Source: Leisingera thetidis (GTDB lineage: Bacteria; Pseudomonadota; Alphaproteobacteria; Rhodobacterales; Rhodobacteraceae). From it: 64,000 nucleotides of DNA. The translations under genes were made by a program, and so were the position numbers. Location of the stretch: the NCBI RefSeq assembly GCF_025857195.1, contig NZ_CP109787.1, positions 1,057,501 to 1,121,500 of the forward strand. Direction: 5' to 3'. Within the stretch, counting starts at the first letter, position 1. Each line of letters starts with the position of its first letter. The notes below the pieces were generated by a model. That model was not told where the DNA came from. It did no database searches and saw only the letters and a program-made list of their open reading frames with translations. This document shows positions 1 through 64,000 of the stretch, piece by piece.

Positions 1-1353
1 CAGCAGCTCCGTCAAACGCTGCATTGCCGGTTCCAGTTTGTCCCGCATCACGGTCAGGCCCGCCGCCATCTTGTGGCCGCCGCCCTTGACCAGCAGCCCC
101 TCGGCCGCCAGCCGCTGGATCGAGGCGCCAAGGTCGACGCCGGACACCGAACGCCCCGACCCCTTGCCCTCGTCCCCGTCAAAGCCGATGACGATGGCGG
201 GCCGGTTGGCGGCTTCCTTCAGGCGCGAGGCGACAATGCCCACCACGCCCGGGTGCCAGCCCTCGCCGGCGGCCCACACCAATGGCGTCTCCAGCCCCCG
301 TGCCCCGGCCTGCTCCAGGGCCGCGGCGCGCACCGCGGCTTCGATATCGCGGCGTTCGGTGTTCAGCTCATCCAGCCGTTCGGCCAGGGCCGCGGCCTCA
401 TGCGGGTTGTCGGTCGACAACAGCCGCGCGCCCAGGTCCGCCTTGCCGATCCGGCCGCCGGCGTTGACCCGAGGCCCCAGAAGAAAGCCGAGATGATAGG
501 TGGAAGGCGCTGAATCCATGCGGCTGACGTCCGACAGCGCGACCAGCCCGGGCCGCTTGCGCGCCGACATGACCTTCAGCCCCTGGCGCACCAGCGCCCG
601 GTTGGCCCCGATCAGAGGCGCCACGTCGGCGACGGTGGCCAACGCCACCAGATCCAAAAGCGACATCAGGTCCGGGCCTTTGGCGCCCGCCTCGCGCATC
701 TGACGGCCGGCCTCGACCAGCATCAGAAAGACAACACCCGCGGCACAGAAATAGCCCAGATCGCCGCTTTCGTCCTGCCGGTTGGGGTTCACCACGGCCA
801 CGCAGTCCGGCAGCGTCTCGCCGCCCAGGTGATGGTCCAGCACGATCACATCGGCGCCCTTGGCGGCGGCAATCGGTTCATGGCTGAGAGTGCCGCAGTC
901 GACGCAGATGATCAGGTCATGCCCCGCGGCCAGCTCCTGCATCGCCGGCACGTTGGGGCCGTAGCCCTCGTCAATGCGGTCGGGAATATAAAGCGTGGCT
1001 TGCAGCCCCATCTGCCGCAGCCAGACCAGCAGCAAGGCAGCAGAGCTGCCGCCGTCAACATCATAGTCGGCAAAGACCGCAATGCGCTGCTTGCGCCGAA
1101 CGGCGTCCAGGAACCTTGTGGCGGCAGCTTCCATGTCCTTCATCTCGCGCGGGTCGGGCAGCAGCTCCTTCAGCCGGGGTTCCAGGAATCCCTTCGCCTC
1201 CATCGCCGGCACCCCGCGCCGGGCCAGCACCTGGCAGACAGAGCGGGGCAGGCTGGTCTGCTGCGCCATCATTTCCGATGCCCGGTCCACTTCCACACCG
1301 GGCCCAACCCAGCGGCGGCCGGTCAAGGATTGCTCAACACTCAAAAAGCTCAT
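1..1353 (-). CDS. recJ: Single-stranded-DNA-specific exonuclease RecJ (3' end outside the window)
   Basis: Read on the minus strand, this frame stays open from an ATG at 1353 to the left edge (451 codons), so the C-terminus is missing. RecJ is a 5'-3' single-strand exonuclease used in recombinational and mismatch repair. The DHH-phosphoesterase motifs are visible in order: DYDVDGG near residue 100, VDCGT near 150 and LDHHLGG near 170; these aspartates and histidines bind the catalytic metals. The protein begins MSFLSVEQSLTGRRW. It lies downstream of glpX and hom on the same strand, about 110 bp after glpX; that gap holds a dispersed intergenic repeat. Confidence 0.95.
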   Translation of the reverse strand, partial: MSFLSVEQSLTGRRWVGPGVEVDRASEMMAQQTSLPRSVCQVLARRGVPAMEAKGFLEPRLKELLPDPREMKDMEAAATRFLDAVRRKQRIAVFADYDVDGGSSAALLLVWLRQMGLQATLYIPDRIDEGYGPNVPAMQELAAGHDLIICVDCGTLSHEPIAAAKGADVIVLDHHLGGETLPDCVAVVNPNRQDESGDLGYFCAAGVVFLMLVEAGRQMREAGAKGPDLMSLLDLVALATVADVAPLIGANRALVRQGLKVMSARKRPGLVALSDVSRMDSAPSTYHLGFLLGPRVNAGGRIGKADLGARLLSTDNPHEAAALAERLDELNTERRDIEAAVRAAALEQAGARGLETPLVWAAGEGWHPGVVGIVASRLKEAANRPAIVIGFDGDEGKGSGRSVSGVDLGASIQRLAAEGLLVKGGGHKMAAGLTVMRDKLEPAMQRLTELL

Positions 1354-1394
1354 CTTCTGCCCCCATATGCAAAGGCCGGACCCAATCGGATCCG

Positions 1395-1430
1395 GCCCTT
1401 TCATCTTTCCCCAAATACTCCCGCCGGAGG
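1395..1430 (-). repeat. Dispersed intergenic repeat, copy A (short)
   Basis: Read on the minus strand, this stretch contains GGAGTATTT followed by AAAGATGAAAGGGC. The same block occurs at 17636-17700 and, more diverged, at 36845-36905. This copy lacks most of the GC-rich hairpin arm. It lies between glpX and recJ. Confidence 0.6.
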
Positions 1431-1461
1431 CAGCGGCGCAGGCCGCTTCCCGGCGGTCAGC

Positions 1462-2448
1462 TTAACTCTGATGCGGCGCCAGCGGCGTGCGGTAGGACAT
1501 GCGGCGCACCGACCCGGTCTTGGAGCGCATCAAAAGGGTGGTGGTCTCGACCCAGCCCGGGGTGCGCTTGATCGCAGGCAGCAGCGAGCCGCCGGTGACG
1601 CCGGTGGCGGCAAAGATCACGTCCTGAGTGACCATTTCGTCTCGGGTATAGACGCGGTCCAGGTCGGTGATGCCTGCCTTGGCCGCACGGCCCTTTTCGT
1701 CATCGTTGCGGAACAGAAGACGGCCGAAGATCTGCCCGCCCATGCATTTCAATGCCGCGGCTGCCAGCACGCCTTCCGGCGCGCCGCCCTGGCCCATGTA
1801 CATGTCGATGCCGGTCGCCTCGGATTCAGCGCAGTGCATCACGCCGGCGACGTCGCCGTCGGTGATCAGGCGGATGGCGGCGCCGGTTTCACGCACTTCG
1901 GCGATCATTGCCTCATGGCGCGGGCGCTCCAGAATGCAGACGGTGATGTCGGACGGTGCGCAGCCCTTGGCCTTGGCCAGCGCCTCGACACGCTCGCGCG
2001 GGGACATGTCCAGCGACACCACGCCTTCGGCAAATCCGGGGCCGATGGCCAGTTTGTCCATATAAGTGTCCGGCGCGTGCAGCATCGAGCCGCGCGGACC
2101 CATCGCGATCACGGTGAGGGCGTTGGGCATGTCCTTGGCGGTCAGCGTGGTGCCTTCCAGCGGGTCCAGCGCAATGTCGACGCCGGGGCCGTTGCCGGTG
2201 CCGACTTCCTCGCCGATGTACAGCATCGGCGCCTCGTCGCGCTCGCCTTCGCCGATCACCACCACGCCGGCGATGTCCAGCAGGTTCAGCTGCTCGCGCA
2301 TGGCGTTCACGGCGGCCTGGTCGGCGGCTTTCTCGTCGCCGCGGCCGATCAGCGAGGCAGAGGCCAGCGCCGCCTGCTCGGCAACGCGGGCCAGGCCCAG
2401 CGACAGCATGCGGTCATGAAAGGGCGCGTCAGAGGTGTTCGAAGTCAT
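1462..2448 (-). CDS. glpX: Fructose-1,6-bisphosphatase class II (GlpX)
   Basis: This 328-residue protein hydrolyses fructose 1,6-bisphosphate (in many members also sedoheptulose 1,7-bisphosphate) in gluconeogenesis. It has the GlpX features VVIGEGERDEAPML, the phosphate/metal motif DIALDPLEGT near residue 95, and GQGGAPEG near 220, and it is full length for the family. It lies 166 bp downstream of hom on the same strand, with recJ next. The order hom-glpX-recJ is, from general knowledge, common in this bacterial family. Confidence 0.96.
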   Translation of the reverse strand: MTSNTSDAPFHDRMLSLGLARVAEQAALASASLIGRGDEKAADQAAVNAMREQLNLLDIAGVVVIGEGERDEAPMLYIGEEVGTGNGPGVDIALDPLEGTTLTAKDMPNALTVIAMGPRGSMLHAPDTYMDKLAIGPGFAEGVVSLDMSPRERVEALAKAKGCAPSDITVCILERPRHEAMIAEVRETGAAIRLITDGDVAGVMHCAESEATGIDMYMGQGGAPEGVLAAAALKCMGGQIFGRLLFRNDDEKGRAAKAGITDLDRVYTRDEMVTQDVIFAATGVTGGSLLPAIKRTPGWVETTTLLMRSKTGSVRRMSYRTPLAPHQS

Positions 2449-2614
2449 ACCGGAAATCCTGTCTCAACGGGTCAGATGTGAATGGGCGTTTCAAGCCGAA
2501 TAGCGCGGGGCGGGGCAGGCTCGCAAGGGCCGAAGGCGCTCAGCGCGGCAGGAAACCCTGCCGCAGCCTGAAAAACAGGCCTATTTGCCTCTTCCGCCTG
2601 TCCGCCCGGGCGGT

Positions 2615-3901
2615 TCAGACCTCTTCGATGCGCAGGGCGACCGGGGTGCCGTCGACCACATCGGTGGCGGTCAGGCCTTCGAGCGCCGCGTCCAGTGTCG
2701 CGCGGGTGCATTTGTGGGTGACGATCAGCACCGGGGCAACCGGCGCGGAGTGGCCGTACTGGCGCATCCGGTCGATCGAGACGCCGGCTTCGCCCAGTAC
2801 CGCGGCCACCTTGGCCAGCGCGCCGGGTTTGTCCAGGAGGCCCATGCGCAGGTAGAAGGGCGCGGGCAGGCCGGTCTGGGCGGCGGGGGCTTCCTGCAGG
2901 GTTTCTGCCGGCTGGCCGAAGGTGGAAATCCGCAGGCCGCGGGCCAGGTCCAGCACATCGCCCATCACCGCGCTGGCGGTGGGGCCTTCGCCCGCGCCAG
3001 GGCCGCGCAGCACCACCTGCTCGATCGAGTCGCCTTCGATCACCACCATGTTGGTGCCGCCTTCCAGCTGGCCCAGCGGCGAGTTCGCGGGCACCAGGCA
3101 GGGCGACATGCGCTGCTCCAGCCCGCGGGCAGAGCGCTGCGCCACCCCCAGCAGCTTGATGCGGTAGCCCATGTCAGCGGCGGCGTGGATATCTTCCAGC
3201 TGAATCCGCTGGATGCCCTCAAGCTGCACGCTGTCAAAGTCTGGTTTGGTGCCAAAGGCGATAGAGGCCAGCAGCGCCAGCTTGTGGCCCGCGTCGATGC
3301 CGCCCACGTCCAGATTCGGGTCGGCCTCCAGATAGCCCAGGCGGCCGCATTCCTCGAACAGGGCGTTGTAGCCCTGCTCGGTGGCCTGCATCTGGGTCAG
3401 GATGAAATTGCAAGTGCCGTTCATCACCCCCATCACGCGGGTGATTTCATTGCCGGCCAGCCCTTCAGTCAGCGATTTGATCACCGGAATGCCGCCGGCG
3501 ACAGCGGCCTCGAACCGGATCACCCGGCCTGCGGATTCTGCCTGTTCGGCCAGCGCCTGGCCGTGGATGGCCAGCAGCGCCTTGTTGGCGGTGACCACAT
3601 CCTTGCCCGCGGCCAGCGCGGCCTCGGTTGCCGCTTTGGCTGCGCCTTCATGGCCGCCCATCAGCTCGACGAACACATCCACATCGTCCCGCACCGCCAG
3701 CGCCACCGGGTCGGTCTCCCAGGCATAATCCTTGAGCGACACGCCGCGGTCCTTATTGGCATCGCGGGCCGACACTGCCGAGATCACCACCGGGCGTCCG
3801 GTTCGTGCCTCCAGCAGCGCAGCATGCCGGCGGATGATCTTCACCACGCCGATGCCAACCGTGCCCAAACCTGCAATCCCAAGACGAAGCGGTTCTGTCA
3901 T
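2615..3901 (-). CDS. hom: Homoserine dehydrogenase
   Basis: This 428-residue protein reduces aspartate semialdehyde to homoserine, the branch point to threonine and methionine. The NAD(P)-binding loop GIAGLGTVGIGV lies at residues 8-20, the substrate-binding/catalytic domain spans about 110-330, and a C-terminal ACT-type regulatory domain (LLDKPGALAKVAAVLGEAGVS) begins near 355, consistent with feedback control by threonine. Its length is typical for monofunctional enzymes. The ATG is preceded by AGGACCTCCAGCT on the coding strand. Confidence 0.96.
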   Translation of the reverse strand: MTEPLRLGIAGLGTVGIGVVKIIRRHAALLEARTGRPVVISAVSARDANKDRGVSLKDYAWETDPVALAVRDDVDVFVELMGGHEGAAKAATEAALAAGKDVVTANKALLAIHGQALAEQAESAGRVIRFEAAVAGGIPVIKSLTEGLAGNEITRVMGVMNGTCNFILTQMQATEQGYNALFEECGRLGYLEADPNLDVGGIDAGHKLALLASIAFGTKPDFDSVQLEGIQRIQLEDIHAAADMGYRIKLLGVAQRSARGLEQRMSPCLVPANSPLGQLEGGTNMVVIEGDSIEQVVLRGPGAGEGPTASAVMGDVLDLARGLRISTFGQPAETLQEAPAAQTGLPAPFYLRMGLLDKPGALAKVAAVLGEAGVSIDRMRQYGHSAPVAPVLIVTHKCTRATLDAALEGLTATDVVDGTPVALRIEEV

Positions 3902-4017
3902 AGCTGGAGGTCCTTTGTTCCGAAAATGCTTCGCCCCGCCTTATCGGGTTCGGCGCGAGCGTGCAACGGCGCTGCCGCATGCAGCAGGGAGAAGCAGGAG
4001 AGAATGCCGGGAAGCGG

Positions 4018-4272
4018 TCAGAATTCGGCGTTTTTCACCGCCTCGGCGCGGCGTTGCAGCCGGGCGCTGCGGGCGTCGAGCTCTGCCTGCAGCTCTGCGC
4101 CGGCCTGTTGCGGCGGGTCCAGCGGCTCCAGCGCGTCATCCAGCGGCAGCAGCCTGGGGTAATCCGCATTGCGCAGGTCCGGGGTCAGCCGGTCCTCGAG
4201 CTCGGGCACCCGGGTGCAGGCGGCAGCACCTGCCAAAGCCACGAGGAAAGTGATCCGCGCCCAAATCTGCAT
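4018..4272 (-). CDS. Small putative lipoprotein
   Basis: This 84-residue protein of unknown function has a hydrophobic N-terminal segment (FLVALAGAAAC) ending in a cysteine at residue 19 that fits a loose lipobox, so it is probably exported and lipidated. The mature part is short, acidic and proline-rich (RLLPLDDALEPLDPPQQ), followed by a predicted charged helix. It lies 116 bp upstream of hom on the same strand and may share its transcript. The divergent TetR gene starts about 170 bp away. Confidence 0.7.
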   Translation of the reverse strand: MQIWARITFLVALAGAAACTRVPELEDRLTPDLRNADYPRLLPLDDALEPLDPPQQAGAELQAELDARSARLQRRAEAVKNAEF

Positions 4273-4410
4273 TGCCTAAACCCTTTGTTCCGCACCGCCG
4301 GTTCTAGGGGCTCCGGCGCGCCGGCACAATTGATTTCCCGCCGCAGCAGGGCGTTGGCTTTGCCGGGCAAAGCGGTTACAGAGGGCAGCGGCTGCTTTCT
4401 CTCTTTTATA

Positions 4411-4424
4411 TGAACGACTGTTCA
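4411..4424. promoter_or_regulatory. Inverted repeat upstream of the TetR gene, probable operator
   Basis: TGAAC-GACT-GTTCA is a perfect inverted repeat 15 bp before the preferred tetR start at 4440. Sites of this size and symmetry are typical of autoregulated TetR genes. A longer reading frame could start at 4410 inside the repeat, but the repeat itself argues that this DNA is leader. Confidence 0.6.
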
Positions 4425-4439
4425 GTTATTGTTGCGGGC

Positions 4440-5027
4440 ATGGCACGCACCCAAGGTTCCCATTCCGATATCACCGGCCCGCGCATCCGCGAGGCAGCTC
4501 TGCGGCTGTTTGCCCAGCATGGCTATGCCGCCGTGTCGATGCGCCAGATCGCCAAGGAGGTGGGGGTGCAGGCCGGGGCGCTGTACAATTACACGCCGGA
4601 CAAGCAGAGCCTGCTGTTCAGCCTGATGTCCAGCCATATGGAAGAGCTGCAGGCCGCCTGGGACGCGGTGCCGCGGGCGGCCGGTGCGATGGAGCGGCTG
4701 CGCGCCTTTACCGGCTTTCACATCCGCTTCCACCTGGAACGCCCGGATGCGGTGTTCATTGCCTATATGGAGCTGCGCAACCTGACAGAGGAAAATTTCA
4801 CCGTCATCGAATCGCTGCGCCGCGACTACGAAAACGGGGTGGAGGGGATCCTGAAGGAAGGCGTGGAACAGGGCATGTTCGCCATCCCCGACACCAAGAT
4901 CGCAACACTGGCGGTGATTGCGATGCTGAATGGGGTCAACACCTGGTACCGCTCCGAAGGACGGCTCTCGCTGGACGAGGTGGAGCGGGTCTATTGGGGC
5001 ATGGTGCAAAAGGCGGTCAGTGCATGA
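4440..5027 (+). CDS. TetR/AcrR-family transcriptional regulator
   Basis: This protein of about 195 residues (start at MARTQGSHSD) has a TetR N-terminal helix-turn-helix: RIREAALRLFAQHGYAAVSM followed by QIAKEVGVQAGALYNYTPDK. The C-terminal ligand-binding domain gives no clue to the effector. A frame-compatible ATG at 4410 would add ten residues, but it falls in the inverted repeat taken as the operator. The gene ends in a 4-bp ATGA overlap with the following acetyltransferase gene, so the two are probably co-translated and co-regulated. Confidence 0.9.
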   Translation: MARTQGSHSDITGPRIREAALRLFAQHGYAAVSMRQIAKEVGVQAGALYNYTPDKQSLLFSLMSSHMEELQAAWDAVPRAAGAMERLRAFTGFHIRFHLERPDAVFIAYMELRNLTEENFTVIESLRRDYENGVEGILKEGVEQGMFAIPDTKIATLAVIAMLNGVNTWYRSEGRLSLDEVERVYWGMVQKAVSA

Positions 5028-5503
5028 ATCTGCTCGATCTGCGGACCAGCCGCCTGGGTGCGGCACGCTGGCAGGAGCTGACGGAGGCGGAGCTGGCGGA
5101 TCTGTTTGCCCCGAAGGTTGTGCAATGGCTGCCGGAAGGGTTCCAAGCGCAGGACAGCGATCAGGCCCGGCGGGATTTTCTGGCCGCGGTGGCGCAGCAG
5201 GCGGAGGTGATCGGCTTGCGCGGCGCTGCGGGGCAGGGCATCGGGCTGCTGATCCTGTCTTATCCGGAGGACGGCAGCAAAACCCGCAATCTGGGCTATC
5301 TATTTGCCGAAGCCGCCTGGGGCCAGGGCCTGGCGAGCGAGCTGATCAGCGGCCTGCAGATGCATTTCCGCGGCAGTGGCGTCACACTGTCCGGCGGTGT
5401 CATGCAGCAAAACGCGGCCTCGGCCCGGGTGCTGGAAAAGGCGGGCTTCACGCCGGCGCCAGCGGACGGCGAAACCGTCTACAGCTGGCGCGGGGGCGGC
5501 TAA
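5024..5503 (+). CDS. GNAT-family N-acetyltransferase
   Basis: This 159-residue GNAT-fold protein starts at the ATG overlapping the tetR stop. It resembles the RimJ/RimL-like group: the central LGYLFAEAAWGQGLASELISGL is the acetyl-CoA-binding beta4-alpha3 region, and QQNAASARVLEKAGF is the characteristic late motif. The substrate is unknown. Coupling to the TetR gene suggests control by the same small-molecule signal. Confidence 0.88.
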   Translation: MNLLDLRTSRLGAARWQELTEAELADLFAPKVVQWLPEGFQAQDSDQARRDFLAAVAQQAEVIGLRGAAGQGIGLLILSYPEDGSKTRNLGYLFAEAAWGQGLASELISGLQMHFRGSGVTLSGGVMQQNAASARVLEKAGFTPAPADGETVYSWRGGG

Positions 5504-5527
5504 GGCCCGCGGGCAGGCTCCGGCCTG

Positions 5528-5830
5528 TCAGCTCAGCAGTCCGATCATGTCGTAATGATCGATCTGGCGGCTCAGCACCATCGGGTCCTCTTCCGGCAGC
5601 ACATGCGGCTGCTCCCAGTCCTCGCCCGCAAAGGCCTGCAGCGCGGCAATGCTCTCCCAGACCATGACGACGCAGAAAGTGGAGGGCGAATCCGGCCGCG
5701 GCAGCCCGGCGGTGACAGAGATCAACCCTGGCTGGCGGCGCACATGCGGCACGGCGGTTTTTGTCAGAAAGTCCTTGAATTCCTGGATCTTGTCATCGCG
5801 GACGGTGGCACGGAACACCCGGATAATCAT
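5528..5830 (-). CDS. Antibiotic biosynthesis monooxygenase (ABM) domain protein
   Basis: This 100-residue ferredoxin-like ABM-domain protein begins MIIRVFRATVRDDKIQEF and contains the family's VWESIAALQAF stretch. ABM proteins include small cofactor-free oxygenases and haem-degrading enzymes; the substrate here cannot be told. The frame extends four codons upstream, but GGGGGAGAG there is a ribosome binding site for the ATG at 5830, so the shorter start is chosen. Confidence 0.85.
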   Translation of the reverse strand: MIIRVFRATVRDDKIQEFKDFLTKTAVPHVRRQPGLISVTAGLPRPDSPSTFCVVMVWESIAALQAFAGEDWEQPHVLPEEDPMVLSRQIDHYDMIGLLS

Positions 5831-5898
5831 CTCTCCCCCCATCTGATCATTGAACGGGGGGAGTATAGCACAAGAAATGGCGTTGGCGGCGCAGCCCG

Positions 5899-6810
5899 TC
5901 AGTGCGCGGGTTTGATAAATGTCCCGTTGCGCAGATCGCGGAAGGCCTGGCGCAGCTGTTCCTGGGTGTTCATCACAATCGGCCCGTGCCAGGCCACCGG
6001 CTCATTGATCGGCGCGCCGGAGATCAGCAGAAACCGCACGCCTTCAGGGCCGGCCTGCACGGTGATCCCGTCGCCGGTGCCAAAACGGATCAGGGTGCGG
6101 TCGCCGGACAGGTCGCGGATGTTGACCTCCTGGCCTGCGACTTCCTTCTCCAGCAGCACCCCTTGCGGGGCGGAGGCATCGGCAAAGGCCGCCTGACCTT
6201 CGAACACATAGGCAAAGGCCCGGCGGTAGGTGTCGATTGGCAGCGTCTTCTTGACACCGGCCGGGACGTACACATCCAGATACTGCGGGTCGGCGGCAAT
6301 GCCGTCCACCAGGCCGCGCTTGCCCCAGAAGCTGCCGGCAACCACCTTCACGCGGGTGCCGTCGTCGTCGATGATCTCGGGGATCTCGCGGCCCTTCACG
6401 TCCTGATAGCGCGGCGCGGTCATCTTCTGGCTGGCGGGCAGGTTGCCCCAGAGCTGGAAGCCGTGCATCTGGCCCTTGGCGTTGCCTGCGGGCATCTCCT
6501 GGTGCAGGATGCCCGATCCGGCAGTCATCCACTGCACGTCGCCCGCCCCAAGGGTGCCCGTGTTGCCCAGCGAGTCGCCGTGCTCCACCGAGCCTGCCAG
6601 CACATAGGTGATGGTCTCGATGCCGCGGTGCGGATGCCAGGGAAAGCCGCGCAGATAGTCCTCGGGGTTGTCGTTGCGGAAATCGTCGAACAGCAGGAAC
6701 GGGTCCAGCTCCGACGGGTCCTGAAAGCCGAAGGCGCGGTGCAGCTTGACGCCGGCGCCCTCGGTATGGGGCTGGGCGGCGCGGGTTTCGAGAATGGGTC
6801 TGAGGGACAT
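5899..6810 (-). CDS. Pirin-family protein
   Basis: This 303-residue bicupin of the pirin family keeps the N-terminal metal ligands: H59 and H61 in PWHPHRG, then H103 and E105 in ILHQEM. These match the four iron ligands of characterised pirins, which are redox sensors or quercetin 2,3-dioxygenase-like enzymes. A C-terminal pirin domain follows. It is transcribed toward the ABM gene, 68 bp away, and the two may form an operon. Confidence 0.93.
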   Translation of the reverse strand: MSLRPILETRAAQPHTEGAGVKLHRAFGFQDPSELDPFLLFDDFRNDNPEDYLRGFPWHPHRGIETITYVLAGSVEHGDSLGNTGTLGAGDVQWMTAGSGILHQEMPAGNAKGQMHGFQLWGNLPASQKMTAPRYQDVKGREIPEIIDDDGTRVKVVAGSFWGKRGLVDGIAADPQYLDVYVPAGVKKTLPIDTYRRAFAYVFEGQAAFADASAPQGVLLEKEVAGQEVNIRDLSGDRTLIRFGTGDGITVQAGPEGVRFLLISGAPINEPVAWHGPIVMNTQEQLRQAFRDLRNGTFIKPAH

Positions 6811-7026
6811 CCGTATGCCTCCTGTAAACGTTGGCTGCTGCTAAGATAGGGGGCGCGATGCCGCCCCGGAACCAGCTGCAGAACACGCCCGCTGTGCGCA
6901 GGTGAACAGAGTGACCCGCAGCCCGCAGGGCTGCCCGGCCCAACGGGACGCAGGCGCCAAAGGCGCCAAGGACGGGCGGGAGCGCCTCCGTTGCGCTGGG
7001 CCTGCGGGGCGGGGTAGCCTGATCCA

Positions 7027-8214
7027 ATGACACATGCCCCTGACCTATTGCTGCACTTGCCGCCCGACCGTCTGCCGGGTGCCTTGCGCCTGATTTCTTA
7101 TATGCTGGGGGAGGCGCGGGCTGCCGCGGACGCCGACACGGTGCTCACCCGGATGTCGGAACTGATCCGTGCAGGCGGTGTGCCGCTGGACCGGGCCACT
7201 TCCATCGTGCCGTTGCTGCATGCCGAGGCGGTGGCCAGCGCGCGTTTCTGGGAGCGCGGCAAAGGGGCGCGCAGCTATCTCTTTCCCTATAACGCGGAAA
7301 GCGGGCAGGGCTATGCCCATTCCCCCGCCGCAGATGTGCACAAAACGGGGGAGTGGGTGGTCCTGTGGCTGCCGGACACCCCGGACGGCCGCTACGGAAT
7401 CGTGCCCGAGCTGAAGGCGGATGGCTACACCCACTATATCATGGCACCGGTCTTCATGCGCAGCGGCATGGCCGGCACCTTCAGCTTTGCGACCCGGGCG
7501 GCAGACGGATTTCCGGCGGACGATATCCGCTTCCTGCGGGCCGTGTTCCCGGCGCTGTCAGCCTGCCAGGAGATCCTCACGACTGCCCGCGCCATGCAGG
7601 AGGCGCTGCGGATCTATGTCGGCGAGGAGCCGCAGCGGCGGATCATCTCGGGGGATGTGCACCGGGGCGAGGTCATGCATATCCGCTCCGCCATCCTGTT
7701 TGCCGACATGCGCCGCTTTACCGAGCTGACCGCAGGCATGACCGCGGAACAGGCCACCGGGTTGCTCAACGCCTATTACGATTGCATCGTGCCGCCGGTC
7801 GAAGGCGCGGGCGGTGAAGTGCTGAAACTGATCGGCGACGGCATCCTGGCGATATTCCGCGCTGAGGAGGACGGGGAGCAGACCTGCGCCCGGGCGCTTG
7901 CAGCCGCCCGGGAAGGGCTGGCGCGGGTGGCCGCCCGTACCGACCAGCCGCAGTTCGGCGTCGGAATCGCGCTGCATTTCGGCGAGGTCGCCTTTGGCAA
8001 TGTCGGTTCGGGGATGCGGCTCGACTACACGGTGATCGGCCGCGACGTGAACCTGGCCGCCCGGGTGGCGGCGCTGTGCGGCGCCATGGACGCGCCGCTG
8101 CTGGTGTCGGCGGAGTTCCGGCAGAGAGCCCGGCTGAAAGGCCATTCGCTGGGCAAACAGGCCCTGAAAGGGCTGCAAGAACAGGAAGAAGTTTTTGCGG
8201 TTTCAACCAGTTAA
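7027..8214 (+). CDS. Adenylate/guanylate cyclase catalytic-domain protein
   Basis: This 395-residue protein has a class III nucleotide cyclase domain at about residues 210-385. FADMRRFTEL carries the first metal-binding aspartate, LKLIGDGILAIF the second, and DYTVIGRDVNLAARV matches the transition-state-binding region. The first 200 residues hold no transmembrane segment; they look like a soluble sensor, possibly GAF-like (weak). It probably makes cAMP in the cytoplasm. It stands alone, divergent from the pirin gene across a 216-bp GC-rich gap in which I see only a short GGCGCCAAx direct repeat. Confidence 0.9.
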   Translation: MTHAPDLLLHLPPDRLPGALRLISYMLGEARAAADADTVLTRMSELIRAGGVPLDRATSIVPLLHAEAVASARFWERGKGARSYLFPYNAESGQGYAHSPAADVHKTGEWVVLWLPDTPDGRYGIVPELKADGYTHYIMAPVFMRSGMAGTFSFATRAADGFPADDIRFLRAVFPALSACQEILTTARAMQEALRIYVGEEPQRRIISGDVHRGEVMHIRSAILFADMRRFTELTAGMTAEQATGLLNAYYDCIVPPVEGAGGEVLKLIGDGILAIFRAEEDGEQTCARALAAAREGLARVAARTDQPQFGVGIALHFGEVAFGNVGSGMRLDYTVIGRDVNLAARVAALCGAMDAPLLVSAEFRQRARLKGHSLGKQALKGLQEQEEVFAVSTS

Positions 8215-8284
8215 GATACAGGCTGGCTTCGCCCCGGTTTTGAAATGCGCCTTCTTTTGAAGAAACGTCTGCCGCCTTATCCCA

Positions 8285-8927
8285 TCACTCCGCTGGCTTC
8301 CTGCACCCGCGATGCTTCTGGGCCAGCTTCAGCCACAGCCGGTTGCGCCGATTCGAATAGTCGCGGTTGAACCGGCAGATCCGCATGCAGATGGCGCAAT
8401 CCAAGGCCATCCTGGTCCAGCACGATCACGCTGTTGAGGCCTTCCGGCAGGTCATGCGGCGCTTCGGACATGCCGCGGGCATCGACGCGGGCGGTATAAA
8501 GCCCGCGCTCAATCCAGGTCGGTGATGCCGCACAAACCGGCGCCAAAAAACCTGGCGATGCGTTTCATCTCGGCGGATATCCGGGCCGGTTCGTCAAACT
8601 TCAGCGCCTTCTTTGCCACCGGCGTGTCGGGGCGGATTGCGGCCTGGAAGCCTTCGCAGATGCCCTCCTGCGTGCGGCGGCCGGAGATCACGTCGGAGAT
8701 CAGCCAGGCCGCCTTGCGCAGGGCAAAGTCGCGCTGGGTGAAGCCGTCGCGGCGCCGTGGCGTGGCTTGGATCCGGTAGAAGGCGAAAAACCTGGCGGTG
8801 TGTTTGGATTTCACCCGCTCGTCGCAGAAAGCGCGGGTGAAAATGTCGTTGCGCTGCGAGAACCGCTCGAAATCACCGGTGACTTCGGCCTCTGCGGCTG
8901 CATCGCCGTCGCGCCGGGGCGGGCCGG
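8285..8927 (-). pseudogene. Remnant of a reductive-dehalogenase-like iron-sulfur protein gene (frameshifted, large internal deletion)
   Basis: On the minus strand three pieces of one protein lie in different frames. About 8900-8510 encodes FERFSQRNDIFTRAF, FTQRDFALRKAAWLISDV and MKRIARFFGAGLCGITDLD, then a stop. The next frame continues with ERGLYTARVDARGMSEAPHD and ends in SVIVL at about 8420. A third frame encodes CAICMRICRFNRDYSNRRN, RLWLKLAQKHRG and a stop at 8285. These match from memory the N-terminal part and the extreme C-terminus, with its CxxCxxxC cluster motif, of the reductive-dehalogenase domain proteins of Rhodobacteraceae. The several hundred residues normally between them, including the corrinoid-binding core, are gone. 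Confidence 0.78.
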
Positions 8928-9803
8928 TCAGCGGAACAGGGACACGGTCCAGTCCCGCACCATGGCGGTTTCGGCGCTGTTCGGCGCCTCGCCGGCGGCG
9001 GGCATCAGGTAGTGGCCCTGGCCCATTGGAATCTCCGCGCCCAGAACCTGCGCCAACCGGCCTTGCGACAGCGGCAGCCCGGCATAGCGGCGCATCAGCA
9101 TGGCAACCCCGGCGCCGGAGGCCGCCAGCTCGATTGCCGCCAGCGAGGTATCGACATAGAGCGGCGCGCTGCGGTCGTTCAGCGGCACGCCTTCCTGTTC
9201 CGACAGCCTCAGCCAGTGGTCCTGGTAGCCATGAATGTGGATCAGCGTCTGGTCGAACAGCTGATCGACCGAGTGCAGCTGCCCGGCCAGCTGCGGCTGC
9301 GCCACGGGGATAACGGTTTCGGTCGACAGCAGATGCGCGCGCCGGTCGAACCAGCCGGAGGGGCCAAGGCGCAGGTCGATATCCACATCCTCGTCCTGGG
9401 TGCTGTCGGCCCAGACGGCGGAGATCAGCCGGATGCGGATATGCGGATTGGCGGCATGGAACGCCCCCAGCCGTGGTGCCACCCACAGAACCGCGGTCGA
9501 GACCGGCGCCCGCAGGGTCACGGTGCGGGTCTGCGCATGGCCCAGCAGGCCGCGGGTGGAATAGGCGATATCGGTCAGCGCCTGCGCCACCGAAGGGTAA
9601 TAGGCGTGCCCCAGCTGTGTCAGCTCCAGATGCCGGGCGCGGCGGATGAACAGGGTGATGCCAAAGCTTTTCTCCAGGCTGCGCACCTGATGGCTGACGG
9701 CGGCCTGGGTCAGCCGCAGCTCTTCGGCTGCGGCAGTGAAACTTTGCAGGCGGGCGGCGGCTTCAAAGGCGCGCAGCCAGACGAGATTGGGCAGATCGGA
9801 CAT
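8928..9803 (-). CDS. LysR-family transcriptional regulator (GcvA-like)
   Basis: This protein of about 291 residues (start at MSDLPNLVWLRAF; an upstream in-frame ATG at 9836 would add 11 residues) has the LysR helix-turn-helix AAAELRLTQAAVSHQVRSLE near the N-terminus and a periplasmic-binding-like effector domain after about residue 90. It is divergent from the dehydrogenase gene at 9912, which it probably regulates. Its 3' end abuts the dehalogenase-like pseudogene. Confidence 0.9.
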   Translation of the reverse strand: MSDLPNLVWLRAFEAAARLQSFTAAAEELRLTQAAVSHQVRSLEKSFGITLFIRRARHLELTQLGHAYYPSVAQALTDIAYSTRGLLGHAQTRTVTLRAPVSTAVLWVAPRLGAFHAANPHIRIRLISAVWADSTQDEDVDIDLRLGPSGWFDRRAHLLSTETVIPVAQPQLAGQLHSVDQLFDQTLIHIHGYQDHWLRLSEQEGVPLNDRSAPLYVDTSLAAIELAASGAGVAMLMRRYAGLPLSQGRLAQVLGAEIPMGQGHYLMPAAGEAPNSAETAMVRDWTVSLFR

Positions 9804-9911
9804 TACGTTGCAAATATTCTTGGGGTCATTCCGCATTATTATTCGTTTTTGTTTTGGGTGAGGTCAAGCTAGCCATGGCGCAGACGGATACCCCGGGAGG
9901 AGACCCCTGAC

Positions 9912-10880
9912 ATGAAAACGGAAATGAAGATCGGCTTTGTCGGCCTTGGCAACGTCGGCGGCAAACTGGCCGGCAGCCTGGTGCGCAACGGGCTGGAAGT
10001 GGCGGTGCATGATCTGGACGCGGCGCTGGTGCAGGCCTTTGTGGAGCGCGGCGCCAGGGCGGGCGGCAGCCCGGCGCAGATGATGCAGGACTGCGATGCG
10101 GTGATCACCTGCCTGCCAAGTCCCGCGGCGTCGGATGCGGTGGTCAGTGAGATGCTGCCGCATGTGCAGCCCGGCAAGATCTGGATGGAAATGTCGACCA
10201 CGGATGTGGAGGAGGTGAAGCGCCTGGGCGCGCTGGTGGCCGAGCGCGGCGGTGCGCCGGTCGACTGCCCTGTGTCGGGGGGCTGCCACCGGGCAGACAC
10301 CGGCAATATCTCGATTTATGCGGGTTGCGAGCGAGAAACATTTGACCGCATCCTGCCAATCCTGACCACCATGGGCCGCCGCATCCTGCATGTGGGGGAG
10401 ATCGGCAATTCCTCGACCCTCAAGGTAATGACCAACTACCTGGCCAACATGAACCTGCTGGCGGTCATGGAAGCGCTGACGGTGATGAAGGCCTGCGGCA
10501 TGGATCTGGGGATGACGTTTGAGGCGATCTCGATGTCCTCGGGCACGTCCTTTGCCCATGAGACCGAGAGCCAGCTGATCCTGTCCGGCTCGCGCGATGT
10601 GAATTTCACCATGGACCTGGTGATGAAGGATATCGGCCTGTTCCAGACCCTGGCCGACCGCCACAACGTGCCGCTGGAGCTGTCGCCGCTGATGATCGAG
10701 ATGATGAAGGACGGCCAGCGCCGCTATGGCGAGCGGGCGCAGTCCGACCGGATGATCGAGCGCCTGGAAGAGGCCACCGGCCTGTCAATCACCGCGCCGG
10801 GCTTCCCGCCGGAATTGATCGACGACGAGCCGGAAGAGCCGGGGTATGAGGTTGTCGTGCGCCGCGCCGCTGCGGAGTAG
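9912..10880 (+). CDS. NAD(P)-dependent beta-hydroxyacid dehydrogenase (3-hydroxyisobutyrate dehydrogenase family)
   Basis: This 322-residue protein has an N-terminal Rossmann fold with GFVGLGNVGGKLA, the substrate-binding motif DCPVSGGCHRADTG near residue 118, and the catalytic-lysine region GNSSTLKVMTNYL near 172. The family oxidises beta-hydroxy acids such as 3-hydroxyisobutyrate, tartronate semialdehyde or sulfolactaldehyde; the exact substrate cannot be told. The C-terminus is about 25 residues longer than usual and acidic. GGGAGGAGACC precedes the start. It is divergent from a LysR gene and followed by a strong terminator. Confidence 0.88.
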   Translation: MKTEMKIGFVGLGNVGGKLAGSLVRNGLEVAVHDLDAALVQAFVERGARAGGSPAQMMQDCDAVITCLPSPAASDAVVSEMLPHVQPGKIWMEMSTTDVEEVKRLGALVAERGGAPVDCPVSGGCHRADTGNISIYAGCERETFDRILPILTTMGRRILHVGEIGNSSTLKVMTNYLANMNLLAVMEALTVMKACGMDLGMTFEAISMSSGTSFAHETESQLILSGSRDVNFTMDLVMKDIGLFQTLADRHNVPLELSPLMIEMMKDGQRRYGERAQSDRMIERLEEATGLSITAPGFPPELIDDEPEEPGYEVVVRRAAAE

Positions 10881-10907
10881 GTTTCCCCGAACGGCAGGCC
10901 TGCATCC

Positions 10908-10935
10908 AGCCCCCGCCGCGTCGGGGGCTGTTTTC
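10908..10935 (+). terminator. Rho-independent terminator after the dehydrogenase gene
   Basis: AGCCCCCG pairs with CGGGGGCT across a short loop, followed by TTTTC. Confidence 0.85.
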
Positions 10936-10983
10936 TTGTGCCAATCCGGTTTATGCCCGGCGCAGCAGCGAGGGGAGCAGCTG

Positions 10984-11457
10984 ATGAGCAACGAAATTCT
11001 GGCCGAAATCGAAGCTTCCGGCGGGCGCCGGGTGGTGGGGACGGCGATGCTGGGCCTGACCGGCTGCCTGCTGGTCTATGTGGCCGTCGCGGCGCCGCCG
11101 TCGCCCGCCTGGCTGGTGTTCCTGCTGGCGGTTGGCGCGGCGGCGCTGTGGCTGGCGGTGCGGATGTGGCAGGCTACTGTGCACCGGATCGAGCTGACCG
11201 CCGAGGAGCTGCGCTGCTCTGACGGCCAGGTGATTGCCAGGGTGGCGGATATCGAAGCCATCGACCGCGGCTTCTTTGCCTTCAAGCCGTCAAACGGCTT
11301 TCTGGTCCGGACCCGGACGCAAGGCTCGAAAGTGTGGATGCCGGGACTGTGGTGGCGGGCTGGCCGCCGGATCGGCATTGGCGGGGTGACGCCGGGGTCG
11401 CAGGGCAAGGCGATGTCGGAGATCCTCGCCGCGATGCTGGCACAGCGCAGCCAGTAA
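10984..11457 (+). CDS. Conserved-type small membrane protein of unknown function
   Basis: This 157-residue protein starts at MSNEILAEIEASGG after GAGGGGAGCAG. Two hydrophobic segments near residues 18-35 and 40-58 form a hairpin. A soluble part of about 95 residues follows, resembling small PH-like membrane-attached domains (RIELTAEELRCSDGQVIARV, then SNGFLVRTRTQGSKVWMPGL). I do not recognise a characterised family. The upstream terminator makes it a separate unit. Confidence 0.75.
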   Translation: MSNEILAEIEASGGRRVVGTAMLGLTGCLLVYVAVAAPPSPAWLVFLLAVGAAALWLAVRMWQATVHRIELTAEELRCSDGQVIARVADIEAIDRGFFAFKPSNGFLVRTRTQGSKVWMPGLWWRAGRRIGIGGVTPGSQGKAMSEILAAMLAQRSQ

Positions 11458-11491
11458 GGCCGCGCCGGAAGTCCCCGGATTTCAGGATGGC

Positions 11492-12118
11492 TTAATCCGT
11501 GCCATCCCCGCCATCGTCGTGGCTGCCCGAGCCGGTGGCGCTGCCTTCAAAGGCGACCAGCGGAGCAAACCGCGGGCGGGTGAAGATGAAATTGTCCAGG
11601 TTCAGTGTTGGCAGCCCGACATTGAAGGCCGGGTCCATCTCGTTGAAGGTTTCAACCAGAATCACCCGCTCCTGGTCTGGCATGTCCGGCAGTTTGGTGG
11701 ACACCGTGTTGATGGTGGCGTCCGTCCAGGTGATGTCGGACGTGCCGCGCACTTCGGACCAGTCGACATAGTACTTTGCATCATCGTCGTCCCAGTGCAC
11801 CACCGACACCCGCAGCCCCAGCTGGGAATCCTGGCGGATCAGCAGCTTGGTCATTTCATACATGCTGTCGAGGTAATCGTCGTTGATTGCCGTCGTTTCG
11901 CGCGAGATCAGATCGGAGACCGTGTAAGCAGCCTTGAGATTGACGCTGTCGCGCCGGAACGCATCGAAAAACGTGTAGATCGACGCAAACAGGCTCAGCA
12001 GCAGCGGTGCGTAGAAGGCAAACTCGATTGAGACATTGCCATCCGTGCTGCGCAGGAAGGCGCGCAGACGGGCCGGCAAAGTATTGCAGCGGGTTTTCCG
12101 TGTCAGGGCTGTCAGCAT
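11492..12118 (-). CDS. TadE/TadG-family pilus assembly protein (third gene of operon)
   Basis: This 208-residue protein has a basic N-terminus followed by the TadE-like motif DGNVSIEFAFYAPLLLSLF near residue 27, the single transmembrane segment of pseudopilins in the Flp/Tad system. The rest is predicted periplasmic and acidic, ending in a Gly/Asp-rich tail. It starts three bases after the upstream tadE gene ends, so it is in one operon with it and tadG. Confidence 0.85.
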   Translation of the reverse strand: MLTALTRKTRCNTLPARLRAFLRSTDGNVSIEFAFYAPLLLSLFASIYTFFDAFRRDSVNLKAAYTVSDLISRETTAINDDYLDSMYEMTKLLIRQDSQLGLRVSVVHWDDDDAKYYVDWSEVRGTSDITWTDATINTVSTKLPDMPDQERVILVETFNEMDPAFNVGLPTLNLDNFIFTRPRFAPLVAFEGSATGSGSHDDGGDGTD

Positions 12119-12121
12119 GGC

Positions 12122-12658
12122 TTACCTCGGTTCCTGAACAAATGCAGATGTTGCGATCAGGCTGATCCGGCCATCGTCATCTTTGCTCAGATCGGCTCCA
12201 AGCCCCCAAGTCGGGAAGATCGGATTGAACTTCATGCAGGCCCGGATCAGCATCAGTTCGTTGGATTGGCCGCTGACAAAGTTCCGGACCGGCTGCACAT
12301 CCTCGATACGGTTGATGCAGTCCGGATCCGGGTCGATGGGCGCCCAGTTGAACGGATCGACCTGAACCATCTCCAGCCGCAGCGAGGTGGTGCACTCATC
12401 GATAAATCCCGAAAGATTGCAAACCGAGTCGCGAATATCGTCGTGCTGCGGATTGCTGCCGGTGGTGAGGCGGATGTCGCGGACGGTCTGGTCCAGGGCG
12501 CGCTCCAGCTGCGAATGGCGCAGGTTGATCATGCCGAGTTCGACAGTCGACATCATGATCATCAGGAAAGCGGGGATAGTGATGGCGAACCCCACCGTCG
12601 AATTGCCATCCTCGCGTTCCCGGAACCGGCGCAGGCTCTGTGCGGCGCGGCGGATCAT
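12122..12658 (-). CDS. TadE-family pilus assembly protein
   Basis: This 178-residue protein starts at MIRRAAQSLRRF; its ATG overlaps the tadG stop (ATGA at 12655-12658). It has the TadE signature DGNSTVGFAITIPAFLMIMM near residue 17, and a periplasmic part with conserved-looking cysteines (DSVCNLSGFIDECTT). TadE pseudopilins assist assembly of Flp pili used for surface attachment. A longer upstream frame exists, but the overlap with tadG favours this start. Confidence 0.87.
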   Translation of the reverse strand: MIRRAAQSLRRFREREDGNSTVGFAITIPAFLMIMMSTVELGMINLRHSQLERALDQTVRDIRLTTGSNPQHDDIRDSVCNLSGFIDECTTSLRLEMVQVDPFNWAPIDPDPDCINRIEDVQPVRNFVSGQSNELMLIRACMKFNPIFPTWGLGADLSKDDDGRISLIATSAFVQEPR

Positions 12659-14325
12659 TGGGTCAGCCTCAGTTGGCGGATGGAAGTTGCGATCGAGGCG
12701 AAGGCGTCGCTGATTTCCAGCCCGTCCACATCGAAGTAATGGGAGTCGGAGCTGGCGCAATCCTGCAGCACCGACACGCCGTTGCTGGGCGCCTCGAAGC
12801 CGATGGTGTAGACGATGATGCCCTGATCCTTGGCCGCCTGGCAGATGCTGCGGGTGCGGGTATTTTTGGTCGAGTTCCCGTAATAGTCATAAACGCCGTA
12901 GTACCAGGTGCTGCGGGCGGAAGACGTGCCCATCCAGTCGGCATAGATGTCTTTGTACAAGTACTTCAGCGGCGTTTGGGCAAACAGATCAGTATAGCTC
13001 AGCCGTTCGGCAGTGCCGGATTCCTGTTTCCAACTGCAGCTGTAGCAATTCCTATAGCTGTCGGTTCCCGTGCCAAACGGGTGATCTTCCCACCGGGCGC
13101 CGTAAGGCAAATGCCAATAGTACTGGCCGCTGGACGGATTGAGTGTGGAGTATACTTCGGTTCCGTCGCTGGTGGTCGTGAACCAGACGTTGGAGTCGCC
13201 TTCGCGGTGATCGCTCTCGACATAATATTGCGATGTGTTCTGGCCGTCGGTCATCAGAACAATCACTTTGACGGTATCCGAGTCGGTGTAGTCCGACGGG
13301 CGGGCCGAGAAATCGTTCGGAACAGATGCATCCGAGCCAGTGGTCAAGGCGTTGATCGCGGGCCGGGCTGACGGGTCGAGCAGCGTTGTGCCCCATTTCA
13401 TGCCGATATCGATGGACGTATTGCCGCCGCCCCAGAGATTTTCGATGAATGTTTTGAGGACCGTCGCGTCCTTCTGGAAGGGCAGGATTGCCCGGGTCTC
13501 GTCGGTGGCGGGTTCGCAGACGGGCGATTGAACCAGGTCGCCGTTGTCGCGCCGGTCATTACTGGACCAGGGCGAAAAATGCATTGTCTGTTCCAGTGAA
13601 TCCGTTTGCGACAGGCTGGTGCTGGAGAAGTCGGAACCTGCGAAATTCACGCAGTAGGAATACTCGTGCAATTCGTTCAGATTGTATTGGTCGATCAGAT
13701 CCTCCGGCACCGAGACTTGCGTTGCGTAAGGAATGATCGAGATCGACATCTTGCCGTCCGTGGTATTGGCCACCATGGTGTCGACAAAATCCTTGGCTGC
13801 CACTTTGAGGTTGGTCAGACGGCTGTTGGAGTTCATCGAGCCGGATACATCCAGCACCATCGAGATTTCCACCCCGTCGATGCTCTCCTCGGCGCGCGAG
13901 GTTGCGTAGAGCGGCATGTCGTCGCCGCCGGCAAATTTCAGCAGGTGAGTCGGAAAAGTGGTGTCGATGGTGGCCTGCACCTTCTTGAAGCCAAGACCGG
14001 ATTCCCACCAGGGCGCCTGGTAATAGTCTTCCAGCCCCGATTTCGACAGGTAATCCAGAACCACGGCGTCGGGCGAACTCTGCTGGTCGAGGTCCGCCGC
14101 CGCCAGTGCTGCCCGGTCCAGCGTGTATTGCAGCATGGTGCGGTCACGCTCCATCCGCATCAGGTCCACTCCGATGCCGCCGACCGCCAGCATGGCAAGG
14201 AAGGTGCCGATCATCGGTTTGGCCAGCACCCCGTCCTCTTCCTGCAGGAAGCCGTTCAATTTGACCTGGCAGCGCAGCAGGAGCGGATTGCTCAGAGCTG
14301 TGGAATTCTTGTGACGCATACTCAT
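12655..14325 (-). CDS. tadG: TadG-like pilus protein with von Willebrand factor A domain
   Basis: This 556-residue protein has one N-terminal transmembrane segment (PMIGTFLAMLAVGGIGVDLM) followed by a large periplasmic VWA domain. The metal-ion-dependent adhesion site DVSGSMNSNS lies near residue 158 and VKVIVLMTDGQNTS is a second VWA strand. It is the first gene of a tadG-tadE-tadE operon; other tad genes (ATPase, flp pilin) are not in the window. The C-terminal half contains many Tyr/Ser/Trp residues and paired cysteines (NCYSCSW). Function: surface attachment through Tad pili (family knowledge). Confidence 0.88.
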   Translation of the reverse strand: MSMRHKNSTALSNPLLLRCQVKLNGFLQEEDGVLAKPMIGTFLAMLAVGGIGVDLMRMERDRTMLQYTLDRAALAAADLDQQSSPDAVVLDYLSKSGLEDYYQAPWWESGLGFKKVQATIDTTFPTHLLKFAGGDDMPLYATSRAEESIDGVEISMVLDVSGSMNSNSRLTNLKVAAKDFVDTMVANTTDGKMSISIIPYATQVSVPEDLIDQYNLNELHEYSYCVNFAGSDFSSTSLSQTDSLEQTMHFSPWSSNDRRDNGDLVQSPVCEPATDETRAILPFQKDATVLKTFIENLWGGGNTSIDIGMKWGTTLLDPSARPAINALTTGSDASVPNDFSARPSDYTDSDTVKVIVLMTDGQNTSQYYVESDHREGDSNVWFTTTSDGTEVYSTLNPSSGQYYWHLPYGARWEDHPFGTGTDSYRNCYSCSWKQESGTAERLSYTDLFAQTPLKYLYKDIYADWMGTSSARSTWYYGVYDYYGNSTKNTRTRSICQAAKDQGIIVYTIGFEAPSNGVSVLQDCASSDSHYFDVDGLEISDAFASIATSIRQLRLTQ

Positions 14326-14662
14326 CTAAACACCCCCGCCGGCTTCGGAACAGGTCAGCACGGCTTTAGCAGCGGAATTTACACTTATTAATGCGCGCCA
14401 ATGGTGGCGGAAATGGGGCGGGATTGCGCCGGAAAAGCTTCAATTGCAAGGGTTTAGGTTGTCAATTTCCAGCAATTCCCGCGGGTTGTCCCGCACTTGG
14501 AGACAATGGCCTCCCCAGAAATGGCGAATCGTGAACCTTTGGCTAAAATGCGAATCTTTTTGGCAGGGAAGGGTCAAAAAGGTCGCACTCCTTAAACATC
14601 TCTGCATAGAGTTAAGGCATCATCGGCAGCGAGTCGATGTTTGAGCACGGAGAAGATTTTAG
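14326..14662. other. Intergenic region between tadG and the glutamate dehydrogenase gene
   Basis: This 337-bp divergent spacer must hold promoters for both directions. It is more AT-rich toward 14360-14400 and 14540-14610. I see no RNA gene, no convincing inverted repeat and no small ORF with a ribosome binding site. Confidence 0.6.
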
Positions 14663-16093
14663 ATGAGCAGCCGCACAGAGCCGAGCTTCCGCGAGAGCGT
14701 GGACCTGATGTTTAACCGGGCCGTGTCCCTGATGGATCTGCCGCCGGGGCTGGAGGAGAAAATCCGGGTCTGCAATGCCACCTACACGGTTCGGTTCGGG
14801 GTGCGCCTGCGCGGCTCCATGCATACGTTCACCGGCTATCGCTCGGTTCATTCCGAACACATGGAGCCGGTCAAGGGCGGTATCCGCTATGCCATCGGCG
14901 TGAACCAGGACGAGGTCGAGGCGCTGGCGGCGCTGATGACCTACAAGTGCGCCCTGGTGGAGGCCCCGTTCGGCGGCTCCAAGGGCGGGCTTTGCATCGA
15001 CCCGCGCGAATATGATGAACATGAACTGGAGCTGATCACCCGCCGCTTTGCCTATGAACTGGCCAAGCGCGACCTGATCCATCCCTCGCAGAACGTGCCC
15101 GCGCCCGACATGGGCACCGGCGAGCGTGAAATGGCCTGGATTGCTGACCAGTACGCGCGGATGAACACCACCGATATCAACGCAAAGGCCTGCGTCACCG
15201 GCAAGCCGCTGAATGCCGGCGGCATTGCCGGCCGGGTCGAGGCCACAGGCCGCGGCGTGCAGTACGCGCTGCAGGAATTCTTCCGCCACAAGGACGACAT
15301 GGTGGAAGCAGGCCTCACCGGGCAGCTTGATGGCAAGCGGATCATTGTTCAGGGGCTCGGCAACGTGGGCTACCACGCGGCCAAGTTTCTGTCCGAGGAA
15401 GACGGCGCGCGGATCATCGGCATCATCGAAAGGGATGGCGGTTTGCTGAACCCTGGTGGTCTGGATGTGGAGGCGGTGCGCAACTGGATTGTCAAACATG
15501 GCGGCGTGTCCGGCTATCCGGACGCGCAGTTTGTCGAGAACGGCGCGGTGCTGCTGGAGGAAGAGTGCGACATCCTGATCCCGGCGGCATTGGAAGGGGT
15601 GATCAACCTGTCGAACGCCGAACGCATCAAGGCGCCGCTGGTCATCGAGGCGGCAAACGGCCCGGTAACAGCCGGCGCGGATGACGTCCTGCGCAAGAGG
15701 GGCACCGTGATCATTCCCGACATGTATGCCAACGCAGGCGGTGTGACGGTGTCCTACTTCGAGTGGGTGAAGAACCTTTCCCACATCCGTTTCGGCCGGA
15801 TGCAGCGCCGCCAGGAAGAGGCGCGCCACCAGCTGGTGATCGATGAGCTGCAGCGCCTGGACGACGTGATGGGGGATACCTGGTCGATGTCGCCGAACTT
15901 CAAGGACAAGTACCTGAAGGGCGCGGGCGAGCTGGAACTGGTGCGCTCCGGTCTCGATGACACCATGCGGGTAGCCTATCAGTCGATGCGCGAAGTCTGG
16001 CACAGCCGCGATGACGTGACCGACCTGCGCACCGCTGCCTATCTGGTGTCCATCGACAAGGTCGCCAAGAGCTATCACGCCAAGGGTCTATGA
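14663..16093 (+). CDS. Glu/Leu/Phe/Val dehydrogenase, probable glutamate dehydrogenase
   Basis: This 476-residue protein has the catalytic lysine motif APFGGSKGGLCID near residue 110, the catalytic aspartate region NVPAPDMGTGEREMAW near 145, and the NAD-binding GLGNVGYHAA near 232. It interconverts glutamate and 2-oxoglutarate plus ammonia. The MDLPPGLEEKIRVCNATYTV start is typical of the alphaproteobacterial form. A hairpin at 16120-16156 follows. Confidence 0.93.
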   Translation: MSSRTEPSFRESVDLMFNRAVSLMDLPPGLEEKIRVCNATYTVRFGVRLRGSMHTFTGYRSVHSEHMEPVKGGIRYAIGVNQDEVEALAALMTYKCALVEAPFGGSKGGLCIDPREYDEHELELITRRFAYELAKRDLIHPSQNVPAPDMGTGEREMAWIADQYARMNTTDINAKACVTGKPLNAGGIAGRVEATGRGVQYALQEFFRHKDDMVEAGLTGQLDGKRIIVQGLGNVGYHAAKFLSEEDGARIIGIIERDGGLLNPGGLDVEAVRNWIVKHGGVSGYPDAQFVENGAVLLEEECDILIPAALEGVINLSNAERIKAPLVIEAANGPVTAGADDVLRKRGTVIIPDMYANAGGVTVSYFEWVKNLSHIRFGRMQRRQEEARHQLVIDELQRLDDVMGDTWSMSPNFKDKYLKGAGELELVRSGLDDTMRVAYQSMREVWHSRDDVTDLRTAAYLVSIDKVAKSYHAKGL

Positions 16094-16119
16094 CCTGGCG
16101 CAAGGCCTGAAGGAACCGC

Positions 16120-16156
16120 CGGGGCGGAGGGGAAACTCTCTGCCCCGTTCTTTTTC
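16120..16156 (+). terminator. Probable terminator after glutamate dehydrogenase
   Basis: CGGGGC at 16120 pairs with GCCCCG at 16142, with a partly paired inner stem, followed by TTCTTTTTC. Confidence 0.6.
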
Positions 16157-16363
16157 GACCCGGCGCACAATACGTCACCTGCTGTCGCAATTGGCACTAG
16201 ACACAAGTGATCAGTTCATGTGAATTGCAGCAAAGCCGTGCTGATGTGCCGCTAATTGAGCCTTTGGGCTAGGAGCGGCAGGCGAAAGCGGGTAGCAATG
16301 CCGCCAAGGCCCGGGCCACAGATTTTCCGGGCGCGGACAAGTGATTTGACGGGGAGGGACAGC

Positions 16364-17617
16364 ATGCGGTTTTCGGGCTGGCGTGTGCTCCGGGAGGGGC
16401 TCACCGGAAACAAGGGGTGGAAGCCCCATTGGCGGGACCCTGAGCCCAAATCCGAATATGACGTGGTGATCATCGGCGGCGGCGGCCACGGGCTGGCGAC
16501 GGCGTATTACCTGGCCAAGGAACACGGCATCACCAATGTCGCGGTGCTGGAAAAGGGCTACTTGGGCGGCGGCAGCGTGGGGCGCAACACCACCATCGTG
16601 CGGGCCAACTATTACTTGCCGGGCAACTCGGAGTTCTATTCGCACTCGCTGAAACTGTGGGAGGGGTTGGAGCAGGACCTGAACTACAACGCGATGATGT
16701 CCCAGCGCGGCATCATCAACCTGTTCCACAATGACGGCCAGCGCGACGCGGCGGTGCGCCGGGGCAATTCCATTGTCAACCAGGGCGATGATGCGGAACT
16801 GCTGAGCCGCGAGCAGGTGCGCAAGCTGGCGCCGTTCCTGAACTTCGATAACAACCGTTTCCCCATCATGGGCGGGCTGATGCAGCGCCGGGCCGGCACC
16901 GCGCGCCATGATGCGGTGGCCTGGGGCTATGCCCGCGGCGCCGACATGCGCGGGGTGGACCTGATCCAGAACTGCGAAGTGACCGGCATTGACGTTGAAG
17001 GCGGCAAGGTGGTCGGCGTGCAGACCGCGCGCGGCCCGATCCGGGCCAAGAAAGTGGCGCTGGCCGCCGCGGGCCGCTCCGGCCAGGTAGCGGCGATGGC
17101 GGGCCTCACCCTGCCGATCGAAAGCCACGTTCTGCAGGCGTTTGTGTCGGAAGGGCTGAAGCCGATCGTGGACCACGTGATCACCTTCGCCGAAGGGCAC
17201 CTGTACATCAGCCAGTCGGACAAGGGCGGGCTGGTCTTCGGCAGCTATTTGGACTTCTACAGCTCTTATGCGGCGCGCGGGAACCTGCCGATGGCGGAGC
17301 ACACGATGGAGAGCTTCGTGGCGATGGTGCCGGCGGTCAGCAAGGCGCGGCTCTTGCGCAGCTGGGGCGGCATCATGGACATGACGCCGGATGGCTCGCC
17401 GATCATCGACCATTCGCCGGTTGACGGGCTCTATCTGAACTGCGGCTGGTGCTATGGCGGCTTCAAGGCGACGCCGGGGTCGGGGCATGTCTATGCCCAT
17501 CTGATCGCCACCGACCGCCCGCACGGGGCGGCCACGAAATTGAAGCTCGACCGTTTCCGCAGCGGCGTCGGCCTGATGGATGAGGAGGGGACCGGTGCGC
17601 AGCATAACCTGCACTGA
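16364..17617 (+). CDS. soxB: Sarcosine oxidase beta subunit
   Basis: This 417-residue protein is the FAD/FMN-binding catalytic subunit of heterotetrameric sarcosine oxidase, which demethylates sarcosine to glycine and passes the methyl group to tetrahydrofolate. The dinucleotide-binding motif VVIIGGGGHGLATAYYL lies near residue 34. The histidine in TARHDAVAWGYARGAD matches the site of covalent FMN attachment known for this subunit. The start at MRFSGWRVL follows GGGAGGGAC; a longer upstream frame lacks family-like sequence. It is the first gene of soxBDAG. The 270 bp upstream holds no gene. Confidence 0.95.
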   Translation: MRFSGWRVLREGLTGNKGWKPHWRDPEPKSEYDVVIIGGGGHGLATAYYLAKEHGITNVAVLEKGYLGGGSVGRNTTIVRANYYLPGNSEFYSHSLKLWEGLEQDLNYNAMMSQRGIINLFHNDGQRDAAVRRGNSIVNQGDDAELLSREQVRKLAPFLNFDNNRFPIMGGLMQRRAGTARHDAVAWGYARGADMRGVDLIQNCEVTGIDVEGGKVVGVQTARGPIRAKKVALAAAGRSGQVAAMAGLTLPIESHVLQAFVSEGLKPIVDHVITFAEGHLYISQSDKGGLVFGSYLDFYSSYAARGNLPMAEHTMESFVAMVPAVSKARLLRSWGGIMDMTPDGSPIIDHSPVDGLYLNCGWCYGGFKATPGSGHVYAHLIATDRPHGAATKLKLDRFRSGVGLMDEEGTGAQHNLH

Positions 17618-17635
17618 TGTGCCGCCGGCCGCGGC

Positions 17636-17700
17636 AGGGGGCGCTGCCCCCTCGGCCTTGCGGCCTCACCCCCGGAGTGTTTTTGCAAAGATGAAAGGGC
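17636..17700 (+). repeat. Dispersed intergenic repeat, copy B (full)
   Basis: A GC-rich double hairpin (GGGGGCGCTGCCCCC, then CGGCCTTGCGGCC) is followed by CACCCCCGGAGTGTTTTTGC and AAAGATGAAAGGGC. The same order of blocks occurs inverted at 36845-36905, and its last part at 1395-1430. It sits between soxB and soxD. Confidence 0.75.
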
Positions 17701-17707
17701 GCTGGCC

Positions 17708-17977
17708 ATGAGGATTGCCTGTCCGCTCTGCGGTGAACGGGACCGCCGCGAATTTTATTACAAAGGCGCTGCTCTTGTGCGCCCGGCAGAGGACGCGGAT
17801 CTGGATGCCTGGCATGAGTATGTGAACCTGCGGCAGAACCCTGCGGGGCCGCTGGACGAGCTGTGGTATCACGAGATGGGCTGCAATGCCTGGCTGCAGG
17901 TCACCCGCGATACTGCGAGCCATGAGGTTCTGGCCGTGCGGCTGGCCTCCGAGGCCGGACTGGGAGGCGAGACATGA
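17708..17977 (+). CDS. soxD: Sarcosine oxidase delta subunit
   Basis: This 89-residue subunit contains the zinc ligands typical of SoxD: CPLC at residues 5-8, and the histidine and cysteine in WYHEMGCNAWL near residue 57. It is a structural subunit of the sarcosine oxidase heterotetramer. It overlaps soxA by 4 bp (ATGA), indicating translational coupling. Confidence 0.94.
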   Translation: MRIACPLCGERDRREFYYKGAALVRPAEDADLDAWHEYVNLRQNPAGPLDELWYHEMGCNAWLQVTRDTASHEVLAVRLASEAGLGGET

Positions 17978-20919
17978 GACTTCCCGGAAAAGGGCTGAAC
18001 CAGGGCGCCAAGCCGGTCACTTTCGCCTTCAATGGCCGTCATATGATGGGGCTGGAGGGCGATACACTGGCCTCGGCTTTGCTGGCCAATGATGTGCATC
18101 TGGTGGGGCGCTCGTTCAAGTATCACCGCCCGCGCGGGGTGCTGACCGCGGGCAGCGAGGAGCCGAACGCGCTGGTCACCATCGGCACCGGCGGCCAGCA
18201 GGATCCTAATGTGCGGGCCACCCAGCAGGAGCTGTTCGAAGGGCTGGAGGCGCGCAGCCAGAACTGCTGGCCGTCGGTCGAGCGCGACGTGATGGCGCTG
18301 AACGATCTGGCGGCGCCGTTCTTTGGCGCGGGGTTCTACTACAAGACCTTCATGTGGCCGGCGGCGTTCTGGGAAAAGGTTTATGAGCCGCTGATCCGCA
18401 ATGCCGCCGGTTTGGGCGCGCTGTCCGGCGAGGCGGACCAGGATCGCTATGAGAAAGCCTTTGCCTTCTGCGACGTGCTGGTGATCGGCTCGGGCCCTGC
18501 GGGTCTGATGGCTGCGCTGACGGCAGGCCGGGCCGGGGCGGATGTGATCCTGGCGGAGGAAGACAGCCGCATGGGCGGCCGCCTGCTGGCAGAGCGCGAG
18601 GAAATCGGCGGCAGGCCGGGCCATGAGTGGGCCGCAGAGGTGCTGGCCGAACTGGAGGGCATGGGCAATGTGCGGCTGATGACCCGCACCGCCGTCACCG
18701 GCGCCTATGACCAGGGCACTTTCGGAGCGCTGGAGCGGGTCTCGCACCACCTGCCGCGCCGCCATTCCCTGAAGGGCAGCCATTTGCCGCGCGAATGCTT
18801 CTGGCGGATTGCGGCCAGGCATGCGGTGCTGGCGGCGGGCGCGATCGAGCGCCCGGTGGCTTTCCGCAACAACGACCGTCCGGGCATCATGATGGCGGGC
18901 GCCGTGCGCGCCTATCTGAACCGCTGGGGCGTGGCGCCGGGCGAGCGGGTCACTGTCTTTGCCAACAACGACCAGGCGCACCAAACCGCGCGCGACCTGC
19001 ATGATGCCGGCGTGCATATCGCGGCAGTGATCGACAGCCGCCACGAGGCGCCGGATGGCGGGCCGTATCAGGTGATCAAGGGCGCGCAGGTTTGCGGCTC
19101 TGCGGGCCGTCAGCGGATCGAGAGCATCACCGTGCGCTCGGTCAAGGGCGAGGAGAAGATCCAGACCGACTGCCTGGCGGTGTCCGGCGGCTGGAACCCC
19201 TCGGTGCATCTGACCTGCCATTTGAACAGCCGTCCGGCGTGGAACCGCGAGGCGCTGGCCTTTGTGCCCGCCGAGGGCGCGGTGCCGGGCATGGTTACTG
19301 CGGGCGCCTGCAATGGCACCTTCTCCACCGCGGGTGCGCTGCGTGAAGGCGCAGAGGCCGCGGCCAAGGTGCTGGAGGCGCTGGGCTTGAAATCCGCCGC
19401 CGCTGATCTGCCGCAGGCGGAGGACGATCCCTACCGTATCGCCGCATTGTGGGCGGTGCCGGGCAAGGGGCGCGCCTGGCTCGACTTCCAGAACGACGTC
19501 ACCGTCAAGGATGTGAAGCAGGCCGCGGTGGAGAACTTCCGCTCGGTCGAGCATATGAAGCGCTATACCACTCAAGGGATGGCGACCGATCAGGGCAAGA
19601 ACTCCAACGTTGCCGCCTTGGCTGTGCTGGCCGATGCGACCGGCCGGACAATCCCCGAGACCGGCACCACCACCTTCCGCCCGCCGTTTGTGCCGGTGTC
19701 CATCGGTGCAATGGGGGCAGGGGCCACCGATGAGGGGTTCAAGCCGCAGCGCTTCCTGACCTCGCACGCCGAGAGCGAGGCGCGCGGCGCGCATCAGCTG
19801 GAAGTGGGCCTGTGGTACCGAGCCGCCTATTATCCGAAACCGGGCGAGACCAATTGGCGCCAGTCCTGCGACCGGGAGGTCACACTGGTGCGCAAGGCGG
19901 TGGGCATCTGCGATGTCTCCACCCTGGGCAAGATCGACATTCAGGGCGCGGACGCGGGCAAGTTCCTGGATTTCCTCTACACCAACACCTTCAGCACGCT
20001 GAAGGTCGGCAAGGTCCGCTATGGGCTGATGCTGCGCGAGGATGGCTTCGTCATGGACGACGGCACCACCGCGCGGCTGGGGGATAGCCACTATGTCATG
20101 ACCACCACGACTGCCGCGGCGGGGCAGGTGATGGCGCATATGGAGTACGTGTCCCAGGTGCTGCGCCCGGAATGGGACGTGCGGTTTACCTCGGTGACCG
20201 AGCAATGGGCGCAGTTTGCCGTTGCGGGGCCGAAGTCGCAGGAGCTGCTGAACGGCCTGCTGGACGAGGATGTGAACGCTGAGACCTGGCCCTTCATGGG
20301 CTGCGGCGAGGCGACCGTGCTGAGCGTCAAGGGGCGGCTGTTCCGGATCTCCTTCTCGGGCGAGCATGCGTATGAACTCGCCGTGCCTGCGCGCTATGGC
20401 GGGAGCCTGTACCGTGAGCTGCTGAAGCGGGCCGAGGCGATGGGCGGCGGTGCCTATGGCATGGAGGCGCTCAATGTGCTGCGGATCGAGAAGGGCCTGA
20501 TTACCCATGCCGAGATCAACGGCACGGTGACCGCCTTTGATCTGGGTCTTCAGGGGATGATGTCCAAGAAGAAGGACTTCCTGGGCAAAGCCATGTCCAC
20601 CCGGGAGGGGCTTATGGCCGAGGACCGGATGCGTCTGGTCGGCCTGAAACCCGTTGGTGCGGCGAAAGAGATCACCGCCGGTGCGCATCTGTTCACGCCG
20701 GGCGACCCGGTGGAGCGGATCTATGACCAGGGCTATGTGACCTCGGCCGGCTACTCGCCGACGCTGGGGCATCCGATCGGCCTTGCCTTCCTGAAGGAAG
20801 GGCCTGACCGGATCGGCGAGACCGTGCGACTGGTTGATCACATGCGCGGCGTCGATACCCTGTGCGAGATTGTTTCCCCTGTGTTCCTTGACCCCGAAGG
20901 AGAGCGTGTCCGTGGCTGA
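17974..20919 (+). CDS. soxA: Sarcosine oxidase alpha subunit
   Basis: This 981-residue protein has an N-terminal 2Fe-2S-like domain (TLASALLANDVHLVGRSFKY), a central NAD-binding pyridine-nucleotide-disulfide-type domain (VLVIGSGPAGLMAAL near residue 168), and a C-terminal GcvT-like aminomethyltransferase domain from about 600 that binds tetrahydrofolate (RKAVGICDVSTLGKIDIQG). Full length for the family. It starts inside the end of soxD and overlaps soxG. Confidence 0.96.
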   Translation: MRLPGKGLNQGAKPVTFAFNGRHMMGLEGDTLASALLANDVHLVGRSFKYHRPRGVLTAGSEEPNALVTIGTGGQQDPNVRATQQELFEGLEARSQNCWPSVERDVMALNDLAAPFFGAGFYYKTFMWPAAFWEKVYEPLIRNAAGLGALSGEADQDRYEKAFAFCDVLVIGSGPAGLMAALTAGRAGADVILAEEDSRMGGRLLAEREEIGGRPGHEWAAEVLAELEGMGNVRLMTRTAVTGAYDQGTFGALERVSHHLPRRHSLKGSHLPRECFWRIAARHAVLAAGAIERPVAFRNNDRPGIMMAGAVRAYLNRWGVAPGERVTVFANNDQAHQTARDLHDAGVHIAAVIDSRHEAPDGGPYQVIKGAQVCGSAGRQRIESITVRSVKGEEKIQTDCLAVSGGWNPSVHLTCHLNSRPAWNREALAFVPAEGAVPGMVTAGACNGTFSTAGALREGAEAAAKVLEALGLKSAAADLPQAEDDPYRIAALWAVPGKGRAWLDFQNDVTVKDVKQAAVENFRSVEHMKRYTTQGMATDQGKNSNVAALAVLADATGRTIPETGTTTFRPPFVPVSIGAMGAGATDEGFKPQRFLTSHAESEARGAHQLEVGLWYRAAYYPKPGETNWRQSCDREVTLVRKAVGICDVSTLGKIDIQGADAGKFLDFLYTNTFSTLKVGKVRYGLMLREDGFVMDDGTTARLGDSHYVMTTTTAAAGQVMAHMEYVSQVLRPEWDVRFTSVTEQWAQFAVAGPKSQELLNGLLDEDVNAETWPFMGCGEATVLSVKGRLFRISFSGEHAYELAVPARYGGSLYRELLKRAEAMGGGAYGMEALNVLRIEKGLITHAEINGTVTAFDLGLQGMMSKKKDFLGKAMSTREGLMAEDRMRLVGLKPVGAAKEITAGAHLFTPGDPVERIYDQGYVTSAGYSPTLGHPIGLAFLKEGPDRIGETVRLVDHMRGVDTLCEIVSPVFLDPEGERVRG

Positions 20920-21457
20920 CCTGATTGCAAAAAGCCCCTGCGAGGGGCTGCTGCCGGCAACCATCGGCGGCATGAGCCTGACCGAGGAGCATCCTGGTGC
21001 AATATGGGCCGTGGCGCCCTTCAAGGGTGAGCAGAAGGTGCTCAGCAAGGCGCTGGAGGCCGCCCATGGCATGGCGTTTCCGGCACCGAACCGCGCCACC
21101 GGCAAGGCGGGCAGCCGGGCTGTCTGGTTTGGCCGCGGCATGGCGCTGCTGATGGGGCCTGTGCCCGATGCCGGTCTGGCCAAACATGCGGCTCTGACGG
21201 ATCAAAGCGATGCCTGGGCCGTCGTGCGATTGGACGGAGCAGAGGCCGAAAATGTGCTGGCGCGTCTGGTGCCGGTGGATCTGCGCGGCCAGGTGTTCAA
21301 GCGCGGCCACACGGTGCGCACTGAACTGAAGCACATGATGGCGTCGGTCACGCGCGTTGGCCCGCAGGCGTTTCAGATCATGGTGTTCCGCTCGATGGCG
21401 AAGACACTTGTGCATGATTTGAAAACAGCGATGGAAGCTGTCGCGGCGCGGGGGTAA
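20912..21457 (+). CDS. soxG: Sarcosine oxidase gamma subunit
   Basis: This protein of about 181 residues (GTG start, VADLIAKSPCEGLLP) is the smallest flavin-free, GcvT-like subunit. The GTG at 20912 lies 9 bp after AAGGAG and overlaps the soxA stop by 8 bp; another GTG at 20906 is too close to the ribosome binding site. The late motif RTELKHMMASVTRVG is typical of SoxG. It is the last gene of the sox operon. Confidence 0.93.
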   Translation: MADLIAKSPCEGLLPATIGGMSLTEEHPGAIWAVAPFKGEQKVLSKALEAAHGMAFPAPNRATGKAGSRAVWFGRGMALLMGPVPDAGLAKHAALTDQSDAWAVVRLDGAEAENVLARLVPVDLRGQVFKRGHTVRTELKHMMASVTRVGPQAFQIMVFRSMAKTLVHDLKTAMEAVAARG

Positions 21458-21493
21458 TCTTCGGGATCACCAACTGATTCCCGGAGCGCATCT

Positions 21494-21832
21494 ATGATCC
21501 GCATCGCCCTTGCAGCCGCCTTGCTGGCGGCTCCGGCCTATGCTTCTGAAACCAAGGAAGAAAGCTGCAAATACCAGGGCCAGGTCATGGCCGCAGTGCA
21601 GCAGGCGCGGCTGGACCGGGTGAAGCAGGAAGAGGTGGAGCAGGCGATTCTGGACAGCGGTCCGGAATGGCCCGAAGCCTATTCCAAGGCGATCCCGCAG
21701 CTGACGGACCACGTTTACGCGATGAAGCGGCGCGACCTGAAGGACGCCGACCTTGGCGCATTGTTCGAACAGCAGTGCCTGCAGAACTGGGATCAGATCC
21801 AGGCGATGCAGAAACAGCTGAAGTCGAACTGA
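21494..21832 (+). CDS. Small secreted protein of unknown function
   Basis: This 112-residue protein has a clear signal peptide (MIRIALAAALLAAPAYA, cleavage after residue 17). The mature part is alpha-helical and charged, with two cysteines (ESCKYQGQV near residue 25 and EQQCLQNW near 99) that could form a disulfide. It ends one base before dnaG starts, so it is probably co-transcribed with it. Confidence 0.75.
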   Translation: MIRIALAAALLAAPAYASETKEESCKYQGQVMAAVQQARLDRVKQEEVEQAILDSGPEWPEAYSKAIPQLTDHVYAMKRRDLKDADLGALFEQQCLQNWDQIQAMQKQLKSN

Positions 21833-21833
21833 C

Positions 21834-23831
21834 ATGTCCCTGCCGCCCGGCTTTCTCGATGAACTGCGCACCCGCATCAGCATTTCTGATGTTGTCGGGC
21901 GCAAAGTCATGTGGGACCAGCGCAAGTCGCAGCCGGGCAAGGGCGACTTTTGGGGGCCATGCCCCTTCCACCACGAAAAGACCGCGTCCTTCCACGTCGA
22001 GGACCGGAAGGGCTTCTATTACTGCTTCGGCTGCCACGCCAAGGGCGACGCGCTGAAGTTTGTCCAGGAGACCGAGAATGTCGGTTTCATGGAGGCAGTG
22101 GAGATCCTGGCGGGCGAGGCGGGCATGGAAATGCCCAAGCGCGATCCCCGCGCGCAGGAGAAGCAGGACCGCCGGACGCTGCTGGCAGACGTGATGGAGC
22201 AGGCGGTGCAGTTCTTCCGCCTGCAGCTGAAAACCAATGCCGCGCAGGACGCCCGCGCCTATCTGCAGCGCCGCGGCCTGGCGCCGCCGGCGCTGGACCG
22301 CTGGGAGATCGGATTTGCCCCCGACGGCTGGCAGAACCTGTGGGACGGCTTGCGCGGCAAGAACGTGCCCGAGGATCTGATCATCGGGGCGGGCCTCGCC
22401 AAGCCCTCCAGCAAGGGCGGCAAACCTTATGACACCTTCCGCAACCGGATCATGTTCCCGATCCGCGATGCGCGCGGCCGGGCAATTGCTTTTGGCGGCC
22501 GTGCGATGGACCCGAACGACAATGCCAAATACCTGAACTCGCCCGAGACCGAGCTGTTCGACAAGGGCCGCAGCCTTTATAACCACGGGCCGGCACGGGC
22601 AGCCTCGGGGCGGGGCTCCACGCTGGTCGTGGCCGAAGGGTACATGGACGTGATCGCGCTGGCCGAAGGCGGCTTCCAGTCCTCCGTTGCGCCGCTGGGT
22701 ACTGCAATCACCGAAAACCAGCTGCAGATGCTGTGGCGGATGTCGGACGAGCCGGTCATTGCGCTGGACGGCGACACCGCAGGGCTGCGCGCCGCCATGC
22801 GGCTGATCGACCTGGCGCTGCCGCTGCTGGAGGCGGGCAAGTCCCTGCGCTTTGCCATCATGCCCGAGGGCAAAGACCCAGACGACATGATCCGCAGCGA
22901 AGGCCCGCAGGCGGTGCAGGCGGTGCTGGATCAGGCGATGCCGATGGTCAGGCTGCTGTGGCAGCGCGAGACCGAAGGCAAGGTGTTCGACAGTCCTGAG
23001 CGCAAGGCGGCCCTGGACAAAAGCCTGCGCGAAAAGATCAAGCTGATCCGCGACCCGTCGATCCGCAAGCATTACGGCGACGACATCAAGGAGATGCGCT
23101 GGCAGCTGTTCCGCGGCAACCGGGGCGGCGGCGGCAGCAGTTTCCAGCAGCGTGGCACCCGCGGCGGCGGCTTCCGCGACGGGTCCCGCACGCCCTGGAA
23201 GCCGGGCAAGGGCTTTGGTCCGATCCCGCAGCCGCGCGCAACCACCCGTGCTTCGCTGGTGGCGGGTGCAGATGACGAATATTTTGCGGCGATGCGCGAG
23301 GCGGTGATCCTGGCCACGGCGATCATTACGCCGGCAGTGATCCCGGATTTCGAAACCAGCCTGGAGCGCCTGCAATGCGCCGACCCGGACCTGGCGGTGC
23401 TGCGTGATATGGTGCTGCGCCACGGCATCGACGCGCCGGAGCGCCTGCGTGAGGAAATCGACTGGTCTTTGGGGCCTCAGGCCCTTGAAAACCTGTTTGG
23501 CCTTCGCCATGTCGCAATTATCCCCTGCCTGCGCAAACCCGGTGATACCGAACTGGCCAGCATGACCCTGGCCGAGGAATTCGCAAAACTCGAAGCGCGG
23601 CGCGGGTTGGACGCGGAACTGGCAGAAGCCGAAGAGGATTTGGACGGCCTTGCCGATGAGGCGCTGACCTGGCGTCTGCGGCAGGCCGCCGAGGCCAAGA
23701 ACAAAGCGGTGCGCAGCGAGAATGAGGACCAGGCGCAGTATGATGTGGGCAAGAATGGCGCACGGCTCAACCGGGATGAGCGCGATGCCTTTGGCGCCCT
23801 TTTGGACCGGATCGGCTTTTCCGAGAAGTGA
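21834..23831 (+). CDS. dnaG: DNA primase
   Basis: This 665-residue protein makes RNA primers for replication. The N-terminal zinc-binding domain shows CPFHHEKTASFHV and YYCFGCHAKGD (Cys/His/Cys/Cys, residues 43-68). The TOPRIM core contains VVAEGYMDVIAL near 268 and ALDGDTAGLRAA near 312. A Gly/Arg-rich linker (about 430-465) leads to the helicase-binding domain. It precedes rpoD as in the macromolecular synthesis operon; rpsU is absent here. Confidence 0.97.
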   Translation: MSLPPGFLDELRTRISISDVVGRKVMWDQRKSQPGKGDFWGPCPFHHEKTASFHVEDRKGFYYCFGCHAKGDALKFVQETENVGFMEAVEILAGEAGMEMPKRDPRAQEKQDRRTLLADVMEQAVQFFRLQLKTNAAQDARAYLQRRGLAPPALDRWEIGFAPDGWQNLWDGLRGKNVPEDLIIGAGLAKPSSKGGKPYDTFRNRIMFPIRDARGRAIAFGGRAMDPNDNAKYLNSPETELFDKGRSLYNHGPARAASGRGSTLVVAEGYMDVIALAEGGFQSSVAPLGTAITENQLQMLWRMSDEPVIALDGDTAGLRAAMRLIDLALPLLEAGKSLRFAIMPEGKDPDDMIRSEGPQAVQAVLDQAMPMVRLLWQRETEGKVFDSPERKAALDKSLREKIKLIRDPSIRKHYGDDIKEMRWQLFRGNRGGGGSSFQQRGTRGGGFRDGSRTPWKPGKGFGPIPQPRATTRASLVAGADDEYFAAMREAVILATAIITPAVIPDFETSLERLQCADPDLAVLRDMVLRHGIDAPERLREEIDWSLGPQALENLFGLRHVAIIPCLRKPGDTELASMTLAEEFAKLEARRGLDAELAEAEEDLDGLADEALTWRLRQAAEAKNKAVRSENEDQAQYDVGKNGARLNRDERDAFGALLDRIGFSEK

Positions 23832-23896
23832 CGCAGATCGCCGGATTCTGCGTTTTGCTAAGGAAGAGCACAGGAAAATTGGGTAAACGGGGTGAC

Positions 23897-23936
23897 GAAT
23901 CAGGGAATCGCGCTAATGATTCGCGTGATTCGAATC
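23897..23936. promoter_or_regulatory. Cluster of five GANTC sites upstream of rpoD
   Basis: GAATC or GATTC occurs at 23897, 23905, 23918, 23927 and 23932, five times in 40 bp, just before rpoD. GANTC is the target of the cell-cycle methylase CcrM of alphaproteobacteria. The stretch is also partly inverted-repeat (AATCGCG and CGCG-TGATT). Confidence 0.6.
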
Positions 23937-23965
23937 GCCCCGCAGCCCCTGAGTAGGAGCAATGA

Positions 23966-25951
<1,986 letters not shown>

Positions 25952-25958
25952 TTTGGAG

Positions 25959-25983
25959 GGCGCCCCGCGGGGCGCCTTTTTTA
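25959..25983 (+). terminator. Rho-independent terminator of rpoD
   Basis: GGCGCCCC pairs perfectly with GGGGCGCC (18-bp palindrome, 25959-25976), followed by six T. Confidence 0.92.
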
Positions 25984-25997
25984 TCTGCGAGGGATCA

Positions 25998-26363
25998 ATG
26001 GCGACGAACGAGTATTGGGCAAATCGAATTTTCTCTGAATACGTCAAGCTGCGGCAATCAACTGACAAGGTTTTTGTATCATACGGAGACTTGGCAGAAA
26101 TGATTGGACGTAAAGGAGAGCACAGATTGCTGGGGGCTTCTCTCGATATGGTACGGGCGATCTGTGAGCGGGCGAAACTTCCCGACGTTGCAACTGTTGT
26201 AGTGGATCAACAGAGTTTAAGGTCAGGAGAGATAAAGCCATCGCCGAAAGCTCTAGAAAAGCACGGCGGTTGGCCCGGCCTGAGAGCAGAGCAGGGGCGT
26301 GTTTTGGCGTTTGATTGGAATGCGGTTGCAGTCGATAAAGTGATTGCCTGCAAGAGACAATGA
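25998..26363 (+). CDS. Orphan hypothetical protein, probably horizontally acquired
   Basis: This 121-residue protein starts at MATNEYWANRIFSEYVKLRQ after GCGAGGGA. It contains SYGDLAEMIGRKGEHRLLGA, which looks like a small winged-helix or start-of-operon DNA-binding element, and a tail KALEKHGGWPGLRAEQGRVL. I do not recognise the family. Base composition and codon use are clearly more AT-rich than in rpoD and the following genes (AGA, GTA and TTG codons). It starts 15 bp after the rpoD terminator stem-loop. Confidence 0.65.
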   Translation: MATNEYWANRIFSEYVKLRQSTDKVFVSYGDLAEMIGRKGEHRLLGASLDMVRAICERAKLPDVATVVVDQQSLRSGEIKPSPKALEKHGGWPGLRAEQGRVLAFDWNAVAVDKVIACKRQ

Positions 26364-26366
26364 GCG

Positions 26367-26798
26367 GTGGGAAACTCCCTGCAAACAAATACCAACCTCA
26401 TCGTCTTCGACGGCGAATGCGTGCTGTGCTCCGGCTTTTTCCGCTTCATGCTGCGCCGTGACCGGGCGGGACGGTTTGCCTTTGCCACCGCGCAATCGCC
26501 GCTGGGGCAGCAGCTTTACCGCCAGCACGGGCTGCCCACGGAGAACTTCGAGACCAATCTGGTGATCGTCAATGGGTGCACCCATCAGCGGCTCGATGCC
26601 TTTGCAGCGGCGATGCGGGCGCTGCCCTGGCCGTGGCCTCTGCTGTCGCTGTGCCGGTTCCTGCCGGGATGGCTGAAGGACGCGCTCTATTTCAGCATCG
26701 CCCGCAACCGCTACCGGCTGTTCGGCCGCTTTGACAGCTGCATGATCCCCGGTCCGGAGCTCCGCGCCCGCTTCGCCGACGGGGGATATGGCGCATGA
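26367..26798 (+). CDS. DCC-family thiol-disulfide oxidoreductase-like protein (DUF393)
   Basis: This 143-residue protein (GTG start) has the signature FDGECVLCSGFFRFML: the DxxCxxC motif that gives the DCC family its name, resembling a thioredoxin active site. The rest (ARNRYRLFGRFDSC) follows the family pattern. The substrate is unknown. It overlaps the DUF4166 gene by 4 bp (ATGA). Confidence 0.88.
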   Translation: MGNSLQTNTNLIVFDGECVLCSGFFRFMLRRDRAGRFAFATAQSPLGQQLYRQHGLPTENFETNLVIVNGCTHQRLDAFAAAMRALPWPWPLLSLCRFLPGWLKDALYFSIARNRYRLFGRFDSCMIPGPELRARFADGGYGA

Positions 26799-27340
26799 GG
26801 GACGCCTTTGGCGAAATCATTGCGGCGCAACAGCTTGAGGTGCCGCCAGCCCTGCTGCGGTTCCATGGCCAGCCGCCGGTGCGCAGCCAGGGACTGGTCA
26901 CGGTCGAGGGCGGCAGCCGCTGGGCGCGGCTGCTGGCTGGTCTGGCAGGCTTTCCGCCGCCGATGCCGCGAACCCGCTTCCGGCTGGAGGTCGCCCCGCA
27001 GGGCGGCGGCCACATCTGGCAGCGCATTTTCGGCAAGTACCGGACCCGTTCGCATCTGCGGTTCGATCCCGGGAAGGGCAGGGCGGTGGAGCGCTTCGGA
27101 CCCATAGAATTGGAGCTGACCGCCACGGCACAGCAAGGCGCGCTGGTGGTCTCGGTGGAAAAGGCGCGGCTGTTCGGCCTGCCGCTGCCTGCTGCGCTGT
27201 GCCCGCAAAGCGCTGCAATGGAATATGAAACCCCGGAGGGGCATCTCGGCTTCGACATCTCCGCCAGCCTGCCGCGCATCGGCCTGCTGGTGCGCTACAG
27301 TGGGTATCTCGTGCTGCCGGAGCTGGATCTCAGGCGTTAA
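26795..27340 (+). CDS. DUF4166 domain-containing protein
   Basis: This 181-residue protein has the features of DUF4166, a domain often adjacent or fused to DCC proteins or saccharopine-dehydrogenase-like proteins: HIWQRIFGKYRTRSHLRF, RFGPIELELTA and RIGLLVRYSGYLVLPE. The function is unknown. It is translationally coupled to the upstream DCC gene. Confidence 0.85.
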   Translation: MRDAFGEIIAAQQLEVPPALLRFHGQPPVRSQGLVTVEGGSRWARLLAGLAGFPPPMPRTRFRLEVAPQGGGHIWQRIFGKYRTRSHLRFDPGKGRAVERFGPIELELTATAQQGALVVSVEKARLFGLPLPAALCPQSAAMEYETPEGHLGFDISASLPRIGLLVRYSGYLVLPELDLRR

Positions 27341-27352
27341 CCATTTGCTAAC
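27337..27352. promoter_or_regulatory. CtrA-like site (TTAA-N7-CTAA)
   Basis: TTAACCATTTGCTAAC differs by one base from the CtrA consensus TTAA-N7-TTAA and includes TTAACC. It lies about 75 bp before the gene at 27427, partly over the end of the DUF4166 gene. Confidence 0.35.
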
Positions 27353-27426
27353 CCTGCCGTTGTCCGGCGCGGCGGCACTCCCTAAAATTGCAGTCATTGC
27401 CGTTCACGCCTTCCGGGGGGAAGAAA

Positions 27427-27723
27427 ATGCCTGCACATACCGATCTGAACGAGGCGCTTGCCGCGCTGACGGACAAGCTCCGGTCGCTCAATGATCTGGT
27501 GACAGCCAACCAGTTCATGGTTGAAGCGCTGGCCAGACAGGGTGAGGAGCTGAAGCAGATGGACGGTGCCGGGACCAAGGACATGCTGCGCAGGCAGGCG
27601 CGGGCCAGGTTCCACCCGGACACTGGCACCGCCCCGAATGCCGCGGCACTGGCCATCCTGGAGGATGTGCTGAGCCTGCAGCAGGAGAGTGCCGAGATCA
27701 TCCCGTTTCCGGCGCGGGCCTGA
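27427..27723 (+). CDS. Hypothetical 98-residue protein
   Basis: This small soluble protein starts at MPAHTDLNEALAALTDKLRS. The strong GGGGGGAAG 5-8 bp before 27427 decides this start over an upstream ATG at 27388. It is predicted mostly alpha-helical: a coiled-coil-like N-terminal half (LTDKLRSLNDLVTANQFMVE) and an acidic C-terminus ending IIPFPARA. The family is not recognised. A CtrA-like site lies upstream. Confidence 0.7.
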   Translation: MPAHTDLNEALAALTDKLRSLNDLVTANQFMVEALARQGEELKQMDGAGTKDMLRRQARARFHPDTGTAPNAAALAILEDVLSLQQESAEIIPFPARA

Positions 27724-27828
27724 GGCGGTCCCAACACATCTGCGAGAGGCTGCAGCAAATCCGGCCTGCGCCACTTGGAGCAGGCGCAGGCTATCCCTAT
27801 GTTGAAGCAAGCAAAGGGATATTTCCGA

Positions 27829-28230
27829 ATGAAAAACTATATTTCTGCGCTGGGCCTGGTGTGTCTCACCGCCCTTCCCGCGACGGCCGGTGCCTTCACC
27901 ACCAGCCGGGGCGTGCGGGTTCTGCCGGTCAGCGAAACGGTTTATGAGGTGGTGCCCCGCGGGGCTGGCGGAACCTGGGATTACTGGTGCGCCGCAGCGG
28001 AATATGCCCGCCGCGAGCTGGGTGCGGGTTGGACCGATCGTTTTTATGTGGTGCGCGGCCGGGACGTGAGCGTGACCACCGGGCGCCGTTCCTCGGTGCA
28101 GTTCACTCTTTACCCGGAGAGGGCAGGGGTGCCCGCAAAAACCGGCTGGCTGTCGCTGGGCTTCCGGCCGGGTGACAGCATGTCGGTGCAGCAGGGCTAT
28201 GGCTACTGCGTGAACGAACCGGTGCTGTAA
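27829..28230 (+). CDS. Secreted two-cysteine protein, paralogue 1 of 3
   Basis: This 133-residue protein starts at MKNYISALG after AAAGGGA and has a signal peptide ending near ATAGA. The mature region carries the pattern shared with the next two genes: VLPVSETVYEVVPRG, then DYWCAAAEYARREL, FYVVRG, SVQFTLYPE, and near the end MSVQQGYGYC. Two conserved cysteines (WC and YC) probably form one disulfide in the periplasm. No function is known to me. Confidence 0.82.
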   Translation: MKNYISALGLVCLTALPATAGAFTTSRGVRVLPVSETVYEVVPRGAGGTWDYWCAAAEYARRELGAGWTDRFYVVRGRDVSVTTGRRSSVQFTLYPERAGVPAKTGWLSLGFRPGDSMSVQQGYGYCVNEPVL

Positions 28231-28446
28231 AAAGCCGGGAGCGGTCTGAATAGGCAGAAATGGCGGAACTCTGGCGTGCTGGCGGCTGCCGGCGGCGGGC
28301 CCCGGGGCGGGGCGAAGTCCGTCACGAGGAAGCGTTTTGCTGCGCGGGCAGCGCACGGCACTGTGACTCGCTTGTGTGTCAATTCTCCCTACCCTTTCGG
28401 ATACCTGTCTGCCGGGCAGTGCAATCAAGTCTGAAAGGGGTCTGAA

Positions 28447-28842
28447 ATGAAAGCCTCGGCAAGTGTCCTCACCCTCGCCTTTGCCCTTGCGCTGCCGGAA
28501 ACAGCAGCGGCCTGGAATGACCGCCGGGCGGCGCATATCAATGCCGTCTCGCAGGATGTTTTTGAAGTCGTGCCCAAAATCGCGAGCGGCCGATTCTTCT
28601 GGTGCGCCGCGGCGGATCACGCGCAGCGGGTCCTGGCAGCGCCATGGACGGCAGATCTGTTTATCACCCGCGGCCTGGGGCGTAGTGCAACAACCGGCCG
28701 GGTGTCGGCGGTGCAGTTCACCCTGAATGCGGATTTGGCTCCGGCGGCAATCCATGGCAATATCAACAGCCTGCAGGCCGGCCAAAGCATGAGCGTTCAG
28801 CGGGCGTATGACTACTGCCACAGGCTGCCGGGGAAACCCTGA
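28447..28842 (+). CDS. Secreted two-cysteine protein, paralogue 2 of 3
   Basis: This 131-residue protein has a signal peptide (MKASASVLTLAFALALPETAAA). It shares the pattern of its neighbours: VSQDVFEVVPKIASG, FFWCAAADHAQRVL, LFITRGLGRSATTGR, AVQFTLN and MSVQRAYDYC. Position and similarity indicate tandem duplication. The 216 bp before it contain no other gene; GAAAGGGG precedes its start. Confidence 0.82.
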   Translation: MKASASVLTLAFALALPETAAAWNDRRAAHINAVSQDVFEVVPKIASGRFFWCAAADHAQRVLAAPWTADLFITRGLGRSATTGRVSAVQFTLNADLAPAAIHGNINSLQAGQSMSVQRAYDYCHRLPGKP

Positions 28843-28890
28843 TCCGGCGGCAGCCTGGCTCCAGGCTGCCGGAAACGGAAGGAGAAACAG

Positions 28891-29316
28891 ATGACCGCAC
28901 GAAATGCTGTATTGGCCGGCCTGGCCGGCGCGCTTCTTCTTCTGCCCGATGCGGGGTCAGCCTGGCGGGCAATGAACCGGCATGAGGTGCTGCCGGTGTC
29001 AGAAGGCGTCTGGGAGGTGGTTGCCAGGGTCGGTTCCGGCGCGCAGGACTACTGGTGCGGTATCGGCGATTTTGCCATCCGCCAGCTGCGGGCGCCGGTG
29101 AACCAGCGGATCTATGTGTGGCGCGGGGTAGGGCCTTCGGTCAACCGCCCCGGGCGCAAGGCGGTGCAATTTGCCTTCGGCCTGCCGCCGGGTGTCCCGG
29201 ACAGATCCGCCAGCATATCTCTAAATGTGCGCGAGGCGGGCGACAACCTGATGGTTTCTTCGGCACAGACCTATTGCTATGACCGTTTGCCCGGCAGGGA
29301 TCTCTGGCGCTGGTAA
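28891..29316 (+). CDS. Secreted two-cysteine protein, paralogue 3 of 3
   Basis: This 141-residue protein has a signal peptide (AVLAGLAGALLLLPDAGSA). The shared pattern reads VLPVSEGVWEVVARVGSG, DYWCGIGDFAIRQL, IYVWRGVGPSVNR, AVQFAF and MVSSAQTYCYD. It is followed closely by yjbQ, and it has an extra C-terminal stretch RLPGRDLWRW. Confidence 0.82.
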   Translation: MTARNAVLAGLAGALLLLPDAGSAWRAMNRHEVLPVSEGVWEVVARVGSGAQDYWCGIGDFAIRQLRAPVNQRIYVWRGVGPSVNRPGRKAVQFAFGLPPGVPDRSASISLNVREAGDNLMVSSAQTYCYDRLPGRDLWRW

Positions 29317-29362
29317 TGCCTTGCGGCTTGTCTGGCCGGGCAGTTTCGGCCAGAACTGCCTC

Positions 29363-29779
29363 ATGCATCAAGAGTTCACCATTCCGACGCGCGGTCAGGG
29401 GCTTTATGAATTCACCGGCAGCGTGCGGGCTTGGGCGGCAGGCAGCGGCCAGCGGGACGGGCTGCTGACGCTGTTTGTCCGCCACACCTCCTGTTCGCTG
29501 CTGATCCAGGAAAATGCCGACCCCGACGTGCAGACCGACCTGCGGGCGTTTTTTGCCCGGCTGGTGCCGCCCTCGAACCATCCGTCCATGGCCTACTTGC
29601 GCCACACCTACGAAGGCCCGGACGATATGCCGGCCCATATCAAGGCGGCAATGATGCCGGTGAGCCTGTCCATCCCGGTGACAGGAGGCGCGCCGGTGCT
29701 GGGCACCTGGCAAGGCATTTACCTGTTTGAGCACCGCGATGCCCCGCACCGGCGCAAGGTGGCAGCACACCTGGGGTGA
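29363..29779 (+). CDS. YjbQ-family protein (UPF0047, secondary thiamine-phosphate synthase type)
   Basis: This 138-residue protein starts at MHQEFTIPTRGQGL. The family signatures are FVRHTSCSLLIQENADPDV near residue 43 and GTWQGIYLFEHRD near the end, with the conserved His/Asp/Glu cluster thought to form the active site. Members have weak thiamine-phosphate synthase activity; the main role is unsettled. Confidence 0.92.
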   Translation: MHQEFTIPTRGQGLYEFTGSVRAWAAGSGQRDGLLTLFVRHTSCSLLIQENADPDVQTDLRAFFARLVPPSNHPSMAYLRHTYEGPDDMPAHIKAAMMPVSLSIPVTGGAPVLGTWQGIYLFEHRDAPHRRKVAAHLG

Positions 29780-29839
29780 ACCTCTTTATCTAGCGGCGGG
29801 AAATCACCTCTACCCAAATTCTGGAGGGTCGCCTATAGT

Positions 29840-29848
29840 TGTGGATAA
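29840..29848 (-). promoter_or_regulatory. Perfect DnaA box upstream of nrdR
   Basis: TGTGGATAA is the exact complement of the DnaA box TTATCCACA. It lies 54 bp before the nrdR start, in a 122-bp intergenic gap. Confidence 0.5.
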
Positions 29849-29901
29849 CCGGGCGGATCCCGGCACTAAAAACAGACTGACAGGATTGAGGGAGCAGGCG
29901 G

Positions 29902-30369
29902 ATGCGCTGCCCATTTTGCGGAAATATCGACACACAGGTCAAGGATTCACGTCCCGCCGAAGATCATGTTTCGATCCGGCGGCGCCGGTTCTGCCCGGCT
30001 TGCGGCGGCCGTTTCACCACCTATGAGCGGGTGCAGCTGCGCGATCTGGTGGTGATCAAGACCAACGGCAAGCGCGAGGATTTCGACCGCGACAAGCTGG
30101 AACGCTCGATCCGCATCTCGATGCAGAAACGCCCGATCGAGCCGGAGCGCATCGACCAGATGATCTCGGGCATCGTGCGGCGGCTGGAAAGCATGGGCGA
30201 GACCGACATCCCCTCCAAGAAGATCGGCGAGATCGTGATGGAGGCGCTGGCCCGGATCGACACCGTCGCCTATGTGCGCTTTGCCAGCGTCTACAAGAAC
30301 TTCCAGGCAGCCGATGATTTCGAGGACTTTGTCCATGAACTGCGCCCGCCAGCAGCACCGGAAGAATAA
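29902..30369 (+). CDS. nrdR: Transcriptional repressor NrdR
   Basis: This 155-residue regulator of ribonucleotide reductase genes has an N-terminal zinc ribbon with CPFCGN at residue 3 and CPACGGRF at 31, then an ATP-cone domain ([20 protein letters not shown]) that senses ATP/dATP. It overlaps ribD by one base (TAATG), the usual alphaproteobacterial arrangement. Confidence 0.97.
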
Positions 30370-31466
30370 TGGACGCTGATCACCGTTTCATGGCGCTGGC
30401 GCTGTCCCTTGGGCGGCGCGGGCAGGGCAACTGCTGGCCGAACCCGGCGGTGGGCTGTGTCATCGTGCGCGATGGGCGTATCGCCGGCCGCGGCTGGACC
30501 AGGCCGGGCGGGCGCCCGCATGCCGAAACCGAAGCGCTGGCGCAGGCGGGTGAAACTGCGCGCGGCGCCACCGCCTATGTGACCTTGGAACCATGCGCGC
30601 ACCAGGGCAAGACGCCGCCCTGTTCCCGGGCACTGATCGATGCTGGTGTGGCGCGCGTCGTGGCCGCTATCGAAGACAGCGATCCGCGGGTGTCAGGCCA
30701 GGGCTTCCAGATGCTGCGCGATGCCGGTGTCGAAGTGGTTTCCGGCGTCTGGGCTGCACAGGCCGCGCGTGACCATGCCGGGTTCTTCCTGAAGACCGAG
30801 CAGGGCCGCCCGCTGGTGACGCTGAAACTGGCCAGCAGTTTCGACGGGCGGATTGCCACCGGCTCCGGGCAAAGCAAATGGATCACCGGCCGGAAGGCGC
30901 GCCGCGCCGTGCATGCGATGCGCGCGCGCCATGACGCGGTGATGGTCGGCGGCGGCACCGCCCGCGCCGATGACCCGTCGCTGACGGTGCGTGATCTGGG
31001 GGTGGAGCACCAGCCCGTGCGGGTGGTTATTTCGCGCCATCTGGACCTGCCGCTGATGGGCCAGTTGGCCCGCACCGCCAGGCAGGTTCCGGTCTGGCTG
31101 TGCCATGGCCACGGCGCCGATCATGAGCGGATTCAGGCCTGGGAAGGGCTGGGCGCCAGGCTGATCCCCTGTGCCTCGCACGGGGTGCAGCTGGACGCGG
31201 CGGATGTGCTGCAGCAGCTCGGGGCAGCGGGCCTTACCCGCGTGTTCTGCGAAGGCGGCAGCGCGCTGGCAGCGTCGCTTCTGGCGTTTGATCTGGTGGA
31301 TGAGCTGATCGGCTTCACAGCCGGGCTCGGCATCGGCGCCGAAGGGCTGCCGTCGATCGGCGCGCTCGGCATCGGGCGGCTGGAGGAAGCACCGCGCTTC
31401 GAGCTGGTTGAAACCCGGCCCATCGGCAAGGACATCCTGCACCGCTGGACCCGCGCGCTGCGCTGA
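30369..31466 (+). CDS. ribD: Bifunctional riboflavin biosynthesis deaminase/reductase RibD
   Basis: This 365-residue protein carries two steps of riboflavin synthesis. The N-terminal cytidine-deaminase-like domain shows the zinc ligands in RPHAETEAL (near residue 50) and PCAHQGKTPPCSRAL (near 78). The C-terminal reductase domain starts near 150 (VTLKLASSFDGRIATG). It is coupled to nrdR. The next rib gene, ribE, lies 4.8 kb away, beyond a capsule gene block on the other strand. Confidence 0.96.
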   Translation: MDADHRFMALALSLGRRGQGNCWPNPAVGCVIVRDGRIAGRGWTRPGGRPHAETEALAQAGETARGATAYVTLEPCAHQGKTPPCSRALIDAGVARVVAAIEDSDPRVSGQGFQMLRDAGVEVVSGVWAAQAARDHAGFFLKTEQGRPLVTLKLASSFDGRIATGSGQSKWITGRKARRAVHAMRARHDAVMVGGGTARADDPSLTVRDLGVEHQPVRVVISRHLDLPLMGQLARTARQVPVWLCHGHGADHERIQAWEGLGARLIPCASHGVQLDAADVLQQLGAAGLTRVFCEGGSALAASLLAFDLVDELIGFTAGLGIGAEGLPSIGALGIGRLEEAPRFELVETRPIGKDILHRWTRALR

Positions 31467-31531
31467 TACGCTTTGCGCTTTTTGGTTGAGCGGAGTTTTC
31501 CCGCCTGGCGCTGCAGCGCAACTGGTGGCGG

Positions 31532-33544
31532 TCAGCGCCAGAGATGGGCGTAGGTGGCAAACAGACCCTGCAGCTTGGACAGCAGCCTGTTGCCGAGCCC
31601 AGGATGCGGCAGGCGGCCCTCGCGCAAGCGCATCACCGCCACTTCTGCCGGGCAGGGCTGGCCCGTGACGGGATCGAAATAGCGCGGGTAGTCGATCAGC
31701 GCCGCATGGGCCAGGCCCAAGAGCGGCACCGGCGCCCGCCGCCAGGGCGGTACCGGTGCCAGGTCCGCAGTCAGGCCCCAGCCGGCATAGAACGGGGTTC
31801 CCAGCGTCGTCACCGGGATACCGCGCAAGAGTGCCTCGAAGCCCAGCAGAGAGGTCATTGTCCAGACCTCCTGCACCTCGCCAAGCAACGCCATCGGATC
31901 CGTATGGGGTGCCACAGCATCCGCCAGCCCCTCTGCCGCAATGCCGCCCTTGCGCAGGCCGGCCTCCACATCGGGGTGCGGCTTGTAGATGATCACCGCG
32001 TCCGGGTTGGCTTTCCGCGCGGCGCGCAGAAGGTCCAGGTTGGTCCGAACCTCTGCAGCGCCGCAAAGAATTGAGGCATCGTCCTCCACCTGGCCCGGCA
32101 CCAGAATCCGATGGCCTTCGGGAAGGGCAGGGGCAGTGCCGCCGAGATTGTATTTCGAGACGCCGTCCCGAACCAGGGACCGCACCAGGCGTTCGGCCCG
32201 CAATTCCTCGGCCTGGGTCATCTCCGCGCGGCGAGCGATCAGCGTATCGAGATCCGACGGCTGGCGCGGGTCGTAGTAGATCCCGCGGGTGTCGGTCACC
32301 AGCGACAGCGGCGGCACCAGTTCCGCGCCCAGACCGCGCGAGCGCAGAAAACCGTCCTCCACCCTGACCGCGCCGGCATGCGCCTCGCTTGCCCTGCCGG
32401 CCCAGACCATCCGGCGGCGGCCGCCCTTATCCGCCTTTGCGGGATCGCCGGTGAACGCCACCCGCTTTTCGGAGCCAAAGAACTTCTGCAGCGGTTTGCG
32501 CTTCCACATCCGCATGCCCGAGGCTGACCAGCCGCCGTGGTCCTGCCGCCAGGCCCGCACCCGCGCCTCCAGGTTGTCCAGCACCGTTTCCAGCCCGCAC
32601 AGTTCATCACGGAACGGATCGTACCACTTCGGATAGAGGATCATTGCCGCGGCAAACAGCTGCGCCCGCGTCAGCCGCCGCTGTCGGCGCGCAGGCGGCG
32701 CGTCGTCAACACTCAGCCCCCAGCCCGCATAAAACGGCTGGCCGAAAACCCGCGGCCTGTGGCCGGCCAGGATGGCCTCGAACCCCAGCTGCGAGGAGAC
32801 GGTGTAGACGCCCACCGCGCCCTCCAGCAGCGCCCAGGGCGAGACGCTGGCGGTGAACAGCTCGACCCGCCCCTGCGCATCCCCGGCGCCGTAATAGCCC
32901 GCCCGGTAGCCGCGCAATGTCTCGGGGTGGGTTTTGATCAGCACCCGCGCGCCGGGGTGTTCCTCCTGGGCAAAGGCCAGCATTTCCAGAAACCGCGCCC
33001 GGTCGGCGCGCGACGCAGTGACGGAGGCATCGTTCCGCGCCTGATCCGCCACCAGCACATAGCCGGGCTCCGGCACCGGGCTCTCAGGGTCAAAGGCGTT
33101 GTACTTGCTGAGATGCGCAGCCTTGAGGCGGGCAATGGCATCGCGCGCCCGGCGCATCAGATCGGCGTCATCCAGCGGATGGCCGGCCAGAAGCTGTTCC
33201 AGATCCGAGGGCGTGGCGGCATCGAAATGCACGCCGGCCCGGTCCAGCAGCAGCCCTGCGGGCGGCTCGCCGGCGCGCCCGGGATGGAGCGAGCGCAGAA
33301 ACGCATCCTCTGCCCTGAGCAGCCCGCAGCCGCGCCGCTTTGCCACCGCAAGGCCCCGGTGCGCAGTGGGGGAGGCGCCCCAGATGCCGACCAGATCCTG
33401 CGGCCGCGGCAGGCCCAGCCGGATATCATAGCCGGCCAGCTGCAGGATCCGCCGCACCCGGCGCTGGGTCAGAAAGCCGCCGTTGTATACAAAAAGCCGG
33501 GACGCATCGCTCCCGGCTTCCTGCTGGCCTGTACTCAGGCGCAT
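31532..33544 (-). CDS. kpsC: Capsular polysaccharide Kdo transferase KpsC
   Basis: This 670-residue cytoplasmic protein adds beta-linked Kdo residues to the lipid anchor of group-2-type capsules. It is built of two tandem glycosyltransferase modules, visible as repeated motifs: AEDAFLRSLHPG and VEDGFLRSRGLG, VLIKTHPE and VIYKPHPD, and GQPFYAGWGLS and GTPFYAGWGLT. Full length for KpsC. It lies 6 bp downstream of the export gene on the same strand. Confidence 0.93.
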   Translation of the reverse strand: MRLSTGQQEAGSDASRLFVYNGGFLTQRRVRRILQLAGYDIRLGLPRPQDLVGIWGASPTAHRGLAVAKRRGCGLLRAEDAFLRSLHPGRAGEPPAGLLLDRAGVHFDAATPSDLEQLLAGHPLDDADLMRRARDAIARLKAAHLSKYNAFDPESPVPEPGYVLVADQARNDASVTASRADRARFLEMLAFAQEEHPGARVLIKTHPETLRGYRAGYYGAGDAQGRVELFTASVSPWALLEGAVGVYTVSSQLGFEAILAGHRPRVFGQPFYAGWGLSVDDAPPARRQRRLTRAQLFAAAMILYPKWYDPFRDELCGLETVLDNLEARVRAWRQDHGGWSASGMRMWKRKPLQKFFGSEKRVAFTGDPAKADKGGRRRMVWAGRASEAHAGAVRVEDGFLRSRGLGAELVPPLSLVTDTRGIYYDPRQPSDLDTLIARRAEMTQAEELRAERLVRSLVRDGVSKYNLGGTAPALPEGHRILVPGQVEDDASILCGAAEVRTNLDLLRAARKANPDAVIIYKPHPDVEAGLRKGGIAAEGLADAVAPHTDPMALLGEVQEVWTMTSLLGFEALLRGIPVTTLGTPFYAGWGLTADLAPVPPWRRAPVPLLGLAHAALIDYPRYFDPVTGQPCPAEVAVMRLREGRLPHPGLGNRLLSKLQGLFATYAHLWR

Positions 33545-33550
33545 GCTGTC

Positions 33551-34687
33551 CTAGCCGCCGTCAAGCGCGGTGGAGACGCTGGACAGCGAGCCCACCGGGG
33601 TCACGAGCAGCGAGATGGTTTTGGTCCATTGGGTGTAGGGCGCCTCGGTGACATAGAGCGTGTCATCATCGCGGATCACGAAATCGCGGGCGACAAACAA
33701 GCCGTTCGGCTGGGTCAGGTTCAGCACGTAGACCAAACGCTGCGCGCCGATCAGATCGTCGCGGCCAAGAACCTGATTGGCAATCTCGGCCGGCTCATTG
33801 CGCAGCACAAAGACGCCTGTCGGGTCCGAGGCGGAGGAGATCAGGCCGCCGACCTGGGCAATGGCTTCCAGGGCTGACAGGTCCTGGCTTTCAAACGGCA
33901 CCCGCGCCTGGGCCGAAGTCGCCCCCAAAGCGGTGAAGGAACGGGTGTCTTCTTCAACCAGAATGCGGTCGCCGCCGCGCAGGGCCACATCCAGCTCCGG
34001 ATGGTCGAACAGGTCCTGGAACCAGATCTTGCCCTTTTCCTGGCCGCGGATCACGGTGACCTGGGCAATTTCCGGCTGGATTGTCACCCCGCCGGCCTGG
34101 GCCAGCATGGATGACAGGGTCCGGGTCGGGCGTTCGATCGGATAGACACCCTGGCCGCCCACAGCGCCGGTCAGGCTGACGGTGGCGCCGTCGCCCGCCA
34201 GGCGGCGCACCTGCACCTGCGGGTCGGGGGTCTGGTCTTCCAGTTTCTTGGTGATGGTCTCGCGCAGCTGCTCCGGCGTGTTGCCCGAGGCGCGCAGGCG
34301 GCCTGCGTAAGGCACAAAGATGTAGCCGGCACTGTCGACCTGCACCTCTTCCAGCACGGTGGAGTTGGTGGCCTCGGCCGCCAGCAGCCCGTCATCCACG
34401 TTTTCCCAGACCGTCAGCCCGAGCACGTCGCCCGGCCGGATGGTGTCCGAGGTCAGCTTGCCCGCAGAGGTGAAGCCGGAGGAAAAGCCAAGGGCCGGCA
34501 CAACAGCTGTGGCGCGCGCGACGCGGTCGTTGACGGAGACGATGAAGGCATCGCCTTCCCGCTGCACGGAACCGGCAAAGATCTGGCGCTTGCTGGGGCC
34601 GACTTTGGGCAGGCCGCAAGAGGCCGCAAGGGCCAATGCCGCCAGCATGGCCACCGGACGCGCCCAGCGGAGGGGAACGGATTTCAC
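33551..34687 (-). CDS. Polysaccharide export outer-membrane lipoprotein (Wza/KpsD family)
   Basis: This 378-residue protein starts at the GTG at 34687, preceded by GAGGAGACC; the frame extends upstream to a TTG without a ribosome binding site. The signal sequence ends in LAASC, giving a lipidated cysteine at residue 24. The poly_export domain (TIRPGDVLGLTVWENVDDGL, VDSAGYIFVPYAGRLRASG) and following SLBB-like beta-grasp repeats (TVSLTGAVGGQGVYPI) are clear. It likely forms the outer-membrane channel for the capsule. Confidence 0.9.
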   Translation of the reverse strand: MKSVPLRWARPVAMLAALALAASCGLPKVGPSKRQIFAGSVQREGDAFIVSVNDRVARATAVVPALGFSSGFTSAGKLTSDTIRPGDVLGLTVWENVDDGLLAAEATNSTVLEEVQVDSAGYIFVPYAGRLRASGNTPEQLRETITKKLEDQTPDPQVQVRRLAGDGATVSLTGAVGGQGVYPIERPTRTLSSMLAQAGGVTIQPEIAQVTVIRGQEKGKIWFQDLFDHPELDVALRGGDRILVEEDTRSFTALGATSAQARVPFESQDLSALEAIAQVGGLISSASDPTGVFVLRNEPAEIANQVLGRDDLIGAQRLVYVLNLTQPNGLFVARDFVIRDDDTLYVTEAPYTQWTKTISLLVTPVGSLSSVSTALDGG

Positions 34688-34782
34688 TGCTCGGTCTCCT
34701 CGACCAATTATTGTTTGCCTCAAGTTTTACCGGCAACCTAACCGGCCAGCGGGATAAAATCCAGTCTTTGGGCCATCCGGCG

Positions 34783-36075
34783 TCAGGTCACCAGGCGCAA
34801 CTGTTGCCGCGGTGCCGCTGTGCCCAGGCGCAGCGCATCATAGGGATCGTCAGGTGCCAGCATCATGTCGGCCACCTGGCGCAGCAGCTGGCGGCGCCCG
34901 TCGCGGGAATAATAGCCGCCAGGCACTTGCGAGGTTTCAAGCAGGAACCGCCGGTAATCCTTGTAGGCGCGGCTGTCGGGGCGGCAGGCCGCGGCAAAGA
35001 ATTCCGCCAGCGGCTGCTCCGAGACAAATTCCGGCTTGCCATAGACCGCGCGCCCGAACACCCGCAAGGGGATGCCGCGCCACAGCACCTGCTGGCCGGC
35101 GGTGGAGTTGACGGTCACCGCGGTGCGGGCCTCGTTCAAAAGCTGCGCCAGCTTGCCGCCGCGCACATAATGCACCCGGCCGGCGATGCCATGCTCCCGC
35201 GCCAGCCGCCGCAGCGTGCGGCGCACCTGGGCGCGGCCGTCTTCCAGCGGGTGCGCCTTGATCACCAGGTGATGATGGCGCGGGGCGCCTGCGGCAAAGC
35301 CGCCGATCACCTCCGCCAGGAAATCGCGCATGCTGCTGAAGGGGGAGTGCATCTGGAACGAACTGTCATGCTCCAGCTGCAGCAACGCCAGATGGTAGGG
35401 GAAGCCGCCGCTGCGGATGCGCCGCTCCGCCAGCCGCCGTTCCAGGGCCTGGGCGGGCATCAGCAGCAAGCGCTTGAGGTAAAGCTGGAATTCCTTGGTC
35501 ACCGGCAGCGCCCGGTGCGGCCGGAAGTTGCGGTACCTGCGGTTCCGGAACATGACGAACCAGTGATAGAGCGCGCCGTAGAACACATGCTGGCGCATGT
35601 CGCCCCAATGCGCAGGCGGCAGCTGCGCTTCCATGTCCGACCGCGCCAGCGCCTGCTGCATCTCGGGGACCGTCATGTCCATCAGCCGCGAATGGCCATT
35701 GGCGCCGCCGCGCTCATAGGTCACCCAGTAGGGGCGCAGGTAGCCTTCCTCGAAAACATGCACGGTGAGGCCGCGCTGCCGCGCCGCCGCCACTGCGGTC
35801 GCATGAATGGGGCGGGTATCGCCATAGATCACAATGTCGGTGATGCCGCGGCTTTCCAGCAGCCCGGCGAGCACCTCCGGCCACTCCTGCTGGCAGCCGG
35901 TGAAGGGAATGTAGCTGTCCCGGCGGCGCCAGAACGCCTGGTCGCCGGCATTGAACCCCACCCGCGCAACCTCGCATCCCGCCGCCTGCAGCATCCGGCC
36001 AAGGGCAGCAAAAAACGGACCGTGCGGGCCTTGCAGGAACAGGAAGCGGCGGGAGTTCATCGGGCGGTTCGGCAT
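34783..36075 (-). CDS. kpsS: Capsular polysaccharide Kdo transferase KpsS
   Basis: This 430-residue protein starts the Kdo linker on the capsule lipid anchor. It matches KpsS in FLFLQGPHGPFFAALGRML at the N-terminus, VEEGYL-type FEEGYLRPYWVT near residue 110, KAHPLEDGR near 270 and VNSTAGQQVLWRGIPL near 325. It is the first gene of the kpsS-kpsD-kpsC block, 95 bp before the export gene. An internal ATG at 36060 is possible. No kpsM, kpsT or kpsE is in the window. Confidence 0.92.
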   Translation of the reverse strand: MPNRPMNSRRFLFLQGPHGPFFAALGRMLQAAGCEVARVGFNAGDQAFWRRRDSYIPFTGCQQEWPEVLAGLLESRGITDIVIYGDTRPIHATAVAAARQRGLTVHVFEEGYLRPYWVTYERGGANGHSRLMDMTVPEMQQALARSDMEAQLPPAHWGDMRQHVFYGALYHWFVMFRNRRYRNFRPHRALPVTKEFQLYLKRLLLMPAQALERRLAERRIRSGGFPYHLALLQLEHDSSFQMHSPFSSMRDFLAEVIGGFAAGAPRHHHLVIKAHPLEDGRAQVRRTLRRLAREHGIAGRVHYVRGGKLAQLLNEARTAVTVNSTAGQQVLWRGIPLRVFGRAVYGKPEFVSEQPLAEFFAAACRPDSRAYKDYRRFLLETSQVPGGYYSRDGRRQLLRQVADMMLAPDDPYDALRLGTAAPRQQLRLVT

Positions 36076-36238
36076 CTCTGAGGCAAGAATAATGGCGGCA
36101 ATCTCAAGAAGGGATTAACATTTCAGTAGGGCGAAACTATGGCCGGCGTACGGGGGATGGCAAGCCGGGGCTTGTGAAGACCGCGCGGCTTGGCTACCTC
36201 TGGCCCGGAATTGACCTTTCACCGGCAGGAGCGGACCC

Positions 36239-36826
36239 ATGTTCACTGGCATCATCACCGACGTTGGCACCATCGCCGAGCTGGAGCAGCAGGGCGACCT
36301 GCGGGCCCGCATCCGCACCGCCTATGACACTGCCACCATCGACATCGGGGCGTCGATCGCCTCGGACGGGGTGTGCCTGACGGTGATCGCGCTGGGTGAA
36401 GACTGGTATGATGTGCAGGTGTCGGCCGAGACCGTCTCCAAAACCAATCTCGACGCCTGGGCTGTGGGCAAACGGGTAAACCTGGAACGCGCACTGAAGG
36501 TCGGCGACGAACTGGGCGGGCACATCGTGTCCGGCCATGTGGATGGCGTCGCCGAAGTGGTGGAGATGAAGGACGAGGGCGACAGCACCCGCGTCACTCT
36601 GCGCGCACCCAAGGCGCTGGCCCGTTTCATCGCCCCCAAGGGATCGGTGGCGCTGAACGGCACCTCGCTGACAGTGAACGGCGTGGACGGCTGCGAATTC
36701 GGCATCAACTTCATCCCGCACACCAAGGAAGTCACCACCTGGGGCGATGTAAAGACCGGCGACCGCATCAACCTGGAGATCGACACCCTGGCCCGCTACG
36801 TCGCGCGTCTGCAGGAAGCCGGCTGA
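36239..36826 (+). CDS. ribE: Riboflavin synthase, alpha chain
   Basis: This 195-residue protein consists of two lumazine-binding barrels. It begins MFTGIITDVGTI, and GGHIVSGHVDGVAEV near residue 93 starts the second repeat's motif, with NGTSLTVNGVDG near 143. It converts two molecules of dimethylribityllumazine to riboflavin. GGCAGGAGCGG precedes the start. Confidence 0.96.
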   Translation: MFTGIITDVGTIAELEQQGDLRARIRTAYDTATIDIGASIASDGVCLTVIALGEDWYDVQVSAETVSKTNLDAWAVGKRVNLERALKVGDELGGHIVSGHVDGVAEVVEMKDEGDSTRVTLRAPKALARFIAPKGSVALNGTSLTVNGVDGCEFGINFIPHTKEVTTWGDVKTGDRINLEIDTLARYVARLQEAG

Positions 36827-36844
36827 CGCCACGGGCCTTCCAGC

Positions 36845-36905
36845 TTCTTTCTGGTTGAAAATACTCCGGGGTGAGGCCGCAGGCCGAGGGGCGGCGCCCC
36901 TCCTC
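36845..36905 (-). repeat. Dispersed intergenic repeat, copy C (full, inverted)
   Basis: Read on the minus strand it gives GGGGCGCCGCCCC, TCGGCCTGCGGCCTCA, CCCCGGAGTATTTTCAACC and AGAAAGAAG, the same block order as at 17636-17700. It lies between the convergent ends of ribE and the racemase-family gene and may act as a bidirectional terminator. Confidence 0.75.
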
Positions 36906-36963
36906 CGCCATCAGCCAAGGGCTCCCGCCCCTTGAGCCGGGCGCGCCGCTGGCGCGGCGCGCG

Positions 36964-38016
36964 TCACCACATGTCGCCGACGGTATAGCCCGCAGGGAAC
37001 GGATCGCTGGGATCCAGCGTGTAGCTGGAGAGGCCATAGATCCAGCCTTGGCCGGACAGCGTGGGGACAATGGCCTTGTAAGGCCCCGCTTGCGTCTCGG
37101 CTGTGATCCGCCCGGTGAAGGTGGTGCCCAGCGGCCCGGCATTCACGTAGTCCTGCCCGATGCCCAGCACCCCGCGCGCATGCAGCACCGCCATCTTGGC
37201 GCAGGTACCGGTGCCGCAGGGGGACCGGTCGAGGATGCCGCTGGCGTCCTGCGGGCGCTCCGGGTCGAACCGGCCGGTGGAGATGGTGATCGCGCCGCGC
37301 CCGTTGGTGCCCTCCGCCGCCGGTGCGCCCCAAAGGTTGGTGATGGTCGGGCCGGTGATCTCAGGATTGTCCGGATGCGCCACCGGCAGCTGCTCCGCCG
37401 TGGCATGGCGGATCGCCTCGGAGACACGCACGATCTCGGCGCCGTTGCCTGCGTCCAGCGCAATCCCCAGCCGTTCGGCCTCGGCCAGCACAAAGAACAT
37501 CCCGCCCCAGGCCACATCCACGGTGACGGTGCCCAGCCCGGCCACCTCGACCTGCGCATCCAGATGCACCGCAAAGGCCGGCACGTTCTGGAACGCCACC
37601 CGCGTCACCTTGCCGTCGCGGCATTCCGCGCGCACCCGGATCAGCCCGGCCGGGGCCTCCAGTGTCAGCTCGGTCACCGGTTCCGCCATCGGCACGATGC
37701 CGGTTTCCAGCAGCACCGTCACCACGCAGATCGTGTTGGAGCCCGACATTGGCGGGTATTCGGTCTGCTCGAAGATGATGAAGCCCGCATCCGCCTCCGG
37801 ATGGCAGGGCGGCACGATGGCGTTGCCGCACAGGCCGGGATTGCCGCGCGGCTCGCGCAGCATCTGCAGCCGGATCTCATCATGGTTCGCGGCCATGTCC
37901 TGCATCTTCTCGAATACCGTATTGCCCCGCAGCAGGGGCATGCCGCCGGTGATCACCCGGCCCGGCTCGCCCTCGGCATGGGCTTCAACCGCTTGCAGTA
38001 TGCGGGATGCGCGCAT
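36964..38016 (-). CDS. Proline racemase-family protein (4-hydroxyproline 2-epimerase / 3-hydroxyproline dehydratase type)
   Basis: This 350-residue protein starts at MRASRILQAVEAHAEGEPG after GGGGAGGAGAC. Family motifs are GNTVFEKMQDM, MSGSNTICVVTVLLETG near residue 90 and SPCGTGTCAKMAVL near 265. The first catalytic position, Cys in classic racemases (MCGHxT), is Ser here, while the second (SPCGTGT) keeps Cys. This acid-base pair is found in hydroxyproline-processing subgroups, so plain proline racemase is unlikely. The exact reaction is open. Confidence 0.85.
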   Translation of the reverse strand: MRASRILQAVEAHAEGEPGRVITGGMPLLRGNTVFEKMQDMAANHDEIRLQMLREPRGNPGLCGNAIVPPCHPEADAGFIIFEQTEYPPMSGSNTICVVTVLLETGIVPMAEPVTELTLEAPAGLIRVRAECRDGKVTRVAFQNVPAFAVHLDAQVEVAGLGTVTVDVAWGGMFFVLAEAERLGIALDAGNGAEIVRVSEAIRHATAEQLPVAHPDNPEITGPTITNLWGAPAAEGTNGRGAITISTGRFDPERPQDASGILDRSPCGTGTCAKMAVLHARGVLGIGQDYVNAGPLGTTFTGRITAETQAGPYKAIVPTLSGQGWIYGLSSYTLDPSDPFPAGYTVGDMW

Positions 38017-38212
38017 CTGTCTCCTCCCCGGTCTTCCGGACGCCTGATCCGCAGATTGGATCCGAAAACCAGTTGTGCACGGCTGCACAGGCCGCGTCCA
38101 GACCCCTTGTTGCCGTTTGCGGGACTGGCATTTGCCGCCGGCCTGGGCTATCTGGCAGGGAAAGAACCCGCAGTGCCAGGCGTGCTGCCCATGCGCATTG
38201 AAAGGCTGACAT

Positions 38213-39340
38213 ATGAGCTTTGAAACACCGGGGCCGGTCGAGGCGCAGCTGCGCGACGCCATCAGCCCGATCGAAGAGATCATCGAAGAGGCCCGTCAGG
38301 GCCGCATGTTCATCCTGGTCGACCACGAGGACCGCGAGAACGAAGGCGATCTGGTGATCCCGGCGCAAGCTGCCGATGCGGCGGCGATCAACTTCATGGC
38401 CACCCACGGCCGCGGCCTGATCTGCCTGACCATGCCGGCCGAGCGGATCGAGGAACTGGGCCTGCCGATGATGGCGCTGCACAACTCCTCGCGCCATGAG
38501 ACCGCCTTCACCGTCTCAATCGAAGCGCGCGAGGGCGTGTCCACCGGCATCTCCGCCGCCGACCGGGCGCTGACCGTCGCCACCGCCATCGACCCGGAGA
38601 AATCCGCGGCCGACATCGCCACTCCCGGCCATGTGTTCCCGCTGCGCGCCCGCCGCGGCGGCGTGCTGGTCCGCGCAGGCCATACCGAGGCCGGCTGCGA
38701 CGTGGCCCGGCTGGCCGGCCATTACCCGTCCTCGGTGATCTGCGAGATCATGAAGGAAGACGGCACCATGGCGCGGCTGCCCGATCTGGTGCAATATGCG
38801 CAGAAACACGGGCTGAAGATCGGCACCATCTCCGACCTGATCACCTACCGTGCCCGCAATGACAACCTGGTCACCGAGACGTCGCGTGAAACCGTGACCT
38901 CGGAAATCGGCGGCGAGTGGGAGATGCGGCTGTTCACCGACCAGACCCACGGCATCGAGCATGTGGTGATGATCAAGGGCGACATCACCACGCCGGAGCC
39001 GGTGCTGGTGCGCACCCATGCGCTGCACGAGGCGACCGACATCCTGGGCCTTGGCCCGAAATCGGCGCGCCAGCTGCCGCGTGCGATGGAGATCATCGCC
39101 GAGGAAGGCCGCGGCGTCGTGACCCTGTTCCGCCAGCCGCGCAACGCGCTCTATGCGAACGAGGACGAAGGCCCGCGCACGGTGACCATCAAGCAGACCG
39201 GCATCGGCGCCCAGATCCTGTCGAGCCTGGGCCTGCACAAGCTGGTGCTGCTGACCGACTCGCCTTCGACCAAATACGTCGGGCTGGATGCCTATGGGCT
39301 GTCCATCACCGGCAGCCGCCCCATTCTGAAGGACGACTGA
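38213..39340 (+). CDS. ribB: 3,4-dihydroxy-2-butanone 4-phosphate synthase with degenerate GTP cyclohydrolase II domain (RibBX type)
   Basis: This 375-residue protein has a complete RibB domain (residues 20-215: LVDHEDRENEGDLVIPA, ATHGRGLICL, RRGGVLVRAGHTEAGCDVAR). The C-terminal part aligns with RibA, but VLVRTHALHEATDILGLG lacks the zinc-binding cysteines of true GTP cyclohydrolase II, so that activity is not expected. Such RibBX fusions are known in Proteobacteria and seem to assist riboflavin supply. It is followed after one base by ribH. Confidence 0.93.
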   Translation: MSFETPGPVEAQLRDAISPIEEIIEEARQGRMFILVDHEDRENEGDLVIPAQAADAAAINFMATHGRGLICLTMPAERIEELGLPMMALHNSSRHETAFTVSIEAREGVSTGISAADRALTVATAIDPEKSAADIATPGHVFPLRARRGGVLVRAGHTEAGCDVARLAGHYPSSVICEIMKEDGTMARLPDLVQYAQKHGLKIGTISDLITYRARNDNLVTETSRETVTSEIGGEWEMRLFTDQTHGIEHVVMIKGDITTPEPVLVRTHALHEATDILGLGPKSARQLPRAMEIIAEEGRGVVTLFRQPRNALYANEDEGPRTVTIKQTGIGAQILSSLGLHKLVLLTDSPSTKYVGLDAYGLSITGSRPILKDD

Positions 39341-39341
39341 T

Positions 39342-39893
39342 ATGGCTGGACATGAAACCCACTACACCCTGCCGCGCGCGGAATTCGACAAGCCGGTGAA
39401 GCTGCTGATCGTTGTCGCGCCTTACTACCAGGACATCGCCGGCAATCTGGTTGCCGGCGCCGCGGCAGAGATTGAAGCCGCTGGCGGCACCTTTGAAATC
39501 GTGGAAGTGCCCGGCGCGCTGGAAGTTCCGACCGCCATCGCCATCGCCGACCGCAGCGCGAACTTCGACGGCTACGTGGCGCTGGGCTGCGTGATCCGCG
39601 GCGAGACCACCCACTATGAAACCGTCTGCAACGACAGTTCCCGCGCGATCCAGCTGATGGGCCTGCAGGGTCTGTGCATCGGCAACGGCATCCTGACCGT
39701 CGAGAACCGCAAGCAGGCCGAGGTGCGCGCCGATACCGCCGATCAGAACAAAGGCGGCGGTGCGGCGGCTGCGGCCTTGCATCTGATCGCACTCACGCGT
39801 AAGTGGGGCGCCCAGACCAAAGGCATCGGCTTCAAAGCGCCCGCAGGGGCGTATCAGGTTGCCGGTACAGACAACGGACCCACCAGCGCATGA
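39342..39893 (+). CDS. ribH: 6,7-dimethyl-8-ribityllumazine synthase
   Basis: This 183-residue lumazine synthase carries the penultimate step of riboflavin synthesis. Motifs: VEVPGALEVPTAIAIA near residue 53, CVIRGETTHYETVCND near 84 with the catalytic histidine, and GILTVENRKQAEVRAD near 118. It sits between ribBX and nusB; its stop overlaps the nusB start (ATGA). Confidence 0.96.
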   Translation: MAGHETHYTLPRAEFDKPVKLLIVVAPYYQDIAGNLVAGAAAEIEAAGGTFEIVEVPGALEVPTAIAIADRSANFDGYVALGCVIRGETTHYETVCNDSSRAIQLMGLQGLCIGNGILTVENRKQAEVRADTADQNKGGGAAAAALHLIALTRKWGAQTKGIGFKAPAGAYQVAGTDNGPTSA

Positions 39894-40372
39894 GCACCCA
39901 AGACAGCCGCCCGAAGGGCAGTGGCAAGAATCAGATGAGATCGGCAGCACGGCTTTATGCTGTGCAGGCGCTGTTCCAGATGGAGCATAGCAGCCTCACC
40001 TTCGACAAGGTGATTGCCGAGTTCGAGGATCACCGCTTCGGCGCTGTCTATGAAGGCGATGAGATGGCGGAGGGCGACAAAGCCATCTTCCGCAAGCTGG
40101 TGCGCGAAGCCGTGAACCATCAGGCCCGGATTGACCAGATGACCGACCGCGCGCTGGTGGCGAAATGGCCGATTGCCCGCATCGACCCGACCCTGCGGGC
40201 TCTGTTCCGTGCGGCCGGCGCCGAGCTGACCCAGTCCGACACCCCGCCCAAGGTGGTGATCAACGAGTTTGTCGACATCGCCCGCGCCTTCTTCCCGGAA
40301 GGCAAGGAGCCGAAGTTCGTCAATGCCGTGCTGGACCACATGGCGCGCGAGGCCAGGCCGGAAGCGTTCTGA
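39890..40372 (+). CDS. nusB: Transcription antitermination protein NusB
   Basis: This 160-residue all-helical protein binds boxA RNA and NusE during rRNA transcription. It begins MSTQDSRPKGSGKNQMR and contains SAARLYAVQALFQMEHS, ARIDPTLRALFRAAGAEL and VVINEFVDIARAFFPEGKEP, characteristic of NusB. It is coupled to ribH by an ATGA overlap and followed by a strong terminator. Confidence 0.96.
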   Translation: MSTQDSRPKGSGKNQMRSAARLYAVQALFQMEHSSLTFDKVIAEFEDHRFGAVYEGDEMAEGDKAIFRKLVREAVNHQARIDQMTDRALVAKWPIARIDPTLRALFRAAGAELTQSDTPPKVVINEFVDIARAFFPEGKEPKFVNAVLDHMAREARPEAF

Positions 40373-40403
40373 GACAGGAAGCACTGGTTTTCAAATGGAA
40401 AAG

Positions 40404-40426
40404 ACGCGCCGCAGGGCGCGTTTTTT
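40404..40426 (+). terminator. Rho-independent terminator of the ribBX-ribH-nusB operon
   Basis: ACGCGCC pairs with GGCGCGT, followed by six T. Confidence 0.9.
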
Positions 40427-40541
40427 GCTTCCTGGGCAGGCGCTGCGCAAAGGGTGCGACAAATTCCGCTCATGCGCTCCGGAACCGCTGGACGGCGCTG
40501 CAAAGGCTGATAACCTCAATATGCAATTCTGGAGGTGTCAG

Positions 40542-40871
40542 ATGCCTGAACTGGTGAAGATGTATATCCGCAATGTTGTGATCGGCTTCGGCATTGCCGC
40601 CGCCTTTGTGGCGCTGCTGCTTGGGTTCAACGTGATGAACCTTTGGGGGCTAGCCGCCGGCTCTGACGCCGGGCTGCTCGCGGTGTTCCTGCTGTGGTTC
40701 ATGCATGGCATTGTCTTTGCCGGCGTGCAGTTCGCCTGGGCGGTGATGGCGATGGCCGAAAAGGACACCGGCCCCCGCGGCGGCACCCCGGTGATGAATG
40801 CGTTCCAGCCGGTGAAAGTGCCTGCGGAACAGCCATCCCAGCGCCAGCGTCAGCTGCGCACACGCCGCTGA
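40542..40871 (+). CDS. Small membrane protein of unknown function
   Basis: This 109-residue protein starts after GGAGGTG (40531-40537). It has two strong transmembrane segments (VVIGFGIAAAFVALLLGF near residue 12 and LLAVFLLWFMHGIVFAGVQF near 45) and a basic cytoplasmic tail (QRQRQLRTRR). I do not recognise a characterised family. It is flanked by two terminators, hence a single-gene unit. Confidence 0.8.
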   Translation: MPELVKMYIRNVVIGFGIAAAFVALLLGFNVMNLWGLAAGSDAGLLAVFLLWFMHGIVFAGVQFAWAVMAMAEKDTGPRGGTPVMNAFQPVKVPAEQPSQRQRQLRTRR

Positions 40872-40894
40872 TCCACAGACCGGCGGACTTCTGC

Positions 40895-40925
40895 CCGCGC
40901 TTTCCCACCGGAAGGCGCGGTTTTT
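40895..40925 (+). terminator. Rho-independent terminator after the small membrane protein
   Basis: CCGCGC-t-TTCC pairs with GGAA-g-GCGCGG, followed by five T. Confidence 0.85.
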
Positions 40926-41190
40926 CATTGCAGGGCAGGGAAAAGCGGCGGGACCACCAGTCAACCGTGCGGCTTTGATTCCCGAGGACCTGTATGTACA
41001 GGTGGGCGCCAGGTAAACGGACCAGGATCCGGACAGAGCCAGCTCCCTCGGAATTGCTTAAGGCCACCGGAATGCTGCCGGTCACGAGAAGGGCAGAACC
41101 CGCCAAGCCCGTAAGTAGTCTTCCTTGCGCGCTGATACAAGGGGCGCGTGGCACTGAGCGGTCAATTCCGGGTGAAACCGCAGGATTGCA
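40926..41190. other. Intergenic region upstream of mmcB with several potential hairpins
   Basis: The 350-bp gap before mmcB holds the terminator and LexA box listed separately. Between them are an ACCTGT-ATGT-ACAGGT hairpin (near 40988), a long-range pairing of TTCCCGAGG with CCTCGGAA (about 40979 with 41052), and an ACCGG-CCGGT hairpin near 41068. This could be a structured RNA or chance folding. No convincing ORF. Confidence 0.35.
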
Positions 41191-41194
41191 ATTT

Positions 41195-41209
41195 GTTCTC
41201 CAATTGTTC
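41195..41209. promoter_or_regulatory. LexA (SOS) box upstream of mmcB
   Basis: GTTC-TCCAATT-GTTC matches exactly the direct-repeat GTTC-N7-GTTC operator of alphaproteobacterial LexA. It lies 13 bp before the mmcB start, over the expected promoter. Confidence 0.75.
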
Positions 41210-41221
41210 ACATTTGCCGAC

Positions 41222-41704
41222 ATGATGGAAGATCTGCAGCCCGGACAGAGACTGGCCCGCGGGGTGTCGCGCTATCTGCGATCCCTCGGTTTTGCACCGC
41301 TGGAAGAATTTGTGCCTGCCCTCGGCCTGCGGGTGGACGTGATGGCGCTGGGGCCCAAGGGGGAGCTCTGGGTGATCGAATGCAAGTCCAGCCGCGCCGA
41401 TTTCCAGACCGACTGCAAGTGGCAGGGCTATCTGGAATGGTGCGACCGCTTTTTCTGGGCGGTGGACGTGGACTTCCCGGACGAGCTGCTGCCCGACGGC
41501 ACCGGGCTGATCATCGCCGACCCGTATGACGCGGAAATCATCCGCATGGCGCCGGAGGACAAGCTGGCGCCTGCGCGGCGCAAGAAGCTGGTGCAGAAAT
41601 TCGCCATGGACGCCGCCCGCCGCCTGCAGGTCTTACGCGACCCGCGCCCCGGCAGGGACGGACTGCTGCTGGGCGGGGCGGAGGAGGCAATGCCGGACGC
41701 CTGA
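41222..41704 (+). CDS. mmcB: MmcB-family DNA repair protein
   Basis: This 160-residue protein (MMEDLQPGQRLARGVSRYL; the next ATG is also possible) belongs to the family of Caulobacter MmcB, needed for resistance to mitomycin C. It has a PD-(D/E)xK nuclease-like core: the aspartate in LRVDVMALGPKGELWVIECK and the ECK near residue 58. A predicted SOS box immediately upstream agrees with a role in damage repair. Confidence 0.9.
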   Translation: MMEDLQPGQRLARGVSRYLRSLGFAPLEEFVPALGLRVDVMALGPKGELWVIECKSSRADFQTDCKWQGYLEWCDRFFWAVDVDFPDELLPDGTGLIIADPYDAEIIRMAPEDKLAPARRKKLVQKFAMDAARRLQVLRDPRPGRDGLLLGGAEEAMPDA

Positions 41705-41759
41705 GGGCGGCTTTGTTGCTGCTGGTGTGCCAGCCGCCCGGCAGGCCCGGGCAAAAGGT

Positions 41760-42352
41760 TCAGAGCGGCAGGTTCAGCCGGTGCTGAGACTGCAGAATGG
41801 TGAGCTCCTCCCGGAGCTCCATCAGGGCCACTGTGCCGCCGCCGGACAGGCTGCTGACCGTCAGTGAGCCGCCATCGGCAAATCCGATGCGCAGTCTGTC
41901 CTCCGATTTCTCTATGTCTGCACCGTCATCTTGCCGCTTCCGGCGGTGATGGCCAGGCTGGCGCCATCTGAAAAGGCAACAGCGCCATTGCCGCCGCCGG
42001 TGCGCACAGCCGCGGGCGGCGGAGGGAAGGCAAAGGTGAGACCGCCATTCTCATTTGCAAACAGAAACATGAGCCTGTTTTGATGCGGATCGGCCGGCTT
42101 CTGCAGATTGGCCAGCGCCTTTGCCATGTCTGCAGACGTCTCAATCAGCCGCGCGTTCCCGAGCAGGTTCTTGAGCCGGTCCGTCGGTTTCCGGGTTTCC
42201 AGATCTGCCTCCGCCGCGGACGCCTGCTGGTAAAATGCAGCTTCCTCCTGATGCAGGCGCAATTTTTCCGGGGCAGCTTCCCCTGTCCAACCGGTCCCCG
42301 CAGTCTGGTCTGTGCCCTGCTGCACCGGCGCCGGTTTGAGACACCGAGGCAT
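41760..42352 (-). pseudogene. Frameshifted hypothetical gene
   Basis: One frame (42352 to 41912) encodes MPRCLKPAPVQQG through FSDGASLAITAGSGKMTVQT and stops. The next frame continues at once with IEKSEDRLRIGFADGGSLTV, GGGTVALMELREELTILQSQ and a stop at 41760. The repeated DGASLAI/DGGSLTV pattern across the junction suggests one original protein broken by a shift near 41915. Its N-terminus may also be shifted (MRRPFRRYANLLLTHASV lies in another frame upstream). The family is not recognised. Confidence 0.4.
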
Positions 42353-42526
42353 GCGTCAGCAGCAGGTTTGCATAGCGGCGGAAAGGACGGCGCATGGCGT
42401 CACCCTGTATCCTTTGGGAGCAATCGCCCAAAGCCTTCGGGACCAGGCCTTGCCATCATCATGCCCGCGCGTTTCAGCGAGCGGATGGTACTGAAATTTA
42501 CCGGGGCCTGTGCGGCCTGCGCGCTG

Positions 42527-42712
42527 TTACTTCACGCTGCGCGCCGCCTGGGCGGCTGCGCGGATCTCGTCGGCGATCTCTTCGGCTTCTTCCGGATCGA
42601 AATCCATCGGAATCTCGGTGCCGCCTGCCTCGATGAAGATCCGCACCATGCCCTGATCGGTGGGGCCGATTTGCAGGTTTGCCTCGACATCGCGTTCGGT
42701 GTTGATACTCAT
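42527..42712 (-). CDS. DUF6324-family small protein
   Basis: This 61-residue protein starts at MSINTERDVEANLQIGPTD; the following GMVRIFIEAGGTEIPMDFDP and EEAEEIADEIRAAAQAAR match a small conserved protein of Rhodobacteraceae that I recall as DUF6324. Soluble, acidic, unknown function. The GTG/ATG frame upstream to 42776 has no family-like sequence. Confidence 0.72.
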   Translation of the reverse strand: MSINTERDVEANLQIGPTDQGMVRIFIEAGGTEIPMDFDPEEAEEIADEIRAAAQAARSVK

Positions 42713-42801
42713 TTTGCACTCCCAAGCCGGTCAGCGGATTGCAGCCGGTGCTAGCCCGGCGCAGGCTGAAACGCAAGCCGGGTTTGCGCTACACTGTTCC
42801 C

Positions 42802-43299
42802 ATGATGGATGTGACCCTGCGCCGATTCGCTCCGACCGACATGCAATGGCTGGTAGCCCGCCACCAGGATCTCTACGCCCGCGAAGCCGGGTTCGACGAG
42901 AGCTTCGGTGCCTTGGTCGCGGATATCGTGCACAGCTTTTGCGCAGGCCATGATCCGGCCTGCGAACGGGGCTGGGTGGCCGAAAGCCAGGGCAAGCGGC
43001 TTGGCACGGTGTTCTGCATGAAGAAGGATGATGAAACCGCGCAGCTGCGGCTGTTCCTGCTGACGCCCGAGGCGCGCGGCAAGGGGCTGGGCAAACGGCT
43101 CTTGCGCGACTGCATGGATTTTGCCCGCGCTGCCGGGTACCGCGGCATGATGCTGAAGACCCATGAAAGCCACCGGACCGCCTGTGCCTTGTATCAGGCT
43201 TTTGGCTGGAAGCTGTGCGGCAGCCGCCCGGTGCAAAGCTATGGCCAGGACCTGGTGGAACAGACTTGGCGGCTGGCATTCCAAGCGGCTGAAGCCTAG
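42802..43299 (+). CDS. GNAT-family N-acetyltransferase
   Basis: This 165-residue protein begins MMDVTLRRFAPTDMQWL. The acetyl-CoA-binding motif is LFLLTPEARGKGLGKRLLRD near residue 90; LKTHESHRTACALYQAFGWK is the typical late motif. In many bacteria such proteins are fused to MarR regulators; here the GNAT stands alone. Substrate unknown. Confidence 0.88.
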   Translation: MMDVTLRRFAPTDMQWLVARHQDLYAREAGFDESFGALVADIVHSFCAGHDPACERGWVAESQGKRLGTVFCMKKDDETAQLRLFLLTPEARGKGLGKRLLRDCMDFARAAGYRGMMLKTHESHRTACALYQAFGWKLCGSRPVQSYGQDLVEQTWRLAFQAAEA

Positions 43300-43346
43300 C
43301 GGGCACCGGTCGGGGCTGCCGAAATTTTGGTGCAATTGCAAGTGCT

Positions 43347-43355
43347 TGTGGATAA
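43347..43355 (-). promoter_or_regulatory. Perfect DnaA box upstream of tRNA-His
   Basis: TGTGGATAA, complement of TTATCCACA, in the 184-bp gap between the GNAT gene and tRNA-His. A single box; relevance uncertain. Confidence 0.35.
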
Positions 43356-43444
43356 CTTTCTGCTGGCGGGGGTGGCCGGGCAGGGCCGCCGCACTGGAAA
43401 TCCCGGTGCCGCGGATTTCTGCGGCGGAAAGGCAAAAAAACCTC

Positions 43445-43471
43445 TTGCGCGCCTTTGGGACGTGCTATAAA
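43445..43471 (+). promoter_or_regulatory. Putative promoter of tRNA-His
   Basis: TTGCGC at 43445 and TATAAA at 43466, separated by 15-16 bp, with the -10 ending 12 bp before the tRNA. Confidence 0.45.
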
Positions 43472-43483
43472 TGCCCCCTCAGT

Positions 43484-43560
43484 GCCGCCTTAGCTCAGTT
43501 GGTTAGAGCGCTGGATTGTGGATCCAGAGGTCCCCCGTTCAAGCCGGGGAGGCGGTACCA
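43484..43560 (+). tRNA. tRNA-His (GTG anticodon)
   Basis: This 77-nt cloverleaf has acceptor stem GCCGCCT with AGGCGGT, a D-arm with TTAGCTCAGTTGGTTAGAGC, an anticodon stem CTGGA-TCCAG with GTG at 43518-43520, a T-arm with GTTCAAG, and an encoded CCA. The base before the acceptor stem is T, so no G-1 is encoded, and base 73 is A. This is the aberrant tRNA-His identity known from much of the Alphaproteobacteria. The 3' part is the attachment site of the downstream island. Confidence 0.97.
43516..43560 (+). repeat. attL: 45-bp direct repeat in the 3' part of tRNA-His
   Basis: This segment, from the anticodon loop through CCA, is identical to 55713-55757. It marks the left boundary of the integrated island and leaves the tRNA intact. 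Confidence 0.95.
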
Positions 43561-43798
43561 CTAAAACCCCCTGAAAATCAAAATCTTACGCCTCGCTCAG
43601 TGGCAGGTGAATTTCTGTCAGAAGTTCGTTGTAGCCAAATTGAAGCCACACCACATTTTGTGGCTGTGTCAGATTGTCTCCATCCCAAGTCTATGGGTGT
43701 TTTTATTTTGCTTTGTTGGTTGAGTTGTTTGGAGGGATTGCAAGCAAGAAGAACTTGTAAGAGCCTTAGGCGATCATTCTTGGAAGGTTTTGAGAACT

Positions 43799-44155
43799 AT
43801 GAACATGGGAACCAAGCTTTTTGTTGTTGCTGCATTTCTTGGGGCTGCCGGCTGTTCGGTAACAGCACCTGTTGCGGCGATTAGCGAAGATGGGCACATC
43901 ATGAGGGGGCAAGCGACTGCCTCAATGCAGGCAGGGAGCTACCATGTTTCAGACGGTAAAGTGACATGCACCGGGAACTACAACCCGCTTGATACTTCAT
44001 TAACGATTCCCCTCTCAATCCTCTGCGATGACGGTAGAACTGGAATCGGCTCTGCTACGCGAACAGCAAGTGGCACTTCGGGTTCAGGTCAGTTTTCGAT
44101 GAGCGACGGTTCCCAGTGGCGGTTTGTGTTCGGTGAAGGGGCCGCGCTTTTGTAG
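43799..44155 (+). CDS. Small lipoprotein carried by the island
   Basis: This 118-residue protein starts at MNMGTKLFVVAAFLGAAGC, with a lipobox cysteine at residue 19; GGAAGG lies 11 bp upstream. The mature part contains VTCTGNYNPLDTSLTIPLSI and GRTGIGSATRTASGTSGSGQ, a beta-rich glycine pattern seen in small envelope lipoproteins. It is the only island gene on the plus strand and lies next to attL, the usual place for cargo genes expressed from the integrated state. A role in superinfection exclusion is speculation. Confidence 0.75.
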   Translation: MNMGTKLFVVAAFLGAAGCSVTAPVAAISEDGHIMRGQATASMQAGSYHVSDGKVTCTGNYNPLDTSLTIPLSILCDDGRTGIGSATRTASGTSGSGQFSMSDGSQWRFVFGEGAALL

Positions 44156-44158
44156 GCA

Positions 44159-44419
44159 CTATATGTGCAAGTTTAGAAGCTCGAGCTTGCCGATTATCCG
44201 GTCCAGGTCTTGGCGGGTGTCTGCGTTTTCTGTGCCGTATCGGTAGGCGCGGCCCACCCGCTTCAGTGCGAAAATGTCCATTGGCGAGAAGCCATGCTCC
44301 ATTAGCGTAGCTACGTGCTGCTTCGGCAGCCACTCCATCAGATCAGCGAAATAGTCACGCAGTTCCTCAAGGCTTGCGTCGTGTTCCAGAGGGCGGGGGA
44401 ATTTCAGTGGGGCGCTCAT
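44159..44419 (-). CDS. Small hypothetical protein, last gene of the head operon
   Basis: This 86-residue acidic helical protein begins MSAPLKFPRPLEHDASLEEL. Its start overlaps the stop of the head-closure-like gene (ATGA), so it belongs to the structural operon. The sequence DLMEWLPKQHVATLMEHGFS is not one I recognise; a minor head or neck role is possible. Confidence 0.65.
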   Translation of the reverse strand: MSAPLKFPRPLEHDASLEELRDYFADLMEWLPKQHVATLMEHGFSPMDIFALKRVGRAYRYGTENADTRQDLDRIIGKLELLNLHI

Positions 44420-44808
44420 ATGATTATGCTGTGCCGGATCGGTACGGCCTCATCTTGGGGTAAAGCTTTCACCCGGTACCGGACAGTTCCGCGAAGTGCG
44501 TCAGCGCCCAGCACTTCCAGAATCTTGTGAAATTGGCCTTCCCACAGAATGAGGTGCTCGGAATTTGGATCGTTTGCGGTAATGACCGTCAGGGCGGCGT
44601 CACCGTCATATGGCTGATGCAGGGTGAAACGGTCTTCCTGCGTGAAGTCCCTGAGTGCATAGGTGTCTTCAGCGAGGTCATACTGAAACTCTCCTGAAGC
44701 ATCCAAGACCGCAGCACCGGATTCTTCCACGGCGACCTTATAGACGGACGCGGCTTTCCAGGCCGGATTGTGGCGGGCTGCGCGTTTCAGGGCGGTGGCA
44801 TAGCTCAC
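44416..44808 (-). CDS. Putative phage head-closure / head-tail joining protein
   Basis: This 130-residue protein is coupled on both sides by 4-bp overlaps to the portal gene and the small downstream gene. HLILWEGQFHKILEVLGADA followed by RGTVRYRVKALP suits the small beta-barrel head-closure proteins of HK97-type phages. The call rests on that pattern and on position after the portal and connector genes. Confidence 0.55.
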   Translation of the reverse strand: MSYATALKRAARHNPAWKAASVYKVAVEESGAAVLDASGEFQYDLAEDTYALRDFTQEDRFTLHQPYDGDAALTVITANDPNSEHLILWEGQFHKILEVLGADALRGTVRYRVKALPQDEAVPIRHSIII

Positions 44809-45863
44809 TGTGCCGCCTCCTTCTTTGCGGGCGCTGCTGGAATGCTCACACCTTGCCAGCCCACCAGTTCCATTGCCGTTTGAACCGGCACCCCAGCGTT
44901 CACCAGAACACCCACAGCACGGGCACGGCCCGCCACGTCGCTGGACATCATGGCATCCAAGCTTAGGCGGGACACTCCCAGCTTTTCCTTGAGTTCGGGC
45001 ATTATTTGCCTTGCCAGCGGATCAACGGTTTGCAGCGCAAACAGCCTGTAAGCTTCCCGCATGGCCCCTGCATTGCCGTTGGACGTGACCAGAGCGGGCG
45101 GAATGCCGCAGGCCGTCAGAATGCGCTCGTGCAGGCTATCTGTTGCCGGATTCAAATCCATGCGCTGCATGTCGGGTGTAAGGTCCACCCGCTTCAGTTC
45201 TGAGCGGTCGCCCCCAGTATGGGTGGCGAAGTCCGCTTTGGACGTAACAACCGCCAAGGCCCCGTTTCGGAGGCCCTGAAGGGCTTTGCCCTGCTGTTCT
45301 TCGGGAATTGTCGCTGGCATAGGCAGCAGCCCTTTACCGGCCATCGGCAGCGCGCTGGAAATCGCCTGTTCAATCTCCGCCATGAGCGTGGGGGACAGGC
45401 CCATAAGCTGGAATGGACTGCGGCCCTTCCAGGGCGTTGCCGGGTCAGGGTTGATCCTGAGCTTCAGCACTTCAGGTTCCAGTGCCCGCACTGTCTCTGT
45501 GGTGTTTACTCGCGCGATGTGAAGGTGATAGCGTCCGCTGCCCAGTTCATCCCAATACGCCACCCGCACCAGTTCCAGGGAGTTGGCGTGAACCCGGATG
45601 TGCCAGCAGCTTTCGCCCCTTAGACACAGGTCCAAGCCGATAGCCGCCAGAATGTCGGCTGTCAGCACGTCTGGAATAGGCTCAGGTGAGAGCATAGCGA
45701 AGGCGCGGCTCCAAGCGCCTATGCAGGTGCCAACCGTGGCTGACAGAGCCGCTGAGCCATCCGAGACAAGGTTGCGTCGGCGCAGGTCGATGTATTGCGG
45801 CGTCAGGCCTGTTTGCAGGCTGCGCTGTTCAGTTTCGGGTTTCTTACGGAAAGGCCAGATCAT
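44805..45863 (-). CDS. Phage portal protein (HK97 family)
   Basis: This 352-residue protein forms the dodecameric vertex ring through which DNA enters the capsid. Evidence: NPDPATPWKGRSPFQLMGLS in the middle, the RSELKRVDLTPDMQRMDLNP segment, and LHERILTACGIPPALVTSNG typical of HK97 portals. At 352 residues it is shorter than most phage portals (about 400-420). It is coupled to the connector upstream and the head-closure gene downstream. Confidence 0.88.
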   Translation of the reverse strand: MIWPFRKKPETEQRSLQTGLTPQYIDLRRRNLVSDGSAALSATVGTCIGAWSRAFAMLSPEPIPDVLTADILAAIGLDLCLRGESCWHIRVHANSLELVRVAYWDELGSGRYHLHIARVNTTETVRALEPEVLKLRINPDPATPWKGRSPFQLMGLSPTLMAEIEQAISSALPMAGKGLLPMPATIPEEQQGKALQGLRNGALAVVTSKADFATHTGGDRSELKRVDLTPDMQRMDLNPATDSLHERILTACGIPPALVTSNGNAGAMREAYRLFALQTVDPLARQIMPELKEKLGVSRLSLDAMMSSDVAGRARAVGVLVNAGVPVQTAMELVGWQGVSIPAAPAKKEAAQ

Positions 45864-46423
45864 GGCTTGCGCACCTCGCTTGCCAGCAGGGCCGCAGCAC
45901 CGGAGCCGTACATTACGCCCATGAGGCTTTCACGGGTAAACCCGCTGTCGCCTGCGTTCTGGGATTTGAACTCCCGCCGCGCAGGAGAGTGAATCAACTG
46001 ATAGCAGGCGAGGTTGAATACGGCCTGCTGCACATGCTGCGGCGGCGTGCCAGGATCAATGGTGCCAACTTGGGTGAGGCGATACAGCAGAGGACCTTCC
46101 AGATCGACCAGGCCCAGAGCGGGGATATACGTTTCCGAATGTGGCACCCAATCCGATTGGCTCCATACTTCCACCGTTAAGGCGACAGGGAAAGGATGCC
46201 GGGGCCAGGTGTAGAGTTCCGGCCCTCGGATTGTCAGCACCACCTGACCGGCTGTCACCGGATAATAGCACCGGCCAGTGAATGCTTCTGCCTGCTGCCA
46301 AGCTGCCGCGATCATTTTCAGCGCGTCAGACTCAAGAGTTCCGGCTTCAAGAGCTACGTAAGGGGCTTGGGGAACAGAGGGCACATCGCCCCTGGTGAAG
46401 TTGGTTTCGATGGATTCGATCAT
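45860..46423 (-). CDS. Phage gp6-like head-tail connector protein
   Basis: This 187-residue protein (MIESIETNFTRGDVPSVPQA) has the features of gp6-like connectors, helical proteins that extend the portal: AAAWQQAEAFTGRCYYPVTA near residue 40 and QHVQQAVFNLACYQLIHSPA near 130. The ATG overlaps the protease stop (ATGA at 46420-46423); a TTG nine bases upstream is less likely. Confidence 0.75.
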   Translation of the reverse strand: MIESIETNFTRGDVPSVPQAPYVALEAGTLESDALKMIAAAWQQAEAFTGRCYYPVTAGQVVLTIRGPELYTWPRHPFPVALTVEVWSQSDWVPHSETYIPALGLVDLEGPLLYRLTQVGTIDPGTPPQHVQQAVFNLACYQLIHSPARREFKSQNAGDSGFTRESLMGVMYGSGAAALLASEVRKP

Positions 46424-47010
46424 GGCAGCCAAATTCCTCCGGTACTGGATTGAGCGTTTGCCCGGTCCCAGGCGCGCAATTCAGCTTTGCTGGCCTCATA
46501 GGCAGGACGGGTCACCAGACTGAGTTCGTAAAGCAGCAGGGCTGACAGGCGGCGGATCATGACGCCGGGATTTCCTGGCTCAGGTTCCAGCGTTTCCGCC
46601 CCCGGCACTACGTCCTTGGGTGGCACCCGGAAGCCGGGCGACACGCCTTTGACCAAGCCAGCGCCCAGCATAGCCAGGGCGTCTGTTACATGGGTCGCGC
46701 GCTCCGCACCCTCAGGAATGGTGGCGATGAACTCCAAAAAGGCTTCAGTGTCCTTCAGTTCCAGGCTGCCCGCCTTGCGGCTGGCTAACGGCTTGTCGAA
46801 GCTGTGGCCCATCAGCAGGTTCACTTCGCGGTCGGGGTCTTTCAGCGTGAAGTCAAACGCCCCCGGAAGAATGGTCTCTTTCCTGACGGTCCCGCGATCC
46901 GCCAGCACCGCCAAGGCGTTATAGGGGAAGCGGCCCGCAATGACGGGTCGCCCCCCAAGCTGCCGCACCTCTAGGTCAGATGCAGCCCAGATGGCGCGCT
47001 GTTCCATCAT
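46420..47010 (-). CDS. HK97-family prohead protease
   Basis: This 196-residue serine protease trims the capsid N-terminus during head maturation. The catalytic histidine is in LLMGHSFDKPLAS near residue 68 and the serine in LVKGVSPGFRV near 120. It starts in the major capsid stop codon (ATGATG). Protease located after, rather than before, the capsid gene is unusual compared with HK97. Confidence 0.9.
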   Translation of the reverse strand: MMEQRAIWAASDLEVRQLGGRPVIAGRFPYNALAVLADRGTVRKETILPGAFDFTLKDPDREVNLLMGHSFDKPLASRKAGSLELKDTEAFLEFIATIPEGAERATHVTDALAMLGAGLVKGVSPGFRVPPKDVVPGAETLEPEPGNPGVMIRRLSALLLYELSLVTRPAYEASKAELRAWDRANAQSSTGGIWLP

Positions 47011-48266
47011 GCGCGGTCCTGCACGCCGGTCAGCTTGAAGTAGTGGGTTGCTGTCCGCTGAATCAGCACATCGAGGAAGGCAAACATTGTCAGCGCTACC
47101 TTGCCTGTTTTGCTTTCCGAATACGGGTCAACGATCAGTTCCGGGCTGCCCCAGGTCGGCACATAGGCGTTGTTGCTGCCAGCACCGAAATACACCGTGG
47201 ACGCACCCTTGTCGGTGGCGTCACGCGCACCACGGGCCGAAACCTGAGAGGACCACAGCATTCCGAAGCTTGCGGATTTCAGCCGGTCCAACTCGGAAAC
47301 AGCAGTGCCGCTCACCAGCGTGTCAGCAAGTGTCTGGTGAACAATCGGGGCACCCGCAATCCGTACCAGTGCAGGGTCGCTCAGCTTGGCGGTTTCCTGA
47401 ATTTCGGTTGCCCGCAGCAGGAATTCCGAGAAGCTGGCAACGTCGTCCAGGGCGGTTGTGCGCCCGCCGGTCAGCACGGTTTCAAAACCGGCAGGCTGTT
47501 CATCAGCCCCCGTGCCCCGGAAAATCGCCAGGTCAATGCCTTCGCGCATCACTTCGGAAAGGTCGCGGCGCAAGATGGACTGCAGGGCGCTGTTCTGGCG
47601 GATGGCCTGCCGGGTCAGCAAATACCGGCCCGTTGCAGTGTGGATTGCAGGAGATGCGCTGGTGGTGGTCAGTGCCGCAGCATCCGCACCGGAGCCTTCA
47701 GCCACCCACGACAGCCCGGTGCCGCCAGTGATTTCCGGGAAGGTGGGAGTACCCGTAACTTGGAGCACATTCACCCCGAAGCGGCCCGCCGCAGAGGTTT
47801 CGAAGAACCGTTCCAGTGCGTTCATCACCGGGCGGCTGGCAAGCTCCTGCGATGTGCCTGCGCTGGCGTCAGTTGCTACGTCCGCCCGCTGTTCCAGGGC
47901 TTCCCAGGGGAAACGGATGCCCTTTTGCCCTTGGCCGTGGCGCTGCTCAAGTTCCTGGCTCACTTCGGCTTCCCGGCCTGCCAGCGGTTTACCGTCCACT
48001 TGCGCCGCGATAACGGCGCTTAGATCGAAGGATCGGCACTCCCGGTCAAAGTCGGTTGCGGCCTTGTCCGGCTCCTTAATCTGTTCGCGCTCCGCGTCTT
48101 CCAGCAACAGGGCAGCCCGCAGTTCAACTTCCGCGCCTTCATATTCATCTGCCAGTTTCCGCAGTTCCGTGCGGCCATCGTCGCTAATTTCGTCCGCTTT
48201 CTGGATTGCGGCCATGCGCTCGCGGCGCTTCGACTGCGCCAGTTGGATTTCTTGGGATTTCAGCAT
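47007..48266 (-). CDS. Phage major capsid protein (HK97 fold)
   Basis: This 419-residue protein has a charged coiled-coil N-terminal region of about 110 residues (LRKLADEYEGAEVELRAALL) acting as internal scaffold, then the HK97 capsid domain with GVNVLQVTGTPTFPEITGGT, SWVAEGSGADAAALTTTSAS, RYLLTRQAIRQNSALQSILR and FRGTGADEQPAGFETVLTGG. GAAGGAA precedes the start, 49 bp after the HNH gene. Confidence 0.93.
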   Translation of the reverse strand: MLKSQEIQLAQSKRRERMAAIQKADEISDDGRTELRKLADEYEGAEVELRAALLLEDAEREQIKEPDKAATDFDRECRSFDLSAVIAAQVDGKPLAGREAEVSQELEQRHGQGQKGIRFPWEALEQRADVATDASAGTSQELASRPVMNALERFFETSAAGRFGVNVLQVTGTPTFPEITGGTGLSWVAEGSGADAAALTTTSASPAIHTATGRYLLTRQAIRQNSALQSILRRDLSEVMREGIDLAIFRGTGADEQPAGFETVLTGGRTTALDDVASFSEFLLRATEIQETAKLSDPALVRIAGAPIVHQTLADTLVSGTAVSELDRLKSASFGMLWSSQVSARGARDATDKGASTVYFGAGSNNAYVPTWGSPELIVDPYSESKTGKVALTMFAFLDVLIQRTATHYFKLTGVQDRA

Positions 48267-48315
48267 TTTTCAAGTTCCTTCAGAGAGTTGTGCAATTGTT
48301 GGCGCAAAGTGCGGC

Positions 48316-48678
48316 TCAAGGCGGCATCCCTCTGTTCAGGCCCTCAGGCAGAACTCCCGCCATCGCCAGGAAAAGCTTGCGGCCTGGCACATTGCTCCGC
48401 TTGACCGGCTTGGGGCCTTTGCGGCGTTTTCCTTCCCAGCGTTCAGCGTTCGATTTCTTCGAGTGGCAGGGCTGGCAGAGCCATTGCAGATTGGATTGGT
48501 CAAATTCGCTTAGGCCGTGTTCCTGGCATTTGGAGCGGGGAATGATGTGGTCTGCCTCGCCATGCATTCCGAGATAGCGGCCACAATGCTGGCACCTGAA
48601 TCCTGCCCGCAGAGCTACCGCTTGCCGGGTCTCATGCTTCCAGGCGGAGCGGTCCAGAATTGTGCGCCCCACGCCCAT
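48316..48678 (-). CDS. HNH endonuclease (packaging-associated)
   Basis: This 120-residue protein starts at MGVGRTILDRSAWKHETRQA; its ATG overlaps the terminase stop (TGATG). Zinc-binding CQHCGRYL and LCQPCHSKKS frame the nuclease motif ADHIIPRSKC, with the asparagine in SNLQWLC. Such HNH proteins act with large terminase at cos sites in HK97-like packaging. An in-frame start 63 bp upstream inside terL is possible but less likely. Confidence 0.88.
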   Translation of the reverse strand: MGVGRTILDRSAWKHETRQAVALRAGFRCQHCGRYLGMHGEADHIIPRSKCQEHGLSEFDQSNLQWLCQPCHSKKSNAERWEGKRRKGPKPVKRSNVPGRKLFLAMAGVLPEGLNRGMPP

Positions 48679-50210
48679 CAGAGCACCTCCACGGAGTATT
48701 CGGGCAGCACCGTCTCCCGTGCCCGCAGCAGGGCGGAGCACGCCAGACAGAGGCTCTGTGCAACGTCGATGCGGGCATGAAGGTGCGATTTGTCTAACTG
48801 CGTTGCTCCGGTGGCCGAAACGCGCACATCAGCTTCGCCGATAGAGCCTTCCAGCAGAATGGAGCGCTGCATTTGGACGGCCCCGGCCAGGAACAGGCGG
48901 CGGGTGGCGCGAATGTCCGCATCGCCATCCTTCGGGCCTGTGCCTCTATAAATGATGGGCCAGGAAATCTTGGCGCGGGCCAAGGCGGTTTCGAATTCGT
49001 GCTGGCGATATCTGTCACAGGAGACAGAAGCCACCGGATGGTTGCCGATGCGGGCAATCAGCTCCGGCAGGAATTCTTGAAGGTCCGACACGCTGCCGGA
49101 TGTTTCGATCAGATCACCGGCAAGGGCCGCGCGATGCCAAAGGTCGCCCACCATGTCTCGCTTACCTCTGGCAACCAAGTCCAGGTCAGCCCCAGGAAAT
49201 GCCCCCAGCACCTTCAGCAAGCCGGAGTGCTCATAGGCGATGGTGGCGGCTGTCATGGATGCACTGCCCCCCAGATCAATGCCCACATGCACCGGCTCAT
49301 CGGGTTCCGGTTGCGGGTCGTCGCGGTAGGACTTGGCAAGGGTGGCGTAGTCCAGCAGCAGTTGCCGGGTGGGGGACAGAGGTTTGTTCAGGTGCCAGAC
49401 TTCGAACTCGGTCAAGCTACCGGATTGCAGGGCCTTTCCGTGGGCGTCTTGCAGGAAGCGGCGGGACTTGATTGCCCCAAGGCCAGGGTTGGCTTTTTGC
49501 CATGTTGCCGGAGCTGACGGATCGTCCTCTTTCTCGGCTGCATATAGCGTAACGTGGGTCCGCTTGTCGGGATTGTCGATCAGCTCGTTATATGCCGGGC
49601 TGTCACCCCTGGTGCCGGTCAGGATCAGTTGGCCGTCCTTGGTCGCCAATGCGTCGAAGAACGCGGTGATCAATTCGCCCTGGTTCTTGGCGATCAAGCC
49701 GGTTTCGTCGATCACGGCTAGATCGAGATCCATGCCGTGACCCTGTTTAATGTCGCCCGTGGAAAGGTAGACCTCACCCTTGCCCAGAACCAGTTTGCCG
49801 GGGCGCGGATTGAAACGGTGGTCAAGCTCGTCCTCGCGCTCGACAAACTCCATGAGGTTCAGCATGGCCGTCGAGATGTAGCCCGCATGTTTTTCGGTCG
49901 GAGCGGCTACGGCGGCGGTGAAATGCGGGATGTAAAGCGGACTGTCCGGGCAGAGGTGCCCAAGCAGCACAGCACCAAGCAGGGTGGATTTTCCCAGCTT
50001 TCGGGGCGTTGAAAAAATGCAGGTTCGAAAGGTCGGGCCGTCAAGGTCACGGCTCAGAAAGGCCCTGACGAAATCCTCTTGGAAGGGGTGCAGGGTAAAG
50101 GGCTTGCCCCTGCTGATGCCGGATGGGATGACGAAGGCATCAGCCAGCCACTCCCCAAACAGGGAAGTTCGGTCTTTCTTCGGTTTCGCCAGCCGCAACG
50201 GCATGGGCAA
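48678..50210 (-). CDS. terL: Phage terminase large subunit
   Basis: This 510-residue packaging motor has an N-terminal ATPase and C-terminal nuclease. The Walker A region is CIFSTPRKLGKSTLLGAVLL near residue 68, Walker B is DLDLAVIDETGLI near 165, and LILTGTRGDSPAYN is the coupling motif. The nuclease begins with VHVGIDLGGSASMTAATIAY near 310. It is coupled to HNH. No small-terminase gene is recognisable upstream. Confidence 0.92.
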   Translation of the reverse strand: MPMPLRLAKPKKDRTSLFGEWLADAFVIPSGISRGKPFTLHPFQEDFVRAFLSRDLDGPTFRTCIFSTPRKLGKSTLLGAVLLGHLCPDSPLYIPHFTAAVAAPTEKHAGYISTAMLNLMEFVEREDELDHRFNPRPGKLVLGKGEVYLSTGDIKQGHGMDLDLAVIDETGLIAKNQGELITAFFDALATKDGQLILTGTRGDSPAYNELIDNPDKRTHVTLYAAEKEDDPSAPATWQKANPGLGAIKSRRFLQDAHGKALQSGSLTEFEVWHLNKPLSPTRQLLLDYATLAKSYRDDPQPEPDEPVHVGIDLGGSASMTAATIAYEHSGLLKVLGAFPGADLDLVARGKRDMVGDLWHRAALAGDLIETSGSVSDLQEFLPELIARIGNHPVASVSCDRYRQHEFETALARAKISWPIIYRGTGPKDGDADIRATRRLFLAGAVQMQRSILLEGSIGEADVRVSATGATQLDKSHLHARIDVAQSLCLACSALLRARETVLPEYSVEVL

Positions 50211-50361
50211 AGTTCCTCATCGCTGAGAACCTTTTGCCCTCCATGGCTGGGTCCTAGTTTTCGCTAGATACGGCTTCGGAGACTGCCTCAGATCTGAGAG
50301 TAGGTCAATGCCACGAACTGGTGCATGTTTTGCGCCACTCAGGTTCAGCGCCTCTTTGGAG

Positions 50362-51150
50362 TTACTTTGCTTTGTCCCGCCTTTCGATAGCGTCCAGCGC
50401 CCCTTGCGGAAGAGACGCATACATCTCGTCCACGTGTTTAGGTTCCGAAATCATCTTCTCAGCAATGATATTAAGCAGCTTAAACAATGTCTCAGCCGTT
50501 GCGCGATCATCTTTGAGGTCAATTTCCCCTGGATGCACGGCGTTGTTTCCTATGACGCGAACTACGTCTAGTGCCTGTTGCACGCGAACGTTTAACCCCT
50601 TTGCAACGAGGGCCTTGATATCCGCATTGATGTTTTCGCCGGGTTCTCCGAGTTCTTTGCAGAGCTTTTGAATGGCGAGGCGTATCAAAGCCGCAGCTCC
50701 GCGTGGTGACAGACTCAATATAGAACTTGCCTCATCGTAGTCGCGCCGGATTTCTGGCGGAAGGTCTGGATTGGGCGGCGGCCCTTCACCCTGTTTTGGG
50801 TAAAGCAGATTGTCATAGACCCAGATGGTAACATCCTTGCAGTTGAAGCATTCGGCAGCACTGACGTTCCACAAGTGATACGGAGCGTATTCTGAACCTC
50901 CACGCCTCTCGATGAAGGGCAAACCTTTGCCCATTTTGTTTGCCCATGCCGTCATTTGATCCCTAGCGTCTTCATCTTTCAGATCTTTGAAGTCGAAGTT
51001 CTTTGCGCCGGCGCTATCTACAATTATCGGCAGAGGTTTTTTGGCGCTTAGTGGATCAGCGTAAACCTTGAGCCAGTGCTGTTTGGCTAGCGCACCGCAA
51101 TGCGGACAGTTGAAGGCGGTTTCTTTCGCAGAAGGGGGGACGTACTTCAT
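50362..51150 (-). CDS. DUF4145 domain protein with zinc-ribbon motifs, island cargo
   Basis: This protein of about 262 residues starts at MKYVPPSAKETAFNCPHCGA (AGGA 11 bp upstream; a longer frame begins at 51210). Two CxxC pairs, NCPHCGA near residue 14 and CFNCKD near 100, look like a zinc ribbon. The C-terminal part LSPRGAAALIRLAIQKLCKE, ENINADIKALVAKG and ALDVVRVIGNNAVHPGEIDL is DUF4145, a HEPN-like helical domain often found in restriction or defence proteins. It lies between regulatory and packaging modules, where islands carry variable genes, so an anti-phage role is plausible but unproven. Confidence 0.78.
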   Translation of the reverse strand: MKYVPPSAKETAFNCPHCGALAKQHWLKVYADPLSAKKPLPIIVDSAGAKNFDFKDLKDEDARDQMTAWANKMGKGLPFIERRGGSEYAPYHLWNVSAAECFNCKDVTIWVYDNLLYPKQGEGPPPNPDLPPEIRRDYDEASSILSLSPRGAAALIRLAIQKLCKELGEPGENINADIKALVAKGLNVRVQQALDVVRVIGNNAVHPGEIDLKDDRATAETLFKLLNIIAEKMISEPKHVDEMYASLPQGALDAIERRDKAK

Positions 51151-51521
51151 CTTGCATCCTGGAAAATTGCGTTTCCGTCGGATGAAACACCTCGCAGAAC
51201 AGATATTCAACCATTGCGCGACAGTGTGGTAGGAAAATTTGGTCCCTTGAGGCGATAGCCCGCCTCCGCTCCGATAGGTTGCGTGGGTGGGTTCACCTCC
51301 GGCAGGGTTCCCTTGTTATGTGGTGATCTGCGCACCGATTGCAGCATATTTTGCGCCTGCTGCGGGGCTTGCTGGAAGCTGCCCGCGCCACACTGGCGGC
51401 TTGTCCAGTGATGAACCGCAAACGCTAGCTCATCGTGGCGCAGGCAAAGGGCGATGACCCTCGGAGACGCTGACAGTCCTCGGTGCCAGCAATAGTGATA
51501 GTATCATTTGCAACCAAATGA
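51151..51521. other. Intergenic region of the island with an inverted repeat at its end
   Basis: This 371-bp gene-free stretch probably includes the promoter of the DUF4145 gene. ATCATTTG-CAAC-CAAATGAT (51503-51522) is a perfect inverted repeat touching the end of the RHH-like gene. No RNA gene is recognised. Confidence 0.5.
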
Positions 51522-51722
51522 TCAATAGGGCTTGCTCCGCTTCTTGCCGTAATTATCGGACTGCCCCGGTAGCATCCCGGCTTGTCGTGCTCTCTCACGG
51601 ATCAATCGGGAAACGAAAGTGGCACGGGGCAGACCAGACGCTTTCACCATATTGTTCAGCAGGTTTCGGTCAGCCAGTTCGAGGTTGATTTGCGTTAGGC
51701 CGTCGCGGCGGTTTTTTGGCAT
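51522..51722 (-). CDS. Small putative ribbon-helix-helix DNA-binding protein
   Basis: This 66-residue basic protein begins MPKNRRDGLTQINLELADRN. The beta-strand LTQINLEL followed by two helices (RNLLNNMVKASGL, RATFVSRLIRERARQ) is the pattern of MetJ/Arc-type ribbon-helix-helix proteins. It may regulate the island from the inverted repeats on either side of it. Confidence 0.65.
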   Translation of the reverse strand: MPKNRRDGLTQINLELADRNLLNNMVKASGLPRATFVSRLIRERARQAGMLPGQSDNYGKKRSKPY

Positions 51723-51851
51723 CGGTCGGTTCCTTTCGAAGTTAGCGTGTTTGCTACGCGTCGCGCGCGTTCTCATCTTTTCCCTGTTCCCAGGGGAATC
51801 TCCTGTAGCTGGTCCGTGGCTTGTTCCTGACCGCAGGACAGGAGGAAGCCA

Positions 51852-51935
51852 TCATCAGGTAATAACTGTCCTCTTCTTTCTTTGTCCCCCTGGAATAAGT
51901 TATTATCTGATGATGTATCCATACAGGGGACAAAG
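51852..51935. repeat. Interlocked inverted repeats, candidate origin, operator or packaging site of the island
   Basis: Arms of 16 bp (51852-51867 TCATCAGGTAATAACT and 51898-51913 AGTTATTATCTGATGA, one mismatch) enclose a 30-nt spacer. A second inverted pair, CTTTGTCCCC (51880-51889) and GGGGACAAAG (51926-51935), has one arm in that spacer, so the two cannot pair at the same time. They lie between the HTH gene and the RHH-like gene. Confidence 0.6.
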
Positions 51936-51948
51936 AAGATCCGGACAC

Positions 51949-52575
51949 TTACTGTTTCAGGGGCATTGCGGGCCACTTTCCTTTCTCCATCAGATGCATT
52001 CGCCATGCTTCAAACGCGACCTTCGCGTACCGCCGCAGGGTGGGAATATGAGGGTGCTTGAAGAACATTTTCCTGGTGTCTTTGCCCTCAGATTGTTCCA
52101 CTGCGACCTCTAGGCCTACGCCTGTCATGAACCATTCCCATCCTTCGGGGCTGATGACGTACTTGAAAATCTCAAGTTCATGCCTGTCCGGCCAAGTCTC
52201 AGCTAGCCCGACCAAACAGCCGAATTGGTTCGGGTTAACACTTTGCTTGGTCCGTTTGCGGAATATCCCCGCCATCACCTGAGCAGTTGTGCGCGGTGTT
52301 GGCTTGCCCGGTTCACCAACTCGCAAAAGCGTTGCTCTGACGCCTTCCACTTGTGTGGTGGTGGTTTGGATTGGCGGCAATTTTATGAGGCGGCGTATTG
52401 TCCGAATATGCACGCCCAACAAATCAGCCCATTCCTCTTGCGACAGTATCGCCCAGTAGTGCCCGTCGAACTCTTGCCCCTCATGAGCGGTGATTTCTTC
52501 GATGTGCCCACACAATCTCTCCAGCTTTTGAGTTCTGTCTTTGCGAGGTTTGCAGGTGCTTTCTCCGAGAGCCAT
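51949..52575 (-). CDS. HTH protein of the island, possible replication initiator
   Basis: This protein of about 208 residues starts at MALGESTCKPRKDRTQKLER, 10 bp after the AlpA-like gene. LSQEEWADLLGVHIRTIRRL near residue 45 is a helix-turn-helix. The C-terminal half (ATWPDRHELEIFKYVISPEGW-like region, then HIPTLRRYAKVAFEAWRMH) is helical and not recognised. In comparable islands the gene after alpA is a replication or regulatory protein; this is inference from position. Confidence 0.6.
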   Translation of the reverse strand: MALGESTCKPRKDRTQKLERLCGHIEEITAHEGQEFDGHYWAILSQEEWADLLGVHIRTIRRLIKLPPIQTTTTQVEGVRATLLRVGEPGKPTPRTTAQVMAGIFRKRTKQSVNPNQFGCLVGLAETWPDRHELEIFKYVISPEGWEWFMTGVGLEVAVEQSEGKDTRKMFFKHPHIPTLRRYAKVAFEAWRMHLMEKGKWPAMPLKQ

Positions 52576-52585
52576 CGCCCAGCCC

Positions 52586-52795
52586 TCAAGCGATGCGGCT
52601 AGATGACAGGTACATGTCCAAGTCAGACACGTTGTAAAGTATCGTGCGCCGCCCAAAGCGCAGGAACGGGACTTTCGGTGGCGTCCCTGACTGACCGGCT
52701 TCAAAGCGATCACGCTCTAGGAAGGTCTTTGGCACTCCGAGATAGTCGGCGGCTTTTTGGGTGTTCAGTCGGGCGGGCAGTTTCTTTGTGAGCAT
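52586..52795 (-). CDS. AlpA/excisionase-like helix-turn-helix protein
   Basis: This 69-residue protein begins MLTKKLPARLNTQKAADYLG. The winged-helix pattern AADYLGVPKTFLERDRFEAG, then FLRFGRRTILYNVSDLDMYL, is that of AlpA/Xis-type regulators that switch on integrase or act in excision in P4-like elements and PICIs. The IS insertion 50 bp upstream (ending at 52846) probably separates it from its original promoter. Confidence 0.8.
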   Translation of the reverse strand: MLTKKLPARLNTQKAADYLGVPKTFLERDRFEAGQSGTPPKVPFLRFGRRTILYNVSDLDMYLSSSRIA

Positions 52796-52836
52796 CGCTC
52801 ATCCTCCACGGCTCGTTTCAATCTGGTGCGAGAGCA

Positions 52837-52845
52837 CCGCTCATG
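52837..52845. repeat. Target-site duplication, left copy
   Basis: CCGCTCATG, identical to 54230-54238, directly flanks the IS. Confidence 0.9.
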
Positions 52846-54229
52846 GAGCTATTGTCAAATCTGGTGTTTGGGCGGTCATCAAGCGGCGGCCTGATCTTGT
52901 GTTGATGGCTTGATGCCGTTGATGAAATCGACGCCTTCGATGACGTCTGCGAGATGAGCGAAGCCGCGCAGCTTGCGCCAGCTTTTCTCAGCGCATTGGC
53001 CGAGCTTGAACATCATGTGGAGCATCCCGTCCCGGCTCAGGCATCCCTTGGTGCGTTTCGTGCGGTGGCGGATGGTGGCGAACGCGCTCTCGATGGGATT
53101 TGACGTCCTGATGCTCTGCCAGTGCTGGGCGGGGAAGTCGTAGAAGGTCAGCAGTTCGTCGCGGTCCTTGACCAGGCATTCGACCGCCTTGGGGTATTTC
53201 GCTTCGTAGGTGCCGACGAACAAGTCAAACTCCTTGCGGGCATCTTCACGGGTCTCGGCCTGCCAGATGTCGTGCAGCGCCTTCTTTGCCTTGGGCTGAC
53301 TGCGCTTTGGCAGATAGTTCAGAACGTTGCCCGTCTTATGCACCCAGCAGCGCTGTTGCCGGGTGGAGGGATAGACTTCCTCAAGAGCCGCCCAAAATCC
53401 CATGGCCCCGTCGCCGACCGCCAGTTTCGGAGCGTTGAGGCCGCGGCTTTTGAGCCCCAGCAGGACCTCGCGCCAGCTTTGGGTGCTTTCCCGCACGCCG
53501 TCCTCGATGGCCAGGAAATGCTTCTCGCCGCGCGCATTGACGCCGATCACGACCAGGGCGCAGAGCCGGTCATCTGTGCCGCGCAAGCCGCTGTAGATCC
53601 CGTCGGCCCAGACATAGACCCATTCATCACGGCCAAGATCGGCCTTGCGCCAGGCGTCGTACTCCTCCGCCCATTGCGCCTTCAGCCGCGCCACTGTCTT
53701 GGCCGAGAAGCCGGTCGCGTCCGGGCCCAGGAGCGCCTTGAGTGCTGCGCCCAACTCGCCCGTAGAGATGCCCGGGAGGTACAGCCAGGGCAGCGCCGCC
53801 TCGATCGACTTCGCCTTGCGGACGTAAGGCGGGACCAGCGCCGAGCGGAACGCCACAGGCGCGCCCGTCTTCGAGCGCACCTTCGGGATCTGCACCGTGA
53901 CCGGGCCGATCCCGGTCTGCACGGCGCGTTCGGGGTGGTGTCCGTTCCGAACAACCGCGGCCCGGCCCTCCGGGGTGCGGTGTTTCGCAAATTCGGCCAG
54001 GAAAGCGTCCAGCTCCGCCTCGACCGCCGTTTGCAGAAGCTCCCGCGCGCCCTTGCGCAGAAGATCCGTCAGCGGGTCCGACACGGTGTCTCGACCGGCA
54101 AATTCGATGATGGTAGCGTCATTCATGGTGGTGCGTCCTCGATGGTTGGTGGTTTGTTTGGCGACATCAAACCAACCAGATGCACCGCCAGCTTTCAAAC
54201 CGCCCAAACACCAGATTCAGCCATAGCTG
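52846..54229 (-). mobile_element. Complete IS256-family insertion sequence (1,384 bp)
   Basis: The element has 31-bp terminal inverted repeats (52846-52876 and 54199-54229; 26 of 31 positions match, the inner 19 perfectly), one transposase gene, and a 9-bp target duplication CCGCTCATG on both sides. Intact ends and duplication suggest a fairly recent insertion. It lies between alpA and int. Confidence 0.93.
52879..54126 (-). CDS. IS256-family (mutator-type) transposase
   Basis: This 415-residue DDE transposase starts at MNDATIIEFAGRDTVSDPLT. The probable catalytic residues are the aspartates in YVWADGIYSG and KLAVGDGAMGFW and the glutamate in TSNPIESAFATIRHRT. QQRCWVHKTGNVLNYLPK is the typical conserved segment. 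The frame is complete with no internal stop, so it is probably active. A longer frame starts in the right inverted repeat region. Confidence 0.95.
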   Translation of the reverse strand: MNDATIIEFAGRDTVSDPLTDLLRKGARELLQTAVEAELDAFLAEFAKHRTPEGRAAVVRNGHHPERAVQTGIGPVTVQIPKVRSKTGAPVAFRSALVPPYVRKAKSIEAALPWLYLPGISTGELGAALKALLGPDATGFSAKTVARLKAQWAEEYDAWRKADLGRDEWVYVWADGIYSGLRGTDDRLCALVVIGVNARGEKHFLAIEDGVRESTQSWREVLLGLKSRGLNAPKLAVGDGAMGFWAALEEVYPSTRQQRCWVHKTGNVLNYLPKRSQPKAKKALHDIWQAETREDARKEFDLFVGTYEAKYPKAVECLVKDRDELLTFYDFPAQHWQSIRTSNPIESAFATIRHRTKRTKGCLSRDGMLHMMFKLGQCAEKSWRKLRGFAHLADVIEGVDFINGIKPSTQDQAAA

Positions 54230-54238
54230 CCGCTCATG
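54230..54238. repeat. Target-site duplication, right copy
   Basis: CCGCTCATG, identical to 52837-52845, directly follows the IS. Confidence 0.9.
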
Positions 54239-54341
54239 AACGCGGCGGGAAATGTCCCGCTCCCTCCGTGGACCATCGCGAACAATGTCAATCGTAGTGC
54301 AAGCAAGTGCCATAACAATACTTTGTTGGCGGTCGTATGCC

Positions 54342-55559
54342 TTACTGGCTCTCGATGTGAGCCAGTTTGCCATTCCCGGTAGAGATACCCGCTAGCTTAT
54401 CAATCATATCGCTGACTTTCTGGACGTAGGGGCGAAGGGCTTTGGGGTCATTCCCCGTTAGGTAGTGGGCGAGAGTCACGTCGCCTGCCGATGAATGGTT
54501 CAGCATCCTTTTCAAGAGGCTGTAAGGCGTCCCGGCGCGTTCGGCCTGAATAGCGTAGGTGCGCCGAAGATCGTGAATCGTTATTTCACAGGAGAGGCTC
54601 TCACGGAGGCGCGTAAGGCTCTTTCTCGGATCGTAGCGGGTGGAGCTGGCAAACACAGCTGTGGCCCCTAGCGCGGCCTCCTTGCGCCTCCGAAGTAATG
54701 CCCGCACTTGGTCCGACATGGGCAGCACCAGTTCATTGCCGTTCTTTGCAATCTCTGCGCGGATCCTGAACGTTCCCGCTTTCATGTTCACATCTTCCCA
54801 GGTCAGGGTTGCAGCTTCGTTTCGGCGCAGTCCGGTGCGCAAGATTAGCTCCATGAAATCAGGAAATACGAGGTTGTGTGACTGGGACAGTGCCTCAAAG
54901 AAGGCCGGAAACTGATCATCGGTCAGATGGTTCAGGCGGCGAGACGGCTTGTGCCATCGTTTTAGGTCAGAAAGGCGCTGACACGGGCACTCGGGCAGGG
55001 TGTAGTTGCCAGCGTCCGTTGCTGTGTAAGCACGAGCGTAGCGATACACTGCACGGAACACTCGAAACGCGCCGTTGGCAACATGGGGGCTGTGTTCTTT
55101 GGTCAGCTTGTCGAAGCGCCTGACAACTGCGGTAGGGGTGATGGCCTTCAACTCTTTCGCTAGCCAGTCCGGAAAGTTGGCTTTCAACCGCGCTCGGTAC
55201 TCTGCGGCGGTGGCGGGTTTCAGGTCACGGGATTTTAGGTATTCGTCCAAGGCCTCCAAGAGGGTAATGGAGCGGGCGCGTGCCTCCTGCTTTTCCGCGT
55301 TTATATCGATGCCGGAGGCCATCTTGCCTAGAACCTTCTTCGCTTCTCGGCGCGCTTCCTGAACGCTGAGCACATCAGAACGGCCAATCGTTACCCGGCG
55401 TTTCCTGCCCAGTACTCGACCTTCCGCAATGTAGGTCTTGGACGCCTTGGTAAGCCGAATGCCGAAACCCCGGAGCGCGGTGTCCCAGACGATTTTGGAG
55501 CCTTCGCCGGGGTTGGAGAGTTCGGAGATTGTCTTCGCGTTGAGCGATGATTGTGTCAT
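54342..55559 (-). CDS. int: Tyrosine recombinase/integrase of the island
   Basis: This protein of about 405 residues starts at MTQSSLNAKTISELSNPGEG, preceded by AAAGGTCGGACC; a frame-compatible ATG lies 24 bp upstream. The N-terminal arm-binding domain (GFGIRLTKASKTYIAEGRVL) is followed by a core-binding domain and the catalytic domain, with Arg in LRTGLRRNEAATLTW, His-x-x-Arg in TIHDLRRTYAIQ, His in MLNHSSAGDVT and Tyr in LAHYLTGND. It lies 154 bp from attR and directs recombination at tRNA-His. Confidence 0.95.
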   Translation of the reverse strand: MTQSSLNAKTISELSNPGEGSKIVWDTALRGFGIRLTKASKTYIAEGRVLGRKRRVTIGRSDVLSVQEARREAKKVLGKMASGIDINAEKQEARARSITLLEALDEYLKSRDLKPATAAEYRARLKANFPDWLAKELKAITPTAVVRRFDKLTKEHSPHVANGAFRVFRAVYRYARAYTATDAGNYTLPECPCQRLSDLKRWHKPSRRLNHLTDDQFPAFFEALSQSHNLVFPDFMELILRTGLRRNEAATLTWEDVNMKAGTFRIRAEIAKNGNELVLPMSDQVRALLRRRKEAALGATAVFASSTRYDPRKSLTRLRESLSCEITIHDLRRTYAIQAERAGTPYSLLKRMLNHSSAGDVTLAHYLTGNDPKALRPYVQKVSDMIDKLAGISTGNGKLAHIESQ

Positions 55560-55712
55560 GGTCCGACCTTTCGTTGAAGCCATATTGTCGCCAAATGTAG
55601 GCGGGGCACGAAAGCGAGCGAAAACCTTGTACGCATCTAAGTCAATGTTTTGTAACGGATAATGAAAGAATCGCGACTTATGGCAAAGAACGGCAAACAC
55701 AATATGTAGGGT

Positions 55713-55757
55713 TTGTGGATCCAGAGGTCCCCCGTTCAAGCCGGGGAGGCGGTACCA
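55713..55757 (+). repeat. attR: copy of the 3' part of tRNA-His
   Basis: This 45-bp segment is identical to 43516-43560 and marks the right boundary of the island. The gap to 56016 holds only a doubtful 65-residue ORF without ribosome binding site. Confidence 0.95.
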
Positions 55758-56015
55758 TCCCAAAATAGAATGATCAGAAGACGAGCGATTGGCAGCGCAT
55801 CTGCCGGTGTCGCAGTTGCCCCGCAGCGGCGGCTTCCTTCGGTGCGGAACCGGACATTGGACACGGATGGATTGCTTGCAGGAAAATCGCCGGATGCGAT
55901 CCGCGGTCCCGCGGGCCGCAGTGAGGTCCGGCCCTTGGCCGCCGCCCTGGGGTGCCGCTTCAGCTGATTGAAGCAGCCCCCAAGTATCGTTGCTGGTGGT
56001 CCCCCGGCCTTGGGC

Positions 56016-56375
56016 TTAGTCTGATGCGCCTGTCGTCGTGGTTGTTGTGGTGGTGGTGGTGCCGTCATCGTCATCGGCAATCAGAACCAGGAACAGCGCC
56101 CCGGCCACCAGGCCGGCTGCGGCACCGGCTGACAGCCCGGTATCCGGCAGGCCGTTGGTGTTGGCCTGCGCCACGGCTTCGGCTCCCGGCGCCTGGCAGG
56201 TCACTTGCAGCGAACCGTCCGGCAGGTAGCTGGCGGAAACGGGAACCCCGGCTCCGCAGGCCAGGCGCTGCTTGGCTTCTTCCAGCGCCGGGTTCGCGGC
56301 CTGGGCAAAGGCGGCCTGGCCTGCGAAACTAAGCGGAATTATCAGGGAAACCGCTGTCAAGATACTGGTATACAT
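56016..56375 (-). CDS. Small secreted/membrane protein with poly-threonine tail
   Basis: This 119-residue protein starts at MYTSILTAVSLIIPLSFAGQ; an upstream ATG at 56402 is possible. It has a signal peptide ending near AFA, a short periplasmic part with two cysteines (QRLACGAGV and LQVTCQAPG), one transmembrane helix (AAAGLVAGALFLVLIA), then four aspartates and a run of ten threonines ending GASD. The function is unknown. The threonine codons form an imperfect ACN/ACC repeat. Confidence 0.75.
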   Translation of the reverse strand: MYTSILTAVSLIIPLSFAGQAAFAQAANPALEEAKQRLACGAGVPVSASYLPDGSLQVTCQAPGAEAVAQANTNGLPDTGLSAGAAAGLVAGALFLVLIADDDDGTTTTTTTTTTGASD

Positions 56376-56528
56376 GGAAAACAACCTTATGTTTTGGAAC
56401 ATGTTAAGACTAGTGAACGGCCAGGCGCCGGACAAGATAGCGGCGTCGCGGCCGCGCCGTTCAGGCAAGATGCCGCGCAGCCGTGCCGCCGTAATGAGCG
56501 GGTTTCGGTTTTTTGAAGGGGTAGAGGG

Positions 56529-57110
56529 ATGTTTCGGAGAACTATCAAGAGCTTGACAGCAGGGATGTCCTGCCTGAGTCTGGCCGCCGCTCCCGCCTTG
56601 GCGCAGAGCCCGGGCGCAGTCGTGTATACGGTTGTGGTGCCTGCAGGGGAGTTCGGCTCTGCGGCTTTCCTGGCTGAGCTGCTGGGAACCCTGGCGGCGG
56701 CCAAAGCCTTCTGCCGTGCCACCGGCGATTCGGCGCTGCAGGTGGATTGCCTGTCCGAACGGCTGGAAACCGCGGCCGGGAGCATTCCCGAAGGCACCGA
56801 TTACGACGAGGTGCGCGGGGTGCTGCAGGACACGTCCCAGCGGCTGAAGCGGCTGGCCCGCCAGAACCGCGATCCGGACCGGCGCCGGGTCACCGTTTCC
56901 AGCGCCACCGACCCGGGGGAACGCACCGCCCGGCCGCTCACCCCGGTCAGCGCCTCGTCCCAAGCCGCGGTGAACCGCGAGGCCGCCCGCATTCTGGAGG
57001 AGGCAGCCACCACCCTGCTGCGCAGTGCCGAAACCGCGCAGCGGCGGCAGACCCAATACGCTCAGATCGCCGCAGCCATCGATTCCAACAAGGTGCTGCT
57101 CAGGTCCTGA
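56529..57110 (+). CDS. Secreted hypothetical protein
   Basis: This 193-residue protein has a signal peptide (MFRRTIKSLTAGMSCLSLAAAPALA). The mature part has two cysteines (AFCRATGDSALQVDC) and long predicted helices (VRGVLQDTSQRLKRLARQNR; AARILEEAATTLLRSAETAQ). The family is not recognised. It lies divergently from the poly-threonine protein and both have a signal peptide and paired cysteines, so they may act together in the envelope. Confidence 0.75.
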   Translation: MFRRTIKSLTAGMSCLSLAAAPALAQSPGAVVYTVVVPAGEFGSAAFLAELLGTLAAAKAFCRATGDSALQVDCLSERLETAAGSIPEGTDYDEVRGVLQDTSQRLKRLARQNRDPDRRRVTVSSATDPGERTARPLTPVSASSQAAVNREAARILEEAATTLLRSAETAQRRQTQYAQIAAAIDSNKVLLRS

Positions 57111-57120
57111 ACGGCCCGGC

Positions 57121-57426
57121 TCACTCCGTGATCCGCACTTCCTGGCGCAGCTCGCCGGTCTCCCGGTCGAAGATCAGGATGCGGTTGTCCCGGCTCACCA
57201 CGGCGATCCAGCCGCGGCCCAGGGTCACCGCATCGGCTTCCACGCCTTCGGGCAGGGCGATTTCGGCAGGCAGCGGCGCATCACTTGCCTGCAGGCGGAT
57301 GACAAGCAGCGAGATTATCACTACAAGCCCGCCAATCATCACCACGGTCAGCGTGGTCACCAGCCGCCGCAGGAACCGGATCTGCGGCGGCTCCGTTTGG
57401 GTTTCGGTCTCGGAAGGATCAGTCAT
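57121..57426 (-). CDS. DUF6476-family membrane protein
   Basis: This 101-residue protein starts at MTDPSETETQTEPPQIRFLR. One transmembrane segment (LVTTLTVVMIGGLVVIISLLV, residues 22-42) is followed by a periplasmic domain with GRGWIAVVSRDNRILIFDRE. I recall this as DUF6476, commonly found beside the rluA-like gene in Rhodobacteraceae. Its start codon shares the CATG at 57424-57427 with the divergent gene, so the two coding regions overlap by two bases. Confidence 0.78.
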   Translation of the reverse strand: MTDPSETETQTEPPQIRFLRRLVTTLTVVMIGGLVVIISLLVIRLQASDAPLPAEIALPEGVEADAVTLGRGWIAVVSRDNRILIFDRETGELRQEVRITE

Positions 57427-58450
57427 GGGCAGCCGCCGGATTGAGTTTGTCATTGCGGAAAACCCGCCTAAGCGGCTTGATAAAGCGGTTTCGCGCGATG
57501 TGCCAGAGGAGGCGTCTCTGTCGCGCACCCGCCTGGCCCGGCTGATCGAGGAGGGGGCGCTGACGGTGGATGGCGCCGTGGTGCAGGATGCCAAGGCCAA
57601 GATCGCCGAGGGCGCGCAGATTGCGATTGAGGTGGAGGAGGCCGAAGACAGCCACATCGGCCCCGAGGACATCCCGCTGGAGATCATTTTCGAAGATGAG
57701 GACCTGATCGTCATCAACAAGCCTGCGGGCATGGTGGTGCACCCGGCGCCGGGCTCGCCTTCGGGCACTTTGGTCAACGCGCTGCTGCACCACTTCGGCG
57801 GCAACCTGTCGGGCGTCGGCGGCGTCAAGCGCCCCGGCATCGTGCATCGGATCGACAAGGAAACCAGCGGCCTTTTGGTCGCCGCCAAATCCGATGCCGC
57901 CCATCAGGGGCTGGCGGCGCAGTTCGAAAAGCACACAGTGGAGCGTTACTACCAGGCCATCTGCTATGGCGTGCCCGACGGCAACGATCCGCGCCTGCGC
58001 GGGGTCAAGGGGGCGAGCTTCGAGCCCGGCAACATCCTCAAGCTCACCACCCAGCTGGCCCGGCACAAGACCGACCGGCAGAAACAGGCGGTGCTGTTCC
58101 AGGGCGGCCGCCACGCGGTGACCCGCGCCCGCATCGTTGAGAGCTTCGGCAGCCCGCCCTGTGCGGCGCTGATCGAATGCTGGCTGGAAACCGGCCGCAC
58201 CCACCAGATCCGGGTGCATATGGCCCATGCCGGCCACGGGCTGGTGGGCGACCCCACCTATGGCGGCCGCCGCAAGCTGGCGGCCAAGGCCCTGGGGGAA
58301 GCGGCACAGGCCGCGGTGCAGGCCTTCCCGCGCCAGGCGCTGCATGCCGCCGTGCTGGGGTTTGCGCATCCGCTCACCGGTGACGCGCTGCGGTTCGAGG
58401 CGCCGCTGCCGCAGGATATGGCGGATTTGCTGGCCGCCCTGCGCCAGTAA
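57425..58450 (+). CDS. RluA-family pseudouridine synthase (RluD-like)
   Basis: This 341-residue enzyme makes pseudouridine in 23S rRNA. An N-terminal S4 RNA-binding domain (SRTRLARLIEEGALTVDGAV, residues 30-50) precedes the catalytic domain with GIVHRIDKETSGLLVAAKSD, which carries the catalytic aspartate near 146. LETGRTHQIRVHMAHAGHGL is the late conserved motif. GGAAGGATC, inside the divergent DUF6476 gene, serves as its ribosome binding site. Confidence 0.94.
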   Translation: MGSRRIEFVIAENPPKRLDKAVSRDVPEEASLSRTRLARLIEEGALTVDGAVVQDAKAKIAEGAQIAIEVEEAEDSHIGPEDIPLEIIFEDEDLIVINKPAGMVVHPAPGSPSGTLVNALLHHFGGNLSGVGGVKRPGIVHRIDKETSGLLVAAKSDAAHQGLAAQFEKHTVERYYQAICYGVPDGNDPRLRGVKGASFEPGNILKLTTQLARHKTDRQKQAVLFQGGRHAVTRARIVESFGSPPCAALIECWLETGRTHQIRVHMAHAGHGLVGDPTYGGRRKLAAKALGEAAQAAVQAFPRQALHAAVLGFAHPLTGDALRFEAPLPQDMADLLAALRQ

Positions 58451-58538
58451 ACTGACAGCAAATAAGCGTGTTCCAACCTGTGATGCAATTCACAGACGAG
58501 TTCCTCCGGGCTAACATACAAGAATACCTTAAGCAGTC

Positions 58539-58567
58539 CTTGAAAAGGATTTAGCGCTAACCCATAT
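58539..58567 (+). promoter_or_regulatory. Sigma-32-type heat-shock promoter of rpoH
   Basis: CTTGAAA (58539-58545) and CCCATAT (58561-58567) separated by 15 bp match the sigma-32 consensus CTTGAAA-N11-16-CCCATNT. The -10 ends 43 bp before the rpoH start, suggesting heat-induced autoregulation. Confidence 0.65.
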
Positions 58568-58610
58568 GCGCTGATGTTAAGTCCTTATACATTTGGGAGG
58601 GACACTTTAG

Positions 58611-59507
58611 ATGGCGAATTATGCAAACCTGCCTGCCCCGACGCCCGAAGGCGGCCTGAACCGGTATCTCCAGGAAATCCGCAAGTTTCCGCTGCTGGAG
58701 CCGGAAGAGGAATACATGCTGGCCAAGCGCTGGGTGGAGGAACAGGATGCGGCCTCGGCGCACAAGATGGTGACCTCCCATCTGCGGCTCGCGGCCAAGA
58801 TCGCCATGGGCTACCGCGGCTACGGCCTGCCGCAGGCCGAAGTGATCTCAGAGGCGAACGTCGGCCTGATGCAGGCGGTGAAACGCTTTGACCCGGAAAA
58901 GGGCTTCCGCCTCGCGACCTATGCGATGTGGTGGATCCGCGCCTCGATCCAGGAATACATCCTGCGCTCCTGGTCGCTGGTGAAGCTGGGCACCACCTCG
59001 GCGCAGAAGAAACTGTTCTTCAACCTGCGCAAGGCCAAGGCCCGCATCGGCGCGCTGGAAGACGGCGATCTGCGCCCCGAGAACGTCAAGCGGATCGCCA
59101 CCGACCTCGGCGTGACCGAGGACGAGGTGATCTCGATGAACCGCCGCATGTCCGGCGGCGATGCCTCGCTCAATGCCACTGTCGGCTCCGAGGGCGAGGG
59201 CACCATGCAGTGGCAGGACTGGCTCGAGGATGAGGACGCCGACCAGGCCGGCGATTACGAGGCCCGTGACGAGCTGGAGGCGCGGCGCGAGCTGCTGACC
59301 GAAGCGCTGGATGTGCTCAATGACCGCGAGAAGGACATCCTCACCCAGCGCCGCCTGATGGATCAGGCGGTGACCCTGGAGGAGCTGAGCACGCAGTACA
59401 ACGTCAGCCGCGAACGGATCCGCCAGATCGAGGTGCGGGCGTTCGAGAAGCTGCAGAAGAAGATGCGCGAGCTGGCGATGGAAAAAGGCATGCTGACCGG
59501 CGCCTGA
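58611..59507 (+). CDS. rpoH: RNA polymerase heat-shock sigma factor (sigma-32)
   Basis: This 298-residue sigma factor contains the RpoH box [14 protein letters not shown] near residue 130, diagnostic for heat-shock sigma factors, with region 2 [20 protein letters not shown] and region 4.2 [29 protein letters not shown] precedes the start. Alphaproteobacteria often have two rpoH copies; which one this is cannot be told. A strong terminator follows. Confidence 0.96.
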
Positions 59508-59530
59508 TCCCGGTGCCCTCAGCGCGTGCA

Positions 59531-59557
59531 AAAGGCGGTGCAATGCACCGCCTTTTT
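59531..59557 (+). terminator. Rho-independent terminator of rpoH
   Basis: AAAGGCGGTGC pairs with GCACCGCCTTT across AAT, followed by further T. Confidence 0.92.
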
Positions 59558-59564
59558 TGTGCCT

Positions 59565-59905
59565 TGAGCGGCTGGCGGTCATGCTGGCTTTACGGCAGCC
59601 CTTCTGCCGCATTGTTTCGCGCGCGAAACATCGGGTCAGGCATGCTGACCTGAATGGCTGGCGCTTGCTGGCTGTGAAACCTGTCTGGCACGGGCCTGGC
59701 AATCGGGCTGGGTGCGCCGCTGAATGGGAGGGCTGGCAGAAAAGCTGGCTGGGAAACCTGCGCGTGGCTGGCTGAAATCACTCTGGTGGCGGGCATTGCT
59801 GGCGGTCTGGCTGTCCCGAAGGATGGCTGGAGGGCTGGCTGCTTGCGGCCTGGTGATTCTGGCTTGCTTGCAATTTCTGTATTCTGTGTAGCGGTCTGGC
59901 ACGGG
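59565..59905 (+). repeat. Degenerate CTGG/GGCTGGC-rich non-coding tract
   Basis: By hand count about 19 CTGG tetramers occur on the plus strand in about 340 bp, many as GGCTGGC or GCTGGCTG, at irregular 5-30 bp spacing. The complementary CCAG is nearly absent on this strand. It lies between rpoH and the DksA-like gene. Confidence 0.55.
59613..59630. repeat. 18-bp perfect palindrome TGTTTCGCGCGCGAAACA
   Basis: The palindrome has six-base arms TGTTTC/GAAACA around GCGCGC. The arms equal those of the ParB site parS (TGTTTCACGTGAAACA), but the centre is two bases longer and different. Confidence 0.6.
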
Positions 59906-60032
59906 GCGGTCAATGGAAAATGCAATGAAATCAAATAGTTGATAGATTTACTCGGAAATTGCCGCCGCCGGGCTCTGGTCAGGGCACCCGCGCGGCCTTA
60001 CATTCACAGCCTCTGGCACAGGAGGAGGAGCC

Positions 60033-60302
60033 ATGGCAGGCGGCTGGGCGCAGGACGGCGCGGTGAATGAGCAGATCGAGGCTTCGATCAATGATGAACT
60101 GGCGCGGCTGAAGGCGCAGAAACGCCCGGTGGGCGAAAGCCTCACCCATTGCGCCGAATGCGAGGAGCCGATCCCGGAAAAGCGCCGTGTGGCCCTTCCG
60201 GGCGTCAAGCTGTGCATCGACTGCCAGCAGGAGCGCGACGGCGCGCAGCAGGCACGCGGCGGCATCAACCGGCGCGGCTCCAAGGACAGCCAGCTGAAAT
60301 AG
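60033..60302 (+). CDS. DksA/TraR-type C4 zinc-finger protein
   Basis: This 89-residue protein has the four-cysteine motif HCAECEEPIPEKRR near residue 39 and LCIDCQQERD near 61, as in TraR/DksA proteins, which bind the RNA polymerase secondary channel. It is TraR-sized; the N-terminal coiled coil is short (EQIEASINDELARLKAQKRP), so the exact action on polymerase is open. Confidence 0.88.
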   Translation: MAGGWAQDGAVNEQIEASINDELARLKAQKRPVGESLTHCAECEEPIPEKRRVALPGVKLCIDCQQERDGAQQARGGINRRGSKDSQLK

Positions 60303-61637
60303 TCAGGACCGGGCGTGCGGCAGGCCGCCGGGGTGTTCGGCGGCGGTGGCAAGGCTGAGGTCCGCAGGCGGCTTATAGCGCAGGAAGGGCATCCGGCGGC
60401 CCAGCCAGCGCAGCTTGCCGTGCTGCTCGATCCACAGGGCGTAAGCCACGTAAACCGGATCTTCGGACAGATGCTTTTCCTCGGCCTTGGCGCGCAGGAA
60501 ATAGATTCCGTTGATGCCCAGCAGCAGCAGCGAGTGGCGCAGCGCCTCGCCCATGCCTTCGGTGGTGAAAAACGGCACCGACAGCAGCCACCAGGAAATG
60601 TTCTTGAACAGATAAGACGGGTGGCGGGTCCAGCGGTAGGGGCCGTTGGTGATGATGCCGCGGTGGGTCAGGTTGGAAAACCGGATGCCAAAGGAGGCAT
60701 TGGCCCAGGCCCACAGCAGCTTGGCCGCGATGATGGCGGCGCCCCACAGGAACACCCCAGGGCCCCAGCCGCCGATCATGTCCAGCCAGCCAAGTCCGTC
60801 ATTGTACTCCAGATACTTGCGGCCGATGACCGAGAAGAACGGCACATACATGGCCAGCGTGACAACCCAGCCCCAGAACAGCGGGTTGCAGGAGCGGATA
60901 TGCGAATTGGCGATCCGCAGTGTCAGAACATAGCCAATGCTGACAAAGGCCAGGTCGACTCCCACCGCCAGCCTGCCCATGTAGCTGACGAAGGCGGGGA
61001 AAGTCTCAACCGTGGAGGACAGCGGGGTGTTCAGCAGGTAGGCCGCCGCGCCGCTGAAATAGACAAACATCAGCGGCAGGAAGAAGCCCTTGATCAGCCA
61101 GCCCAAAGCGTGGTCCAGCAGCGCCGTCCGGTCGGCCCGGGCCAGACGGCCGAGAAACAGGTAGCCCGCGTGCAGATAGCCGTCCTCCGGCTCGGTCATC
61201 CAGAGGTCTGCCAGGATGAAATACGGGACCGCCAGAACCAGCAGAACCGGCAGGCAGATGCGGCAGGCCTCCCAGAACGGGGTGTAGAAGGACCGGTGAT
61301 ATTCCGGAAACAGCCAATAGGCCGCAGCGATCACCGCCAGCGTTCCCCATAGCCCGGCCAGTTTGAGCAGGACTCGGGGCCAGTGGATGCGGGCCGTTTG
61401 CAGAACGGTCAGCCGTCCAAGCCCGGTTGCCTCATGGGTATAGGCCTTCAGCACCAGAACCTCATACACCGCCATGGGCAGGGCGGTTGCCAGCAGTGCG
61501 GCCACCCCGGCCTCAACCCGCCCGGCACCCGTGCCGGACAGCAGGGCAAGAGCCGCGAAAAAGCCCGCCAGTCCAAGCAGCATGGTCACCTGGCTGGTCG
61601 CTGAGGCGGGCGGGGCTGATCTGGGGCGTTCACTCAT
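60303..61637 (-). CDS. Polytopic membrane protein with ICMT/PEMT-like methyltransferase C-terminus
   Basis: This 444-residue protein has about ten hydrophobic segments. The C-terminal region with NGPYRWTRHPSYLFKNISWW near residue 340 and LRAKAEEKHLSEDPVYVAYA near 390 matches the isoprenylcysteine carboxyl methyltransferase / phospholipid methyltransferase family. The N-terminal 250 residues form extra membrane segments with no recognised domain. The natural substrate, perhaps a lipid, is unknown. It converges tail-to-tail with the zinc-finger gene. Confidence 0.75.
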   Translation of the reverse strand: MSERPRSAPPASATSQVTMLLGLAGFFAALALLSGTGAGRVEAGVAALLATALPMAVYEVLVLKAYTHEATGLGRLTVLQTARIHWPRVLLKLAGLWGTLAVIAAAYWLFPEYHRSFYTPFWEACRICLPVLLVLAVPYFILADLWMTEPEDGYLHAGYLFLGRLARADRTALLDHALGWLIKGFFLPLMFVYFSGAAAYLLNTPLSSTVETFPAFVSYMGRLAVGVDLAFVSIGYVLTLRIANSHIRSCNPLFWGWVVTLAMYVPFFSVIGRKYLEYNDGLGWLDMIGGWGPGVFLWGAAIIAAKLLWAWANASFGIRFSNLTHRGIITNGPYRWTRHPSYLFKNISWWLLSVPFFTTEGMGEALRHSLLLLGINGIYFLRAKAEEKHLSEDPVYVAYALWIEQHGKLRWLGRRMPFLRYKPPADLSLATAAEHPGGLPHARS

Positions 61638-61722
61638 TCTGCTCGGACCGGATGCTCATGCCGTTGCAGCATGATGCTAGCCCGCGCCGGGGCAGTTTCA
61701 CTCTTTTTACCGTTTCAGCCGG

Positions 61723-62115
61723 TCAGAGGTACTCCGGTCCGGTGCGCTTGGGCAGCCCGTCATCGCTGTTGAGCCAGCACAGCTTTTCCTCATGCGCGAC
61801 ATGGAGAGCGGGAGGAAACGCCTCTGGATCCGCCATCGCAGCCGCGTAGAAATGCATCACGCCGGACATGGTTTGCGAGCGGAAGGACATCGGCGAGCCG
61901 CAGGTTTCGCAGAAGCTGCGCTCCACCCCGGGGGAGGAGCGGAACAGCCTGGGCTGCGCACCCGTCCAGCGCCATTGGCCGTCCTCGACCCCGATATAGG
62001 TGGTCATTGGCGCCGAGCACTGCCGCCGGCAGCTTTCGCAATGGCAATTGACGGTGGATAGGACCGGCAGGTCCACCTCAAAGGTGACCGATCCGCACAG
62101 GCAGCGTCCTTGCAT
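61723..62115 (-). CDS. GFA-family (CENP-V/glutathione-dependent formaldehyde-activating-like) protein
   Basis: This 130-residue protein starts at MQGRCLCGSVTFEVDLPVLS after GAGGACACC. The zinc-binding cysteines occur as CLCGS, NCHCESCRRQ and SFCETCGSPM, as in the GFA fold. Most members are not true formaldehyde-activating enzymes; the function is unassigned. A long upstream frame is antisense noise. Confidence 0.9.
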   Translation of the reverse strand: MQGRCLCGSVTFEVDLPVLSTVNCHCESCRRQCSAPMTTYIGVEDGQWRWTGAQPRLFRSSPGVERSFCETCGSPMSFRSQTMSGVMHFYAAAMADPEAFPPALHVAHEEKLCWLNSDDGLPKRTGPEYL

Positions 62116-62212
62116 GGTGTCCTCCCGATGCTGGCCGGTCCAGCTTCGGTCCGCACCGGAGGCAAGTCTTGGACAAATGCGAAGCGGGACAGCCTGCCAG
62201 CGGCACGCGCTG

Positions 62213-62692
62213 CTAGGTCTGGGGCAATTCCATCCGCAGGATGTGCTGCGGGCCGGCGGTGCCGTGGGGATAGATGCCGCCGGTATCGGCAAAGCCGCCC
62301 CTGCGGTAGCAGCGGATGGCGCCGAAGTTCTGCATGTTGACGGTAAGAACCACCGCACGCCGTTCCGGATATTGGGCAGCAAGGTAGGTATTCAGCGCCG
62401 CCACGGCCGCAGTGGCATAGCCTTTGCCCTGATCGTCGCGGTGGATCATGAAGGCGCGCAGGCCCAGCTCGTCCGGGGCTGCAAAGCCGTAACTCTCATG
62501 ATACAGCCGGTCGATCTTGAAGAACCCGACAACGCGGGCCCCGTCGAGGACGGCATGGAAATCCACGCCGTCCTCGTTTTCTTCAAATGCCTGCGCCACA
62601 GTGCCGGAGTAGCGGGTCTGGTCCGGTTCCACCTGGATATGGGCAACCAGATCAAATTCGCTGCGCGCGACCGGGCGCAGGGTGACAGGCAT
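62213..62692 (-). CDS. GNAT-family N-acetyltransferase
   Basis: This 159-residue protein begins MPVTLRPVARSEFDLVAHIQ. The acetyl-CoA-binding motif is RAFMIHRDDQGKGYATAAVA near residue 85, and NMQNFGAIRCYRRGGFADTG is the late motif. Its ATG overlaps the stop of pepF (TGATG), so it is co-translated with the peptidase. Substrate unknown. Confidence 0.9.
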   Translation of the reverse strand: MPVTLRPVARSEFDLVAHIQVEPDQTRYSGTVAQAFEENEDGVDFHAVLDGARVVGFFKIDRLYHESYGFAAPDELGLRAFMIHRDDQGKGYATAAVAALNTYLAAQYPERRAVVLTVNMQNFGAIRCYRRGGFADTGGIYPHGTAGPQHILRMELPQT

Positions 62693-64000
62693 CAGCTTTC
62701 CATGGCCTCCAGTTCGTCAATGAAGCCGGAGATCATGCTGAGCCCCTTGTCCCAGAACTTGGGGTCGGTGGCATCAAGCCCGAAGGGCGCCAGCAGCTCC
62801 TTGTGGTGCTTGGAGCCGCCCGCTTTCAGCATCTCGAAATACTTGTCCTCAAACCCCTCGGCGCCGCTCGCGTAGACCGAGTAGAGCGCGTTCACCAGCC
62901 CGTCGCCGAAGGCATAGGCGTAAACGTAGAAGGGCGAATGCACGAAATGGGGGATATAGGCCCAGAAGGTTTCGTAGCCGTCCATGTAGTCGAACACCGG
63001 GCCAAGCGATTCCGCCTGCACCGACATCCAGATGGCGTTGATGTCATCCGGGGTCAGCTCGCCCTCGGTGCGGGCGGCGTGCAGTTTGCATTCAAAGTCG
63101 TAGAAGGCGATCTGGCGCACCACCGTGTTGATCATGTCCTCGACCTTGCCCGCCAGCAGCACCTTGCGCTGCTGCTGGGTTTCGGCCTTGTCCAGCATCT
63201 TGCGGAAGGTGAGCATCTCGCCGAACACGCTCGCGGTCTCCGCCAGCGTCAGCGGGGTGGAGGAGAGCATCTCGCCCTGTTCCGCCGCCAGCACCTGATG
63301 GACGCCGTGGCCCAGCTCATGCGCCAGGGTCATCACGTCGCGCGGTTTGCCCAGGTAGTTGAGCATCACGTAGGGATGCACGTTGGTGACGGTCGGATGC
63401 GCAAAGGCACCCGGCGCCTTGCCGGGTTTCACGCCGGCGTCGATCCAGCCGTCCGAGAAGAACGGGGCCGCGATCTCGCCCATGCGGGGATCAAAGGCGT
63501 TGTAGGCGTCCATGACGGTCTTTTCCGCCTGCTCCCAGCTGATGGTGCGGGAGTCTTCCAGCGGCAGCGGCGCGTTGCGGTCCCAGACCTGCATCACATC
63601 GAGGCCCAGCCATTTGCGCTTCAGCTCATAGTACCGGTGGCTGAGCTTGGGGTAGGCGGCGACCACTGCCTCGCGCAGCGCTTCGACCACCTCGGGCTCC
63701 ACATCGTTGGACAGGTGGCGGCCGGTCTGGGCGCTGGGCATGCCGCGCCAGCGGTCGATGATTTCCTTTTCCTTGGCCTGGGTGTTGTGGACGCGGGCAA
63801 AGGTCTTGATGTTTTCCCCGAACACCCGCGCCAGCTCGCGGGCCGCGGCTTCGCGCTTGGAGCGGTCCTGTTCGGTCAGCAGGTTGAGGGTGCCCTCGAT
63901 GCCCATTTCCTCCCCATCGACGGTGAAGGCGAGGCCTGCGATGGTCTCATCGAACAGCTTTTCCCAGGCGTCGCCGACGATGCCGAGGTCATGCATGAAC
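62692..64000 (-). CDS. pepF: Oligoendopeptidase F (5' end outside the window)
   Basis: At least 436 C-terminal residues of an M3-family zinc metallopeptidase are present; the frame is open to the right edge, so the ATG at 63996 is internal. The zinc site is LAHELGHGVHQVLA, followed by TASVFGEML with the third ligand. IPHFVHSPFYVYAYAFGDGL is the conserved substrate-binding segment. PepF hydrolyses short peptides in the cytoplasm. It is coupled to the GNAT gene. Confidence 0.95.
   Translation of the reverse strand, partial: FMHDLGIVGDAWEKLFDETIAGLAFTVDGEEMGIEGTLNLLTEQDRSKREAAARELARVFGENIKTFARVHNTQAKEKEIIDRWRGMPSAQTGRHLSNDVEPEVVEALREAVVAAYPKLSHRYYELKRKWLGLDVMQVWDRNAPLPLEDSRTISWEQAEKTVMDAYNAFDPRMGEIAAPFFSDGWIDAGVKPGKAPGAFAHPTVTNVHPYVMLNYLGKPRDVMTLAHELGHGVHQVLAAEQGEMLSSTPLTLAETASVFGEMLTFRKMLDKAETQQQRKVLLAGKVEDMINTVVRQIAFYDFECKLHAARTEGELTPDDINAIWMSVQAESLGPVFDYMDGYETFWAYIPHFVHSPFYVYAYAFGDGLVNALYSVYASGAEGFEDKYFEMLKAGGSKHHKELLAPFGLDATDPKFWDKGLSMISGFIDELEAMES

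Follow-up and report, generated by a model that had tools for sequence, protein, structure and literature searches.

The island at positions 43513-55757 of the analysed window, a 64,000-nt stretch of the Leisingera thetidis genome, is very probably a chromosomal phage satellite that builds its own small head and works like a cf-PICI. A cf-PICI-like element had been proposed at this place by a first-pass annotation, and the proposal is supported by the gene content, by the att sites and by free-standing relatives of near-constant length. By analogy, the satellite would package its own DNA and use the tails of a helper.

The island is a discrete integrated element with an integrase and att sites. 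It is bounded by a 48-nt repeat of the 3' end of tRNA-His: the tRNA gene predicted by ARAGORN (43484-43560, plus strand) provides attL with its 3' 48 nt, and the copy at 55710-55757 (plus strand, 47/48 identical) constitutes attR. This repeat is the longest among the direct repeats listed for the island region. The site was observed empty in all 14 congener loci examined. The gene of a 405-aa tyrosine integrase (54342-55559, minus strand) lies beside attR, on the right of the island, and matches PF00589 (2.7e-21), PF13356 (1.7e-11) and phrog_1 (5.3e-53); its ORF is open to 55763, through attR, and the 405-aa start was adopted. The terminal integrase and the tRNA-His repeats at both ends had been described correctly. 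The 12.2-kb size given for the element concerns a true att-bounded island, but it overlooked an insertion sequence (52846-54229, minus strand), without which the island measures 10.80 kb (10,804 bp). The transposase of this IS (52879-54207) matches PF00872 (4.3e-65), which we take to denote the IS256 family, and the IS is present in 10 other places of the same genome with 99-100% identity. A 9-nt target duplication flanks it; the IS is not an ancestral part of the island.

Head and packaging genes are carried by the minus strand. The HK97-type terminase large subunit (TerL, 48678-50204; phrog_9, 1e-46; PF20441, 6.8e-12) shows at most 27% identity to the 40 best of 148 phage records. Next to it are a HNH endonuclease (48316-48678; PF01844, 1.3e-7; phrog_589, 4.3e-19), probably associated with packaging, an HK97-family major capsid protein (47007-48266; PF05065, 2.7e-13; phrog_617, 8e-26), an S78 prohead protease (46420-47010; PF04586, 2.3e-17) and a portal protein (44805-45863; PF04860, 2.2e-13). 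Pfam and PHROGs matches thus agree with the earlier naming of these five genes. The connector and head-closure-like genes named with them gave no HMM match, but other evidence speaks in their favour. The 187-aa protein encoded at 45860-46423 is a putative adaptor-like head-tail connector, judging from its place and its profile, which aligns (hhalign, prob 97.2, E 2.8e-11) to the protein located between protease and portal in the second of two capsid clades of relatives (see below). The 130-aa protein (44416-44808) has a predicted fold resembling that of phage stoppers and would ensure head closure: its AlphaFold model has a pLDDT of 88.6 and its best Foldseek/VIA matches are phage necks and stoppers, with moderate scores (TM to query of 0.35-0.54 over the first 20 matches, two matches below E 0.001). 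The head operon ends with an 86-aa protein (44159-44419; cluster 8; phrog_23161, 0.0046) whose cluster comprises 19 loci, the window counted.

Pfam and PHROGs searches of the window's element gave no clear small terminase. The match of the HNH protein to phrog_4581 (terminase small subunit, 2.1e-9) lies over its HNH part and ranks well below those to HNH families, and a 254-aa HTH protein (51949-52713, minus strand) matches phrog_57 at 0.028 only. We attempted to pick a TerS among the unknown proteins and set this aside. The 254-aa protein, whose true start probably lies later than the ORF implies and which has homologues in L020, L021, L023 and L035, is a candidate replication initiator or TerS, given weak matches alone. 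A 69-aa HTH protein (52586-52795, minus strand) appears AlpA/excisionase-like: its match to PF12728 (6.4e-4) scores 20.4 bits, below the Pfam cut-off of 27, and its cluster contains 12 loci, the window counted, with homologues that come after int in relatives.

These genes suggest the following cycle. Upon entry or induction of a helper, the integrase and the AlpA-like HTH protein would excise the island from the tRNA-His 3' end, and the excised island would replicate. TerL and the HNH endonuclease would cut unit-length DNA and pack it, via the island's own portal, into a small capsid for which the island supplies both capsid protein and protease. Once filled, the head would be closed by adaptor and stopper, the helper's tail would dock onto the stopper, and the helper's lysis would free a particle able to inject its content, after which the island would integrate at tRNA-His.

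As the first-pass annotation had stated, tail, tape-measure, baseplate and lysis functions are missing from the families (Pfam and PHROGs) that match proteins of the window's element, and no such gene of its own was matched nearby within what was scanned. This gene content could be that of a decayed prophage from which deletions removed the genes for tail, replication and lysis. Head genes of the HK97 type are a usual feature of prophages, the window's copy bears an IS and one relative is degraded; the other observations made on relatives nevertheless render this origin very unlikely. Relatives were found, mostly at tRNA genes and at many integration sites, in 42 of the 394 Rhodobacteraceae genomes sampled (a union which assumes that both capsid searches drew the same 394 genomes, and which includes the partial capsids of G110, G252, G262 and G325 and the broken capsid of G053). 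Examined relatives are free-standing islands between att repeats rather than parts of full-length prophages. Tail and lysis families are absent from those listed for 31 relatives (25 of 83 PHROG and 25 of 30 Pfam families), in a scan of ORFs outside the 70-109 aa range, which holds 58 of 209. Tail genes occur within about 4 kb after the capsid in phages CRP-406 and CRP-831, unlike the islands, for which no tail family is listed.

The size of relatives bears on the same question. The 35 measured relatives form a single length class (9.3-11.3 kb, mean 10.4 kb, SD 471 bp) despite differing accessory genes and integrase positions, in 20-kb stretches that limit size detection to roughly 12-16 kb. 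Size was taken as the span of the longest repeat, either at the tRNA or spanning the cassette; repeats are of 13-23 nt in 15 of the first 31 loci and 17-31 nt in four added ones, and single cases may be due to chance. Two equal repeats in G221 give 9,436 and 9,645 bp, of which the latter was used. The set omits the window's island, G239 (12,085 bp, with ORFs of IS66-like lengths inside) and L102 (12-nt repeat, span of 4,471 bp, one copy inside the cassette). Attempts on L013, L019, L020, L025, L034, L083, L088, L089, L097, L104 and G044 (L085/L116) yielded no size, and the set is also without L068, L103, L105 and the IMG/VR contigs other than L031 and those named here. No transposase family is among those listed for relatives. 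With its IS the window's island (12,197 bp) is 0.9 kb longer than every one of the 35, and this added length may make it too long for packaging at present. Near-constant size, together with purifying selection on the core genes (dN/dS far below 1), argues against decayed prophages, as do the empty sites in congeners. The narrow range also predicts a defined small capsid: if capacity is scaled as T^1.5 from HK97 (T=7, 39.7 kb), a T=3 head would hold 11.1 kb and a T=4 head 17.1 kb, so that T=3 is the simple guess.

With the window's capsid counted, 61 distinct capsids fall into two clades of 24 and 37 members. Identity between the clades is about 29%, and the five tailed-phage capsids placed in the tree belong to neither. 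Both clades are without recognised tails, which again speaks against decay. In the capsid tree they are not sisters, the five phage capsids being inside their common node (0.707), and taillessness may therefore have had one or two origins. Inside clades, capsid distances correlate modestly with those of TerL (r of 0.66 and 0.22) and of the portal (0.32 and 0.50), so that gene exchange between cassettes seems to occur; the high r over the whole set is mostly due to the two-clade split. In a phylum sample of 398 genomes, matches were inside the class alone. One relative, L025/L083, is in a degraded state.

A satellite of this kind would require a tail donor. No resident helper prophage with portal, tape-measure and TerL families was found in the host genome, a weak result since the phrog_2 genome search missed the element's own TerL, which phrog_2 matches. 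PhageMin_Tail prophages are not enriched in island-bearing genomes (2/42 versus 27/386 overall; Fisher p 0.75, on the assumption that the 386 include all 42), and a resident PhageMin_Tail helper was set aside. The host genome carries a GTA cluster, elsewhere than the island, and it is the sole candidate tail donor identified by the families searched. The scarcity of donors and the lack of association with PhageMin_Tail prophages would suit a self-sufficient tail-less virus, whose heads would need no phage tail either for release or for entry into cells. We consider this possibility very unlikely: in tailed phages, stoppers are located at the junction of head and tail, and stopper-like and adaptor-like proteins are retained here, while no lysis or entry gene was recognised. 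That the island is a domesticated GTA-like head locus, maintained because it serves the host, as the host's GTA cluster and the purifying selection might suggest, is extremely unlikely given the integrase, the att repeats, the empty sites in congeners, the many integration sites of relatives and the lack of similarity to the resident GTA below E 0.02, by which an origin from that cluster was rejected. Rhodobacterales GTAs share with the island an HK97-type head, a stopper of similar predicted fold and the host; they encode a tail themselves and are not known to possess an integrase or att sites.

The satellite reading was compared with known systems. Like cf-PICIs, the island is integrated and has an integrase, an AlpA-like gene (here below the Pfam cut-off), its own capsid, protease, portal, connectors, TerL and HNH, and no recognised tail or lysis genes. 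It differs by the absence of a clear TerS in the window's element, and the capsid profiles gave no match to PDB 9gyi, presumably the capsid of an E. coli cf-PICI. The cf-PICIs described in PMC10690885 and PMC10803314 have a published mean of 14 kb, versus about 10.4 kb here, and the primary hosts named for them are Enterobacteriaceae, Pasteurella, Morganellaceae and Gram-positive groups (PMC10803314), whereas the present islands were found almost only in one family. The cf-PISP TG54 of Vibrio crassostreae likewise has head genes, adaptor and closure among them, together with HNH and terminases, and lacks tail genes, but is described as an episome without integrase (PMC13230959, which gives two satellite-plasmids of 15.8 and 11.1 kb), unlike the tRNA-integrated island. 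Mulch and Flayer, Streptomyces phage satellites with their own capsid and packaging genes, are presented with virulent helpers and direct terminal repeats, one without integration module (PMC10690885). Marine PICMIs are also small integrated satellites, but are characterized as having no capsid remodelling genes and no identifiable packaging genes, and as packaging concatemers of helper-genome size (PMC10803314). In the literature searched we found no report of such satellites in the present host group. To a strategy known elsewhere is thus added an alphaproteobacterial branch with two deep clades, in about one tenth of the sampled family, which suggests that head-making satellites had an additional origin; the GTA of the host makes the tail-donor question testable in culturable bacteria.

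Concerning accessory functions, no primase was recognised in the window's element, and primases are present in clade-2 relatives. Defence cargo was set aside, PADLOC having given, among 150 ORFs of relatives, ten families of 1-2 members each with E no better than 2e-5. An 84-aa protein (51522-51776, minus strand) has no family found. The DUF4145 protein (50362-51150, minus strand; PF13643, 1e-15; phrog_1305, 5.6e-30) is a possible accessory gene, and an ORF which by eye resembles a lipoprotein (43790-44155, plus strand; no Pfam family, one PHROG at 0.057) is possibly cargo.

The boundaries and gene content of the island were examined. ARAGORN identified a single tRNA gene in the window, a tRNA-His at 43484-43560, whose last 48 nt are repeated with one mismatch at 55710-55757. 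Between these repeats, and on the minus strand, lie genes for an integrase, a 69-aa HTH protein (listed after the integrase and an IS), a 254-aa HTH protein, an 84-aa ORF, a DUF4145 protein, TerL, HNH, capsid, protease, a 187-aa protein (the putative connector), portal, and proteins of 130 and 86 aa. The integrase, the tRNA-His direct repeats and the set of head genes described in the first-pass annotation are borne out. A lipoprotein-like ORF (43790-44155), possibly cargo, is on the plus strand, opposite to the head operon, which it separates from attL. GC content ranges from 0.53 to 0.62 inside the island, IS excepted, compared with about 0.65 outside; a second dip (0.57-0.59) is visible away from the island, at 12001-15000. 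The IS is an IS256-family insertion at 52846-54229, on the minus strand, with a 9-nt duplication on both flanks. The host genome has it at 10 further places with 99-100% identity, a sign of recent activity. In this copy of the island the head genes are still open, but its length is increased by the IS, without which it measures 10,804 bp.

The right flank of the island was searched in 31 genomes and matched in 18, host included; loci were obtained for 14 of the 17 congeners concerned. All 14 have an intact tRNA-His; the left-flank alignment reaches the first nucleotide of the gene, and the right flank resumes beyond it. In the window, the 245-280 nt with which the right flank begins lack conservation in these loci. 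Since an intact tRNA-His stands there between both flanks, the island is an insertion at tRNA-His missing from these 14 congeners, and the empty site proposed as a check in the first-pass annotation is seen at each.

A capsid search of IMG/VR gave 11 contigs of 5.6-13.3 kb (70-88% identity), and further contigs were gained with a capsid profile. Seven loci of named genome records also matched: Tateyamaria, a Rhodobacterales MAG, Pseudotabrizicola, a Rhodobacteraceae MAG, Jannaschia, Pelagimonas and Paracoccus; in Paracoccus the match covers 36 residues only and the cassette was not found at that locus. One IMG/VR contig (L012) and the Jannaschia island (L024) are recent relatives, since their capsids are 99% and their integrases 93% identical. 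The 66 capsids with good coverage reduce to 61 distinct sequences, the window's included, which split into two clades of 24 and 37 (supports 0.995 and 0.99); median identity is 62-63% within clades and 29% between them. In a sample of 394 genomes from the window's family, the clade-1 profile detects 38 at E 1e-30, in a search that also catches clade 2, and the clade-2 profile detects 38 at 1e-60, the union being 42 genomes. One genome (G213) carries both clades. The class sample (385 genomes) contained one match outside the family, at a locus carrying TerL, HNH, capsid, connector and portal (genome G670); the phylum sample (398 genomes) gave five matches at 1e-15, all inside the class and one outside the family (genome G1128).

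The order TerL-HNH-capsid-protease-connector-portal is common to both clades in loci spanning the cassette, with occasional single genes missed by the search and extra ORFs at some loci. The same block was found, as the first-pass annotation had suggested looking for, at several tRNA types: repeats of at least 40 nt place islands at tRNA genes Asn, Pro, Thr, Cys, Leu, Lys and Phe, and repeats below 40 nt indicate Glu, Ser, Arg, Tyr and Met. Shorter repeats suggest that tmRNA is perhaps also an integration site; a tmRNA lies nearby at three loci (L088, L090, L095). Three clade-2 loci (L070, L073, L077; repeats of 28, 31 and 19 nt) have a common chromosomal neighbourhood with no tRNA close by, and their attachment site is probably not a tRNA.

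Length between repeats was 9,317-11,147 bp in 31 relatives and 9,645-11,276 bp in four additional ones (all 35: mean 10,426 bp, SD 471). Only two measured islands, the window's and that of genome G239, exceed 12 kb, and both contain transposon-like genes. In clade 2, the integrase is found at the left or right end and primases are variably present, yet total length is nearly constant. Such constancy with variable contents fits a packaging limit and is not expected from random deletion. The window and the 31 relatives contain 151 non-core ORFs of at least 110 aa, of which 150 were scanned, one overlapping the window's tRNA being left out. They matched 83 PHROG and 30 Pfam families; the 25 listed from each include integrases, primases, helicases, replication initiators, head closure, head-tail adaptor and regulators, among others. 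None of these listed families is a tail family, in agreement with the absence of tail genes first noted in the window; PHROG families of at most three members fall mostly outside the listed 25, so a tail gene is possible in a few elements. The longest non-core ORF (774 aa) is a primase, and ten other long ones comprise six primases/helicases, one integrase and three without match. In the comparison Roseobacter phages CRP-406 and CRP-831, tail and tape-measure genes lie within 4 kb of the capsid. For the pairs tried, capsid, TerL, portal and connector gave dN/dS values of 0.04-0.20, the integrase 0.08 and the HTH protein 0.28; the window's own ratios are rough because dS is high (1.2-1.9).

These islands are best filed as a capsid-forming satellite family of Rhodobacteraceae, probably operating like cf-PICIs. 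The initial cf-PICI-like reading is retained, as a new variant, on gene content, empty sites and length range. According to PMC10690885, cf-PICIs encode both subunits of the terminase and HNH as well as capsid, protease, portal and connectors, tails being their sole outside need. The 35 measured relatives average 10,426 bp, whereas PMC10803314 gives cf-PICIs a mean of 14 kb and a host-group list in which alphaproteobacteria do not appear. The window's island is integrated at a tRNA, unlike cf-PISP TG54, described as episomal in PMC13230959. Among the open-access titles and abstract beginnings listed, none reported such satellites in Rhodobacterales or Alphaproteobacteria, although published examples may exist elsewhere. 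In the capsid phylogeny reported in PMC12846349, the capsid of the E. coli cf-PICI groups with that of the R. capsulatus GTA. PDB 9gyi (four chains), which may be this E. coli capsid, matches the GTA capsid and gave no match to either island capsid profile.

A portal family search of the host genome returned the island and a GTA-like cluster outside the window (G000:C1:2033001-2053000). The capsid of this cluster matches the GTA capsid structure 6tb9, Rcc01687 (E 1.7e-175), where Rcc denotes R. capsulatus. PhageMin_Tail had no match in the host genome; of the 386 genomes sampled from the family, 27 have it, and two of these 27 bear islands. Among candidate donors, a visiting phage is the likeliest source of the tail that the island would use.

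Several variants were also observed. At L023 (3-16082), one tRNA-Glu holds a clade-1 island and, directly adjoining it, a second set of capsid, protease and portal genes that is clade-2 in type, and an extra integrase adjoins the islands at L030/L068 and L032. The Pelagimonas MAG (G053) holds a degraded copy (L025/L083), whose capsid match is a C-terminal piece alone, with internal stops, and which still has homologues of the protease, connector, portal and stopper. A protein of about 216 aa, absent from the window, occurs in 16 loci (including L012:7115-7765), mostly in the HNH/capsid interval and sometimes ahead of TerL; it is unassigned, with a weak match to phrog_6367 (E 3e-4), and may be a neck or tail-completion protein.
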